The position numbers and the translations under genes are program-made. This document shows, in pieces, positions 1-64,000 of a stretch of DNA of 64,000 bases. The stretch is from Macrocystis pyrifera (Eukaryota; Sar; Phaeophyceae; Laminariales; Laminariaceae): the NCBI GenBank assembly GCA_031763025.1, contig JASSKH010000017.1, positions 10,282,626-10,346,625 of the forward strand, given 5' to 3'. Below the pieces are notes generated by a model. The model worked only from the letters and a program-made list of their open reading frames with translations. It had not been told where the DNA came from and did no database searches. Each line of letters begins with the position of its first letter. The stretch's first letter is position 1.

Positions 1-1700
1 GACTTAAAAGGGGTCGCAGCAAGGGATTTCGTCAAAATATCCGCGTGCTGCTCTTCCGAAGCTACGAACTGAATGTCGATTTTCTTAGCACGAAGTAGCT
101 CTCTGACAAAATGAAAGCGCACGTCGATATGCTTACTCCGAGCAGAACTAAGAGGGTTTTCAGCCAACGCTATGGCCCCCTGGTTATCCTCGAAAACCCT
201 GACACATGATCCGCTTAGCTCTGGACAGATAAACGACAACACCGCGCCCGTAAACAAAGCTTCCTTCACCCCTTCACCCAGGGCGACATACTCTGCTTCT
301 GCTGTCGACAACGTAACACACCTCTGCGTGCTACTTGCCCAACTGACGGCCGCACCCCCTAGGGTATTTACCGTCCCCGATACCGAGTGCCTATCGTTCG
401 ACTTATCCGCATAATCAGCATCGCTATACGCAGTCAAATCCAAACCCGAGCCCCGTACAAAAGTCAATCCCATAAACCTGGTCCCGTGCAGGTAAGCCAT
501 AATCTTCAAAACTGCCTTCCAGTGCCTCTCCGTTGGGATGTGGGAGTGGCGCGCCACAGCACGCACAGCGTTCGAGATGTCCGGCCTCGTCATGGTCGAC
601 AGCCACATCAAGCTGCCCACAGCCTCCCTGTACGGCCAGTCTCCTCCAAGTTCGCCCTCCTCTCTTGGACCTAGTTCCACACCGGGGGTCGCGGGGATAT
701 CAGAGGATGAGTTAACACCAAAATGATTCAGCATGCTCTCAATGAACGCCTTCTGCGTGATCTCCAATGTCCCCAGTTCCCAGTTGCGTTTGAAAGCACA
801 ACCAGTGTACCATGTCAGTTCGCCAAGGTTATTCGTGGGAAATTTCATAGCTAGCGCGGCATGGAAATCTCTACATGTCTCATCCGATCCTGCGATCACG
901 ATGTCATCTACATGAACGGCCATGATCAGTTCTACCTTGCCATCCACAACCATGCGAAACACACACGGGTCAGACCTACACTGCTCCATTCCGTACTCTA
1001 CCACGGTCTCTACCAATAATCCGGCCCACTGCCGTCCGCTCTGCTTTAGACCATACAGTGATCTGTTTAGGCGGACGATCTTTCCTGACATGTCACCACA
1101 CCCACCGGGAAGTTTCATGTATATCTCGGCGTCGAGTTTCGCGCGAACAAAAGCTTGTGCGACGTCTATAGGAAAAATCCTTAAACCATGTTCATTTGCA
1201 ACAGCCGCCAGAATTTTAGCTGACACTGACGAGGGAATTGGTGCAAACGTTTGAAAATAATCTACATCCTGCACCTGGCTAAAACCCTTAGCCACAAGTC
1301 TGGCCTTTGTCTTTACTATCAAGCCATCCTTATCCGTCTTGTAGGTAAACACCCACTTCGCACCTACAGGTTTCCGCCCTTTTGGCGGTGTCGCGGCTTC
1401 GTACGTACCGGTCGTTTTGTGACCGTCCAACTCAATTTTCATGGCCTCGTGCCACGCCGCTTTGTATTGAGAACGCTCTACATCTGCTACGGACTGTGGG
1501 GGCGGTTCTACGTCTTCCGGGAAACCACTCGGCATGCACACGCTCAACTCCCCTATGTTCTCCACAGCAGGTCCTCCGGCCATCAAAGCCACTGCGTCCT
1601 CCGTCGTCCAGGGCGTACGATCCAGCATACTCCCAGGCTTCGTCCACGACTCGTACGCTGCCGCAAGCAGCGCGTCTGCGGTCCTTTCATCCATCCCTAC
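1..1700 (-). pseudogene. copia reverse transcriptase and RNase H region (fossil)
   Basis: The complementary strand reads a VHVDDIVI stretch near 900-935, which is the copia form of the reverse transcriptase YVDD active-site motif. Near 20-190 it reads DNQGAIALAENP followed by SKHIDVRFHFVRE and ADILTKSL, the characteristic RNase H end of copia polyproteins. Plus-strand open frames across this region are shadows. Confidence 0.9.
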
Positions 1701-1889
1701 CTGGTGCACAGCAGGTTCACCCTCCAGGCGTTGGCTTTGACCCCGGGTCCGACCCCGTACAGTCGGGGGGAGCCGGCCCCAGCTGCTGAGCTCGTGTTCT
1801 GGCCTCTCCGACAGGACCGCGGGGGGATCCTCACCGTCCCCTTGCCCGGTGTCGGAGGCTGATGCTGCGCCCGAGTCGCTTCCGGCCCT

Positions 1890-2030
1890 CCCCGCCGAGA
1901 CCGAGGAGGCGTCCACGGCGCCCCCTTGAGACGAATCCATCGTCTCGGCTGTTTCGGCCCTCCCTGTCGGGATCGAGGAGGTGTCCACGGCGCCCCCTTG
2001 AGACGAACCCATCGTCTCGGGTGTTTCGCT
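1890..2030 (-). repeat. tandem duplication in the copia integrase-RT linker
   Basis: A unit of about 60 bp containing GGCGCCCCCTTGAGACGAA is present twice in succession, around 1918 and 2000. It lies in the poorly conserved linker between integrase and reverse transcriptase, a part of copia polyproteins that is known to vary freely in length. Confidence 0.6.
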
Positions 2031-2057
2031 GCCGGCCTCGCCGGCGGCAGGTGCCTG

Positions 2058-3210
2058 CTATGCGCGCTCCTGCATAAACGCGTCCAGGTCAAAACCCCAC
2101 GTCACGTCGAGGTCGTTCAAGTGAGCCAGACCGTCGTCCAGCTCAACCACCACCCCCCCACCACCTCGATACGACGTGCTCACGTCGTCTGCCTCTGACC
2201 CCCCCTTTTTCGTAGACAGAGAGTCATTCGCCTGGGCAGGTACAGGTGGTGCAGGCGACACGCGTTGCCAGGTGACATTGCGCGTTATTAGCACAGTGCG
2301 GTTCTTTGTCAGCACTCGTACAGAAGCTCCTGGGTAGTTTGTTGCAGGGCCGAGGTAAAAGCACTCTTGCGCTTTCGCCTGTGACTTGTTTTCCCTCTTC
2401 ACCTTGCAATAGTCAGGCTTTAGGAAGGGCAGTAGTACTACCGGGGGGGGGGGGCTACCATGCCACATCTCATGCGGCGACTTGCTCTGCGGGTTAGCTG
2501 TTGTTGCTGTGCGGTTCAAGGCGTCACACGCCCAGTGGGACGCTTCCGCCCACAACGACGTCGTGGCCGGGAGTTTCGCGCCAGGAAAAAGCTCTTGAGC
2601 CTGGATTCGGCCCGCCATTGCGGCCGTCTCTATCAAACCTAGCGCGCGCTCTGCTACTCCATTGAATTGGGGACTGTCGGCCGTCGTGAATTCCTGCTTG
2701 ATCCCTCGTGATCTACACAGGTCGCCCAACTTTCCCCCGCAGAATTCACCACCCCCCATCAGATCGGACGATTACCACCGTAGAAGGGACACCGTCTGCA
2801 CGAGAATCCGCAAGGAACAGCTCGAACATTTCCGCGGCGTCCTACTTGTGGCGCATAAAGTACACCCACGTATATCGTGAAAAATCGTCGGGCACGATGA
2901 GAGTATACCGCTTCCGCCCGAGAGACTCTACCACCTTTGGTCAACTCAAATCACACAAAACCCCTCCCGAGCTTCTTATCTCCTCGTGTGTGTGTGGACT
3001 GCTTGATACCTTTGCGGAGACCCTTTGCCATGGAGCACTCTTTGCACTCCAGCAGCTTTCCCTCGAGGACAATCCCTTGCTGCTCCGCGGTCTTGCGAAG
3101 TAGTACCTCGTGGGAGTGTCCAGCAGCGCAGTGGAAATCGTTGATGTTGATTGCAAACTTGTTGGGCAGTTGTCCGGGGCGAGTACAGCACAGGCATTTT
3201 CCCCACAACT
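2058..3210 (-). pseudogene. copia integrase region (fossil)
   Basis: The lower-coordinate part reads FTTADSPQFNGVAERAL, the integrase core stretch around the catalytic glutamate of copia elements, followed by an ECFYLGP-type carboxy-terminal motif. The higher-coordinate part carries the HHCC-like zinc-binding segment ending in a C-x2-C (LLECKECSMAKG). This places it between the protease and the reverse transcriptase. Part of a broken element. Confidence 0.88.
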
Positions 3211-3437
3211 GCGGTCGATCCGGTAGCCGTATAGGCTGTAGAGAGTCCCACTCAACGGGAACACGATCGAACGCTTCGACTTGAGCCTGATTACAACCCC
3301 CGTGGGGCGCCCTTCGAAAGTATAGCCGTTTTTGACCAGAGTGGGCAGGGAAAATAAGTGGTAGCGGAGATCCGGCACGTGCGCAACGTTCGTATGCAGC
3401 ACTTGCACGGGACCGTTTCCGGACCGAAAGACAACAC

Positions 3438-3905
3438 TCACGTCACCGTAACCTTCGATCGCTCGGTGGATCCGTCAGCGATTCGGAGAGTCAAGTTGCA
3501 TTCTCTATAATTGATCATGCAGTCAGCGGAGGGCGTCATGTGAGTAGACGCACCACTATCACATATCCAAGCCTCGTCTCCTACCTGCCAAGCAGACTCC
3601 CCTTCACCCGAACCATCGCTCCACTTGCCTCTCTCTTCGACCTTGAAAGCTGAGGCCTGGACCGTACCTTTTTCCGGGTCGTTGTCCCTTGCCCCATCCT
3701 TACTCGTCACCGCCATGACAGCTTCTTCTTTCGATGAGGGGCAGACATCAGCAGCGTGCTCCAGCCCGTTGCATCGACTGCATCGATCCGTGGACATGGG
3801 ACAGGCATCGGCAGAGTGCCCGCGTCCCCGGCATCGGCTGCATAGCTTCGCCGTACACTCGCTCCTCCAATGGCCCTTCTTGCCACACCTATGACACTTG
3901 CCCAC
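3438..3905 (-). pseudogene. copia zinc knuckle and protease start (fossil)
   Basis: The frame begins with CHRCGKKGHWRSEC, a CCHC zinc knuckle, followed by two more knuckle-like Cys/His clusters (CSRCRGRGHSADAC and CSRCNGLEHAADVC). It then reaches WICDSGASTHMT, the aspartic protease active-site motif of copia polyproteins. Three tandem knuckles are more than the single one most copia elements carry. Part of a broken element. Confidence 0.9.
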
Positions 3906-5170
3906 TAGAGTACTTCCGCTGGCGGCTTTGGCGTCGTTACCATTGCCACCAGCAGCCGCGGCCGAGCCACCACCGTCCTCGTTGGAGCCTCTACCGCCTC
4001 GTCCGTGACCCCGTCGTCCACTTTTTCTTTGCCATTTCCTCCACCTTTCCGGCGACCACCGCCACCGTCGCCGCCGCCGGCGTGCATAGCATGGCCTGCG
4101 TGGCCAGCGTTGGACCCCTTCTTCCTGTTTCCAGAAAGTCGGTGATGCCGTTCTCGAACAGCCTTGATGATGTCATCACGGACATTGCTGTCACGTGATG
4201 CCAGGTTCCGAGCCTCCACTTCGTATTCGGTAGGCAGAGCGTCAATAAAGATGGTGTACAGCATGTGGTCGTCTACTGACATTCCTGCTGTTCGCATTTC
4301 CGCGGCAAGATCCTCGATCCTGCCCATCTCCTCGAGCGGGTTGCTCCCCGGCGCCATCGTAAAACTGTTAAGGCGTCGGGAGAGGTCTGATTTGGCCCCC
4401 GTCGTCTGAGGGCCGCACCACGCAAGGAGAGCGTCCCACGCTTGCCTCGGCGAGGTACCCCGGTGCAAAATGCTTTTATCGCTCTTGCTCTTGAGGCCCG
4501 TCGACAGGAAATTCCATGCCAGTGTATGTCTGTGCACACTTTCGCGGCTTAACCCCCTAGCGACAAGCATCGAGTTTTCGGTGTCTAATTCCCCTACGGG
4601 AATGTACTGTGGTGGATCCGACACGAAAGCAGACAAGAAACCAACTCCTTTGGCGTAATACCGAGCGTCTCTTGTCCAGGGGTTGAACTCAGATTATAGC
4701 CCACTAAACGATGGCACAGGAGTGTGTTTGAAGGCCAAATGGCGCGATAGAGGCAGATCAAATCCACCACCCAACTCACCGCCGGGGTATGCACTCCATC
4801 CTCCTGTCCTCCCGTGCTGGTCTGGCTCACCCCTCGGTGGGCCAACCTCGACAGGCAACGCAGTTCCTCCGCGTCCAGTTGCTCCCAAATCTGGCGAGGC
4901 GCCCTCACGCAAATTTGTCTCTTCTTCTGCTGCAATCTCTCTTACAGCAGTGGGTACTGCCCCTTGTGGGCTCTCCCCTACAGCAGCGCTACTCACAGCG
5001 CTGCCGGACTCCGATCGGCCGTTGTTCCTCATGAACTCGGCCATCATGTCCCTCATGGCGTTCAGCATCGACGCCTCTCTGTTCTCCATCGCCAGTTCGA
5101 CCTCGCGTCGCAGCGTTTCAACGTCAATTGGAGAGTAGCGCTCTTCTTGAGCCGATCCCTTCGAGGGCAT
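3905..5170 (-). pseudogene. copia gag region (fossil)
   Basis: The first ATG after the primer-binding site is at 5170, only a few bases from it. The amino part is charged and helical (a stretch of LRREVELAMENREASML type). The following part has the pattern of the copia gag UBN2 domain: W-x5-L-x-W, then L-x2-E-x-M-x2-I-x-D-L, then LP-x-EYE. A Gly/His/Lys-rich tail precedes the zinc knuckles. Part of a broken element. Confidence 0.85.
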
Positions 5171-5174
5171 CGTT

Positions 5175-5188
5175 GGCTTCTGGTACCA
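5175..5188 (-). other. copia primer-binding site
   Basis: The minus strand reads TGGTACCAGAAGCC directly between the probable LTR and the gag start. It closely resembles the copia primer-binding site complementary to the 3' end of initiator tRNA-Met (TGGTATCAGAGCC in plants). It fixes the LTR's inner end near 5189. Confidence 0.75.
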
Positions 5189-5433
5189 GACCTCAAACGT
5201 TCAAGAGCACTAGTGTGTTCGTAGAGTCCAAGCCTGGATGCCCTGACCACCACGTGGTCTGATGAGTTTCTTTATAATCGTTGTATTCGAGGACAGAGGA
5301 GGGGAGAGAGAGCGGAGCCTAGCTCGTAGCTCGGAGCAGAGAACGGAGCAGAGAACGGAGTGCTCAAACTCTCCTCGTGAACACACGGCATAATTCATAA
5401 TAACGCCTGCGAAGATATACGCAACCCTCTACA
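5189..5433 (-). mobile_element. probable 5' LTR of the copia element
   Basis: This stretch precedes the primer-binding site on the minus strand. It contains a CT-rich segment with a repeated CCGTTCTCTGCT motif and a TTATAA-like element. The outer boundary near 5433 is a guess from a TGT start, because the partner LTR is not in the window. Confidence 0.5.
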
Positions 5434-5439
5434 ACTTGC

Positions 5440-6010
5440 AACCGTCGCTGCTGGAACGATCCAAACGAACACAGCGGCGGTCCAAACCTTCACGTCGCCT
5501 TGGCCAAATTGGCAGAGCCGTACAATAACGGCATAGCACCTCACGTCGTCTGAGAATAAGTGGCACAGCCTTAGCCCTAACTACGGCACATAACCTCACG
5601 TCGTCTGAGCACAAGGGACATAGCCTTTGCCACAACGACGGCACATAACTGCTGTGAATGCATCCAAGTGGTAAGCGGTACGGTGCTGTAATATCCGATA
5701 CCATGAGTAGCGCAGCCTTTGCACTGACGACGACACATAACTGCTGTGAATGTACCTATGTGGTAAGTGGTACGGTGCTGTAGTGTTTAATACCATGAGT
5801 AGCACAGCCTTTGCCCTGACGACGGCACATAACCTCACGTCGTCTGAGCATAAGTGACATAGACTTTTGCACAACGACGGCACACAACCTCACGTCGTCT
5901 GAGAGAAAGTGAATGCATCAAGTTGTAAGTGGTACGGTGCTGTCGTATCCATTACCCGTTGTGTAACCACAGTGAGTGCATTCAAGTTGTAAGTGGTACG
6001 ATGCTATGCT
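5440..6010. repeat. degenerate interspersed repeat block
   Basis: Two motifs alternate irregularly. ACCTCACGTCGTCTGAG occurs at about 5539, 5591, 5831 and 5887. A longer unit containing AAGTGGTACGGTGCTGT occurs at about 5671, 5764, 5928 and 5984. Intervening text such as GACGGCACATAAC also recurs. No coding function is apparent, and the open frames here are by-products of the repetition. Confidence 0.7.
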
Positions 6011-6109
6011 ACCCATTACCGATTATTTAACGGAGTAAACACGAACCAAAACCCCCACACACCCACCAAAACTCACGTCTCAGGGGAGAGCTCACCATCA
6101 TCTGCCCCT

Positions 6110-6420
6110 ATAATGACAAGTGCTCACCTTCACTGTCAAAGTGCTATGCCCTCAGTGCTTACCTTCACTGAACGCAACCCACGGGGGCGCTCACCTCGCC
6201 ACGAAACCAGACCCCATGACACTCAACAGCACACAAACCTACCGAACTCCTGGAATCCCCACAGCATCCAATCCTGAGGGAGGGGCTCACCTTCACCTCC
6301 CCTGTCAGCGATAACACAATGACAAGTGCTTACCTCCACTTGCAAGGTGCTACGCTCATCAGTGCTCACCTTCATTGAGATCAATCCGCGGGGGCGCTCA
6401 CCTCGCCATCCTGCCTGCTA
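6110..6420. repeat. GGGGGCGCTCACCTCGCC repeat block
   Basis: GGGGGCGCTCACCTCGCC occurs at about 6183 and 6389, each preceded by a GTGCTCACCTTCA-type segment. A related stretch with GCTCACC lies at 9630-9725. A decayed minisatellite. Confidence 0.6.
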
Positions 6421-9400
6421 GTAGTGACAAGGTACTTACTCTCAATATGTTACCATATCGAGAGTATCAAGCATACTGTCATACCACCCCAACAACAGCC
6501 GTTATGCGAACATCTCAGGCATGCTATCATACCAAGAAGGCCAAGAGTACTATCCGTCATGCAACCCGAACAACAGCCGAAATGTACCTCCCACGCTTCC
6601 TATTGTACCAGACGTACTAACATACAATCCCTCTGGTTGATACGTGCAAATCAGGCTGTGAATAACATGAACACGTGCATAGATGGCAACTCACTCCTAA
6701 GCAACAGGTGCAGAATACCGGAATATTGCCACGGTTGTGCTGATCTTACGCTGCTGCTGTGGTATTATCGTTGTCAGTTCGTGCCAGGTCTGTGTACTGT
6801 GTGTGTGGCTTTAGTTCATCCCTGCTCCACAGCAGAAACCACGGACTAACAAAAGTTGTCAGATCATACCATGAGTCACAGCCAGTGTGTGGATCACTGC
6901 TGTGTGTCTATACCTAGTGAGGACGTTTGCGTGGGTGCATACCGAGTGTGGTCCTTTCTGTATCGCTCCCTTATTTTCCATGCACCAAGGTTGTTTTTGA
7001 CGGGCACGCAAAATAACAACAATAGTGTACCACCACGAACTACGGCAATGCACGCACAGGACTATACTCGCTTGATAATCAGAGTGTTGTGGCCGAATCG
7101 TAAACTACTAACACCAGCTGTGGTGCACCTAACTCAGCCAAGCACTCTTCCTGCGACTCGGTTGTATTTCTGATGGGCTACGTTGTTTTCTTAGGTTCCT
7201 GCGTACCAGTACTCAATTTTGTGCGAGGTCCATCGCTATCGCTACCCTTGCAGCTTTCAACATTTATCCCCACGTACGCGTATGCGAATATGTATACCTC
7301 ATACCCACCTAAACAAAGCAATCTATCAACCCCCCCCTTGTTTTGTTTTGTGTGCTCATGACACCGCATTGACAAAAACAGGTGCGTTTGAAGGCTGGCC
7401 CAGTTCGTAGTGGTAGTACTGTATGTAATTTATCATAATATCTTTATACGGTCCGTCCAACAGGGCAACATGTCCCCACATACCTGGTACTCGTTTAGGT
7501 GTTTACTGTAGGTTTTAGTGTGGCGCTCGAAGCAGGTTTTTTTATTCGTAGGTGAATACTGCTGCTGTACATTATACATACCATACCGGTAGTTGATAAC
7601 TATATGCCGCTATTTATTAATAATCGTAGGCATAAACTGCCGTAGTTCATGCTACAGCAGCCCTAAGGTGCAAGTTTGATGACTATATAGTATAGCTAAT
7701 ACATAGGAAGTTTGCCTTATTCAGGCCCCATTGTCCCGGCGCCACAGATGAATGTGTCGTTGATACGAGGTTATGCGATCCGAATAGAGGTGAAACATGG
7801 TTGTCAAGACCGAACAGGTCAACGTAATGAAACGACTCTATTTCGTACGCATTTGGAAATACATACCCGGTATAGACGTGGCAGAGAACACAAGAACCAG
7901 CAAAATAGACAATACCAGGTATCACAACGTGCAATGTATACTAAACAGAGTAAGACCCAGGAAATAGTAGGCAAACCGGAGCACAACAGCCGCAGCAGTT
8001 TGTGGTACGAGTTGCATAGACAGGGTTTTTATATACTATCAATCGATCTGATACCAACAGTAGCTATCCTGTCTGCACGTGCTGTGCGAGGAAACCTGGT
8101 GAGATATGACCGAGGGTGTAATGCTACCAAACAGCAGCAGTACAATCATATTATTATCAAAATGTCCAAATAGTAAAATCATACCAGGTACCTGGTAGGT
8201 ATTCACCCCGACGAAAACACACATTTTCTTGTAGTATATTTTTACAGTCATGGACATTTATTTACATTGGTTGTTACTCACGGGATCTTCCACATCTTTT
8301 CGTTCAGAATAAGAACGAAGACTCCTTTTTCGAAGGTGATCATCACTGCAGGTCGCCAGTTTGCGATTTTTCCCATCAGACATAAACCGCCTACTCCTTA
8401 TTAGTGTTGATACTAGAACTACTAATATAATTGGATTCAGCAGCAGCAGCAGTGCCTGGAGATACGAGTGTTCGTGTTACTGCTCGATGCCTTGGATCCT
8501 ACTGTGACCAGTACCAGTTGACTGCTCCCTTGACAATGCAGGGATCCAGCGCAGACACTTTTTGCTTGCCTTGCCAGGACTTTATATGAGTTTGGTGGCA
8601 CCGCCCTATTGTTGACAGGACAAACGTACCCATATGCAGCCCACCGCAGGTAGTACTCGAGCTAACTGAAGCAGACCCAATACGTCGCAACTCAGATTCC
8701 ATGCATAGTTTTCAGCGTTGGTGTGTGTCAGCCTACCTCCCCCTTCTGTATGCTCGAGACCGACAGCAAGTATCACGTCAGCATTTATTTTATCTACTAT
8801 TGTATCTGTACGTGCCTATCAGCACTAGGGAAACGATTCCAAGGTTATGTTAAAACTGGTCACACCCAGTCGGCTTTTCGATGCTTTCCGTCTGCTCGTA
8901 TGGACGTCAACACGATCGCAAACAACCGTTCGTCCCAAGCTCCTGCCGATAGTCACAAGCTGCCTGGCAAACACAGGTAACCCGCAAGCCAGCGTGATAT
9001 TGATACGGCCCCACTTGCTATTCCGAGCTATATCCAGCTTATGACGAAGGGCAGTGTATTATCATATTTCGGAGTACGCGACAACGACAGCTGCAGTATG
9101 TATACAGCAGTACATGTACTACTGTAAAAGTATCGTGGGTCGCTAATCTATTCCCCAGTATATAAATACATATATGTTCACTATCACCGCAGTACGTCCT
9201 AGATTGTTGTTGGTACAAAATCCGTCAATCAATCGCACACGATATTTCATCCCATATTACTGCTGGTATATCCTCTGAAAATGGCAGATTGGGTCCTGTT
9301 CACGTGGCATAACTCAATGTCTTGTTATCGCCGGTTAGGTGCTTCATAGATGCGAATGGCAGCGCCACACGGCAGGCAGTCCAGCTACCAGCTCTCTGGC

Positions 9401-9599
9401 TTCGTTCGTGCTGCCGAACCATTTCCTGTCCATATATGCACCTCTTATACAACACCGTCTAATGACCCATCCGCGATGAGCATATTTTTCATTTCCACTT
9501 CTGTTTTTTTTCCACGTAGTGGGGTTTCATTTTTATACGACATAATAGTATACCAGCTGTAGGTCGTCACCATTAGATGTGGTGAGTAGTACGGCCCAA
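6421..9599. other. intergenic stretch with no supported gene
   Basis: Open frames here are short, overlap on both strands and show no domain or exon-like features. The composition is rich in TACTGCTGTAG and GTACCTGGTA-like words that recur throughout the window's non-coding DNA. Confidence 0.5.
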
Positions 9600-9880
9600 G
9601 TAGTGAAATAAAAGCTCCTTGCCGTCTCGTTAGTGCTCACCGTCACCCTCGGCACTACCCCCGAGAAGCGCTCACCCCGCGACTTGTCTACTGCCACAGT
9701 GGCTGTCGGGCGCTCACCTTCGCCTTCCAGCTGCATACGACGACATACAAATGTTCATCAGATTCCACCAGTTCGCCAGGCCCAAGTTTTACCGAACCAA
9801 TCGCATTATCAGATTCCATCAAGTCCGCAAAGCAAACATTACAGAACAGCATCAGATTCCATCAGTTCGCCGAACCCACC
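9600..9880. repeat. short direct repeats ATCAGATTCCATCAGTTCGC
   Basis: Versions of ATCAGATTCCATCAGTTCGC occur at about 9753, 9808 and 9850, spaced about 45-55 bp, next to the GCTCACC repeat at 9630-9725. No coding evidence. Confidence 0.55.
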
Positions 9881-10589
9881 AATTTTGTTTTGCGGACACC
9901 AGCCCTTGAGCAGCTGGTGCTCGTGTGACTTGCTCTCTCCGCCCTGCATGGTGCTCGTAACCCTATCACCACTTCCTGATCCTGCCGGGGTCGATCTACG
10001 GGTTCATCATTACGCGTATATGCGAGCGAACAGTCGGTTTAGCCTTTAATCCTTTAATCCTTAAGTTTTCAGTCCTTTAATCCACTTTCTAGGTTTTGCA
10101 CGTATTCTCTTCCTTGCCTGGGTAGCGTCTGAAGACACTCGATGTTGGCCACAACGCGGCATGCGTTGTACACCTTGGTCAGGCGTTTGACATTCAGCAG
10201 ACTGAAACTGTCTGCTAAATGAAACGCAAGTCCCACACACCCACAGAGTGATCCGCGACTACTCTGCGCCCGACGACTCGTGGCTGCATATGCCTCGACC
10301 CGTCGTACTGTAGATTGCTCCCACGTCCCTCCGCCGCAACAGTTACTGTTGTACACAATCGCGTACCCGATTTTCCTAGTTGAGAATAATAGCCTTTCCG
10401 ATGAGAATGACATTTTATCTATGGGAACACAAAAAGTTGCCAAATATGTTCCACGTACCAGATATGTCATGTTCTGTATGTGTGCGGTACGAATGTGAAC
10501 CGACGTGATCATGTTGTGGAGACCATACGCTCTCACACTCATTTGAAGAGGACATTATACATAGATGTCGCTATTATTAATAGAAACTC

Positions 10590-10629
10590 GCGCACCAAGA
10601 TATCGGTACCTATCATCAACTTGGTGCGC
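10590..10629. repeat. hairpin with 10-bp arms
   Basis: GCGCACCAAG at 10590-10599 is the exact complement of CTTGGTGCGC at 10620-10629, leaving a 20-base loop. No adjoining gene is recognised, so it is listed only as a structure. Confidence 0.6.
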
Positions 10630-10879
10630 TGGTAGTTTCGGAAATTGATTCGATTTAGTACCCTTACTTTGTCCTGCAATCTGTTAACTCCACTTTGAAT
10701 AAAACGTGGATCGTCAAACTAAAATCACATTAATTCTTTATGCTGAAAATTCTGACCTTTCCGCTTCCCATCTCGAATTTGTTAGTCTGATACTGAAACC
10801 AAGTAAGCAAGAGTACTCTTTTAGACCTTGTGACCCCATTGTTGGGGCAAAGGCATAATTTTGTCTCCATTGCCGAAAA

Positions 10880-10918
10880 TATATTGTTCCCTGACATATA
10901 TTGTCAGGGAACAATATA
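10880..10918. repeat. perfect 17-bp-arm hairpin at the outer edge of the giant inverted repeat
   Basis: ATATTGTTCCCTGACA at 10881-10896 is exactly reversed and complemented at 10902-10917 across a 5-base spacer, and one further base pair extends it. It sits where the left arm starts and contains an altered form of the terminal motif seen on the right arm. Confidence 0.75.
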
Positions 10919-13306
10919 CAATAATAGTCCAATAGTCTATTAATAGCTTCCTATTGCAATTGACTGTCTATTGTGGTCCCTAATTCCAGTTAATTGAAAG
11001 GCGTCGAGCTCTATTATCCAGACAATTTCTATTAAGTGACCCCTATACCTGACCCTATTGTCCAGACAAATTCCCTTTTTTGTAGGTAGTCTCCGTAATC
11101 AATGGTCCGGACAATTCCAATTAATGGACCTTCTCCTAAATAAATTGTCCGGCCAATTCCAATTGACAGACTGTCTCCTGAATCAATTGTCTCGACAATT
11201 CCAATTGATAGTCGGCCCCCCGAAATAGTTGTCCGGACAATTTCAATTAGTACACTGACGTCAAAAGTATTTGTCCCGACAACTCCAATTAATAGAGTCT
11301 CCCAGATCAATTGGCCCGATAATTCCTATTTATACACAGTCTCCAAAATCAGTTGTCCGGACAATCTCAATTAGCAGACTGCTTTCTAAATCAATTGTCC
11401 GGGCAATTCCAATTAATAGACAATATACAAAATCAATTATCCCGACAATTTCGACTAATACGAAATCTCCAAAACTACTTCAGACAATGCCATCATTGGT
11501 GGGCAGTCTCCTAAATTAACTGCCCGTACATTTCAAAACAACAGTGCATACGGATTACTTTGTTTCGTGAAAAGTTTTTTTAATGATTTACATCTGAGCA
11601 CATGGACTAAACGGTATCAAAACTTCCTACTTGCGGACATAAATTACAAAACTAACGTTGAGGTGTCCCGCCCTTTTCTGCTTATGCCTTGGACAATAGA
11701 CCTATCAATAGACTATTTCCCCTACAGCAGAGTCACGAAGTTGTCTATTAATTGGAACTGTCCGGACAAGTGATGTCATAGACTGTCTAGCAATTGAAAT
11801 TGTTCAGACAATTGATCTTGGATACTGTCTAACAATTGGATTTATTCGTACAATTGATATCGGGGACTGTTTAACAATTGGAATTGTCCGGACGAATAAT
11901 TTTGGAGACTCTCTATCAATTGAAGTTGCCCTGACAATTGATTTCAGAGACTGTCCATTAATTGGAATTATCTGAACAATTGATGTTTGATGCTTTTCAA
12001 TAATTGGAATTGTCCAGACAAATGAGCTCGGAGACTGCCTATCAATTGAAATTGTGCTGGCAAATGATTTCACAGGCTGTCTATCGATTGGAATTGCTTG
12101 AACGATTGATTTCGGGTGATTTACATGAATTGGACTTGTCGGGGCAACTGCTTTGAGATACCGTCTATTGATTGGAATTGTCCGGACAATGGGATTCGGA
12201 AGCGATCTACTAATTGGAATTGTCATGACTATCGAGTTTAAGAGGGCTCTGTGTTACAGCAGGGTACAGCTCTCAGACCGTAAAAAGGACCTGCGCTCGT
12301 TAGATCTAACCAAAGCTTGCCCTCTGCCTATCGAATAGACCCGACGCGTGACCCTGTGCAGTGGTCTCGCGCCGTATTATCCTCCCCATAGCGCTGGTCA
12401 CGACAGTCACAGCGCTATGAACCTCCCTCCCTGGCGCCACCCGCTGTAACACTCTGTTATTTGAAAGCTGGCAGCTACTTGTAGAACTACATTTGATTTG
12501 GTCAGTACACAACAGTACCACCATGCTAGTATTGCCTCTACAACAGGATCGGGAACTTCCCTCAATACGCAATCATTTGCAAGGTCCTTTATCGTGCCAT
12601 ATTACAAGTATAGTACCAATTCAATGGGGAGTGTCTGTCATAATACGATTAACTACTGTAGGTACACGGCCATGACATTTATCGAGCAAGTGATTTCTTG
12701 CGCGGCATCTGAAGTGAATTGTGCGGACAGTTCCAACTACTTTCCAGTCGACGAAGTCCGTTTGGACAATTCCATTTATTTGACAGCACCCGAAATCAAT
12801 TGTGCGGACAATTTCAGTTAATAAGCAGCAGCCGAAATCAAAAGTTCAGACAAATCCAATTAATAGACAGCTCCCGAAATCAATTGTCTGAAAAATTTCA
12901 GTCCGTGGGCAACACCCGAAATCAGTTGTCTGGACAATTCCAATTATTGGATAGCACCCGAAATCAATTTGCTGAACAATTCCCATTAAGTGGCAGTCTC
13001 CGCAATCATTGTTTGGACAATTACAATTCATAGACAACACTCGAAACCTATTGCTCACACAATTCCAACTAGTAGATGGTATTCGAAATAAATTGCCTGG
13101 ACAATTCCAATTCATAGACACTTGCCGAAAACAATTGCCTGGCCAATTTCAATTAATGGGCAATCGCCGAAATCAATTGTATTGACAATTTCCATTAATA
13201 GACAGTCACCAAAAACAATTGTCAAGACAAATCCAATTAACACACAATTCTTCTGAATCAATTGTAGACACAATAGACTATTGAAATAGTAATTGTCCAT
13301 GGTGTG
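10908..13306. repeat. left arm: ~42-bp minisatellite with palindromic core
   Basis: The unit reads roughly CAATTGTCCGGACAATTCC followed by AATTAATAGACAGTCTCCGAAAT. Dozens of diverged units are present. The arm ends at 13292-13306 with ATTGTCCATGGTGTG, close to the right arm's terminal sequence. A short LTR copy at 12252-12451 interrupts it and is absent from the right arm. Confidence 0.85.
12252..12451 (-). mobile_element. solo LTR of the element-C family, incomplete
   Basis: Its ends TGTTACAGC and GCTGTAACA, and much of its sequence, match the reverse complement of the 564-bp LTRs at 32875 and 43334, but it is only 200 bp long and so incomplete. CTCTG flanks both ends (12247-12251 and 12452-12456) as a 5-bp target duplication. 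The right arm has the uninterrupted site at the mirrored position near 15525, so insertion followed arm duplication. Confidence 0.88.
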
Positions 13307-13794
13307 CAAATATATATCGATAGACAGTGTTGCCAGTCTATTGTGGTTCACAATGCCTATCGTTAGCCAGCGTTGCCAGTCTGTTGTCGTTAACAATATC
13401 CATTGACGCACGCTTTTTCGGGGCTACTGTAACGGCCATGTTCTATTTCCTCTGTATTGTCCAGGGTATATTCACATCTTACCTCATCTATCTTATCCGT
13501 ACAGAGTGTATCCGATTAGGAATCACAGTTAATAACACAGAGTACCAACCACAACAACACAGCCGACAATGCAACACACTTAACCCCCATGATGCCCGTT
13601 GCCTTGTTGAGACACACAACGTTGCAGCCCTCCTTTACGCTATGCCATGCACCGACATTGCTGCTCATCACGATACACCATGCACTCATTCCATACTGGT
13701 GGTGATCGTAAGATGAAAATATGACATTGCTGCGGCACAAAATATTGCGTTGCTTAATAAATCAGAGTGCTTTGTAGGTGTGGAAATAGGCGGG

Positions 13795-14245
13795 TGATGG
13801 TGTCCATCGATAGACATTTTGTCCAGTACAATCGATTCTCAACGGTGTCCATCGATAGCAATTGCTGGCTACAATAGATTAGAATTGTATCTATCGATAG
13901 CCATTGCTGGTCACAATAGATTCAGAAACATATCTATCGATAGACATTGCAGGTAGCAATAGATTAATAACAATAGTTAAGAAATGCATCTATCGATATC
14001 CATTGCCGGCCACAAAAAATCAAGAAATATGTACATCGATAGCCACCGTGGACCGCAGTAGATTCTGCAAGCTATCCGTCCATACGTAGCCATTGTTGGT
14101 GACAATAGCTTTCAACCCAGGTACTTCAGCACACACTCCTGCCTGAACAATATGTTGGGGGCGTAACCTATCAATAGACGTTATTACCGACGACAATGGA
14201 TCGAGGAACGTGCCAATCGATAGACTTTGCCGACGACAAAAGACC
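13795..14245. repeat. ~58-bp minisatellite with CTATCGATAG cores
   Basis: Each unit contains a palindromic ATCGATAG core followed by a CATTGCTGG-CACAATAGATT-like stretch. About seven diverged units are recognisable. The palindromic core parallels the design of the flanking arms, but the sequence is unrelated. Confidence 0.75.
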
Positions 14246-14329
14246 CGTCTGTTGCACCAAACTATATTTCTACGTATTGCAGGGGCCATTCATTGTCCCT
14301 TGTCCAGGGTGTGTTATCATCATCGTGTT

Positions 14330-14698
14330 ATCCCTTAGGAGGTCGGTGAGTTTTGCTGATTGTTGTGATGGGATGGATGGACCATGATGAAAAGTGAACA
14401 AAGTTTTGCTGATTACTGCTGTGTTGATATGATGTGGGGGAGAATGTACCATGATATGAAGTGAACGAAGTTCGTTGACTATTGTGATGGGATGGATGGA
14501 CCAAGATGAAAAGTGAACGAAGTTTTGCTGATTAATGTGATGCTATGGATGGACCACGATACAAAGTGAACGACGTTTTGCTGACTATTGTGTGATGGGA
14601 CCATGATGATACAAAATGAACGAAGTTCGTCTGCCTTTGTGATGGGATGGATGGACCATGATAAAAAGTGAAGAAGTTTTGCTGATTATCAGTAATAT
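14330..14698. repeat. ~60-bp minisatellite, left part
   Basis: Units contain GGGATGGATGGACCATGAT followed by AAAGTGAACGAAGTTTTGCTGA. About six units lie here. The array resumes at 16875 on the far side of the right arm. Confidence 0.8.
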
Positions 14699-14704
14699 AA
14701 AAAT

Positions 14705-16868
14705 CACACCCTGGACAATTATTATTTCAATAGTCTATTATTATGTCTACAATTGATTCAGGAGGATGTGTGTTAATTGGATTTGTCTTGAAAATTGTTT
14801 TTGGTGACTGTCTATTAATTGAAATTGTCAATACAATTGATTTCGGCGATTGCCCATTCATTGAAATTGGCTAGGCAACTGTTTTCGGCGATTGCCTATG
14901 AATTGGAATTGTCCAGGCAATTGATTTCGAATACCATCTACTAACTAGTTGGAATTATGTGAGCTTCGAGTGTTGTCTATGAATTCGAATGGTCCAAAAA
15001 ATTGGTTGTGGAGACTGCCAATTAATTGGAAATATTCAGCAAATTGATTTCGGGTGCTATCTAATAATTGGAATTGTCCGGACAATTGATTTCGGGTGTT
15101 GTCCACCAACTGAAATTGTTCAGACAATTGATTTCGGGAGCTGTCTATTAATAGGATTTGTCTGAACATTTGATTTCGGCTGCTGCTTATTAACTGAAAT
15201 TGTCCGCACATTTGATGTCGGGTGCTGTCAATTGAATGGAATTGTCCAAACGGATATGTCCGCACAATTCACTTCAGATGCCGCGCAAGAAATCGATTGC
15301 TCGATAAATGTCATGGCCGTAGTTATTGTATTATGATAGACACTCGCCATTGAATTGGTACTAATCGTAATATGGCATAATAAAGGATCTTGCAGATGAT
15401 TGCGTATTGAGGGAAGTTCCCGATCCTGTTGTAGAGGCAATACTAGCATGGTGGTGCTGCCGTTGTGTACTGACCAAATCAAATGTAGTTCTACAAGTAG
15501 CTGCCAGCTTTCAAATAACAGAGCCCTCTTAAACTCGATAGTCATGACAATTCCAATTAGTAGATCGCTTCCGAATCCCATTGTCCGGACAATTCCAATT
15601 AATAGACAGTATCTCAAAGCAGTTGCCCCGACAAGTCCAATTCATGTAAATCACCCGAAATCAATCGTTCAAGCAATTCCAATCGATAGACAGCCTGTGA
15701 AATCATTTGCCAGCACAATTTCAATTGATAGGCAGTCTCCGAGCTCATTTGTCTGGACAATTCCAATTATTGAAAAGCACCAAACATCAATTGTTCAGAC
15801 AATTCCAATTAATGGACAGTCTCTGAAATCAATTGTCAGGGCAACTTCAATTGATAGAGAGTCTCCAAAATTATTCGTCCGGACAATTCCAATTGTTAAA
15901 CAGTCCCCGATATCAATTGTACGAATAAATCCAAATGTTGGACAGTATCCAAGATCAATTGTCTAAACAATTTCAATTGCTAGACAGTCTATGACATCAC
16001 TTGCCCGGACAATTCCAATTAATAGACAACTTCGTGACTCTGCTGTAGGGGAAATAGTCTATTGATAGGTCTATTGTCCAAGGCATAAGCAGAGAAGGGC
16101 GGGACACCTCAACGTTAGTTTTGGATTTTGTCTCCGCAGGTAGAAAGCTTTGATACCGCTTGGCCCATGTGCTCAAGTTGTAAATCATTAAAAGAACTTT
16201 TCACGAAACAAAGTAATCCGTATGCACTGCTGTTGTTTTGAATTGTACGGGCAGTTAATTTAGGAGACTGCCCACCAATGATGGCATTGTCTGAAGTAGT
16301 TTTGGAGATTTCGTATTAGTCGAAATTGCCGGGATAATTGATTTTGTATACTGTCTATTAATTGGAATTGCCCGGACAATTGATTTAGAAAGCAGTCTGC
16401 TAATTGAAATCGTCCGGACAATAGACTTTGGAGACTGTATGAATTGGAATTGTCGGGCCAACTGATCTGGGAGACTGCTGTCTATTAATTGGAGTTGTCG
16501 GGACAAATACTTTTGGCGTCAATGTACTAATTGAAATTGTCCGGACAACTATTTCGGGGGGCCGACTATCAATTGGAATTGTCGAGACAATTGATTCAGG
16601 AGACAGTCTGTCAATTGGAATTGGCCGGACAATTTATTTAGGAGAAGGACCATTAATTGGAATTGTCCGGGCCATTGATTACGGAGACTACCTATAAAGT
16701 GAAATTGTCTGGACAATAGGGTCACGTAGGGGTCACTTAATAGAAATTGTCTGTATAATAGAGCTCGACGCCTTTCAATTAACTGGAATTAGGGACCACA
16801 ATAGACAGTCAATTGCAATAGGAAGCTATTAATAGACTATTGGACTGTTGTCTATTGTCCAGGGTGTG
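14705..16868. repeat. right arm: 2.16-kb minisatellite block with 15-bp terminal inverted repeats
   Basis: It begins CACACCCTGGACAAT and ends ATTGTCCAGGGTGTG, perfect 15-bp inverted ends. Inside is the ~42-bp repeat. The perfect 16-bp palindrome AATTGTCCGGACAATT occurs at 15072-15087. The block lies inside the ~60-bp minisatellite (14330-14698 and 16875-17060), as expected of an insertion. Confidence 0.82.
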
Positions 16869-16874
16869 GATTCA

Positions 16875-17060
16875 TCTTATTGTGATGATATGGATGGACC
16901 ACGATACAAAGTGAACGATGTTTGCCGAATATTGTGATGAGATGTATGGACCATGATAAAATTGGTAGGTATGTTTAATGACTATTGTGATGAGATGGAT
17001 GGACCATGATACAAAAGGACCAATGATTTCCTGACTATTGTGATGGGATGGTGTGAAAAC
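16875..17060. repeat. ~60-bp minisatellite, right part
   Basis: Three further GATGGATGGACCATGAT-type units in the same orientation as those at 14330-14698. Confidence 0.78.
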
Positions 17061-17765
17061 ATATACTAGGTAAACATTTCAGTTTTTTTTTGTGTTTTTT
17101 CTTCGTCAATCGCTGTTCGATGGACCAAGGAGTAGTGTTTGGAATCAACTAAAAAATGGGGTTGATTTGATTTTTGATTTTTTCGGGTCTTTGGCTTGAT
17201 TAATCATGATTTTTTAATTAGAATCGAGTGGTCGTGTCAGGAGCAGTGCTGGTTGATTGATTAATCATGATTATTTGATTTTTTAGAGAAGAAATGGAAG
17301 GCGTTTCCATGCCGAGATAACGTTGTTTGCGACCACGACACACGAAACCCTGGCACGGCGACAAAATCTAGGGCATTTTTAGAGGCAATTTCGCAGTGTT
17401 GGGGCCTGAAAATTCGTGACGTAGGCCAATCACACACACCAAAACCAACCAAATTTGTGACAAAATTCGTACGCTGATCAGATGATGACTTGATTAACCT
17501 AGCTTGTCAATTCCGCCGCCCATCGCAGCACGGCATAGCGCCTGCAGCAGAAGCACCTCACGGCAGATAGAAAGCTCTCGATGGAGGAAGCACATCTGGC
17601 GACCACGCAGCAGGCACGCCGCCCAATCGTTCGTGTGATGCCACCAGACAACCCCAAGACTGGAGACACAGATCACGGCAGCAGCAGTAGAGGAAGAAGA
17701 GTACGATGGCAAAGTTGACAAGCGGTTGAGAGCGAGAACCTAAAACTCCGAAACGTATAAAAAAC
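17061..17765. other. AT-rich stretch, no supported gene
   Basis: GATTAATCATGATT occurs twice around 17195-17275. A segment near 17333-17378 with ACGACACACGAAACCCTGGC recurs at about 20400-20441, a dispersed repeat. The minus-strand open frames show no domain. Confidence 0.5.
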
Positions 17766-17799
17766 CAAGGCTTATCACAGTGACTGAGAATCGTGACGG

Positions 17800-18135
17800 G
17801 ACGGGACGGGACATATTTGGGTCGTTTGGCGGGAAAAAAAATGAAAGCGGGACGGTAAAATGAGGGCATAAAAAGTTGGCGGGAGGGGACAGCGGGTGCC
17901 AAATTTCTCGACGGGACGGGACGGTAAAAGTCAACGGGGCTGATTTTCATGATGGGACGGGACGGTAAATATTTGTGTCCTCGGCGGGACGGGACGGTAA
18001 ATAGTTTTTCCTCGGCGGGACGGGACGGTAAATATTTTTTCCTCGGCGGCACGGGACAGTAAATATTTTTTCCCACGGCGAGACGGCACGGTAATTTTCT
18101 TTTTCTTCGGCGGGGCAGGACGGTAAATATATTTT
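17800..18135. repeat. GGCGGGACGGGACGGTAAATATTT minisatellite
   Basis: About nine units of roughly 35 bp with a GGGACGGGACGGTAAA core. On the minus strand this opens long frames rich in a PSRP motif. The same pattern in several frames shows these are products of the repetition and not a protein gene. Confidence 0.8.
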
Positions 18136-18865
18136 TCTTCTTTCCCGCCGCAAGGTCGGCGCAGTTGTACGTGAAAAAATTCTCGCACACTGTTGGTTCC
18201 GCGAAGGGAGCCGTCCCGATGCGGACGTTTTCTTCTCGACCCGCGCGCAGCCCAAGCCCCGAGAAGTGCTGCCACTACACGGGCGACGTCTTCTGATTTC
18301 TTCCACCCCTGCCCCAAGCGCTGTTGTTGCGTTGCCAGCTCATGGTGGCTGTTCTGATGGTTGTGCTTGCGCTGTGTTACTAGTGGTTGTGCAGGTGGAG
18401 GGGTGGTGGCGGCGGCGGTGGTGATTCTAGTGCCGCTGCTGGTCGATCGACCCCGCCCATGAGATAGGCATCCATGGCGTCCGTGCCGGTCACACCAAAT
18501 ATGTTAGGAGACAGCACTTTCACCCCTTGACATACAGCAACTTGGCATTGACATTGATACGCTTTGACTGACACCAAACTACTAGGTTTCAATGTGCACT
18601 CGGCCCTACATCCTTGACAGCGCAAAACGTTGCGTCCCGCTTGATGGCATGTCTCCTGAAATCTTTTTGGGCCACACCAGTAGTGAAATCATTTTGGGCC
18701 ACACCAGTAGTACTGGTGTGATCGTGGTCTGTGTGCTCTTTGTGGTGGCGAGCCTGTGGCAGGTGTTGTGTTATGATACTCTGCTTTCAGTTGCGAGTAG
18801 AAATAAAGTATGAAGATATGAATAATAGTAAAAAACATCACCAACAGGTATACATTTACTACTTG

Positions 18866-18979
18866 CTACTACGGGGGACCATAGTAAATAGGACCAAATA
18901 TTATCAGTAAAAATACGTAAATATATAGGTTTTTATGTATACAATAGGTCCTATTAACTATGGACCCCCGTAATAGTAA
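18866..18979. mobile_element. 114-bp inverted-repeat element (MITE-like)
   Basis: The left end TACTACGGGGGACCATAGT, continuing into AAATAGGACC, is mirrored on the right by GGTCCTATTAACTATGG and CCCCCGTAATAGTA. That gives near-perfect inverted ends of about 30 bp around a 50-bp AT-rich centre. It lies inside the hAT-like element. No clear target duplication was found. Confidence 0.65.
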
Positions 18980-19444
18980 TTTTCATTCTTTTTCGGTAAT
19001 GTTTGTACCTATACTGATACCTTCATTTGAAAGTATATATAAAAAAAGATCATCAACCAGCTGCTGATCAACACCACCAGCACAGCTTTTTCTAGCAGAA
19101 AATAATTGTGGTGCCCAGCAATTTCATACCACTGACCAGGTAGTATATAAGCAAGACGATGAAAATACGTCATCTGTGAGTTCGACTGATTAATAATTGA
19201 ATATTTGATACCCAATTTTACGAGCTGGGTAATACGCCTACTACTATTCTATACGTATTTCATTTAGAGATGGGAGTTGTGCACAATTTACTATAACACA
19301 TGTATTTATATAGGAATTACTATTGAAGTCTGGTACAACTCGAAAATTCTTGATTAGTTTCGTCATTCGTGGTGGAAATGGATGGGAAAAGCCGACCACG
19401 AATGGTTCTTGTAGGGGAAGAGGCAAGTTATGTCCGCCGGAGGC

Positions 19445-19765
19445 GGTGCCACGACGGGACGGAACGATAATTTTCTACGGGAGAGATTTTATCGGCGGGA
19501 CGGGACGGTATTTTTCCGTTGGTACGGCGGGACGGGACGTTAATTTGTCGGTGTCACGGCAGGACGGGACGGTAATTTTTCGGTGCCATGGCGGGACGGG
19601 ACGGTAATTTCCAACGGGAGAGATTTTATAGGCGGGACGAGACGGTAAGTGACGACGGTCAGGGATTTTGTCGGCGGGACGGGACGGCGGGACCATTTTC
19701 ACGGCGGTTTTACCGTCCCGTCCCGTCCCGTCCCGTCCCGTCCCGCCGTTACCACCGTTACCGCC
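19445..19765. repeat. second GGGACGGGACGG minisatellite, palindromic right end
   Basis: About eight GGCGGGACGGGACGGTAA-type units on the plus strand, followed at 19710-19760 by the same motif reversed (ACCGTCCCGTCCCGTCCCG). The turn-round produces a strong fold-back just inside the right end of the hAT-like element. Confidence 0.78.
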
Positions 19766-19801
19766 CCGCCGAAATTACTGTGATAAGCCTTGTAAAAAAC
19801 C

Positions 19802-20645
19802 AGAGGCAGAGCCACCTCAACACCCCGACAGCAAGCATATGCATCTGTTGGAACTCGTACGATCACGGGGACTAGCTATGTCGTTGCTGCTGGTGTTGCA
19901 GCGTGTGTGCGGTTATTATTGTCGTAAAGAGAGAGCGCCTACTCCCCCAAATCCGAAGGTCGATTGGCGAGAAGAGACGGGGGAGGGGCTTTGGGAAGAG
20001 GGTGGCGGAATTATAAGGACCGTTGGGGCATAAATATGAATACCAAACGGTCGTTACATTATTGCACCAGAATTGCACGTGCGTAACATTCGGCTTCGTG
20101 GATGGCTGGGGCCATTTATAAATATCCCACATGCTCCGACGAATTGAGGTGACTTAAATGCCTGTTCTGATGTATAGCTCTACACAAGATCTTTCGAATG
20201 TGGCTATTTTCACGGCGAGGTTCCAACTACAGCGCTCATGGTGGCATCGCAGCAGAGAGCACATCTATGGCACCGGCAACAACACAAAACTCGAAAACTT
20301 GAGCGACCCGTATCGAGAATGCCTGCGCAAGCCTTGGAAATGTTTCCCTCTCCTCTTTTTTCGAAGGCCTCCCCCAGGCCCCACAAACTAAAAAATTGCC
20401 ACGACACACGAAACCCTGGCACTGCGACAAAAGGAAGGGCATTTTTCTTGATTATGACGCATTCCTATTGGTTAATACCTGATAATATAAGGGGTTTACC
20501 GACCGAGATATATTACGACTTTTGATTACGACGATTTCTATTGGCCAAGAGGCCAAAATCACCCCGAAATCACCCCGAGGCTCGAGTTCCGCTCACTGGG
20601 CTGTCAAGTTTCGTGTACGAGTGCGAGCGGCACCTTTCTCGCGGC
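19802..20645. other. no supported gene
   Basis: Short open frames only. The segment around 20400-20441 repeats text from 17333-17378. CACCCCGAAATCACCCCGA near 20570 is a local duplication. Confidence 0.45.
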
Positions 20646-20649
20646 GCCA

Positions 20650-20975
20650 ACACATCATCAGCAGCAGAGCAGTAGCGGCACAGCAGCAGCAGCAGCGGCA
20701 CAGCAGCAGCAGCAGCAGCAGACCAGGCAGTCAGAGCTCTCCGTGTCAGGCTCCAGACGCCGAAGAGGAGGAGCAGTGCCAGGAAGAGTACCAACGGCCT
20801 CCAGCAGCAGCACCCGCAAAGCAGCCGACTTCAACGGGAAGGCCGCTGTAGCCAGAAGCACCAGTGCCAGCACTATCGACAGCAAAGCAGCAGCAGAAGC
20901 AGCAGCAGCAACAGAAGCAGCAACAGCAGCAACAGCAACCGACCAGGCATCAGCAGGAAGCAGCGGACCAGGCAG
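20650..20975. repeat. CAG/GCA trinucleotide tract
   Basis: Interrupted CAG runs occur at 20658-20725 and 20880-20945, with CAG-rich text between. In one plus frame the second run encodes polyglutamine followed by a charged helical stretch ending near 21025, and in another it encodes Ala/Thr/Ser. A coding exon with a glutamine tract is possible but no domain or splice evidence supports it. CAG-rich exons and introns are common in brown algae. Confidence 0.6.
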
Positions 20976-21029
20976 CTCGAGCTCTCCTCCGAGACCAGGC
21001 TCAGGATTTACGGGGGCAACGACTTGAAG

Positions 21030-24000
21030 CCGCCCATTCTGTTGTACTCACAGGTGAACTGGGGGTTGTATTACTCTGTTTTTGTGTTACAGGCTTGATC
21101 CAGAGCATAGGCTAACAACTACCGGTACCAACTTGGCAGTGTTATCACGGTGGTCAAGAGCAGACTTGCCTGTTTCGTCAGAACGAGTGACGCAGTTTGA
21201 TTTTTCTACAAGACTCGACATCGCCTCGACCGGTCGTCCGTCGTCCGTCTCGCTTGTTGAACCCATCCCCAGATGACTCCTGTGCTGACCGCCCTTTACT
21301 TCAGGAGGCAACGGGGATCAGCGTACATCCAGAACGAGCTGACCGCCGTGATCCAGCGTGCCCTTCTTCTCCAAAAGCTGGAGATGGAGCCCCTGCTGCC
21401 CATGTCCTTCGTAAGAGCGACCAGCCGGGTGGACAAGGAGGTTCTTGGTGTAGATGCGGGTGGGAGATGGTCGATCCGGGGGGCAAAGCGTGGCGGCCAT
21501 CAATACACTCCCCCATCGCGGCACGCCCTTCCTCTTCCACTTGCAGTGGGTCCCTTCTGGGTTCACACAGGAGACGTTTCCTACTGCTCTCCAGGATCGA
21601 CTAAGGTGAGCGTAGCCAACCACGAGTGCCATGGCAAATAACATCTGAGTACGTTTTTTCCTGCGTCCCTTTTTTGTGGCAGGAGTACCTGCACTCTTTT
21701 TTTGTCTTTGCACCAACTTGCACGGCGACCGCCTTTCTGCTCGATGGACCCCTTGCGCTGACTAACATCGCGATCAAAACGGATGCTGCGCAGGCTTTCA
21801 ACAACTGCGGCGTAGAAGCGGCAAATACCTTGCACTTGCGCCCGCTCGCTAAGTTGAAGTTGGTAGCATGCTCGTCTCGATAACACGCCGCCATGACGGC
21901 ATGCCTGCTGGGGAAGAAGTTGCCGAACAGCGCCATTCCGTTCTCCCGCTGTACGAGCGCTCGTCTCAACGAAACACAACGGGACTAAGGTTATATGATA
22001 CCTTCAACTCGGTCGTTCTGTGCAAAACGATGGTCGACTCGAAGTGCGCCATCGCCTCGCCTCTGCGTTCCCTGCACCTGAGGACCTGGCGCCCGGTTTA
22101 AAAATTATCGAGGAAATACGGTGGCCGGTCAAAGCTCTTTAAATTATATGTCGGTACTGCAATACGTAACCGTAACGCCCAGCGCCCCTCAAGTGCTACA
22201 CACAGAAGTACCCTCGTCCCTCCCGCCCTCGTCTACGCCCCTCTCCGCGAAACAGGTCTCGTATATGCCCTATCCGCGAAACAGGTGCGCCTGTATAGCA
22301 CCAGCTCCTCTTCGCGCGTGAAGCTCTCTGTCACGCGGAAGCTCGGACGCAGCGGGTCGGGCTGTGGGGAGCGGTCAAGATCACGAGGGAAACATCACTA
22401 GGTGTCTTCGTCCTGTACGCCAGGTCGCCGCCAATACCTGTGTCATGAAAGGCCGGGCAAGCGACGAGAAAGTGTTGCACAGAGAACGACATGCGATATC
22501 TACTGCCGCAGGCCGGGACACAGCGCCCGGAACCGGCGCCCTATCTCCCACGTGCAGGAAATCGCAGCAGACGGTGACGAGGGATTTGATGCAGCCGTAG
22601 AGGCGAGCGTGCTGCCCAGGAAGGAGGAGAGTTTGCTGAGGGAGGGAGGGAGGGAGGGGGGGCGTGTACGCCAAGACAATACACGGCCAGAGTCTGCTGA
22701 ACCAGCGTCTTTCGATGATTTAGCGTTGCTGGGCATATATATCATCCTCAGGCGGAATCTTACAAGCCACCGCTGGACGATGGTGCGGAGGCAATGGCGA
22801 CTTCAACAACGAGGACCTTCTTACGGAGAACACCGCAAAGCAAGCAGGTGAGTCAGTTTTCGTTTGCTGGAGCTCTAACGTAAGGATGGCGGCATGTGTG
22901 TAAATTTTCTACTTTTTTGCGTATGGTGGAGTCTGACATTTCTGATGCAAGCGAATGATATCGTGTTGCCCTTGCGTGTGATTGAGACTTCGGTTTCGCT
23001 GTCTTATTCGCTCGCTCATCTGGCGTGGACCGCATAATTTTCCATTTGATCGCCAGATAACACTGATGATGAAGTTGACGACGCTGCAGGTGGAGCCAGA
23101 GCAGGCAACGAGTGGATCGGTCTAATGCGACCAGGCGACAGGGATATACTGGTGAGCGGCGGGTATAGATGCTTGTAAAACTTTCCAAACAACATGTAAA
23201 GGCTTGCAAACTTCAGTGCGTGTGTTGGCAGCCTACTCTAGGTTACGAGTCGTGCGAAGGCATGGGGAGTACTCTTGTTGGCAGGGAGATGGCTAGCTAG
23301 CTTTCTTGAACAAATAAATAGCGGTGCTACGGATAACTTCTATAATGTGGTATGTAAACTGGGTCAACTGCGCGTACCTTTCGGATGTACAAGAGTGGCT
23401 GCTCACTTGAATCTGCGGACACGCTTCGAAGTCGTTTTCGGGCCACAACCAATCCCCGCTGTCGTGGCAACACTATTCCTGCCTTCTTGTTGGGTCCCTC
23501 ATATTCAGGGCTACCGCCGGTATCTCTGCACTCTCCATTCGCCATTGCCATCAACAGGAAGATAGCCAGCCAACCTCAAAGCTATGCTTCGGTGTCTTAG
23601 AAACGCGGATAGCTCCCGATCATGAAAGTCGCCGCGGAGTCGTCAGGGGGGTGATGCAGCAAGCACTGACCAAGATTTCAAGCACTGCCGTGGCCACGCC
23701 TCGAATTTTTGCTCCCAACCCCTCAATGCGAGATTCGTTGGCGCCATCCATGGTCGCCGCCAGGGCGGTGGGGGCAGGGGCAAATATCTGAGTCCGCTCA
23801 TTGCGGATGGATATCGCCAGGGGGGGGGTGAGCGGAGGGGATGGCGGTCGTACACTGATGGAGGAATCCGGAAGTTGCCAGGAGTGTACGCACCGCGAGG
23901 GTGGGTGGTCTCAGATCGACCCTGGACCCATAATTAGACGAGCAACGGCTCATCGTGCCTTCTGACCCTGGCCCGGGGACGGAAAACGTGTTCGCTGAAA

Positions 24001-25005
24001 CACAGAGGACAAATGGATTTCCTCCTTGCAAGTTCCCTTTCGTCCGTGGGTCGTACGACGACTGTAAATATGGCTGGCGTGGTCGCAGAGGCGATTCTCT
24101 TTAGTTGCCACTGACGTTTTACATGGGCTAACATGAAGGATTTGGTTTATCACTGGCTGCTGCTGAATATACATTTTGCGATTGAAACCGTCTTGTTCTT
24201 AACACACGTTTTGACGTTTTCCGTGTGTTGTACCTGGTATTTTTTTTGGAGAAGACCGAGGGCGATGTAGACTCTGCGTTCTGTGTGTTGTCTAAAACGC
24301 AGTGAACTTCGTCATTACACCACCAGACAACTCTCGATGTATCCATATTTAACATAGTAGTATATTGTACGATATACCACTTCCATCGGTCACGTTGCGT
24401 AGAGTATCTCATGTGTGATCGTTCTGTGTGGTCAGAGATAAAATTCTAGAGCAGCAGCTAGCTGCAGTAGTACAGAATGTATTTTATAGTTTTTTTTCCC
24501 CCTATCTTTGCGACGACACCCCCGCAGCCCTTCACCTGCAGCAAATATACCGGTACTGCCAGCCTATCCGGAAAGTACCAGGTAATCCAACGTGAAAAAC
24601 CGTTTCGCAGTCGGATTTTATCTCGAACAGATATGCACTAATACATGAAGTCGACTTTTAACGCTGACAATAGAATCTTGCCTTCTACCAGAACACAGGT
24701 AAAGGAGCCCACTGTAAGAGCAAATGACAGGAAAACGAGAAAATTGAATGCGATTATACTGAACTCAGTATATAACGTACCTTTGACAAATAAGAAATTC
24801 GGACTGGACCAGCATTCCGGTTTCTTATTTTTCCCACTATTTTCAAGTATTTGGTATTGTAGCTCGCCCGACAAAAACGTCTTTATATTTTTTTCGCCCT
24901 TCGCGCGAACATAGACACAACACATAGCACCACCTTGGTACACCCAGCACGCGGACGCAGAACACTTTAGGCCACGGCAGCCGTGCCTTCTGCAATCGGG
25001 TTGTC
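21030..25005. other. stretch with no gene I can support
   Basis: Open frames of 70-150 codons occur on both strands (for example 21273-21641 plus, 21601-21969 minus, 22402-22851 plus), but they overlap each other and show no recognisable domain. A GAGG-type purine run lies at 22640-22660. Diverged exons of a host gene at 21.2-22.9 kb cannot be excluded, as this part is more GC-rich than its surroundings. Confidence 0.35.
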
Positions 25006-26011
25006 ATGAGTAACGTCGGCAAGCGCAGAGCAGCGGCACCAAGCGCCGCAGCAGCGGCGCCGAGAGCCACGAAAGAGCCCGAAGGATCTGAAGTCTCCTC
25101 GCTTGAATCTCCAGCTTAGGGGGAAGATGACGATGGTGATAGTGCGTCCAGCGACAGCGACTTCGAGGTGATGCGAAGCAAAGATCCCGGCGCTGAACAG
25201 CGCTCTGGCCTCAACGACGGAGCAGAAAAGTCCCCTGCCGCTGAGAGCCGCGCAACCGTTGTGTGGCGTAAACCGCGAAATATAAAAAATCGAGCGTGTG
25301 GGCATTCTTCCTCCAGGGCACGGAGAAAGGGAAGAAAAGGGCAAAGTGTGCAATTGAAGGCTGCAAAAAAAAACCGGTCGTAATGGCGCAGGCGACATCG
25401 AACTCAGCGCAGCACATGTCCGTCCACCACAAGGACCGCCCCGCATTCGTCGAGCATGTCCAGGCGGAAGAGCACAAGACAGTGGCAAAGACTGTACATC
25501 AGAATTTACAGGGTATCATGGGGTACCTAAACAAGGACGAGTCTGCTGTTAACCAGCGGCTCATTCTTGGGCTCATCGTGGGCGGGCACAAGAGTATTTC
25601 TGTTGTGGAAGAAGAGGGGTTTAAGACCATGTTGCGTGGACTCACCAGGCGGCCAAACTTCCAGATCCCGTGCCGGAAGACAATTACCATCCAGCTGACC
25701 CATACCGCGGTCGTCACAAGGGAGAAAGTCGGGGCGATGTCCCCTAGGGAGAACCTGTGCCTTCTTACCTCCGACGGCTGGACGTCGGGCAATGGGCTGG
25801 CCATGCTGGGCGTGACCGGGCACTGGATCAACAAGGCCTGGAAGCTCGTGTCTGCTTGCCTCGACGTGTCTGAGCTCGAAGGAGGCAGAACGAGCTGTTG
25901 TGCCCTCACGTCGCCAAGCTGACTCACAAGTATCTTGCGACCCATGCCACGTTGGCGGCATCAGAACGTCTGTTCTTGCAGGCCGGCTTGGTGGTAAACG
26001 TCGAAACGTAA
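25006..26011 (+). pseudogene. hAT-family transposase relic lacking its catalytic middle
   Basis: The ATG at 25006 opens a Ser/Asp/Glu-rich leader. A BED zinc finger follows (C-x4-C near 25350, then H-x3-H in HMSVHH near 25415). Next come the helical region and LTSDGWTSGN near 25768, the hAT core around the first catalytic aspartate. At about 25900 the sequence passes straight into YLATHATLAASERLF, the carboxy-terminal dimerisation motif of hAT transposases. The catalytic core between the first Asp and the carboxy terminus, normally several hundred residues with the second Asp and the Glu, is therefore missing. An in-frame TAG lies at 25117-25119, and frame changes occur near 25290 and 25900. 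Not functional. Confidence 0.85.
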
Positions 26012-26342
26012 TCCTATACCGGGGGAAACAGCGGCAGACATAATGTTCCTTCATGAGAGCATCAAACACAACCTGCGGTAGTTTGCTGTAACCACTTTGA
26101 TGGTGTGTCAAGTTACCGCAAGCCTGTCGTTGGTATGTTGGTAGTGTAAAAGTTAGAGGGACACCATAAAGGTCCTGTTTGTCGAGACACGCGATTCTGT
26201 TTGTCGAGCATTGAGCAGCAGATGGACGGAGATCAACGAACACTATATTGTGCAACGGCTTTATTCTTGGCGTCGCATGAACTGGGCCATGATCGTCGGG
26301 ATGAGCTTTGCCAGCAGACACCATCGCAAGTAGATAGAGGGG
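26012..26342. other. left flank of nested element A
   Basis: No gene is evident. On the minus strand the part next to 26342 has weak similarity to the LINE carboxy-terminal coding region, which would agree with element A having inserted into an older LINE copy whose other half lies at 43929-44285. Confidence 0.3.
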
Positions 26343-26604
26343 TGTTGATTGTACTCACAGAAACACGAAACATAAGATCTATTGTAGATTGAGGAGTTCC
26401 ATGCTGAAAAGGGATTCTGGTAGTAGGGTATTTGGATATCGGGGAAATGTGTGCCCACCAATGCCACTCGTTAGATGTAGCTCCATATGAGGCGAGTCGA
26501 CTCGACAGCTCGGATATAATATATGAGGAGTTCCGTGTTACTGTCTGGAGTCAACAACGCGTTCCCGTGCCAGCTGCGTCTATACCTTTAGAGATCAATC
26601 AACA
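26343..26604 (+). mobile_element. 5' LTR of element A
   Basis: 262 bp, with inverted ends TGTTGATTG and CAATCAACA. A GATATAATATA promoter-like box lies near 26512. It shows the uninterrupted version of the site where element C later entered the 3' LTR. Confidence 0.85.
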
Positions 26605-27722
26605 CACTAGTGAAAGCCGGTGATCTTCTATTGGCAAGCGCAGCCCAGGCGAACCTAGAGTGGTGGGAATCTGCTTCTAGCATGTCTATTCTTAGCTGTG
26701 CTTATTGATAGTCAGAGAGATAGCATGTGAATTTAGAAGAAGATATCGAGGTCCTGGAGGAAAGGACGTGACAGGAGAGGCAGGAGATGCCGCACCAGAA
26801 GCAGCAGCGATCCTACCAGGTCCAAGCTTGAGCCGGACCTGGTTGATTCGCATGGCACTGGTCGCGAAGGCGCTGGAGAGTAGTAGTTGCAGGGGCAGCA
26901 GCAGCTCCAGCAGCACCGTCAGCAGTCAGAGGATTGCTGCACTTGTTACGACGATGAAGCGCATGCAGTAACCACCGTTACCGCCGCCGCCGTGACCACC
27001 GCCGCCGCTACCGCCGTCTCCACTACCGCCGCTAACACCGCCGTCGTCTCGACCACCGCGTAACCGTCGCTGCTGTAACACCTCGGGATAGCCAGGCACC
27101 AGCCTGAATCTGTGGGTTCGCTTCGCGCTGGCGACGTAGAAGTAGAAAGTAAGAACATAAGAGAGCATGAAAGAGGGAGTTTGGCTGGCAGGAGCCGGGG
27201 GGGAAGGTGGAGACCGCGGGGGAGCGACGCTGAAAGTGTCTTGGCAGAATAGTTTGCCTGGACTGCTGAAGCACCACGCCCGCAGGTGGTTGATGGGGGG
27301 GACGTTGCCCCCGAGGAAGGAGACGAGAGAGACAGTGAAGATGGGCGAAGGGGGAGGAGTTTTCATCGTCTGTTCGGGATCAGCGCACGGGCGCGACAGG
27401 ATGTGCTGCCCCAAGAGAGAGGATGAAGAGAAGGGACCGAGGCGCCACCAGCAAGGACTTATGTCCGCACCAGGCACGTTTGACTTTGTTGATTGATTGC
27501 TGTGGTGATTTTCGTTTTTATATTGATTGTATAGAGTAGATAATCTTCGAACATAGGAGATTGAGATTTGGGAATGTTGGAATTGGAACGAGATGCACAG
27601 ACGTACACGTATACAGCTTCCCTCACTGAAGTTATCCTGTAGACGCACTGCAGGACTATGACGTCTGCCCGTTTTATGGTTGACTGGTCGAGGGCTCTGG
27701 CTGGGCATCGATGCGAGCACGA
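26605..27722 (+). other. element A interior, left part
   Basis: It aligns with 39387-40462 of element B, including a GGACGTTGCCCCCGAGGAAGG segment near 27298 and 40051. Open frames occur on both strands in both copies without any retroelement domain. The B copy has a short coiled-coil-like plus frame near 39462-39574. I cannot assign a function. Confidence 0.6.
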
Positions 27723-27823
27723 ATACCATTAGATGAAAGTAGAGTAAATGAGAAAGTGTGGAACGTCGAGTAGCATTTTCGCACATAATCTACAGCTGTA
27801 TCACTGCTGTATCCTAACAGTAC

Positions 27824-29758
27824 TTGCCAACACGACCGCTTAAACAGTCGCTCGGAGATGAACCATCCATGGACGAGATGACGGAAGCACTTACGGGTAC
27901 GCCAAAAAGGAAAGCTGTCGGGCCAGATGGTCTCCCGGCCGAACTCCTGAAAATTGACCACCTCGCATTCGCCCAGTGCTTTCACAACATCCTTGTCAAT
28001 GTTTGGATAACAGGAGAAGTCCTCCAGCAATGGAAATTTGCGATCATCAAGGTCCTTCACAAAGAGAAGGACCGAACTGGTTGCAACAACTTCAGAGGGC
28101 TTTCGCTTGTTGCCCACGCTGGCAAAGTTTGTTGAAAATCGTCCCGTCCCGCCTCAGTAGCTACTGCGAGACCGAGGAATTACTCCCGGAGGAACAGCAG
28201 CGCGGCTTCCGCCCCGCACGATCAACGATTGATATGTTGTTCGTCGTGCACTGGTTGCAAGAGCTTGGACGACAGAGGAAAACCCCCTTGTACTTGTGCT
28301 TCATCGATCTGCACAAAGCGCACGACTCTGTCGACCGAGAGCTGTTATAGGAGGTACTCACACGCTTTGGCGTACCAACCAAGATGCTGAGAATTATCCG
28401 TAATTTCCACGATGGCATGCGGGCTCGCGTGCGTACGGATGACGGCGAGCACTCGCAATGTTTCGATGTCACGCAGGGGCTGCGGCAAGGCTGTGTGCTA
28501 TCACCGTTACTGCTGTTCAACGTATTCTTCGCTGCTGCGTTACACGTCGTACTATTAATAGTACGCTTCAGCCAAGACGAAGCCATCGTAAGGAATTTGG
28601 TCCAAATCAGTGATGCTGGAGTAGGTCGAACGGAGGAGCAGGAGCCGTTGGCGTGCGTGCGAAGGGCTGTATGGGGCATGTTGTACGTCGATGACGCAGG
28701 AATTGTCTCGAAGTCGGCTCAAGGGCTCGCGAAAATGATGACAGTCATCGTGACTGTCTTCAAAGCAGCAGGTCTCACGGTGTCGGAAAAGAAGACAGAG
28801 ACTATGCTTTTAGAGACACCAGACCAGGAAACCCTCGCACCATCGCTCGTCATCGAAGCAGCAGGCCAGAGGTATAAGCAGACGGCCCAGCTCTCATACT
28901 TAGGCGGCGTTATCCACGAAACGCTGACCTCTCGCTCGAAATCGACCGACGGATCCGTCTCATGCGAGCATGCTCCAAACGGTTCGGCCCGGAGCTGTAT
29001 GATAGGACGACCGCCCCCCTTAGCCTGAACGTCCGAATACTGAAGGCCGAGGTGATTGAGACCCTGCTGTACGGGTGTGTGACGTGAACCCTCAGAGCGG
29101 AACACTTGCCAAGCTTCGAACGCCTCACCACGAAGTCCTGTTGCGAGTCATTGGCTTCCAGTGCCGACTTCGTACTGACCATGCCACCCTCTCGTACGCG
29201 AAGGCCCTCAACATCACGCGTTGCGAGAGCATCGAAACGACCATTCGCAAACGGCGGCTCTTCTTTGCGGGGGGGGTGGCACGGCAAAACAAGGAGCGAT
29301 CACCCAGTCGGGTAATGTTCGGGACGATGGCTAGTGAAGAGAACCCGAGACCTAGCGGACAGTTTAAGACTTGGCATAGATGCATAGTCGAAGACCTTAG
29401 GGAGTTCCAAGCCACCGAAGGGTCAACGGAACTTGCCCTCTTGGTGTTTGGAGTTGAGACCGCGCTGTGGTCCACTGCTGCAAAAAAGGCAGGGAAGTGG
29501 TACCGGGGGATCCTCGAAGCAGCTAAACGGTTCATGGTGAGGTGGCACGAGGTTGAGGCTGAGCTAAGCAGGCAGCGCCGCGCATCCGCCGTGGGTGGTG
29601 TCCAAGGGAATGGGGGGAGGGGGGGCAACAGGAGGAGTGGAAGAAAACCCGACCAAAGGAATGCGGAGAGGGGGGGGGACAGGAGTAGAAGGGAAACTGC
29701 AGTGGACGAAAGTAGGAAGGAGATGGCAGAGAGGGTAGCAAGGTACCGGGTAGACTAG
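27824..29758 (+). pseudogene. LINE reverse transcriptase, inactive
   Basis: Reverse transcriptase blocks appear in order: [13 protein letters not shown] (27910), a CNNFRGLSL block (28084), [12 protein letters not shown] (28204), [10 protein letters not shown] with the first catalytic Asp (28301), [10 protein letters not shown] (28479) and YVDDAGIVS with the catalytic Asp pair (28684). A conserved carboxy region with IRKRRLFFAGGVAR follows (29250). A TAG interrupts the frame at 28348-28350, and frame changes occur near 28130, 28920 and 29095, with a TGA near 29083. The amino terminus with the endonuclease is absent. The clade is not assigned. Confidence 0.9.
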
Positions 29759-30169
29759 GAAATAGAACATGTCTATACTACTCGTACCATCAACTGGTGT
29801 AGCTGGTGTTACCGTGGTCTTCCTTTGTCTTGCTTCTTCAATTATTTCTTGCGCTGACCTTCTGTGATTTTCATTTTATGTCTTTCTCTTCCTTCCTTCG
29901 ATTGGTAAGCCTTATTGAAGAAGTCTTGTGGCGAGGGTGGATGACGAGCCTGCTTTGTTTGTTTCGTATTGTCTGACGCTGAGGGGCAGGGGATAATTGA
30001 TGAATGCTGGACGGAGGCGGCAGACAGGGTAGCAAGGTACTAGGCGGAATAGGAGGGAGAACCTGGCTATGCTACTCGTACCACAAACTGCTGCCGTTAC
30101 CTGGAGGATGCTTTGTGCTTTGGTTTGCCTGTTATTTTCCCTTGGTTCTTAGTCTTACTCTGTTTACAA

Positions 30170-30360
30170 GTAGTGGTGTTTTTCTTCTTTTTCCTTTTTT
30201 CCAGCTCGTTCTTTTCAAGTGTCTGCCACATCCCCTGCGGGAGGGGCACGACATTTTGTTTCTTATATATTTGTTTCTTTTCTCTTTTTCTCTTTCGATT
30301 TGTCTTTGTTTTTGATTTTGTTTTTTCTTTTCTTTGTTTCGTTTCGTTTCTCTCTATCAT
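30170..30360. repeat. T/C-rich low-complexity tract
   Basis: A pyrimidine-rich run dominated by TTTTC and TTTCG words within the 3' part of the LINE insertion. No function is inferred. Confidence 0.6.
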
Positions 30361-30488
30361 GGAATGTGTATGTCGTGCCTGTCGTATTCAGTATGATGAC
30401 ATGGCATTGCATTGTCCACTGTGCTTGCTGCATACGTGGTATATCTATGGCGTAGCTTTGTGACCACAGAAGTTGTATCTCTTCTAGG

Positions 30489-30575
30489 ATTGAAGAATCG
30501 GCACGGACACTGGTTGTGCTGGATGTCGACGGGTAGAAACATCGGTTTAATGTGAAGAACACACACACAATATAG
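30489..30575. repeat. dispersed repeat, copy 1
   Basis: GAAGAATCGGCACGGACACT and about 60 following bases recur at 35874-35955 inside element C with a few differences. Neither copy is coding. Confidence 0.65.
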
Positions 30576-30800
30576 CAGTATTGCATGATACATTTGGAAT
30601 GCAAAGGGTAAAGGTACTCATATAAATTCGTTGAGATACGCGCGAATGATGTGAGCTCAGTGACTGCACAAAGACCCTTCGCCTATGTGCACCTTTTTGA
30701 AGTTATTACGTATCATATACAGTAAGAGGATTGATAAGCCCACCCTATAATTATTGCTGAGTTTGGCATTGCGTGGGTCTGGTGCTGTAATAACCGAGTA

Positions 30801-32640
30801 AGTACAGCAGAAAGAGGTGGAAGTGTTGAACCCTTGTGCCAAACTACAGCAACACGTACCTCTGTTTGCGGCTTTTCACATATTTACATCTTTGTATGCG
30901 GGAAACTCGTTTTTGAATTGTTGGGTTGATGTGCAGCTGTGTAGCACGACCCGTGCTGCTTGTTACGTGCTAAAAGGCAATATTTGTGGACGGAGCAGTA
31001 TATTATACGAGTAAAGCAGCAGAAGTAGTATGGTCCTGCGAGCGAAACATCAGAGTTTACATTGCACTGTTTTGAGTAAAATCCTGACTGGACTGCAGAA
31101 TAGAGCACCCCCTCGTCCAGCGTCTGTTGCCTCGGTACTACTGCTGCTGATGGTAGAGTTATGGGTATGAGTTGAGACGAAAACAGTTTGCTTGGTACTG
31201 CTGTATATGTTCACGAAGTACGTACTGCAGTATATAGCGCTCGAGGAATACATGGGTTTGATGTGGGATCAGGTATTCTCGTTGACAAGAAACTCTTTAT
31301 TTGCAGTAGCAGTTGAGAAGTTGAACTATAGTGGTGAAGAGGAGCTTGCGAGCTGTAAATGCGTGATAGAAACACCCAATGCAGACCTAATCGCTCGAAT
31401 GCACGCCCCATCCCTCCTTGTGTGAGCCGGGTCAATGCTGCGGAGGCGACGTTTCATTTCACCCAGGAGGATAAGCTGGATGACCCGAGCTGCGGTGACG
31501 CCATGAGACCGGACGGAGAAGCAGCCGCGGCGGAGGTAACAGAGGCAGTGTTTGGGGCATTGGGGTGGTTTTATTGAAATGTGTTTGCCTGTGAATCTGG
31601 ATGATTATTTTCATTGTTTGTGTTTTAGAGTTGTGTTCTGGTCGATTTGGATTGCGGCGAGGATTTTGGGCATTTTCGAGGATTATCAACGCCGAATAAA
31701 ATTTCAGCGGAAAGAGATGTATGCTATCTCGCATTACCGTCGCGATCTGTGTTTCTATGGCGAGAGTAGGGGACAAGGGGAGACTCTTGTCCGGAGGAAC
31801 GGAGTTCCTTGCGATCTCTAGCGTTACATTTTCTTGGCTTGTTTTTTATTTTGATGAGGATGACTACTATGATATTTTCCATGATATGTATTCATTTCTT
31901 ATAAAACAGAGGCAGAGGTTTTTTGATAAGGCTGGAGAGAGACTATGACGCGCCTGGGGGCGTATGCGGTCCATATTAAATGTTTTCTGATTCGGAAGGC
32001 TTGGGTAGTACTTCGGAACTTGAGAGTTTGATTTTTGTGGTTTTTGAAAAATTGTGCTTTTGTTCTTCAGAGTCAGCGCTGACTGAGTGGTCCAGTAGGT
32101 AGTGCGATGTAATTCCCAAGGGTGGCTCGGGGGTTCAAATCTCGCCGAATTCGTAATTTGTTCTTTTCGAACGTGTGCTGGAGACAATATGAATGATTAT
32201 GATAGTGTGCCTCTAGAAACCAGTAGCGTTTGGCGAGGGGAGGGCCCCCCGGAGATCACTGTTACTAAGTCGACAAGATTCCACGAATATCTTCGGACCA
32301 ATTCCGCGGAAAATGCCGTTTTACCTGGCTGAATCCGAGAAGACGGCTGTTTTGCCTGGCATTGGATTTCGAGAGTTCATGTGTTTGCAACAGAGAGGCT
32401 GTGGATTTAAGCATATGAATACTGATTTGAGGATTTGAGTGTTGATTCAAGAATTTGATTTTTGAGTACAGATTGGATTTTTGACTTTCTGAGTTTGTTT
32501 TGAGTTGATTATAATAATGAGATATATCAGCCCTGCGATGTCGTACATTTTCATCTACAGAGCTGGAGGGAATATTGATATGGTGATGCACATGAGCAGG
32601 GAGGATATTAGTATGGTCGTGTATAAAGGAGTAGGGGGGA
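30801..32640 (+). other. element A interior, right part
   Basis: It aligns with 40463-41960 of element B. Shared landmarks include GGGTCAATGCTGCGGAGGCG (31431 and 40949), ATGCTATCTCGCATTACCGT (31721 and 41238) and the tRNA-like segment at 32083-32157. No gag or pol domain is visible. Confidence 0.6.
32083..32157 (+). other. tRNA-like segment with Pol III-type boxes (element A)
   Basis: TGGTCCAGTAGG fits an A box (TRGYNNANNNG) and GGGTTCAAATCTC, about 40 bases later, fits a B box (GGTTCRANTCC, one mismatch). The acceptor stem is incomplete, so it is not a working tRNA gene. The segment is conserved at 41595-41668 in element B, so it belongs to the element lineage. Confidence 0.6.
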
Positions 32641-32874
32641 TGTTGATTGTACTCAGAAACACGACATATAAGATCCATCGTAGATAGAGGAGTGCCATGC
32701 TGGAAAGGAATTTTGGTAGTAAGTTATTTGGGATATCGGGGTAATGTGTGCCCACAAATGCCACTCGTTAGATGTAGCTCCATATGAGGCGAGTCGACTC
32801 GACAGCTCAGATATAGTATAAGTGGAGTTCCGTGTTACTGTCCGTAGTCAACCACGCGTTCCCGTGCCAGCTGC
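32641..32874 (+). mobile_element. 3' LTR of element A, first part
   Basis: It matches the 5' LTR 26343-26574 and stops at CCAGCTGC, where element C enters. The match resumes at 43902. Confidence 0.85.
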
Positions 32875-33438
32875 TGTTACAGCGGGTGGCGCCAGGGAGG
32901 GAGGTTCACAGCGCTGTGACTGTCGTGACCAGCGCTATGGGGAGGATAATACGGCGCGAGACCACTGCCTTGATCAGGGTCACGCGTCGGGTCTATTCGA
33001 TAGGCAGAGGGCAAGCTTTGGTTAGCATCCTCTGGGCGGATCTTATAGGGGAAGGGAGGATCCCCGGTGTGGGAACGCCTTCGGTCTCGGGTACAGAGCC
33101 AGCAACGAGGTTCCGGGACCACCCGGTGTTTACAAAACACCACCAAGAGTGAAGAAAGAAAGTCAAAGCCAAGTGATCTGTGATACCTGTCCTATCGACC
33201 CCCAGCCCCTAGGGCCCTGCCGTGCCCGTCGTGCCCGTCATCGTGTCTGTGGTGCTTCGTTGAGTGTTCACGCTGACTGCTCGCATCTATCGCATTGCAT
33301 CGATCCACGTTCTGCATGACCCGATCATTACTGCTTGAAGGCACTTCCTCGAACTCCCAAACAACAGGTGAGCCGGCCTCAGAGATCTAACGAACGCAGG
33401 TCCTTTTTACGGTCTGAGAGCTGTACCCTGCTGTAACA
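32875..33438 (+). mobile_element. 5' LTR of element C
   Basis: 564 bp. The same family left the short solo LTR at 12252-12451. Confidence 0.88.
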
Positions 33439-35450
33439 TGATGAACTCAGGCTGATCGAAGTGCATTGCAGGAGATCGGAGTGTTCGCAAAACGTTTGCA
33501 AGAGATCGGAGCGTTTGCAAACGTGTGAAATAATGTCATCGTGTTCTTTGTATAATCCCACGTTTGATCTTGCATAATACTTTATTTGCATACCAGTTAC
33601 TTGGTATATGCATACATCCACATGTTTTCGTTGTTGCCTGCCTTGTATGATGGTGATACGTGCAATATGCTGTTATGTATTCACGCTGCCAATGGTGCTC
33701 TGCTTGTTTGTTTCGTGAGGCTTTCAAGATACTTATCTGGTCAATGCATGCAGGCATACTCGTTGGTCGTGCTCCGTTTGCCTGTTGCTCGTGCTCGTCT
33801 GTTCGCTCGTTGTTCAAGATCGCACACACATGCATGTTCGTTAATAAACGACTGCATGCCATTGACCACATATTGTCTTCAAAACCGAATGCAATCGACA
33901 GCAATCGATACAAGCCAAAGGTGCCGTACGTACTAAAGCACGCATGCTCTCGTGTACCGTTTGCCTGGTTAGGTGATACCGGAAACTAACAACGTTGAGC
34001 CTTACGCCGTTTGGGCGTACGTTACCCTATAGAACCATGAACCTCTGGACAACACCGTGCACTGTCGGCTGGCAGACACAGAACTTTCAAGAAAACAATA
34101 TATATTTTGGTATTCTTGCCGCGATGCTTGTAGACTACATCAGTAGTAATAGACCAATCGTCGTATTATGCACACCAAATGGAAAGTCCGATGCACGTTT
34201 GACCCTCTTCGATGTCTCCGGTCGTACCATTTTCTGTGTTGTATACCAACCGAGCGTTGCGCTCGAGTATCAGGTACAACACCTAGAGGACTGAAAGTCA
34301 AGTACAAGAGGAAATGACAAAAAAAAACTGGAGCAGATGAAGATCGGCTACGCAAGCCCTCGGGGGGGCACGGGTCACACGGGGTGACATAGTTTCAGCT
34401 GGACGATGATGAGCTTGCACACAACGGAGGAAGGTGTGGCTTGCTGTGTCCAGAGGGCTCGGGCTAGATATATAGATGCAGCCCAACCTGAGTAGTACCA
34501 GGCCAACAGGTATGGAGCGGGTGAAACACAACCGTGGTGATCCTTCTCTTTTTCTGATGTCGTATCCACAGTCGAAAATGCTATATTATTCTTGCTGCAC
34601 GTTTTTCCTCGAGCGCAACAAAAAAAAAATCGGGGGGGGTAGGCTGCTGTCCGCCCTGATTGACTTAGACTTCAAGTCACGCACCAAAGCTAGAAAACTC
34701 GCGCAGCGCATGCCGTAATATGCGGGACCACCGATGTAAGACCAGGGACATGGACCCAATGAGATACCGGTAGCAAGCATGACATAGCGCATACCAGTGA
34801 CGAGCTGCCCGGTGTGTTCGGAAAGGCATGGAATCCGAGTAGTAAATTGATTGATGTGCTGTATTCCTTTAGATTACCATGGAAAGTATTGCTGTGGGCT
34901 GTCAACATATGTACGACTCAATTAGTCAGCCCAACCTGATCAACCGTCATTATTTTCGTGGTCACATATCACATGTACTGGTGTTGTTAAAAGAATGTCT
35001 CCCTGCTGGTATCGAAAAAGCAGTAGTAGGGGGTACTTTTGAATATGATGGCGGGATGAGCGCCTCCCATAGATGGTTCTAAGTGTGGAGCTGGACGTAG
35101 TTACTGATGAGCCTACCACGCCACGAAACCTTGCCTACCGCCGCCCGGAGCAAAGGCGCCTCAACTCGGAATTAAACAGAAGAGCCGTATCTACGCCTCT
35201 ACAATGCTATCAGTAGTCTAAACACTACGCGCGATGCTCAAAAAGATTAAAAGAATATTGCTGACGACCTGCACTGCCGTACACTATTGGTATTAATATC
35301 AGTCTAAGTGCATTTAATTTGGAAGAAAATACAGGAACCATACTGACTGCTTCTGTACGCTGTACCTGCAGTTTTTGTTTATTTATTTTCCGAACAAGGT
35401 TGATTTATCGATATACGGGGTTGGTGAATACTAAACCACAAGCGTACAGG
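33439..35450 (+). other. element C interior, left part, no supported gene
   Basis: No primer-binding site starting TGG is obvious next to the LTR. The text following it begins TGATGAACTC. Short direct repeats of GAGATCGGAG(T/C)GTT occur at 33473 and 33503. The open frames are short and lack domains. Confidence 0.5.
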
Positions 35451-35765
35451 GGGGGTGGCTCGCAGTATGCTTTCTACACATACGTACATAAAGGACTTAT
35501 ACAATATACCCATAATACTAAAACTGTACGGCAAGATTCCGAAGGACCCTTTGGCTCGCAGGTGGCTCGCAGCACGCTTTTTACACATGCGTACATAGAG
35601 GACGTATACCATATGTCCATAATACTGAAACTGCTGCACGGTAAGATCCCGAGGAACCGTTTGGCTCGCAGTATGCTTTTTGCACAAACAAACGTACATA
35701 GAAGACGTATACAATATATCCATGATACTAAAATTGTATGGCAAGATCCCGAGGGACCCTTGAGC
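35451..35765. repeat. ~105-bp tandem repeat, three units (in C)
   Basis: Units start with TGGCTCGCAGTATGCTTT-like text at about 35455, 35566 and 35662, and each contains ACGTACATA-AGGACGTATAC and GGCAAGATCCCGAGG versions. Successive units are diverged. Confidence 0.75.
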
Positions 35766-35873
35766 CTATCTCTCTTCCTATCTTGATGAGTTATCATGTT
35801 GATTCGTTGAAACAGCACCTACACAGCAGTATCTGCTGGATGCACTACACAACACCCGTATGTACATATGTAG

Positions 35874-35955
35874 GGTGAAGAATCAGCACGGACACTATTG
35901 CTGGATGTCGACGAGTAGAAGAACCGGTTTAATGTGAAGAACATACACATACACC
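35874..35955. repeat. dispersed repeat, copy 2
   Basis: Partner of the repeat at 30489-30575. Confidence 0.65.
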
Positions 35956-36079
35956 ATCATATTCATACGGGGCATACTTGAAGCTGGATGAACAGAGTGA
36001 AGCCGGGCAGAAGACGTGGGTAGAAAAGACGTTGGTCTAAAAACTCAAAAGACAATAACCTGGAGGATGCATATAAATA

Positions 36080-36365
36080 TATGGGTAATACTATTGGTCG
36101 TACGGCAAGTCTCCCTCGATCCTTGGGCCTTACGATAGTTGTCTCTTACTACTGCAGCAAAGCGTCAACACCACTGCCTCTCGGCATAAAGTACTGTTGT
36201 GAAGCCGTTCTATATGGTATTCATACTACTATAAAGAAATTAACTGTTCATGATACTATATATAGGTCGTACGGCAAGATTTTGGGCCCTAAAACAGTGT
36301 CCCATACTGCCGCAGCAAAGTATCAACACTGCTGCCTCCCGGCATGAAGTACTGCAGTGAAACGG
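36080..36365. repeat. ~165-bp tandem duplication (in C)
   Basis: GGTCGTACGGCAAG at about 36096 and 36265 opens two units that both run through GCAGCAAAG, a TCAACAC-TGCTGCCTC stretch, CGGCAT and AAGTACTG. The opening words resemble the ends of the 35.5-kb repeat. Confidence 0.65.
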
Positions 36366-36487
36366 GTCAGCTGTCCAGTACAGCAATCAGGTTTTTATTC
36401 GGGTGAAAGCACCGCATGAAAGCTAAGTTGAAACTGAGAACTATACAACGACTCATATGTTCACAACATAGCTGGTGTTGTGGTCTT

Positions 36488-36610
36488 CTCGTACCCGGTA
36501 CGTTGGCATTTCACTTGTTCTACCCGTTACGGTATTCTCGTACCCGGTACATTGTCATTTCACTTGCTTTACCCGGTATTCACCGGTACGCTGGCAGTTC
36601 CCTTGCTTTC
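36488..36610. repeat. ~55-bp tandem repeat with TACCCGGTAC
   Basis: CTCGTACCCGGTACGTTGGC and later versions at about 36537 and 36580 are each followed by ATTTCACTTG or a close variant. Confidence 0.6.
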
Positions 36611-39109
36611 TTGCTTTACTCATTGCTTTGTCTCCAAATAATAATAAATCAGAACAGACACAGGGTTGGACAGATGTATTTGGGTATATAGAACACACAT
36701 AAGGGAAGTACGTACCCCTACGACTCATATCCGTGGGGTCTCCATACATTCTACGTCCAGTAGTATTTTATAAATTTTGAAATACGTCAGCTGTGAGTTC
36801 GACTGATTAAATAGTTGATACTCAACTTTGCAAGCCAGTAGTATTATAAAAAGGTTTTTACATCCGTACGATCGCATATTATTCATGCTGACTGCAAAGT
36901 ATGTTGCCTTCATTCATATGCTATAATATACAGCAGTATCTTCAGCATACCGAGCGGTATCACACAGCCTCAGTTTACTCTTGGCAGATACCCCCGTATA
37001 ATTCTGTCCACTACGGCGAGGATGTGAGCAATGAGATAATTACTGCTGTGCATGAGCTTCGTAAGATACTATTAATGTTGTACTTCTCCGTCCATGGCCA
37101 AAAATTCGATTGAAGCATTATTATCTGCTGTAGATTACGTTACTAATGTCCGCACAGAAACACGAAGATTATACCATGGTAATTATTAGGGTTCGACCTT
37201 CTATATACGTATACATACCCGATCTGGGTCGTGCCCTGAAAGAGTTTCGTTGGTTTTGATGTGGTTGACCTATTATTTTCATCTAAAGGCCCGCGTGGTC
37301 TAGAGTATCGCTTCTGTTTTTAGCGTTGAACCATGGAGCTCGAATCTCAAGATGGATGAGGCGGGGATTCACACAATATATACAACAAAAAGGTGTGGAA
37401 TCAACTGCTGAGATCGCCTAACGAGTGTAGGCGCAACGAAGAACTGAAGTATTTCCGCAATAAAACCCAAGGCACAGACCACATCGGTGAGAGGAATAAA
37501 GAGCTTGCTGTGTGACACCGGATGTCTAAACGTAGGAGGGATAGAGAAAAAAGGGCGAAGATAACAAATGGGATGGAAATCAATGATATATCTGTATCGT
37601 ACATACATAACTACGTACGAAAAAAAATATAAGGTACCTGGTGTGAAAAATCAGCAAACGCGTACGAAGAAACACTGCATGGTCGGAAGGCGTAGAGGGG
37701 TTTCAAGATCGGTTTGGATTGAAGAATACACTGCCTGTGGTTAGGTCCACACCTTGCGTAAGTATCATCTGAAGATTGGGTTGTCCGAGAACGAATCTGG
37801 CCAGCAGGTAAACGCTTTAAACTCCGAGAGTGTGGGGTGGTCAAATACATACTACCAGGTATTGTAGTACGCATGTTCTGACACTATAACAATAGATCGA
37901 AGTCCTGAAATCCCGCCCGTGGTCACTAAACAGGCTGTAAAAACTAAAATGCGTCGCGACTGGAGAAAACTAACAAGTACGAAACAGTGCCGAACCGGTA
38001 GGTGAGAGAAACGGTATTAACGACCTGTCCGATACGGTATGTACATCCCGCATCAATTGCAAATGAATAACACCATGAACGTGTACATGCTATTACATGT
38101 ACACCCAGCATAGAGCATAAGAGCGGGCAAGAACTTTGGACATCGTGCCGAAAGGACCCCGGATCGTCGGCTCCTATCATGAGTGCTTTGCCTGCAGGAA
38201 TTGCGACTGCTCTCCCAGAACTGATGCATGCATCCCAAGCGGTGGATTCGAGATGCACTATTCCAAACCAAACTGAGCAGAGAAAACCTGGCCTTCTCCG
38301 ATGGTAAAAACCATTCCCAGGACACGTATACTCATTGACCGCCTTACTCACTAGCGCGGTGAACAGACAGTCAATCGATTTTCGCGTTGTTTTAAGTATC
38401 TGACACGGTTCCCAATGTCGACTGGGCATCTTAGTCTTCTGAGTACTGCACTACTGTTGCTGTACATGTACCGAAGTTTGACCCTAATTCCAAGTGTTTC
38501 GTCCGCGCAATGGAAGGGCAGTTCTAAAGGTCACATGCCCAATGCCCAAACGAGGTTCCCTGAATGCCAAAAACAAAACGCTAACGGCGCCCGAGTTTGC
38601 GAACGCGAACGTGTAGGTGTTGAGCGTACGACGCATCCCTGTTTTATTTGTCCGTATCTGAGTAGCGGATGATCCGCCTGATGAGACAGGAATGCTTGAA
38701 GAGACACTAAATTGCATGGCACCTAATACCGAGAAACATGTTGGGATCATACTGCTGCTCTCCACGTGACTATCTCTGATGGCAACGATGGCACAATAAC
38801 AGTAGTGACAGCGTGCAACCTAACAGGATACTATTTGTCGCTCCAAGCATAGTGGTCGAGGGTTGAAGGAACGAATCGACAGGTGTGATTGGAATGCGAG
38901 TAGGTGGTAGGCAGTTTCTGTTCTGGGGGGGTGTTTATCTCCACCTTGCTGCAACTACTTCCACAAAAAGCGTTATACGAGGGGTACGATTTGGAAGTAG
39001 GTCTGGACGAATGCCGTTTTAAGGCGCGTGATTGATTTTAGCACGAACATGTTGCACGAGTGGACAGTGTCCGTGCTGGGGGGGGGGTGGCGTAAACGTC
39101 AATACCTTC
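36611..39109 (+). other. element C interior, middle part, no supported gene
   Basis: The open frames are short and inconsistent. A segment at 36775-36850 repeats text from 19155-19235 (GTGAGTTCGACTGATTAA and beyond). A degenerate tRNA-like segment lies at 37281-37365. Confidence 0.45.
37281..37365 (+). other. degenerate tRNA-like sequence
   Basis: CCCGCGTGGTCTAGAG resembles an acceptor strand followed by an A box. GAGCTCGAATCTC resembles a T arm, and GAGGCGGGG downstream can pair with the 5' CCCGC. The cloverleaf is incomplete, so it is called a relic or SINE head and not a tRNA gene. Confidence 0.35.
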
Positions 39110-39386
39110 TATTGATTGTGCTCAGAAACACGACGGAGACGTTACATCTAATATTAGGGAGTTCCATATATTGACATAGGATTATAGGAGAGGGATATTT
39201 AGTCGGATATTCGGGGGGATAAACGGGAGGTTTATTCCCGCGTCATGTTGAATAATAATCTGCATACGATGCATGAGCTGTCACTCGACAGCTCGGATAT
39301 AATATAGGAGGAGTTCCGTGTCATGTCTGGAGTCAGCCACGCGTTCCCGCGCCAGCTGCGCCTATACCTTTAGAGATCAATCAACA
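39110..39386 (+). mobile_element. 5' LTR of element B
   Basis: Begins TATTGATTG and ends ATCAATCAACA. A GATATAATATA box lies near 39296. Its ends match the element A LTRs while the centre is a different subfamily. Confidence 0.9.
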
Positions 39387-41594
39387 CACTAGTGTGTGTC
39401 CGGCGATCTTCTATTGGCAAGCGTAGCCAAGGCCAACCTAGAGAGGTGGGAACCTGCTTCGGCATGCCTAGTTTCGAGGACATGCCCAGTCAAGAAGCCA
39501 GCGTGGAGAGTGAAAAGACCATAGAGGAGATGAAGAAGAAAATAGAGGTCCTGGAGGAAAGGACGTGTGTGTGAGAAGAGTGAGGAGATGCCGCACCAGG
39601 AGAGCAGCAGCGATCCCAGCGGGGCCAAGTTTGAGCCGGACCTGGTAGAATCGCTCGGCACTGGTGGCGAAGGCGCTGGAGAGTAGTAGTTGCAGGGACA
39701 GCAGCAGCTCCAGCAGCACCGTCAGCAACGTCGGCAGTCAGAGGATTGCTGCACTTTTGTTGCGACGATGAAGCGCATGCAGTAACCACCGTTGTTACCG
39801 CCGCCGTCGTGTCGACCGCCGCGTAACCGTCGCTGCTGCAACACCCCGGGATAGCGAGGCATCTGCCTGAACCTGTGGGTTCGCTGCGCGCTGGCGACAT
39901 AAATGTAGAACGTATATTATTATATGAAAGAGAGAGTTTGGCCGGCGGGAGCCGGGAGGGAAGGTGGAGACCGCGGGAACGACGCTGAAAGCGTTCTGGC
40001 AGAATCCGCCTGGACTGCTGAAGCACCACGCCCGCAGGTGGTTGATGGGGGGGACGTTGCCCCCGAGGAAGGAGTCGAGGGAGAGAGCGAAGATGGGCGC
40101 AGGGGAAAGAGTCTGCATCATCATCTGTTCGGGATGCTGTGCCCCAAGAGAAAGGAGGAAAGAAGGGATCGAGGCGCCACCGGCAAGGACTTGCGTCCGC
40201 ACCAGGCACGTTTGGCTTTGTTAATTGACTGCTGTGGTGATTTTCGTTTTTAAATTGGTTGTGTATCGATTTGAGAGTAGGAGAGAATCTGCGAACATTG
40301 GAAATTCAGATTTATTTGGGAACACTGGAAATGAAATGAGATGAACACGTATACGTATAGCTTCTGAGGTTTTTCTGTAGACGCGCTGCTGTACTGCTGT
40401 AGGACTATGACGTCTGTCTGTTTTATGGTTGACTGGCCGAGGGCTCTGGTTGAGCATCGACACGAGTGCAGCAGGAAGAGGTGTATGTGATGAACCCTTG
40501 TGCGCAACTACACCAAAACGTCTGTTTGCGGCATTTCACATATTTACATCTTTGTATGCGGGTTATCTCGTTTTTGAGTTGTTGGGTTGGTGTGTAGCAC
40601 GACCCGCGCCACTTGTTACGTGCTAAAGGCAAGATATTTATTTGCGGACGGAGTAATATACTATTCCAGTACAGCAGCAGCAGAAGTAGTATGGTACTAC
40701 TGCTGTGAGCTGAGACAAAAACGGTTTACTTGGCACTGCTGTATATGTTCATCAAGTATGTACTGCAGCATATATACGAAGTGGTCGAGGAATACATGGG
40801 TTTGATGTGGGACCATATATTCTCGTTGACAAGTAGCTGTTTATTTGCAGTAGTCTTTGAGAACTTAACTATACCAAAGAGGAGTTTGCAAGCAGTGCAT
40901 GTGCAGACCTAATCGCTCGAATGCACGTCCCATCCCTTCTGTATGCCGGGTCAATGCTGCGGAGGCGACGTTAGATTTCACCCAGGAGGAATAGCTGGAT
41001 GACCTGAGCTGCGATGACGCCATGAGACCGAACGGAGAGGCAGCCGCGGCGGAGGCAACAGCAGTAGTGTTCGGGGCATCGGGGTGATTCTTACTGAAAT
41101 GTGGTTGCCTTTGAATCTGGATGAATATTTTCATTGCTTGTATTTTGGAGTTGTTTTTCTGGTCGATTTGGAGTCCGCGAGTGTTATTGGAGTTTTCGAG
41201 TAGTTTCAATATCAAATAAAATTCAAGTGAAGGAATGTATGCTATCTCGCATTACCGTCGCGATCTGTGTATCTATGGCGGGAGTAGGGGACAAAGGGGA
41301 GACCCTTGTCCGGGGGAACGGGGTTCCTTGCGATCTCTGGCATTTATTTTCTTGGCTTAATTTTTATTTTTGATGAGTAGGACTACTGTGATATTTTATA
41401 TGATTTGCATTAATTCTTCATGAAATAGAGGGAGATTTTTTTGATAAGGTTGAAGAGAGACTATGAAGCGCCTGGGGGCGTGTGCGGTCCATAGGAAATG
41501 TTTTCTGATTTGGAAGGTTTGGGTAGCATTTCGGAAATTGAGAGTTTGATTTTTTTTGGTTCTTGAAAAATTGTGCTTTTGTTCAAAGTCAGTA

Positions 41595-41668
41595 CTGACT
41601 GAGTGGTCTAGCAGGTAGTGCTTTATAATTCCCTAGGGTGGGTCGGGAGTTGAAGTCTCGCCGAATTC
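41595..41668 (+). other. tRNA-like segment with Pol III-type boxes (element B)
   Basis: Counterpart of 32083-32157. A-box-like TGGTCTAGCAGG is followed by a B-box-like region around GGAGTTGAAGTCTC. The second box is weaker than in A. Confidence 0.5.
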
Positions 41669-41960
41669 GTAAGTTGATATTTTCGAGCGTGCGCGCTGGA
41701 GACAATACGAATGATTATGATAGTGTGCCCGTAGACACCAGTAGCGTTTGGCGAGGGGAGGGCCCCGGAGATCACTGTACTAAGTCGACGAGATTCCACT
41801 GAATATCTTCGGACCAATTCCGCGGAAAATGCCGTTTTACCTGACTGAATCCGAAAAGAACGCCGTTTTACCTGGCATTGGATTTCGAGAGTTTTATTTG
41901 TTCGCAACAGAGAAGCTGGGAGGATATTAAAGTATGGTCGTGTATAATGAGCAGGGGGGA

Positions 41961-42237
41961 TATTGATTGTGCTCAGAAACACGACGGAGACGTTACATCT
42001 AATATTAGGGAGTTCCATATATTGACATAGGATTATAGGAGAGGGATATTTAGTCGGATATTCGGGGGGATAAACGGGAGGTTTATTCCCGCGTCATGTT
42101 GAATAATAATCTGCATACGATGCATGAGCTGTCACTCGACAGCTCGGATATAATATAGGAGGAGTTCCGTGTCATGTCTGGAGTCAGCCACGCGTTCCCG
42201 CGCCAGCTGCGCCTATACCTTTAGAGATCAATCAACA
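41961..42237 (+). mobile_element. 3' LTR of element B
   Basis: Identical by eye to 39110-39386. Confidence 0.9.
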
Positions 42238-42238
42238 C

Positions 42239-42475
42239 CTTCAAACACTTTTTTAAGTCGGAATCAAATATTTACCTTGGCTAGCGCTAGTAAGTCGATG
42301 TGGAGTACCTTGAAACGACCTAGGTCACTCTAATAAAGGTGGCGCAAACGCCAGTAGCTTCAAACACTTACTTAAGTCGGAATCAAACATTTACCTTGGC
42401 TAGTGCCAGCAAGTCGATGTGGCGTGAACGTCAGTACCTTGAAACGACCTAAGTCACTCGAATAATAATTTTGGC
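42239..42475. repeat. ~118-bp tandem repeat, two units, target of element B
   Basis: CTTCAAACACTT starts units at about 42239 and 42357. Both contain AAGTCGGAATCAAA, TTACCTTGGCTAG and TACCTTGAAACGACCTA. The end of a preceding unit (GGCGTAAACGTCAATACC) lies left of element B at 39089-39106. Confidence 0.78.
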
Positions 42476-42710
42476 CCGGAGTAGAAAGAACTCATGAACT
42501 TCCTACAGCCCGTTTCAGTGGAATCTGTGTCTGGCCAAAAGCTTAAACGTGTAGGTTATTGTCAAAGTGCAGACGTAGGCCTTCGAGAGGAACCCCCACC
42601 TCAGATGCAGGTAAGCCAGGAAGAAAACATGTTTTTTCACAGATGAGTACATGCTCCGAGCGTGTTAGACAGATGTGACGCAGGCAGTTGCAAGTGAAGA
42701 CTGTACGAGG

Positions 42711-43185
42711 GTCAGGTCCGCCGCTCTTCTCAGCACCATCCAAGGTCAGCACCGCGGGAACAAGAGGCGCTGCAACATCGGGCCGACGGCGATAGACGGG
42801 GGAGGAAGGCTGAAGAATATCTGGACGAAGGTCAGGACCGCCGTTATTCTTACCACCGTCCAAGGGCAACACCGCGGAAAGGAAGGGCGCTGCAACATCG
42901 GGCCGACGGCGATGGACGGAGGAGGAAAGCTGAAGAACATCTGGACTAAGGTCAGGACCGCCGTTCTTCTTACGACCGTCCAAGGGTAACACCGCGGAAA
43001 GGAAGGGCGCTGCAACATCGGGCCGACGGCGATGGATGGAAGAGGAATGCTGAAGAACGTCTGGACGAAGGTCAGGACCGCCGCTCTTCTTACCACCGTC
43101 TGAGGGCAGCACTAAGGGAAGGAAAGGAGCTGCAACATCGAGCCGACGGCGAGGAGCGGAGGTGGAAGGCGCAGGCGCTGCAGGG
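42711..43185. repeat. exact 120-bp tandem repeat, four units (in C)
   Basis: GGTCAGG(A/T)CCGCCG starts units at 42711, 42831, 42951 and 43071, exactly 120 bases apart. Because 120 is a multiple of three, several frames stay open. The longest is a minus frame 42543-43265 with a 40-residue repeat containing RRRPDVAAPFL and GGPDLRPD. Whether this is a real repeat protein or a by-product cannot be decided from sequence alone. It sits just inside the 3' end of element C. Confidence 0.82.
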
Positions 43186-43333
43186 GTCCATGATCGTAAT
43201 ACCCGCTGGGCACCGTCGCTCATACGCACCGGTCTGGGGGGGTGTCCGAGAAGGAAAGCGCACACGCTGTCGCCGGGCTAGCACCGGGGCGCCGGCTTTG
43301 TGCCGACAATGGTTATGTATTGGGCAGGGGGGG

Positions 43334-43897
43334 TGTTACAGCGGGTGGCGCCAGGGAGGGAGGTTCATAGCGCTGTGACTGTCGTGACCAGCGCTATGGG
43401 GAGGATAATACGGCGCGAGACCACTGCCATGATCAGGGTCACGCGTCGGGTCTATTCGATAGGCAGAGGGCAAGCTTTGGTTAGCATCCTCTGGGCGGAT
43501 CTTATAGGGGCAGGGAGGATCCCCGGTGTGGGAACGCCTTCGGTCTCGGGTACAGAGCCAGCAACGAGGTTCCGGGACCACCCGGTGTTTACAAAACACC
43601 ACCAAGAGTGAAGAAAGAAAGTCAAAGCCAAGTGATCTGTGATACCTGTCCTATCGACCCCCAGCCCCTAGGGCCCTGCCGTGCCCGTCGTGCCCGTCAT
43701 CGTGTCTGTGGTGCTTCGTTGAGTGTTCACGCTGACTGCTCGCATCTATCGCATTGCATCGATCCACGTTCTGCATGACCCGATCATTACTGCTTGAAGG
43801 CACTTCCTCGAACTCCCAAACAACAGGTGAGCCGGCCTCAGAGATCTAACGAACGCAGGTCCTTTTTACGGTCTGAGAGCTGTACCCTGCTGTAACA
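43334..43897 (+). mobile_element. 3' LTR of element C
   Basis: Same length as the 5' LTR and almost identical to it. Followed by CTGC and the remainder of element A's 3' LTR. Confidence 0.88.
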
Positions 43898-43928
43898 CTG
43901 CGTCTATACCTTTAGAGATCAATCAACA
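43898..43928 (+). mobile_element. 3' LTR of element A, last part
   Basis: After the duplicated CTGC, GTCTATACCTTTAGAG and the terminal ATCAATCAACA complete the LTR begun at 32641. Confidence 0.85.
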
Positions 43929-44285
43929 GGGAGTGTTCCGTGAACCTCTCGGTAAAACATTCTGAGGTCGTCAATTGGGCATTTATGCCAAGTCTTGCAT
44001 TGTCCCTCTGATCTCGGGCCCTCCCCGCCGGTCATCGTGGCGCACATCACCCGACTGGGTGATCGACCCTATTGTTACCCCTGGACGGCCCTCTCAAAAA
44101 AGATCCGCCGTTAGGGATGGTCGTTTCGATGGTGTCACACCGGGAGTTCTTGAGGACCTTCTTGCACGAGAACGCTTGTATGGACCGTATGCTCCGTCGT
44201 CGGAGGCAAAGGAGCTATCGGAGTATGGTGGAGCACAGATCGGAGCTTGGCGTGGTATTTCGCGCTGAGGGTCCACGTAGCACAC
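43929..44285 (-). mobile_element. LINE fragment, carboxy-terminal coding region
   Basis: The minus strand matches the LINE at about 29200-29440. Shared text includes CATCGAAACGACCAT, GCGATCACCCAGTCGGGT and AAGACTTGGCAT. The match runs up to the outer boundary of element A at 43929, suggesting A inserted into this older copy. Confidence 0.75.
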
Positions 44286-44979
44286 CTCTATGTACAGCAG
44301 GGGATATGTCACCTCGGTCTTTAGCATGCTGACTTTCAGAAAAAGCGGGATAGTCGTCATAAATGAATACAACTCCCGAGCCGAACTGTTTATTTATGCC
44401 TTCATGAGACGGGTTCGTCGTACGATTTCGAGGGAGAGGTCGATCGTGGATAACCCGCCTAGCGAAACCGATAAATTCGTGCCTTGAACTTGTAATAAGA
44501 ATTTCCTCGTTTTCTTTCAGGAGACCATGTACGAATCCCCGAAGTTGACGTTCGTTTGTGTTGGGTTGTGCAAGTTATTTTTCCATGTTCTCGTTGATTG
44601 GGGGAAAGGCAGGAAATAATCACAACAACAACAAAAGAACGTTAGGAACACACGCTATGCAGGGCAGAGGCTTCACGAGAGAACCAAAATGCCGACAGAG
44701 AAACATACAGGAGAAAAAGAGGAAAGAAAAACCGCCTATTTCATGCTCCATGGATAGCGGCGGTGGTAGTATCGCTGTCTCTCCCCCGGAAAAGATACGA
44801 CATTTGTTTGAAAACAAAATGTCACTAATTCTGATCTGACGCAGTCGCAACAGGTTACTGTAGTACGAGTGCGTACTCTTATACCTGGCATCGTGGTCCG
44901 AGTTCCACCTACTACCACTGTGCTTGGTCTACTGTAGTAGTGCCTTCCCACCCTGCTTTCTGCTGGCACACTTCCCCTA
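44286..44979. other. no supported gene, possible LINE 3' region
   Basis: It lies downstream, in minus orientation, of the LINE fragment at 44980-45134. It is A-rich around 44600-44730. No domain is visible. Confidence 0.35.
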
Positions 44980-45134
44980 TGGTTGCCCCCTTCACTTCCC
45001 CTTCCCTTGAACGCTACCCATGACAGATGCAAGGCGCTACCTACTCGTCTCACTCTCTTCCTACTCATTTTCCGCACAGCTGCTTCGAGGATCCCCCGAT
45101 ATCACTTGTCCATGTTATTTGACGCAGTGGTCCA
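44980..45134 (-). mobile_element. LINE fragment, split by a SINE
   Basis: The minus strand reads CGGGGGATCCTCGAAGCAGCT and neighbouring text as in the LINE at 29505-29525. Its upstream continuation lies beyond the SINE, at 45480-45790. Confidence 0.7.
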
Positions 45135-45474
45135 CCCCGGTGGCTTGGTAGGTGGTCCGCGAGCCTGTCAAGATCAATTTCGTGAGTTCGAGTCTCGCCG
45201 AGTGCATGCTCATAGGGACTTTTTCTTGCATAAAAAATTGATAAGCGGAAAGCGCGAAAGCGTGAGTTGGCTACATTCGATGAAAATCGACGAGCAGTGG
45301 GAATGCTGAACCCTATGCGCGATAAAAACTAAAGGCACGTACCGGGGGGGAGAAGGGACGACACCTGTGACCACGGCTTGTCCAGAAGATCGTCGAGGGT
45401 AAAACCTCCTACGAGTGAGCTGGAAAGTAAAAGTGATGATTAAAAAAAAAAAAAAAAAAAAAAAAACAAAAATA
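45135..45474 (+). mobile_element. tRNA-derived SINE, copy 1
   Basis: A tRNA-like head has an A-box region (TGGCTTGGTAGGTGG) and a B box (GAGTTCGAGTCTC near 45183). A body of about 240 bp includes TGACCACGGCTTGTCCAGAA, and the copy ends in a 24-base poly-A run at 45442-45465. The same sequence stands in reverse at 60549-60869. Head, body and A tail together define a SINE. It separates two parts of a LINE fragment, so it inserted there. Confidence 0.88.
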
Positions 45475-45479
45475 GCACG

Positions 45480-45790
45480 ATTTCAACGTCACACTCCAAA
45501 GGAGACGTTCCTTGGGGAGTAATATTTTGCTGTCGCCAACTGCAACTGTTTTCATAATAGGCATTGCTGCCAGGTGTCCGGTCGTTTGTCCGGCTGGTCC
45601 CATACTCTCCCCACCGACCGTTGTCGCGAGCATCACTCGACTGGGTGATCGCCTCATATTTCGCAGCGCCGGCGTGCCCTCCCCCGTGGGCTTTGCTTCA
45701 CCAGGATTGCCCAAGCTTCCCCAGGAGTTTGAGACGTCGTTGTCGGTACTTTTATTTATCGGCGATGAGCATCTTATCGGTACTGCTGGG
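45480..45790 (-). mobile_element. LINE fragment, upstream of the SINE
   Basis: The minus strand reads GCGATCACCCAGTCGAGT and translates to a SPSRVML motif corresponding to SPSRVMF of the LINE near 29303. The remainder aligns more loosely. Confidence 0.65.
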
Positions 45791-47380
45791 TTGCGACATG
45801 ACCAGCATTTGCTGCTGTGCCGCTCTTCGGTGCTTGTTTGAGATGTCCGTGATTTTGTGTTTTGTGGTATCGGCCTGGGGGGCGAAAACGCCGAATATGT
45901 GTTGCCGCCTGTTATATATGTACTGTGAAATTGCGTCAACGGGCACTCTCCTTGATGGCGCACGTATGATGTCCCATTTTCAGAACATCGTAAAGTCCCG
46001 CCCCATATTCATTCGGGATTTTCACCACCCAGCACATCGAATGGTGATCCGACGTCGTTGTTACTGACTGTGTCCACCGGGGTTAAAATTAGGCGGCCGA
46101 AGCTCGGTGCACGAAGCGCACCACGGGCAGGAGTACGTGGTTCGGCTCCCACACCATGAGCCGTAGGTGAGGTGTGATCCCCCGCCGGAAGCCGCTGCTC
46201 GGGTAGGGCCTGTCGGAGTTCACAATTTGGCCATATACCTGGTGCGCGTTAATACACCCCAAACGCGCGTCTATACCGGCAAACGTACGTTAGAACTGAA
46301 ATCCACAAAAAAAATACCAACTATTTCTGCCACAAAGCAATTCGGCATGAATGTGTCCAGCAACATAGAAAAATGTGTCTCCAACGGTGAAACAGACCCC
46401 TACAACGTTTCCACCTGCGACCAAACGGACACAGTCCCCGCACATGTTTTTTCGCCTACGGGGCGAAATGGTTGCGGAGCTCGAAAAGGGATGTGCCGCG
46501 AGGCGCGCATAGCCTCCGGTGGATGGTGCTCTTCGAGTAATTATCAAAACGTGTGTGCACCTACGCAACATTTCCCCACCTAATTTTGACCCTGTGTCTA
46601 CTCGCCTGCAACACAAATAAATTACAGCACTACACACTACTTACTGTACACTGGGGGGCAGCAAACGAACGGATTCCGCCAGGTGAGAAACTGAAGCGCT
46701 ACAGCTTGGTCCAGTTTTAACGAAATCGTTGATACTGCACAAAAACTCTTCAAACCAACTGCATTCCAAGAAAATTACCTTTTTCACAGCTCATGTCTCC
46801 AGCGGCGCTTATCTACCGCAGAAAGTTCGAGTTTCAGATTCGACACCATGTCACGAACAGGTACTGCGTGCTGTCCGTGGAGACCACCTTCGTGCCAATC
46901 ATGTAAATGGTATAATCCGAGACCACCTGTTCGTTGTAGTGTCTCGTTTCTGGTCGGGTACATCTGTGGCCCTTGTGGCACGCCTGGAAGCAATATCTCC
47001 AACCTCATGACGCCTATAAACGCTCACCAAGTGCGTGCAGAGGCCTGCTGTACGCCATGATATACCTCCTCGTGTTGGGCTCATTCTTGTCGGGGAGCTT
47101 TTTTTTTTAGAATTTCTCAAGTTTGGAAATATGTAACTGGATACGGAGGGAGGCGTTCTGTCGCACTTTGTGGAATTCTTCAGAAGAAAAAAAAAACACG
47201 CAAGTTACATTCCACATAATTTTGAAAATATCAGGAAAATCAGGAAGACAAAAAAAATTACGCGAAAAAAAATATGGAAGTTATGTAAAAAAAAAGCTCT
47301 TCGTCACGAATGAGCCTCAGTCGGTAGGTACCCCCCTGCCTTAGTGGTCGAAGTTGAAGATACAGTAATCAGTAGTGCAG
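45791..47380. other. no firmly supported gene
   Basis: A coding-like minus segment lies at about 47020-47105 (a KLPDKNEPNTRRYIMAYS frame ending at a GGTGAGC donor-like site), with an open minus frame at 46834-46983 behind a TTCCAG acceptor-like site. The gap between them would be an unusually short intron of about 40 bases. No family is recognised. Confidence 0.3.
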
Positions 47381-47501
47381 GAAACAGGGGCAGGAGGGCT
47401 ACTTGTGGGCAGACGAAAGTTTCTTCCGCCTTAGCCAGAAACTCTACCTGGTGAAGGAGTACCACAACCGCATGTTTCCCAATTTCGGCGTCAGAGAATA
47501 C
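47381..47501 (+). CDS. candidate single exon of an unknown protein
   Basis: GTGCAG immediately before and GTAAGC immediately after give good acceptor and donor sites. The frame between encodes about 40 residues including WADESFFRLSQKLYLVKEYH and FPNFGVREY, a natural-looking amphipathic sequence unlike the repeat-derived frames around it. I do not recognise the family and cannot find neighbouring exons with confidence. It could be a fragment of a dead gene. Confidence 0.3.
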
Positions 47502-49591
47502 GTAAGCTCCCCACCCGGCAACCTCCAAGTCTCACACGAGTGCGGTAGTACGGAGGATTGTCGTCCCACGGATATAGGGTTGGGTCGGCCAGAGTGTGAA
47601 TAAAATCAAACAATACTCAACCCGTATGTCAAATTAGGGCAAAGAATGGTGAGTATCGTGGCATTAATTAGGACTCCAGCGTCTGTTGCTCCAAGCGTAA
47701 CAGGAGCCGGAAGATATGCTAACTTCCCGCAGGGCCGCCGGAGGCCAAACCATGCAATAGCGTCTCCTAAACAAAACCATTATTACTTCAGCACTATTTC
47801 GTCAACTTGCTCTCACCTGCCCATGCCCGTATTATATATACTTGAACCACGTCCACCGATCCAAGAGTCAAAATAACAAAAGAACCTTCGGGCCCCAAAA
47901 CATCATGGATCATACAATACATACAACCTGGGACAGCATTAGTATTTTAGTACCACCGTCATTTGAATGCGGGGAATCACATTCCCCATAAGATATGTCA
48001 ACAGAGGCCATAACGCCTGGAACGTGCGGTCTTTGACGCTCTGCCGCGTGAGACCCCCCTGGGAATCACATGAATCTATACGCTTGAAAGTGCTTGTGAA
48101 TCGCGTGCACGCGAGACTGTGAACAACGACCTCTTTATTCATGAAATCCGTGACTCGATTATCCACGTCATACCAAGTAAAAATAAACAAGTGACGCACG
48201 CCTCTTGACTACAAAACTTGCCCGCTCCGACTCGAGGCCCTGAAATAAACCTCATTGTTGTTTCTCGCTTCTGGCGAAAATGACAAGCGCAACGTTACTT
48301 TCGCCTACGGAGAAAAAGGCTACGAGGCGAACAACCCGTGTTTTTGCTGTGCACAAAACGCCTTCTTGAGCCCGTTGCAAATGCGCAATTCCAACCCAGG
48401 TGTTGCGCCAACGCGACAATGCGACAGCTACTTCAACACCCTCGTGCGTATACAGCACTCAATCTTGGGGGTAAATTATGTAACGTCCTCAAGACTGCGG
48501 TCAACTGATACACACTTCTGAAAAGTGCTTCAGAGCAACTTCCTGGGACCAGGTGTGCTGCGGCGTGCAAGGTGCAGTGCCAAGTGAACCCATTGAATTG
48601 CCCTCGTATGGGCCCAAATTTCCACCTGATTTACAGCGCGCCGAAACTCCAAACAAAGCCCATGCAACAAAAAACTGAGCCGAGAGAGGCGAGATGCCTC
48701 TCATCCACTCGGAAAATATACCAACTCGTATAGGAACAAATGGAAGGACCAACGTGAGCCTTTTTAAAACCACACGCGCGGTCTCGAACACAACAAACAC
48801 TAAAAACAATTTCCGCCGGAACTCCGTCGGAATGTCGTACTGTACGGGTTTCATTTCTGGCCATCTGGCGCGCCATGTTTCCGTGCTTATGTCCACCCAG
48901 GAATCTGTAGTTCGTGTGTGCTTCGAGAAAAAATCGGACGCGCCAGCTGTACCTTCGGTCGGAATGGTTCATACTCAGCTTTGGAGTTGTTTGTTGCGTT
49001 CTGACGCTGGTCCCATATTGTTTTCGCGACTACACGACACCTCACCTGCCAAGTTTCATGTCAATCAAAATTCCTCAACGCACGCAGCCGTTTGCCGAAC
49101 GACAACTCCGAAAACAACAAAATCGTCGAACAGTACCTGTCAAAAATATATAAATACACGCACGAGGTACACGATCCCATAGTATTGTTTCTGCAGAGAA
49201 GTGGTACAGTGGGCTACTTCTGCGCCAACGTACCTACCGTTAGCATCCCTTGTTCTATATATACTTATCCAATCACTCCTACATTCGAGCAAAGCCACCA
49301 CCAGTCTTGACTCGAACAAACAAACACAATGGCAGTTTGGTCTCGCCCGCATCGTAACCGGCGGCTGTTGTGATTTACATTACTGCAGCATAAATTTAAC
49401 GCCCGTGTGTATACATATCGATTGGCTGTCCCTCGTTCTCCTTTACGACTATACTCTGCCCGAGGGAGGGGACCAGCCACAAACAGACGTACAAAGTACT
49501 CTTACAAGCGCAACGCAGCATTTGCGAGGGTCGAGGCAATATAACAGGGCATCACCGCCAAAAATGACGTTGTAGCTGCGGTCGACGATTG
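47502..49591. other. no firmly supported gene
   Basis: The best open frame is minus 48501-48896 (131 codons from an ATG), which encodes a hydrophobic stretch (LFLVFVVFETARVVL) that could span a membrane. It has no recognised domain, and plus frames overlap it. TTTCGCCTACGG occurs both here (48299) and at 46452. Confidence 0.3.
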
Positions 49592-52500
49592 TTATACATT
49601 CGATTTCGAAAGCGAGTTCGACGAATCAGAAGGAACCGCGCCGGAATCGATGGAAGAAGCTTCAGTCAAGGAGCTGATGGCCCCGTTGACAACCAGAGAG
49701 TAGCTCTGGAAGTCGGTGGTGAGCGACTTGGCCCACACGGACACTGTCCACGTACCACTTTCGACGTCTGAAGCAGCAACGATCACCCTCTCGTTCACAT
49801 TCGCTTCGTCAGTCTCACCGGACTCCCACATCATGAACTTGGTTCCGCTGGGTGAGAACACGGCCAGGTCTAGATCGTGGACCAACTGTTTGGCAGAGAG
49901 CGAGGTGGCGGCGGGATCTATCCACGAGAGCGTGACGCGGAAGTCCAGTCCCGCCGCGCCGTCTACCTCGAAAATGTATTCCTGTAATGTGAGCTCTGGT
50001 ATGGAGGTGCTGGCGGCGTCGGCGACGAAAAGGACCAGGCTTCCCTCTCCGTTCAGCGGCATCCCTTGTTCTAGGTGGACCCGCCCGAAGCCGCGAAATC
50101 CGTCTGGCTCCGAACTTCCTCCCATCAGGTTAGCGCTATTGATCAACAACGCCTATTTAGTGGAAGGCACGGAAGTAAGACATGCATAAAGGGGTTTGGT
50201 TGGTTACGGATTTTCATATGCAAATATATCTGTGCCTGTTAGCACAGTGCGGACGAGAGTGGGGCCATGTCGGGGACTGCTGAACAACAGGCACAGTGAC
50301 TTATACACGTAGCCAACCCAACTCCTTCCTACGTCAACCACACTAACAGCTTCGCCGGCGTTTCAGAGTGCAACCGATTCTCCATGGACTTTCAGAGGTG
50401 CAACGTCTCGGCCCTATACTCGAACAGGTGTTCAGGTCTCGACCAGCCAATTCTCGACAGGAAGCACATGTCAACAGCATCGCACTTGACTACTCTCGAC
50501 AAAGCCGACACGCGTGTCTCACCTTTACGGTTGCCGAAGAAGGAGAAAAGCCCTTGCATAGGAACGCTTGGCCGCAGAAACCCCTCGCCGACAAATCGGC
50601 AGCGTAGAAGCTTGCGTCAACGAAGTATTGCCGTATCTGGGAGACAAACGCAACATGCATGGTTTGGAGCCATCTCGAAAGCAATACAATTAGCTTCGAG
50701 GATTCGATTCTAGGTCGACGCGGGGGAGACACGAGGCTGGGCTCGCTTGGGCAATACACATCGCGGCCTTCTAGCGAGGGTACCTCGAAAACTTCAACGA
50801 CAACCACGGAATGCTTCTGATGCTCACCATTGCCGACGCGCCTGCAACGATTGGGCACGACATGGACGTGCCGCTGTACGCATACAGCCTGCAGGAAAAC
50901 CCGTCTGTCCCATCACCAGCAGCGGAATATATCTGCCAAGCGAAACGGGACACGATGTACGTAAGAGGAAATCCTCTAGCCAACTGTGGTCACTCTATGC
51001 ACGAACTACATTGCTTGCCACCATCGACAGAGTTGCAGAATAAGGATTCGAAAAGTTATTCGCTGCGTGTTGGATTGGGAAGCCGTCCAAGGAGTAAGCC
51101 ACGACTGCTGCCAGTCGACATTATTCCAGGACCCTCTCTACAGCAGCTCTCGATTTCCATCGAAGATTAGTCCAAACGCTTACCATGTCCCCTGGTGCGA
51201 CGATTTCGGGTTTGATGCGACCATCCTGGGTAGGGCCGTAGGAGCTGAAGGCAGACACCGTGTCGATGTCAGCGAATCCGTTAGTGCCATCCGCGGCTGT
51301 GCCATCTTCCCCGGTGGTGGTGATTCGTGTTTGTCCCGACGAAGTAGCCCCGACTGCAAGAACATTTTTGCCAATAGCCGGGTTTGCTATGGTGCACACT
51401 GTGCGGCCATCGTTGCTGTCGCCGAGATTGCCAGCGGAAAATAGCATCAGATTCTCTGGATTCTGTCGGAATACGGCAAGAGGACAACCGGAGGCGGAGA
51501 CAACAAAAAATGCAAACCGCCATCCAGGAGGTTGGAAGCACCTAAGCCGCCATTTGCAGGTGATTTTTCGTCGAGAGGTCGTGCCAAGCATTTGCAACGT
51601 GCCCTTGATCGCGCGCCAAAGAGGGCGAGAAGACGCTTGCCGCGGTAGGGGCAGCACGTCTTTTGGCGAAACTCTTTCCGACTGACAGGATTCTTCACTC
51701 GAAAAACACCCAATACCACTTGTGTGTTTGCATCTACTGTTTGGTACATACCTAGGCCATGACATTGCTCATAGATTGAACGTCATTTTTATCAACATCA
51801 CGGAGCGCTCCTTCAGTGACTAGACCCAGAAAATCGTGGGTACACCTCTACCGTAGCCTCCATCGTCGCAGTCACAGACCTGTCTCTGAGCATGACACCA
51901 TCACCACGGTCGTTCGGCAAACATGAATGGGCCCGGTTCAAGAATGACTTATTCCGCAAACGATCCAAGCACCCGATGAGCTCACCAGCTATCACCCAGC
52001 TTACATTGTACATGAAATCGTCGTACGCCGGCTCCATCGAAGACGGGGTGCAGCTGCCGTCACCGCCATACGAGTTCGAATGCAGCTTGCATCCGGCGTC
52101 CATGCACGCTTCCCACAATCCGTTGCCGGCATAATACGAGAGCCCACTGTCTTTTAGAAACACATCGAAGATCGCCAGCTTGGCGCCTTGGGCCATGCCC
52201 CCATGATCTGTCAGGGTCTCGCTGACGTCGTCTCCCAGACACGCGTCCGTGGTCGCATCCTCGCAACCGAACATCGGGCAGATCCGGTCTATGTCAATCG
52301 ATCCAAACAACTGATTCTGAAGCGATGCCAAATCATCGATGGAGAAAGTCGCGTCGGCGTCTATACACCCACCGACACAGCTCAATTGATCCGCGCCGCT
52401 GCACGTTACCGGATCAGCCGGCCTGGCTAATGTTGCACCCGCCGCCGATCCTGCCGTGTGGGTACCGTGTCCGGCTGCGTCATCTTGTCCGAACGAATCA

Positions 52501-54349
52501 CCCGGTACCCAGTAGATGAAGCGGCCGTCGCTTGTGGACGGTAATGATGAGCTAATATCAGAGTCGGGCTTGATGATATTGATGTACTGGACGATCTGCC
52601 ATGCGTTGGTTGGTACCGCGAGAAATGCGTACGCGGTCAAACACTGCTGCATACGAGGGGCGCGGCATACCTTACTCAAAGATGGGACATGCGCGACATG
52701 TCGTCAAGTGCAAAATGACTCACCAAGCGACCACCTTCGCATACAGCGTACACCACCGAATAACATTGACCTAATCGCTAGGTGGATGTTTCGCCATTCA
52801 CCCAAACGCTCTAGGTGGCGCGCTGGTGGGATGTGTGACCTCGGCCCCGGGCCGGGAATGGTCCGCAAATCCGTCCAAGGTTTTCGAAAAAGTTACGTTT
52901 TTCCAAGGTTTGGAAACAGTCTTAAGATAAAAAACACCTGGACATATATGCTGTAGATCCCCGTTTTTAACGTATTGTCATGAGGGATAAAACCGATCCA
53001 TCTCCTGCCACAAGTGTTCGCCGTAGCGATGTTTGAGTGCGGTTCTCACATTCGGTCATTTGGCAGTATTCCCGTTAGGTTCGCACTCTAATCTGCGGTA
53101 ACACGCACCCCCGTTGTAGACGCATCCACAAACACGCCTTTTGCAAGTTTTCGTTTGGTACACCCATCGCACCAATGGACTGACTACGAGCACAATCTGA
53201 TCTAAAATTCACCCTTTTCTAATCGTAGGGCAACTCTCATGGCAGTGTTTGCACGGTAATCTGGCCGTGTGGGCGTCTGTCGGCCATATACACATAACGT
53301 CAAACTGCATGGAAGTTCTCGGAGTCGCAACACACACACACCTTGCGCCTATCGATATCGAACGAAAAATCTCCACCTCTAAAGTCCAGGATCGCCGCGG
53401 CAGAGGGTGATGGCGCGGAACCGTGGAAGGTGTCGATAAACACACCTAAGTTTTCGAAGTAATGCCCTTGCGCCACGTCCATCCCACCACCGTCTTCAAA
53501 AAAGCACGACGTTTCATCTACCCCAGTGTCGAGGACCTGGGGTCGAGGTCGGTTTTGGGGGATCCCGAAACGATGGGAACAGCGATGTGGTCTGTTTTTT
53601 TCGATGGCAGTTTTTTTTTTGTTTCCCTGTAGGGCGTGCGTGGTCCACGGACATGCACCTTGTGATCGGCGTCTGTATGAGTAGCCACCACAACGGTATT
53701 GCTCTCGTTGTGCGGTCCGTTTGAAGATCGTGGGCAGAGACGATACTTGCCCTCACCCCTACTAGAAGGAGCTCGATACAAACCAGATCGGTACTGTAGG
53801 TACCAACTACACAGGACTCCGTTTGTAGGCAGGGGATGGTGACAATAGACCCCCTTTCATTTACACATATAGAGCAGCGTACGTATGCTCCTGACCAGAG
53901 AGGAATGGTGTCGACATACAAGAGGTAGGCTTTTACTCTGTATACTCGCGGTTTATTTGGCCTATTTGGGCGTTTGTAAGGGCTTAAAAGCAGAACCACC
54001 GGTGTTGGCCGGGATTTCTTTCGAGCATAGTCAGCATAACTGGGGCTAACACGGTAGAACACTTGTTTTTACCTCCTTATCCAGTACTTAGTATATCGCC
54101 AAGACAGCAAAGAGCAGAACATGTAAGCCTAGGAAAAAAATCGCCTCTGTAGAACCTACCCACCTGGATGACCTCGCCCGTGCCGTTCAGCCCTGCGTCT
54201 GTTAGTGGCGTGGACGTCACCGTAGCAGTCTGGATATTCGCCCGAGCAGCAGCGTTGAAAAGGATATGCGTGTGCCACGGCGCGACTCGCAACACCTCCA
54301 GCCTCCCCGCCAAGAAGGATACAAGACCCATGAAACACGCGACATGCAG
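49592..54349 (-). CDS. subtilisin-family serine peptidase (S8), multi-exon, 5' exons not found
   Basis: Seven exons read in order: 54349-54164, 53536-53342, 52595-52005, 51462-51184, 50932-50828, 50636-50523 and 50152-49592 (stop). Every boundary has AG/GT, all six introns are phase 0, and the joined frame gives about 676 residues. The catalytic Asp is in VLDTGVD (residue 65), His in GHGTHTAG (170), the oxyanion Asn in FSAGN (336) and Ser in GTSMSCP (440), so the triad is intact. A Cys-rich insert (about 178-240, with six Cys) follows the His motif. A beta-rich carboxy domain with HDLDLAVFSPSG completes it. S8 enzymes cleave proteins and are usually secreted or vacuolar. The signal peptide and full propeptide are missing, and the start of the first listed exon is uncertain. 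Probably functional. Confidence 0.9.
54164..54349 (-). other. subtilase exon with propeptide end and mature start
   Basis: It encodes LRVAPWHTHILFN, a typical end of the S8 propeptide region, then LTDAGLNGTGEVIQ, which leads directly into the Asp exon. The donor is CAG/GTGGGT. The acceptor at 54350 (GTAGAG) is the best phase-0 choice but an alternative lies near 54312. Exons farther upstream must carry the amino terminus. Confidence 0.75.
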
Positions 54350-54438
54350 CTCTACCGCTTCCTCTCGCTGTCCGCCTACTCCCCTTCCATTGTAGAGGAG
54401 GGGATCCAAGCCTGTGTACGGTCACGCAGTATGAGGGC

Positions 54439-54702
54439 GATGAGTACGTCTTAGTGAGCAAAGAGGCTGTTGGATGCCTGGCTCGGAGGGGACACCCCCC
54501 GGTGGCTATGCGTACTCCAACTGGTGATATACATTGTGATGCTGCTGTAGTTCCCAAGCAACTTACGCGTGTCTCGCGAGAATTTGGATTCGACCGTTAC
54601 AACGTTGCAATTTCTAATGCTGATAGATACCAAGGCATGTGCGGGGGGGGAGAAACAAAGGCGATTGCGATTATGTCTTGTCCAGAACGTTGCCGAACGT
54701 AA
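54439..54702 (+). CDS. hypothetical open frame, non-repetitive
   Basis: An 88-codon plus frame begins YEGDEYVLVSKEAVGCLARR and contains RVSREFGFDRYNVAISNAD, protein-like in composition. It lacks an in-frame upstream ATG before 54454, ends inside a SINE-like tail and matches no family I know. It may be an exon or a dead gene fragment. Confidence 0.28.
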   Translation, partial: DEYVLVSKEAVGCLARRGHPPVAMRTPTGDIHCDAAVVPKQLTRVSREFGFDRYNVAISNADRYQGMCGGGETKAIAIMSCPERCRT

Positions 54703-54815
54703 ATTCCTATGCCAAATGAGCTGGGTGAAAGGGACGAAACGCAACAAGTCATAACTCGCCGAGGGCAACCTTTCATGACAAAATGACCTGGGAAGTAAAA
54801 CTGACAAACACAAGA
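54633..54815 (+). mobile_element. diverged SINE tail
   Basis: GGGGGGGAGAA, CTTGTCCAGAA, GTAAA-TTCCTA and AAATGAGCTGG occur in the same order and spacing as in the SINE copy at 45135. The tRNA head is missing. A second weaker match (GCCGAGGGCAACCT, TGACCTGGGAAGTAAAA) follows at 54755-54805. Confidence 0.45.
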
Positions 54816-57800
54816 GAATCACAACCCTCCAGAGTCACGCATAATTCTACCGCACAAGCAACAAACGGTTCCTGGTTGTCATCGCGAATAGTCAAAGGGT
54901 TTCACGATGCGCGGTTCAACGGCGCAATCCAAGGGAGTTGTTGCTCGAATTGAAGAGTTTGATGCACGTTACTGTGCCACCTCTTATTCGGCCCGCAAGG
55001 CGTTTATGGACAGAACGTTTGTATGACGTACGGTCGTATATTGTACTAGGCACCATGATATGAGTTAGCGGTCCTGGTGCTCTTACACGCCCCCACAGTG
55101 TGGGGCACAACGAGTTCCTGAATCTCTCTAATGGTAGAAGGGTCAGCTACCGGCAGACCTAGGCATTACGTGCAGCACCTTATTTATACTGCTTACTGCC
55201 GGATCTCTGCTGATAACCCCCCCAGACCGTTATCGTTATTCAAGTGCGTAAGCGTGGACAACTGTTGGTTGTTTTAATGTATAACAGCGGTTGCGTGGCA
55301 CGTCTGTAGCAGCGCGACGTAAGGCTCAGATGGAGGATCAGGCGGGTGCCAATCGAGGAGCCTCTCGATTTCGTATTGGGTGCTATACAGTCACACCTGT
55401 CTTGCAAGAAGTAGTCTTGACGTGCTGGGTTGCCTGGCGTGTTTGTCAGCTATCATTGGTGCGCGAACGGGGTTCTTCCATTGGAGTGTTCGTCGTTCTT
55501 CTGGCCTTGGCCTCTTCAAGCGATAGCTATAGTAAACCTCGCATCATGGCAATAGAGGGCACCGACTCGCATACGCTGAGAGTGGACGAATAGGAGGCGT
55601 CTGATTGACAGCCCGGTAGCTAACATAATAAATGCTCCAATCACACAACACGTTTCGTCTTCTGCTGTCGATTTTCATTTTTCGCGGACAATACAGCAGG
55701 GTACTACAACGGTGACATATTAACTCGCGCTTGTATAAATTGGTGTGGTGGCTGCTGGTTGCGGCAACCACCTAACTCGTAGAGGTGTGCTCTATTTCCC
55801 GGCAGAGGAGATATCCGCCCGAGGAGAAATTTTGTATCGGCAGCCCTCATTAGCCGAGGCACCACTGTACCGTTACCTGGCACAAACCCCACAACCAGCA
55901 ATCAATTAATCAACAGTCAGGTGGCCGGGACCCCCCCCCCTCGCATAATACAATATAGGCGCAACAACATCTTTGTGGAGACATTATATAATGTAACACA
56001 CCTTTACGCGCACCAAACCGAGAGGTGATAGACACCTTGTGGAGTTTGCCACATTGTTCGAGGCCTCCACGAATGTTTTCGACTCCCGCAATGACGGGAT
56101 CCCGGCCACGTATGCAATCGATGACCCCGTTGGTTAGATTAGTTACGTTATTGACGTTGGAAACCGTACTTGTCGTGTTCTGCACGCCAGGAAACATTGC
56201 CTTGCGCCATAAACGGTGAAAACTAACCCGAGCAGTTGAGAGTCGCCGTACTTGCGAATCTATGAAAATTTTATAACGATGCAGGGGTGCCTCGCTGAGG
56301 AAGAGTGTGACCGACTATGATCATTGTCGAAAGGTGAGCGCTTGGATCGCTGATAGACAAGTCCAAGTGCGAGCGTTGTCAGACAAACAATGGTCTTCCT
56401 GATGCTATGTTCAAATGGCACTCTCAGGTCGATAGGGAGAAACGAGAGTGCGAAGATGCGTCTGCCACCAGCAGTGAATAGGCGCGTTCTACGAGAGAGG
56501 TCGTACATTTCCGGATGGTTGCTCGTGACTGTTCCTCGACGTGTTTTCGTGACGTTTCCTCCATCTTTGCTCGCGAACTTTTCTTATCGCCAATTTTCCG
56601 ACAACCGAGGAACGGTTACCAGGGGAACCTCTTGTGGCGCTCTTATTACGCCGCCCTTTGAGTACCAAAAGATAACATTCTTACAAAAACTACTAATCCG
56701 TGGAAAAATCGTGCTACTATGCACGGACTTACAGATGATTTTGTCTCTGATTAGCGACCTGGTAGGCTACTGGCGTACTGCTTGAAGCGAAGTATCGAAC
56801 ACTAACACGACCATCGTCAAAACTGCTCTTCGACACCGAATGATTGAATTCCTTAACTCTCTGCAATCTCGAGACGACCTGCACAACAATGAGTTTTGCT
56901 GGGGAAAAATCTTCTGATTCAGGCGACAATTGACATCATATTCCGGCCCGTATATAAACGGCGTCAGTATAGGTGTAGTCTTGAGACATACCCTACTCGT
57001 GGCATACGTACGCCACCAAACACGATGCGAGAGCAATACCCCAGTAATCAGTTGGTGACCTAAAATGGAGAAACATACGACATTATAGCAATCTTTCATG
57101 TCTCTGCGTACTTTGTACAGCCTACAAGCTTTACGCAGGTTTACCTACAAGCCTACACGACTACAGAACCAAACACAAAACAATATTCCAGTCAGTCTGG
57201 CGACCAATAATAAGGTATGTTAGTGGTCAAAAACAGTGACATCGTTAATTACGCAACAAGCATAGAACCGTTTCGTCTCTCCATGTTCCTGCCGTACGCA
57301 AACAAAGGAACAAAGGGCACTGCCAGCAAATATATAGTTGCGAGACTACGAAAGCTGCTTTTGAGAGACATCAGCTTTCGTATACATCGACTTCCTGGTA
57401 GTATTCGTTCACATGGCGGGTCCTTTCGCTCTGCGTGTTGAGGTCCTTGAGCCGCGAAATAGTCGCTACATCAATCTTGTTCAAAGCTCCGGTGCGTGTC
57501 CTGCCGTGTGCGCAGGTTCAAGATTGCAGCCCTGCGTCCCCGAGTTTGCTCAGGATGAACATTGATGTAGATATTCTACGTGGTCAACGTGATGGCCTCA
57601 CTCGCTCCGAAAGTTGGTTGTCAATAATAGCTCGTCCTTAGCTGTTGGTTATGCACGCTGTAAGTGTCTGCGTTTGGGCTCCGATTCTGATGTGCCTTCT
57701 GTCCAGGAAGGAGAGCAAGCCCGTGGTTGCCTTGCAAGTGTACACGAAGGCCGTTGATGTCAGTACTGTTTCTCCGTCAACATCTGTGGAGTCCAGAGAT

Positions 57801-58019
57801 CCTGCCGAGGGGTTAATCCACGGTTGTCCTTCCGCTAACGTGAGCGTGTAATCTCCTTCAGTTCACTGTCGGTCTCGGTGTTCAGCTTGGGTCGAGGGCG
57901 TAGCTCAAGAGCAGTTGGCCCCGGGTGATACCGATGTCGTTGATCGGTCCACCCCTGACGATCATGATGCTCTAGCTACAGCTGGTACTCTGGTAATATA
58001 GGATATTATTGATCCAGCG
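54816..58019. other. no firmly supported gene
   Basis: Two protein-like frames deserve note. One is plus 55291-55593 (100 codons, a hydrophobic centre with GVFVVLLALASS). The other is minus 55910-56230, containing VDCIRGRD-like and IAGVENIRGGLEQCGKL text. Neither has a recognised domain. The minus frame could belong to the missing 5' part of the subtilase gene or to another gene, but nothing links them. Confidence 0.3.
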
Positions 58020-58755
58020 ATTCCTTTTGTAGCTCCGGTAAGTTCAGGCGATGGCGATCCAGTGGTACCACGTGCTGATGCTCCGAGGTGCGGTGGTCAT
58101 CCAGTAGTACCCACCGCTGATGCTCCAATGACCTCACGTGCTTGTGTCCCGAGGGTCCCGGACGGTGTTCGTTCGTCCGCAAAGGCGATCTTGGTGTTCT
58201 ACCATCGTGTTCTCCGAGACCTGACTTTGGTCTCGATCGTTGTCGGCGATACCCCGCCCTTATCCGATGGTTTTGCCTGATCCCAGGGGTTACTCGCGGT
58301 GCGCGCTCCGCAACAGCGTAGGGGTCAACAGCTCGTCATACGCTACCTCAAAGGTGCCCTTGGTGAAGCAGTCCTCGGCAGTTGGAACCTACATCGTACT
58401 GGCGGCCACGTGATACTGTGGATCCGGTGCGACCCTAGTCGAAGTAGGAGGTGCGACCCCGGGCGAAACGCAACGCGTGACCCCGGGGGAAATTGTAGGT
58501 GTGGCTCCTGGCCATGTCGCTTCAGCTCCTGATGGGCACACTCGACCCTTTGGCGAATATCCTCCTGCTGTCGCTGATACTTCAGCCCCTTGTGACGATG
58601 CTCCTGCCCTAAATTATTACGCTCCGGCTGTTGTTGACACTCCAGCTCCTGGTGACGACGCTCCACTGACCTCGAGCGATGGAGCTCCAGAGACCTCAGA
58701 AGATGTCGGTGCTCCGAGAATCCCAAAGGATGATTCAAGGATCTCGGACGGAGAT
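58020..58755. repeat. degenerate repeat encoding Pro/Ala/Asp-rich text
   Basis: GCTCCTG and GACGATGCTCC-like words recur many times, so the plus frame 58477-58818 reads DAPA, DTPAPGDDAP and similar. Open frames in the first half shift between phases. It could be the remnant of a low-complexity protein region or a minisatellite. No family assignment. Confidence 0.45.
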
Positions 58756-58984
58756 GGTACGCCCCACAGTTACTCTCCCGCTCCCTCCCAGTACTTACTC
58801 CACTCGGGCGTTACATAGCGGGCTCTCCTCTCCCCTCCTCACTACGGAATACCTGGTATATATATATACAACACGTGTCTTGGTTTTATGGGGGGAAACT
58901 ATTTCAGTCTCTTCGTCCCTCGTCGACTCGAGTCGATTCCGCGAAGTTGGGTTCTGTAGGGCACGTACAGAACCATACCCAGTG

Positions 58985-59215
58985 TATTTTTCCTGGTATA
59001 TTTCCCGTACCCGGACCTTCCGTGCGTTATGTACGACATTGATACCAGTACCCGGAACTTTTGTAAGTTCTGGACATCCATACCCGTATCCGGAACTTCT
59101 GTGAGTTCTGTACGACCTCTATACCCGTACGCGGAACTTCTGTAAGTTATGTACGACATTCATACCCGTACCCGGATCTTCTTCAAGTTCTGCAAGACTG
59201 CAGCACAATAACTTT
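58985..59215. repeat. ~45-bp minisatellite with TACCCGTACCCGGA
   Basis: About five units of CATACCCGTACCCGGAACTT followed by CTGTAAGTTCTGTACGACAT, diverged and without coding potential. Confidence 0.75.
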
Positions 59216-59890
59216 GTTACAACACCCGGAAGCCCGGTACGTTTTGGGATTCAAACCCAGCAGTGCCCATTTTTCTTCACGGGCACCTTATGAATAAAAC
59301 GAACCGCGACCTGATAAAGCCTGATTAACGTAATCCCAGACGGTTATCGAATTTCTTGTCCTCGGGAACGAGATGCGGACTCAGCTTCAAAAATATGTAG
59401 TTTTCTTTTTTTGCATTGTGCTCCGGGCCCAGTCTCTGCCGAAGGTTGTTGTGCGTGAGTCAGCTGCTGAAACTCTCTCGGATTGACGACTGGTACTGTC
59501 GGCGCTTAGCACGGTACACTCGAGCGAGGGCGGACAAGATAGGGAATTAGTTTGGCGCCACAACGTTGCCGCATGAATCATGACTCGAACTACCCGCTTC
59601 GTTCCAGTAACTGGGAGTGACTAAGGACCTTGTAGCCGTGTTTGATGCTTTTACCACCTCCTTCGCCAGACGAGCCTTCAGGGAACGATCGCCGACTTGC
59701 CCACCACGTCCTTCCCCTGCCGACGCTGCTGTCGCCTCTCGTATCATGCGCATTCTTAGCGACGGCAAGTCGTTTGGTTCATTTGTTTAGTTCTCTATTT
59801 TGGAAAGGTTCCCAAGCATTTTGCTCTACTTCAGGTGTAAAAGAGTAAAAAACAACAGCCGTGAGATCGAGGAGTTCGTCGAAGCTCATC
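59216..59890. other. no supported gene
   Basis: Short open frames on both strands without domains. Confidence 0.45.
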
Positions 59891-59894
59891 TTTG

Positions 59895-60355
59895 CAAGCT
59901 TTGAGTGATACTTCGATCGCGCGTACTTCGGGTTTTATATGGCTTCATGGAGGGCATAACAGTCCATATATCAGAAAGAAAAGATCTGAAGCTGCAGAGT
60001 TCAAGGAGTGGTGTGTCTATTTGAGAAGTAAAAAATATATATTTTCGGAGGTTGCATGTAGCTTGCCACGCGTGGGATTTTTTTTCAACTGTCGAATTTT
60101 ACAAGATCGCGGGTAACACGAATTCGCCGAAACTTATCCAAGCAATCTATGTGTGATACTTCGATCAGGGGTACTACGGGTTATACGGTATACGGATGCA
60201 GGATACGCATCCCATGAATAATACCTGGTACGACGAAGACAAACCTGTTTCATCAGAAGCTGCAGAATTCAAGGAGTCTTCTGCGTCTATATTTGCAAAA
60301 TAATTTTCCGAGGGCGTACGTATTAGCTTCCCACGAGTGGGGAATTTTCCCGGGG
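59895..60355. repeat. diverged ~250-bp tandem duplication
   Basis: GTGATACTTCGATC at about 59905 and 60150 opens two units. Both continue through GAAGCTGCAGA(G/A)TTCAAGGAGT and a TTTTC-CGAGG stretch to a CCCACG-GTGGG-type end. The first unit has an 80-codon frame and the second does not. Confidence 0.65.
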
Positions 60356-60548
60356 TGCGTATTTCATACCTGGTACTGCTGTTATACAAAACTATATATT
60401 TAGACACGATCATCGCTGAACTGACCAACCGCGTACTACAGGTTTATGCACGTACTGCTGGGCTGAGCAGTATATATAGCTTCCACTACAATATAGTACG
60501 TGGTGGAGAATTTGTCCGGTGTGTACATCCTACCTAGTACTTCGTACG

Positions 60549-60869
60549 TTTTTTTTTTTTTGAGTCATCACTTTTACTTTCCAGCCCAACTCCTAGGAGG
60601 TTTTACCTTCAGCGAGCTTCTGGACAAGCCGTGGTCACAGGTGTCGTCCCTTCTCCCACCCGGTACGAGTCTTTCTTTTTTTGTCGCGCGTAGGGTTCAG
60701 CATTCCCACTGCGCGTCGATTTTCATCGAATGTAGCTAACTCACGCTCTCTCGCTTTCCGTTAATCAATTTTTAAGCAAGAAAAAGTCCCGACGAGCATG
60801 CACTCCGTGAGAGAGACTCGAACCCACGAAATTGATCTTGATAGGCACGCGGACCAACCGGGGACGCCG
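60549..60869 (-). mobile_element. tRNA-derived SINE, copy 2
   Basis: Reverse complement of the 45135 SINE, with a T run (poly-A on its own strand) at 60549-60561. The body includes TTCTGGACAAGCCGTGGTCA, and the tRNA-like head lies at 60800-60869 with a GGGTTCGAGTCTC B box. The head lacks the extra TGGCTTGGTAGG segment of copy 1. Confidence 0.87.
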
Positions 60870-61639
60870 GACTGTTTTCTAAGTACATCGTATTGAATAT
60901 AAGTATGTACATACATATATTGAACGCCATTATTATACCTACTGCTGTACTACCTGGTACCGAGCAGCACCGAATAATATTGATGTGTCTATATTCTCGG
61001 GATAAATTGAAGCGGCGCGTGGGGAGAACCAAATACTTCAAAAAACGGTGTATGTATGTATAACACGTACTGCTTTCATACTAAAATAGTGTAAAAAGGT
61101 GTCTGATAATACTCATACGAGGTATTTGTAATACTATACCCGGTATTGACCTAATTATAATATTCAACCACAACAACACGTATTACAAGGTCCCCCTCCG
61201 GGAAGTGCCGTATTAATTGATAGGGGAGTGGCGCAAGAGCGAAATGACACTCGTATGAAACCCTGCACACTTGTTTAAAAGTAGCACCTCTACCTGCACC
61301 CACCCATCATTTTAACGCGAATAACATGTTTTTGAGGACAGACTATATTATACTGTTCGCGGAATTAGTGTGGGATCATGACTACAATAATATATAATAG
61401 GGTAGGTATCGGTAAGTGGAGATATATTGATCCAGCTGACTCGCGGCGATTAATTCGTAAGTACAAAAAAGTTGCGCGAGGTCGAGGTTGCGCCATAATA
61501 CTTTGTGACCGGCTGAGTAAGGTACAGCACATATATATTTACATACTGGTACTGCAACATATATGATCCCCCAAAATAAAAGTTTCATGGTGCTCAGGGT
61601 AATATCAAGGTTTCACAGGTAAATGCTCGAGAACAATCC
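60870..61639. other. AT-rich stretch, no supported gene
   Basis: Short frames only. Confidence 0.45.
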
Positions 61640-62345
61640 ATCGTAGTCCGAGTACTGAGGGTATTGGAGTACTGGCGGCAAAAATATTGCGAGTACTGAG
61701 AAGGCCCAAATACTGAGAGTAATGAGAGTGTGAGCAGTACCGAACCCCGAGAATGGAGGAAAGTATGTACCCGCAGTATCGAAACACGAAATACTTGGGG
61801 TAAACGCAATATGCGCAGTACAGAACCTCGAGATACTGAGAGTATTCGAAGTACATGCATTTATCGAAATACTGCCAGAGTGCTTTAAGTGCTCAAGTTG
61901 TCTCCAGCGAAGAAAGTAGTTTGCTCCTACTCTCACTCGTGTGGGACTACCTGGGTGTGTTTTGTGCCGAACGCTGGGCCTGTGGCTTGTCGACACGGTG
62001 CACAGACGGTTGAAGTATTATACTCTAAGTATACTGGGCATATAGAGGGTATTTCATTACTGCCATACTCACTGAGTCTCGCAGAAGCAGCAGTACGAAC
62101 ACTACTACCAAAGGACGAAATACTGCTAGAAGACTAGTACTGGTATATACTCGAAGTACCCGCGGTACAGAACCCCGAGATACTTGAAGCACAACAGGCG
62201 GTATCCATGCCAGCAGCAGTGGCGAACCCCGCATCAGTGCGAGCCCGAAAATATGCGCAGTAGTATCTACAGAACCACAAAATACTGCAAGTACTTGCAG
62301 TATCTCGAGTACAAAACCCCCGAAATACTGCGAGTGAGTGTACGA
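61640..62345. repeat. degenerate CAGTAC/GAGATACTGAGAGTA minisatellite
   Basis: Words such as CAGTACAGAACC and GAGATACTGAGAGTA recur at roughly 35-40-bp spacing at 61650-61880 and 62145-62345, with less regular text between. Several frames stay partly open because of the repetition. Confidence 0.65.
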
Positions 62346-62494
62346 AGTACCTAGGGTATAATAACAGCAGTATTTTCTCGAACATATTTGCTTTACTCCC
62401 AAGTATTCGGAGTAGCTGTGAAATGTTGAGGTATGAACGCACGCCACACGCAAGCGCGCCCAAACTCTTTAACTTGGGCTAAAAAACGCAAGTA

Positions 62495-62665
62495 ACATGT
62501 ACTACAGCATATCATATTATACGTTCAGAAAAGCAAGGTGGATGAATGTACTGGCACAAAAAAACGTCAGAAGTGGAAAATAAACACACACAACTTATAT
62601 TACAATTACAGCATATCATGCTATACGTTCAGAAAAGCAAGTTGTGGACGAATGTATCATTTATT
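62495..62665. repeat. ~110-bp tandem duplication
   Basis: TACAGCATATCAT-TATACGTTCAGAAAAGCAAG occurs at about 62502 and 62610. Both are followed by a GATGAATGTA- or GACGAATGTA-type segment. Confidence 0.75.
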
Positions 62666-62730
62666 ACTACTGCTGTAGTACTGCGGTTGTAGTCCTGGAC
62701 CGGTACAAAAAAAGTCAAAAGTGAAATCGA

Positions 62731-62825
62731 AAAAAAAAACGTGGATGGTGCGAGTCGAACCTCGGAAACGAAAATATTATCCAGCGCAGTATAAACGTAT
62801 ACGCTAGAACAACAGTGCTCGTACA
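62731..62825 (-). other. tRNA-like sequence followed by a T run
   Basis: On the minus strand TAGCGTATACG fits an A box and GAGGTTCGACTCG a B box, with a run of T residues soon after, as at the end of a Pol III transcript. The acceptor stem does not pair, so this is more likely a tRNA relic or SINE head than a working tRNA. Confidence 0.4.
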
Positions 62826-63739
62826 ACTGGCACGTCGTGTTTTTTACGCAATCTAAAACACTTTGCACGATCCCCTACAGCAGTAGAGTAGCTTGTACAG
62901 GCACGACCGCATATTCAGCACTGCTGTAAAATGCCACGCGAGGAACGTACGTGTACTGATTCCCTTTCAGCTGGCTCTAGGATCTATCGGTCAGCAATGT
63001 AGGACGCACTGGTGTAAGTATGTTTTTTACGAACGCTGCTGTACGAATGAGCCGCAGTACGATCACATTCATACGCGCAAAGGGTGCCCACTGCTGCTGC
63101 TGCTGCTGGGCAGCAGGGTTGGTTGTGGTGCTGTAGGAAGCTGGAGGTAAGCACGCTCAGTGCGTTGCTGTGGGTATTGTTCTCTAGGCGGTGGTCCGTG
63201 CTCCGTGCAACAACCCCAAAAAAATGTAGGGATATTATACGTCATCCTGGGTACATACGGATAAAAATATATATGGCAGACGATGGAATGCGGACGGCAG
63301 GCTCCGACAACACAACCAACCACAGCAACAGTGCGCATATCTGGGTGTGTCGAACACGCACGGCGTGTGGGCGGCAGCGTTGGAACGATGGGATCTGTGC
63401 ATGTTGTCTGTTGTGTACCTGGTATATGCTTGAGCTTTGAGCTTACAGCTCATGAGAGCCGGGGGAAACAGAGAGCATGTACGTGTACCGATACGTACGT
63501 ACCAGTACAAAATAAGGCCTCTCGTACTGAAACCAGGGAAATCGTCTTATCACCACTCCCGCCGGAAAAAAACTTTGGGCGCCCGCCACGTGCTCCAGAG
63601 TGCACGGATCGCACCGAGACCTCGACCAATGTGTCCGGCCGGGTTTCCTGTGTCCGAGCATTTGGTGTTGTGCCGAAAAGTGCTTTGTACGAAGAGAAAA
63701 GTTGGCTAAAGTACGAAAATTTGACAAATATACGTGTAC
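62826..63739. other. no supported gene
   Basis: A short (CTG)n run lies near 63092-63110. No domain-bearing frame. Confidence 0.45.
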
Positions 63740-64000
63740 ATATTAATACTTTGCCTTTTGAATTTTTCGAGCCACCGAGGGGTCCACGGAGTGCTGCCCG
63801 TTACTACTGTTCAGAGCAGAGACGCTGTTATGGTCGAGGGCGGCTAAGAAGAGTCGAAAGTGGTATAAGGGGTCGTCGAAGCGACGGACTGTTTTATGGC
63901 GAGGTGGCAGAGGGGCGATGCGGAGAGGAATTGGTGACGCCACGCAGCTCAGGACGCCAAAAGCGGCGACAAGGGGAGGGTGGAGGGGAGCCCGTGCCGA
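63740..64000 (+). mobile_element. LINE fragment at the right edge
   Basis: TTCGAGCCACCGAGGGGTC, GTGGTATAAGGGGTCGTCGA and GTTTTATGGCGAGGTGGCA align in order with the LINE coding end at 29405-29545. It runs to the window edge. Confidence 0.72.

Follow-up and report, generated by a model that had tools for sequence, protein, structure and literature searches.

Inverted 2.2-kb arms of 42-bp repeats in Macrocystis pyrifera, probably two opposite-facing copies of a non-autonomous transposon

The window, that is the whole 64-kb stretch of Macrocystis pyrifera DNA that was analysed, contains two long repeat-rich arms in inverted arrangement at 10918–13306 (minus strand) and 14705–16868 (plus strand), separated by a spacer of about 1.4 kb which contains 43-bp arrays. 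Remains of a copia-type retrotransposon with matches to gag (PF14223), a zinc knuckle and Pol_BBD lie at 2944–4690 (minus strand), and the adjoining open reading frame 2058–2768 gave no match. A reverse transcriptase fragment (RVT_1, E 2.1e-12) is found at 28351–29028 (plus strand), and two adjoining open reading frames at 51121–52703 (minus strand) match subtilase (PF00082). Arrays of the GGGACGGGACGG type with units of 32–63 bp occur at 17954–18137 and 19493–19687. Taken together, the copia gag, reverse transcriptase and subtilase matches mark the window as eukaryotic. A match to the N-terminal domain of vanadium chloroperoxidase at 39490–40305 (minus strand) scores 22.7 bits (E 9.8e-5), less than the curated threshold of 29.3 bits, and may be a chance product of low complexity. 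RNA families and tRNAs were not found.

The left arm was aligned to the reverse complement of the right arm, leaving out an insert at 12252–12451 and one copy of its CTCTG duplication. Both arms are collinear and 2036 of 2130 ungapped columns are identical (95.6%), confirming the preliminary description, which had seen near-identical reverse complements of about 2.2 kb. Of the 94 mismatches 56 are transitions and 38 are transversions; a further 88 columns are gaps, which stem from 19 openings. In BLAST the outer block of the arms is 95.5% identical over 1339 columns and the inner block 87.6% over 866 columns, gaps counted. On the inner side this homology ends at the terminal motif described below (13306/14705) and on the outer side 5 bp before it (10923/16849). 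The left-arm homology thus begins at about 10918–10923 and not at 10880, where the element had been proposed to start. Where the left copy has its degenerate outer end, the interval of about 10880–10918 forms a separate, near-perfect palindrome of some 39 bp, which to the eye resembles two terminal motifs placed head to head.

The divergence between the arms is unevenly distributed. Mismatches amount to 3.1% before position 12576 vs 7.2% after it, and the dispersion over 21 blocks of 100 columns is 2.85, a value reached in none of 5000 permutations. The longest identical run between the arms measures 171 (p = 0.031). Such patchiness would be compatible with partial later gene conversion or with a mosaic origin of the arms. 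Only 6 of the 94 differences are changes from CpG to TpG or CpA, and decay of CpG was rejected as the account of the arm differences. Nevertheless, as the observed/expected ratio of CpG is 0.82 and 0.80 in the arms vs 0.99 in the window and as CpG positions are among the weakest columns of the repeat unit, CpG decay may have added to the divergence between units.

Each copy carries three arrays of a 42-bp unit in alternating orientation with two spacers between them. According to Tandem Repeats Finder (66–76% matches in both arms) and the positions of the units, the arrays of the left copy lie approximately at 11012–11540 (minus strand), 11742–12246 (plus strand, opposite orientation) and 12717–13250 (minus strand), and their counterparts in the right copy at about 16241–16780, 15537–16030 and 14770–15260, respectively. 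The units to be compared were picked by hand: 35 in the right arm, where 15254 was removed from a list of 34 and 15030 and 16283 were included in addition, and 37 in the left arm, where 13260 was removed from a list of 37 and 11477 was included instead. The units within one arm are indeed very different from each other, as had been noticed before: their mean pairwise identity is 0.625 in the right arm, with a range of 0.24–0.83 that includes one out-of-register unit, and 0.616 in the left arm. For 33 of the 35 right-arm units, however, the best match is the collinear unit of the left arm; the two exceptions (units 16283 and 14988) sit at places where the unit spacing is broken. This collinearity of alignment and of best matches, despite the divergence of the units, supports the earlier proposal that the arms were copied as wholes after the 42-bp repeat had grown.

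The consensus of the unit contains a palindrome, AATTGTCCGGACAATT, in which the motif GGACAAT is present in both directions; the same motif is found at the termini of the element. Over 34 units, conservation is higher in the half-sites of the palindrome (0.859) than in the remainder of the unit (0.747), and the half-sites rank second of 42 circular offsets. The bases that would pair are not preserved jointly (193 of 272 cells vs a null mean of 193.1), and a conserved hairpin was rejected because the two bases of a pair do not covary. A half-site bound by a protein thus fits the conservation better than a hairpin does. When compared with the unit, the left 60-bp end was matched by none of 1000 shuffles, a result that is inflated as this stretch runs into the first unit; the similarity of the right 60-bp end is marginal (p = 0.033), and the spacer ends B and C show no significant resemblance (p = 0.078 and 0.41). 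The occurrence of GGACAAT in termini as well as in units is a hint, though no proof, that transposase may bind the units as additional sites. A coding role of the 42-bp (14-codon) repeat was also considered. At least three stops are present in 34 of the 36 frames of the six arrays and no frame is free of stops, which makes coding unlikely; it is not disproved, since one frame of the second array is interrupted only once in each copy. An open reading frame of 188 aa at 15400–15966 has no Pfam match.

Both ends of the right copy are intact. Its left terminal inverted repeat (TIR), CACACCCTGGACAAT, at 14705–14719 (plus strand) has its exact reverse complement at 16854–16868 (minus strand), so that the copy is bounded by exact 15-bp inverted termini, and its 60-bp ends align with a score of 27.5, whereas none of 2000 shuffles scored above 16.5. 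The left copy has a recognizable TIR at its inner end only (ATTGTCCATGGTGTG, 13292–13306, minus strand, one mismatch), its outer terminus being degenerate. Allowing up to two mismatches, the terminal motif occurs five times in the 64 kb, all within 13292–16868, whereas 0.17 occurrences are expected and none of 100 shuffles had five. Two of these five are TIR-like ends within the spacer, both on the minus strand: one at 13456–13470 with two mismatches, near a 43-bp array of the TATCGATA type, and one at 14299–14313 with one mismatch. Partner ends for the motifs at 13456 and 14299 were not seen, and since two of the five motifs are unpaired the motif by itself does not prove an element.

The right copy is flanked on both sides by the same tandem array of 53-bp units, at 14349–14689 (14444–14689 in Tandem Repeats Finder, extended to 14349) and at 16878–17051. 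The array matches through base 40 of its unit on the left and resumes at base 38 on the right, so that its phase continues across the element with an overlap of 3 bp (TAT); chance alone would bring the phases within 3 of 53 in about one of eight cases. The array is separated from the two TIRs by 15 and 9 bases, which do not match the array and, as judged by eye, do not resemble each other. These flanks support an insertion of the right copy alone into a pre-existing 53-bp array. Exact words shared by the flanks within 25 bp reach 4 bp for the right copy (74% in random sequence) and 6 bp for the left copy (8%), neither of which is a significant target duplication.

The insert in the left copy is a solo long terminal repeat (LTR) with internal deletions (12247–12456 including the duplication, minus strand). 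It comprises 200 bp (12252–12451), begins with TG and ends with CA, and is bordered by the 5-bp duplication CTCTG (12247–12251 and 12452–12456); the right copy is without the insert and shows the uninterrupted empty site. The stretch 12247–12451, whose exclusion from the arm comparison had been proposed at first, consists of the 200-bp insert plus the 5-bp duplication. Apart from the internal deletions the insert matches the LTR at 43334–43897 in 198 positions with two mismatches. The latter is one of two direct repeats of 564 bp (32875–33438 and 43334–43897) with 561 identical positions, the same orientation and TG...CA ends; the pair is bordered by CTGC at either outer side, and the second repeat is preceded by a G-rich tract. 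The interval 32875–43897 is probably a recent LTR retrotransposon of about 11 kb with these repeats as its LTRs, and five open reading frames of at least 150 aa inside it gave no polymerase match. A tandem repeat of 120 bp (3.9 copies, 42701–43170) is located shortly before the second LTR. The deleted solo LTR lies in the left copy only, and in our reading it entered after the arms had been copied. The copying was described as recent, which holds in a relative sense only: the arms differ by 4.4% vs 3 of 564 positions in the LTR pair of the same window.

With a probability of roughly two in three we suggest that the arms are two copies of one non-autonomous DNA transposon with TIRs, inserted in opposite orientation 1.4 kb apart. 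Each arm can be regarded as an element of its own because termini are found at the arms' own ends and because the 53-bp array is present on both sides of the right arm. The element would be a non-coding cut-and-paste transposon of about 2.2 kb, its body consisting of three diverged minisatellite arrays in alternating orientation with two spacers, and its transposase would be supplied in trans; among 18 open reading frames scanned in the window no transposase match was found. The two opposite copies may have arisen by local transposition or by a duplication linked to transposition. The right copy would have entered the 53-bp array, and the retrotransposon would later have left the deleted solo LTR in the left copy. 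A third copy was not seen in the 64-kb window.

The preliminary description had instead likened the locus to a foldback element. In foldback elements the arms and the loop form one unit with the termini at its outer ends. Read in this way, the whole of 10.9–16.87 kb, with 2.2-kb repetitive arms and a 1.4-kb loop, would have moved together. The architecture is present as described, in that a loop lies between long inverted arms that contain tandem repeats, the patchy divergence would be expected if the arms convert each other, and the outer limits 10918 and 16868 share a word of 6 bp (8% in random sequence). The inner ends of the arms, however, carry a terminus as well, the 53-bp array that borders the structure on the right is also present in the loop, and the outer left terminus is degenerate. 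If the outer limit is set at 10881, the best shared word shrinks to 4 bp (75% in random sequence). As the best word of the composite is no weaker than that of the left copy, the search for target duplications does not separate the two readings. Because the single-unit feature is missing, we do not class the structure as a foldback element despite its resemblance, and consider a composite that moved as one unit unlikely.

Somewhat less likely again is that template switching or repair duplicated one element locally and in inverted orientation within this repeat-rich tract, so that the second copy would have arisen without transposition. The short distance of 1.4 kb between the copies, the lack of convincing target duplications, the abundance of other tandem repeats in the region, and the short palindrome at the left outer end would all suit such an event. 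Breakpoints of repair, however, would not be expected to coincide with the terminal motif at the inner ends of the arms and to miss it by 5 bp at their outer ends. An inverted mis-join of a single element during assembly is conceivable in so repetitive a region, but 94 mismatches, 19 gap openings, their patchy distribution and an LTR insert that is confined to one arm are unlike a duplicated read and make this very improbable.

Returning to two separate transposon copies, one may go further and imagine that such long non-autonomous transposons form a family. Their body would consist of amplified transposase-binding sites, namely palindromes of 42 bp which are each composed of two terminal half-sites and ordered in arrays of alternating orientation; gene conversion would keep neighbouring inverted copies similar, and the members could move singly or as foldback pairs. 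We regard this extended proposal as doubtful. Exact-pattern scans for the element in collections of viral and genome contigs and for the LTR in viral contigs gave no matches, and neither did a distant blastn search in which a portion of the left arm was compared with phages; these searches say little about relatives since the collections consist mainly of viruses and prokaryotes. A literature search for four motif strings also gave no match.

Several known transposons resemble the element described here. Tetris from Drosophila virilis, as described in PMC4079207, is likewise non-autonomous, has tandem repeats in its inverted arms and is linked to satellite-like DNA. It consists of long TIRs around a middle domain, with repeats of about 220 bp and target duplications of 8–10 bp, whereas here each arm looks like an element that has its own ends, the units measure 42 bp and no convincing target duplication is seen. 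Tm1, a Mutator/Foldback family of root-knot nematodes, also has arrays of short tandem repeats at its ends and a short non-inverted sequence outside the inverted repeat; according to the same account its repeats of about 14 bp make up most of the TIR, its target duplications are 9 bp long and some members encode a putative transposase (PMC3169594). Galileo from Drosophila shares the tandem repeats in long termini, and exchange of sequence among its copies has been proposed (PMC3688188, PMC3573991). In its internal repeats further binding sites for the THAP domain of the transposase were identified (PMC3688188). Galileo has a known transposase of the P superfamily (PMC3688188, PMC3573991), whereas no transposase match accompanies the present element and binding to its units is a conjecture. 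MITEs that contain minisatellites or satellite monomers (reviewed in PMC9659126; a MITE of Porphyromonas in PMC4596501) are likewise inverted-repeat elements with tandem repeats inside, but the present element is much longer (2.2 kb) and has three alternating arrays.

The word foldback is absent from the main text of a survey of Ectocarpus (PMC12477816), in which repeat families were moved to the class of tandem repeats if these covered more than 60% of them; under such a rule an element of the present type could be missed, which would constitute a blind spot. The locus would add an example to a known sort of mobile DNA, tandem repeats that ride in TIR transposons, and would offer, on the reading preferred here, a clear case of two inverted elements that mimic a foldback element. 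If the units are binding sites, they would provide a natural series of diverged transposase sites.
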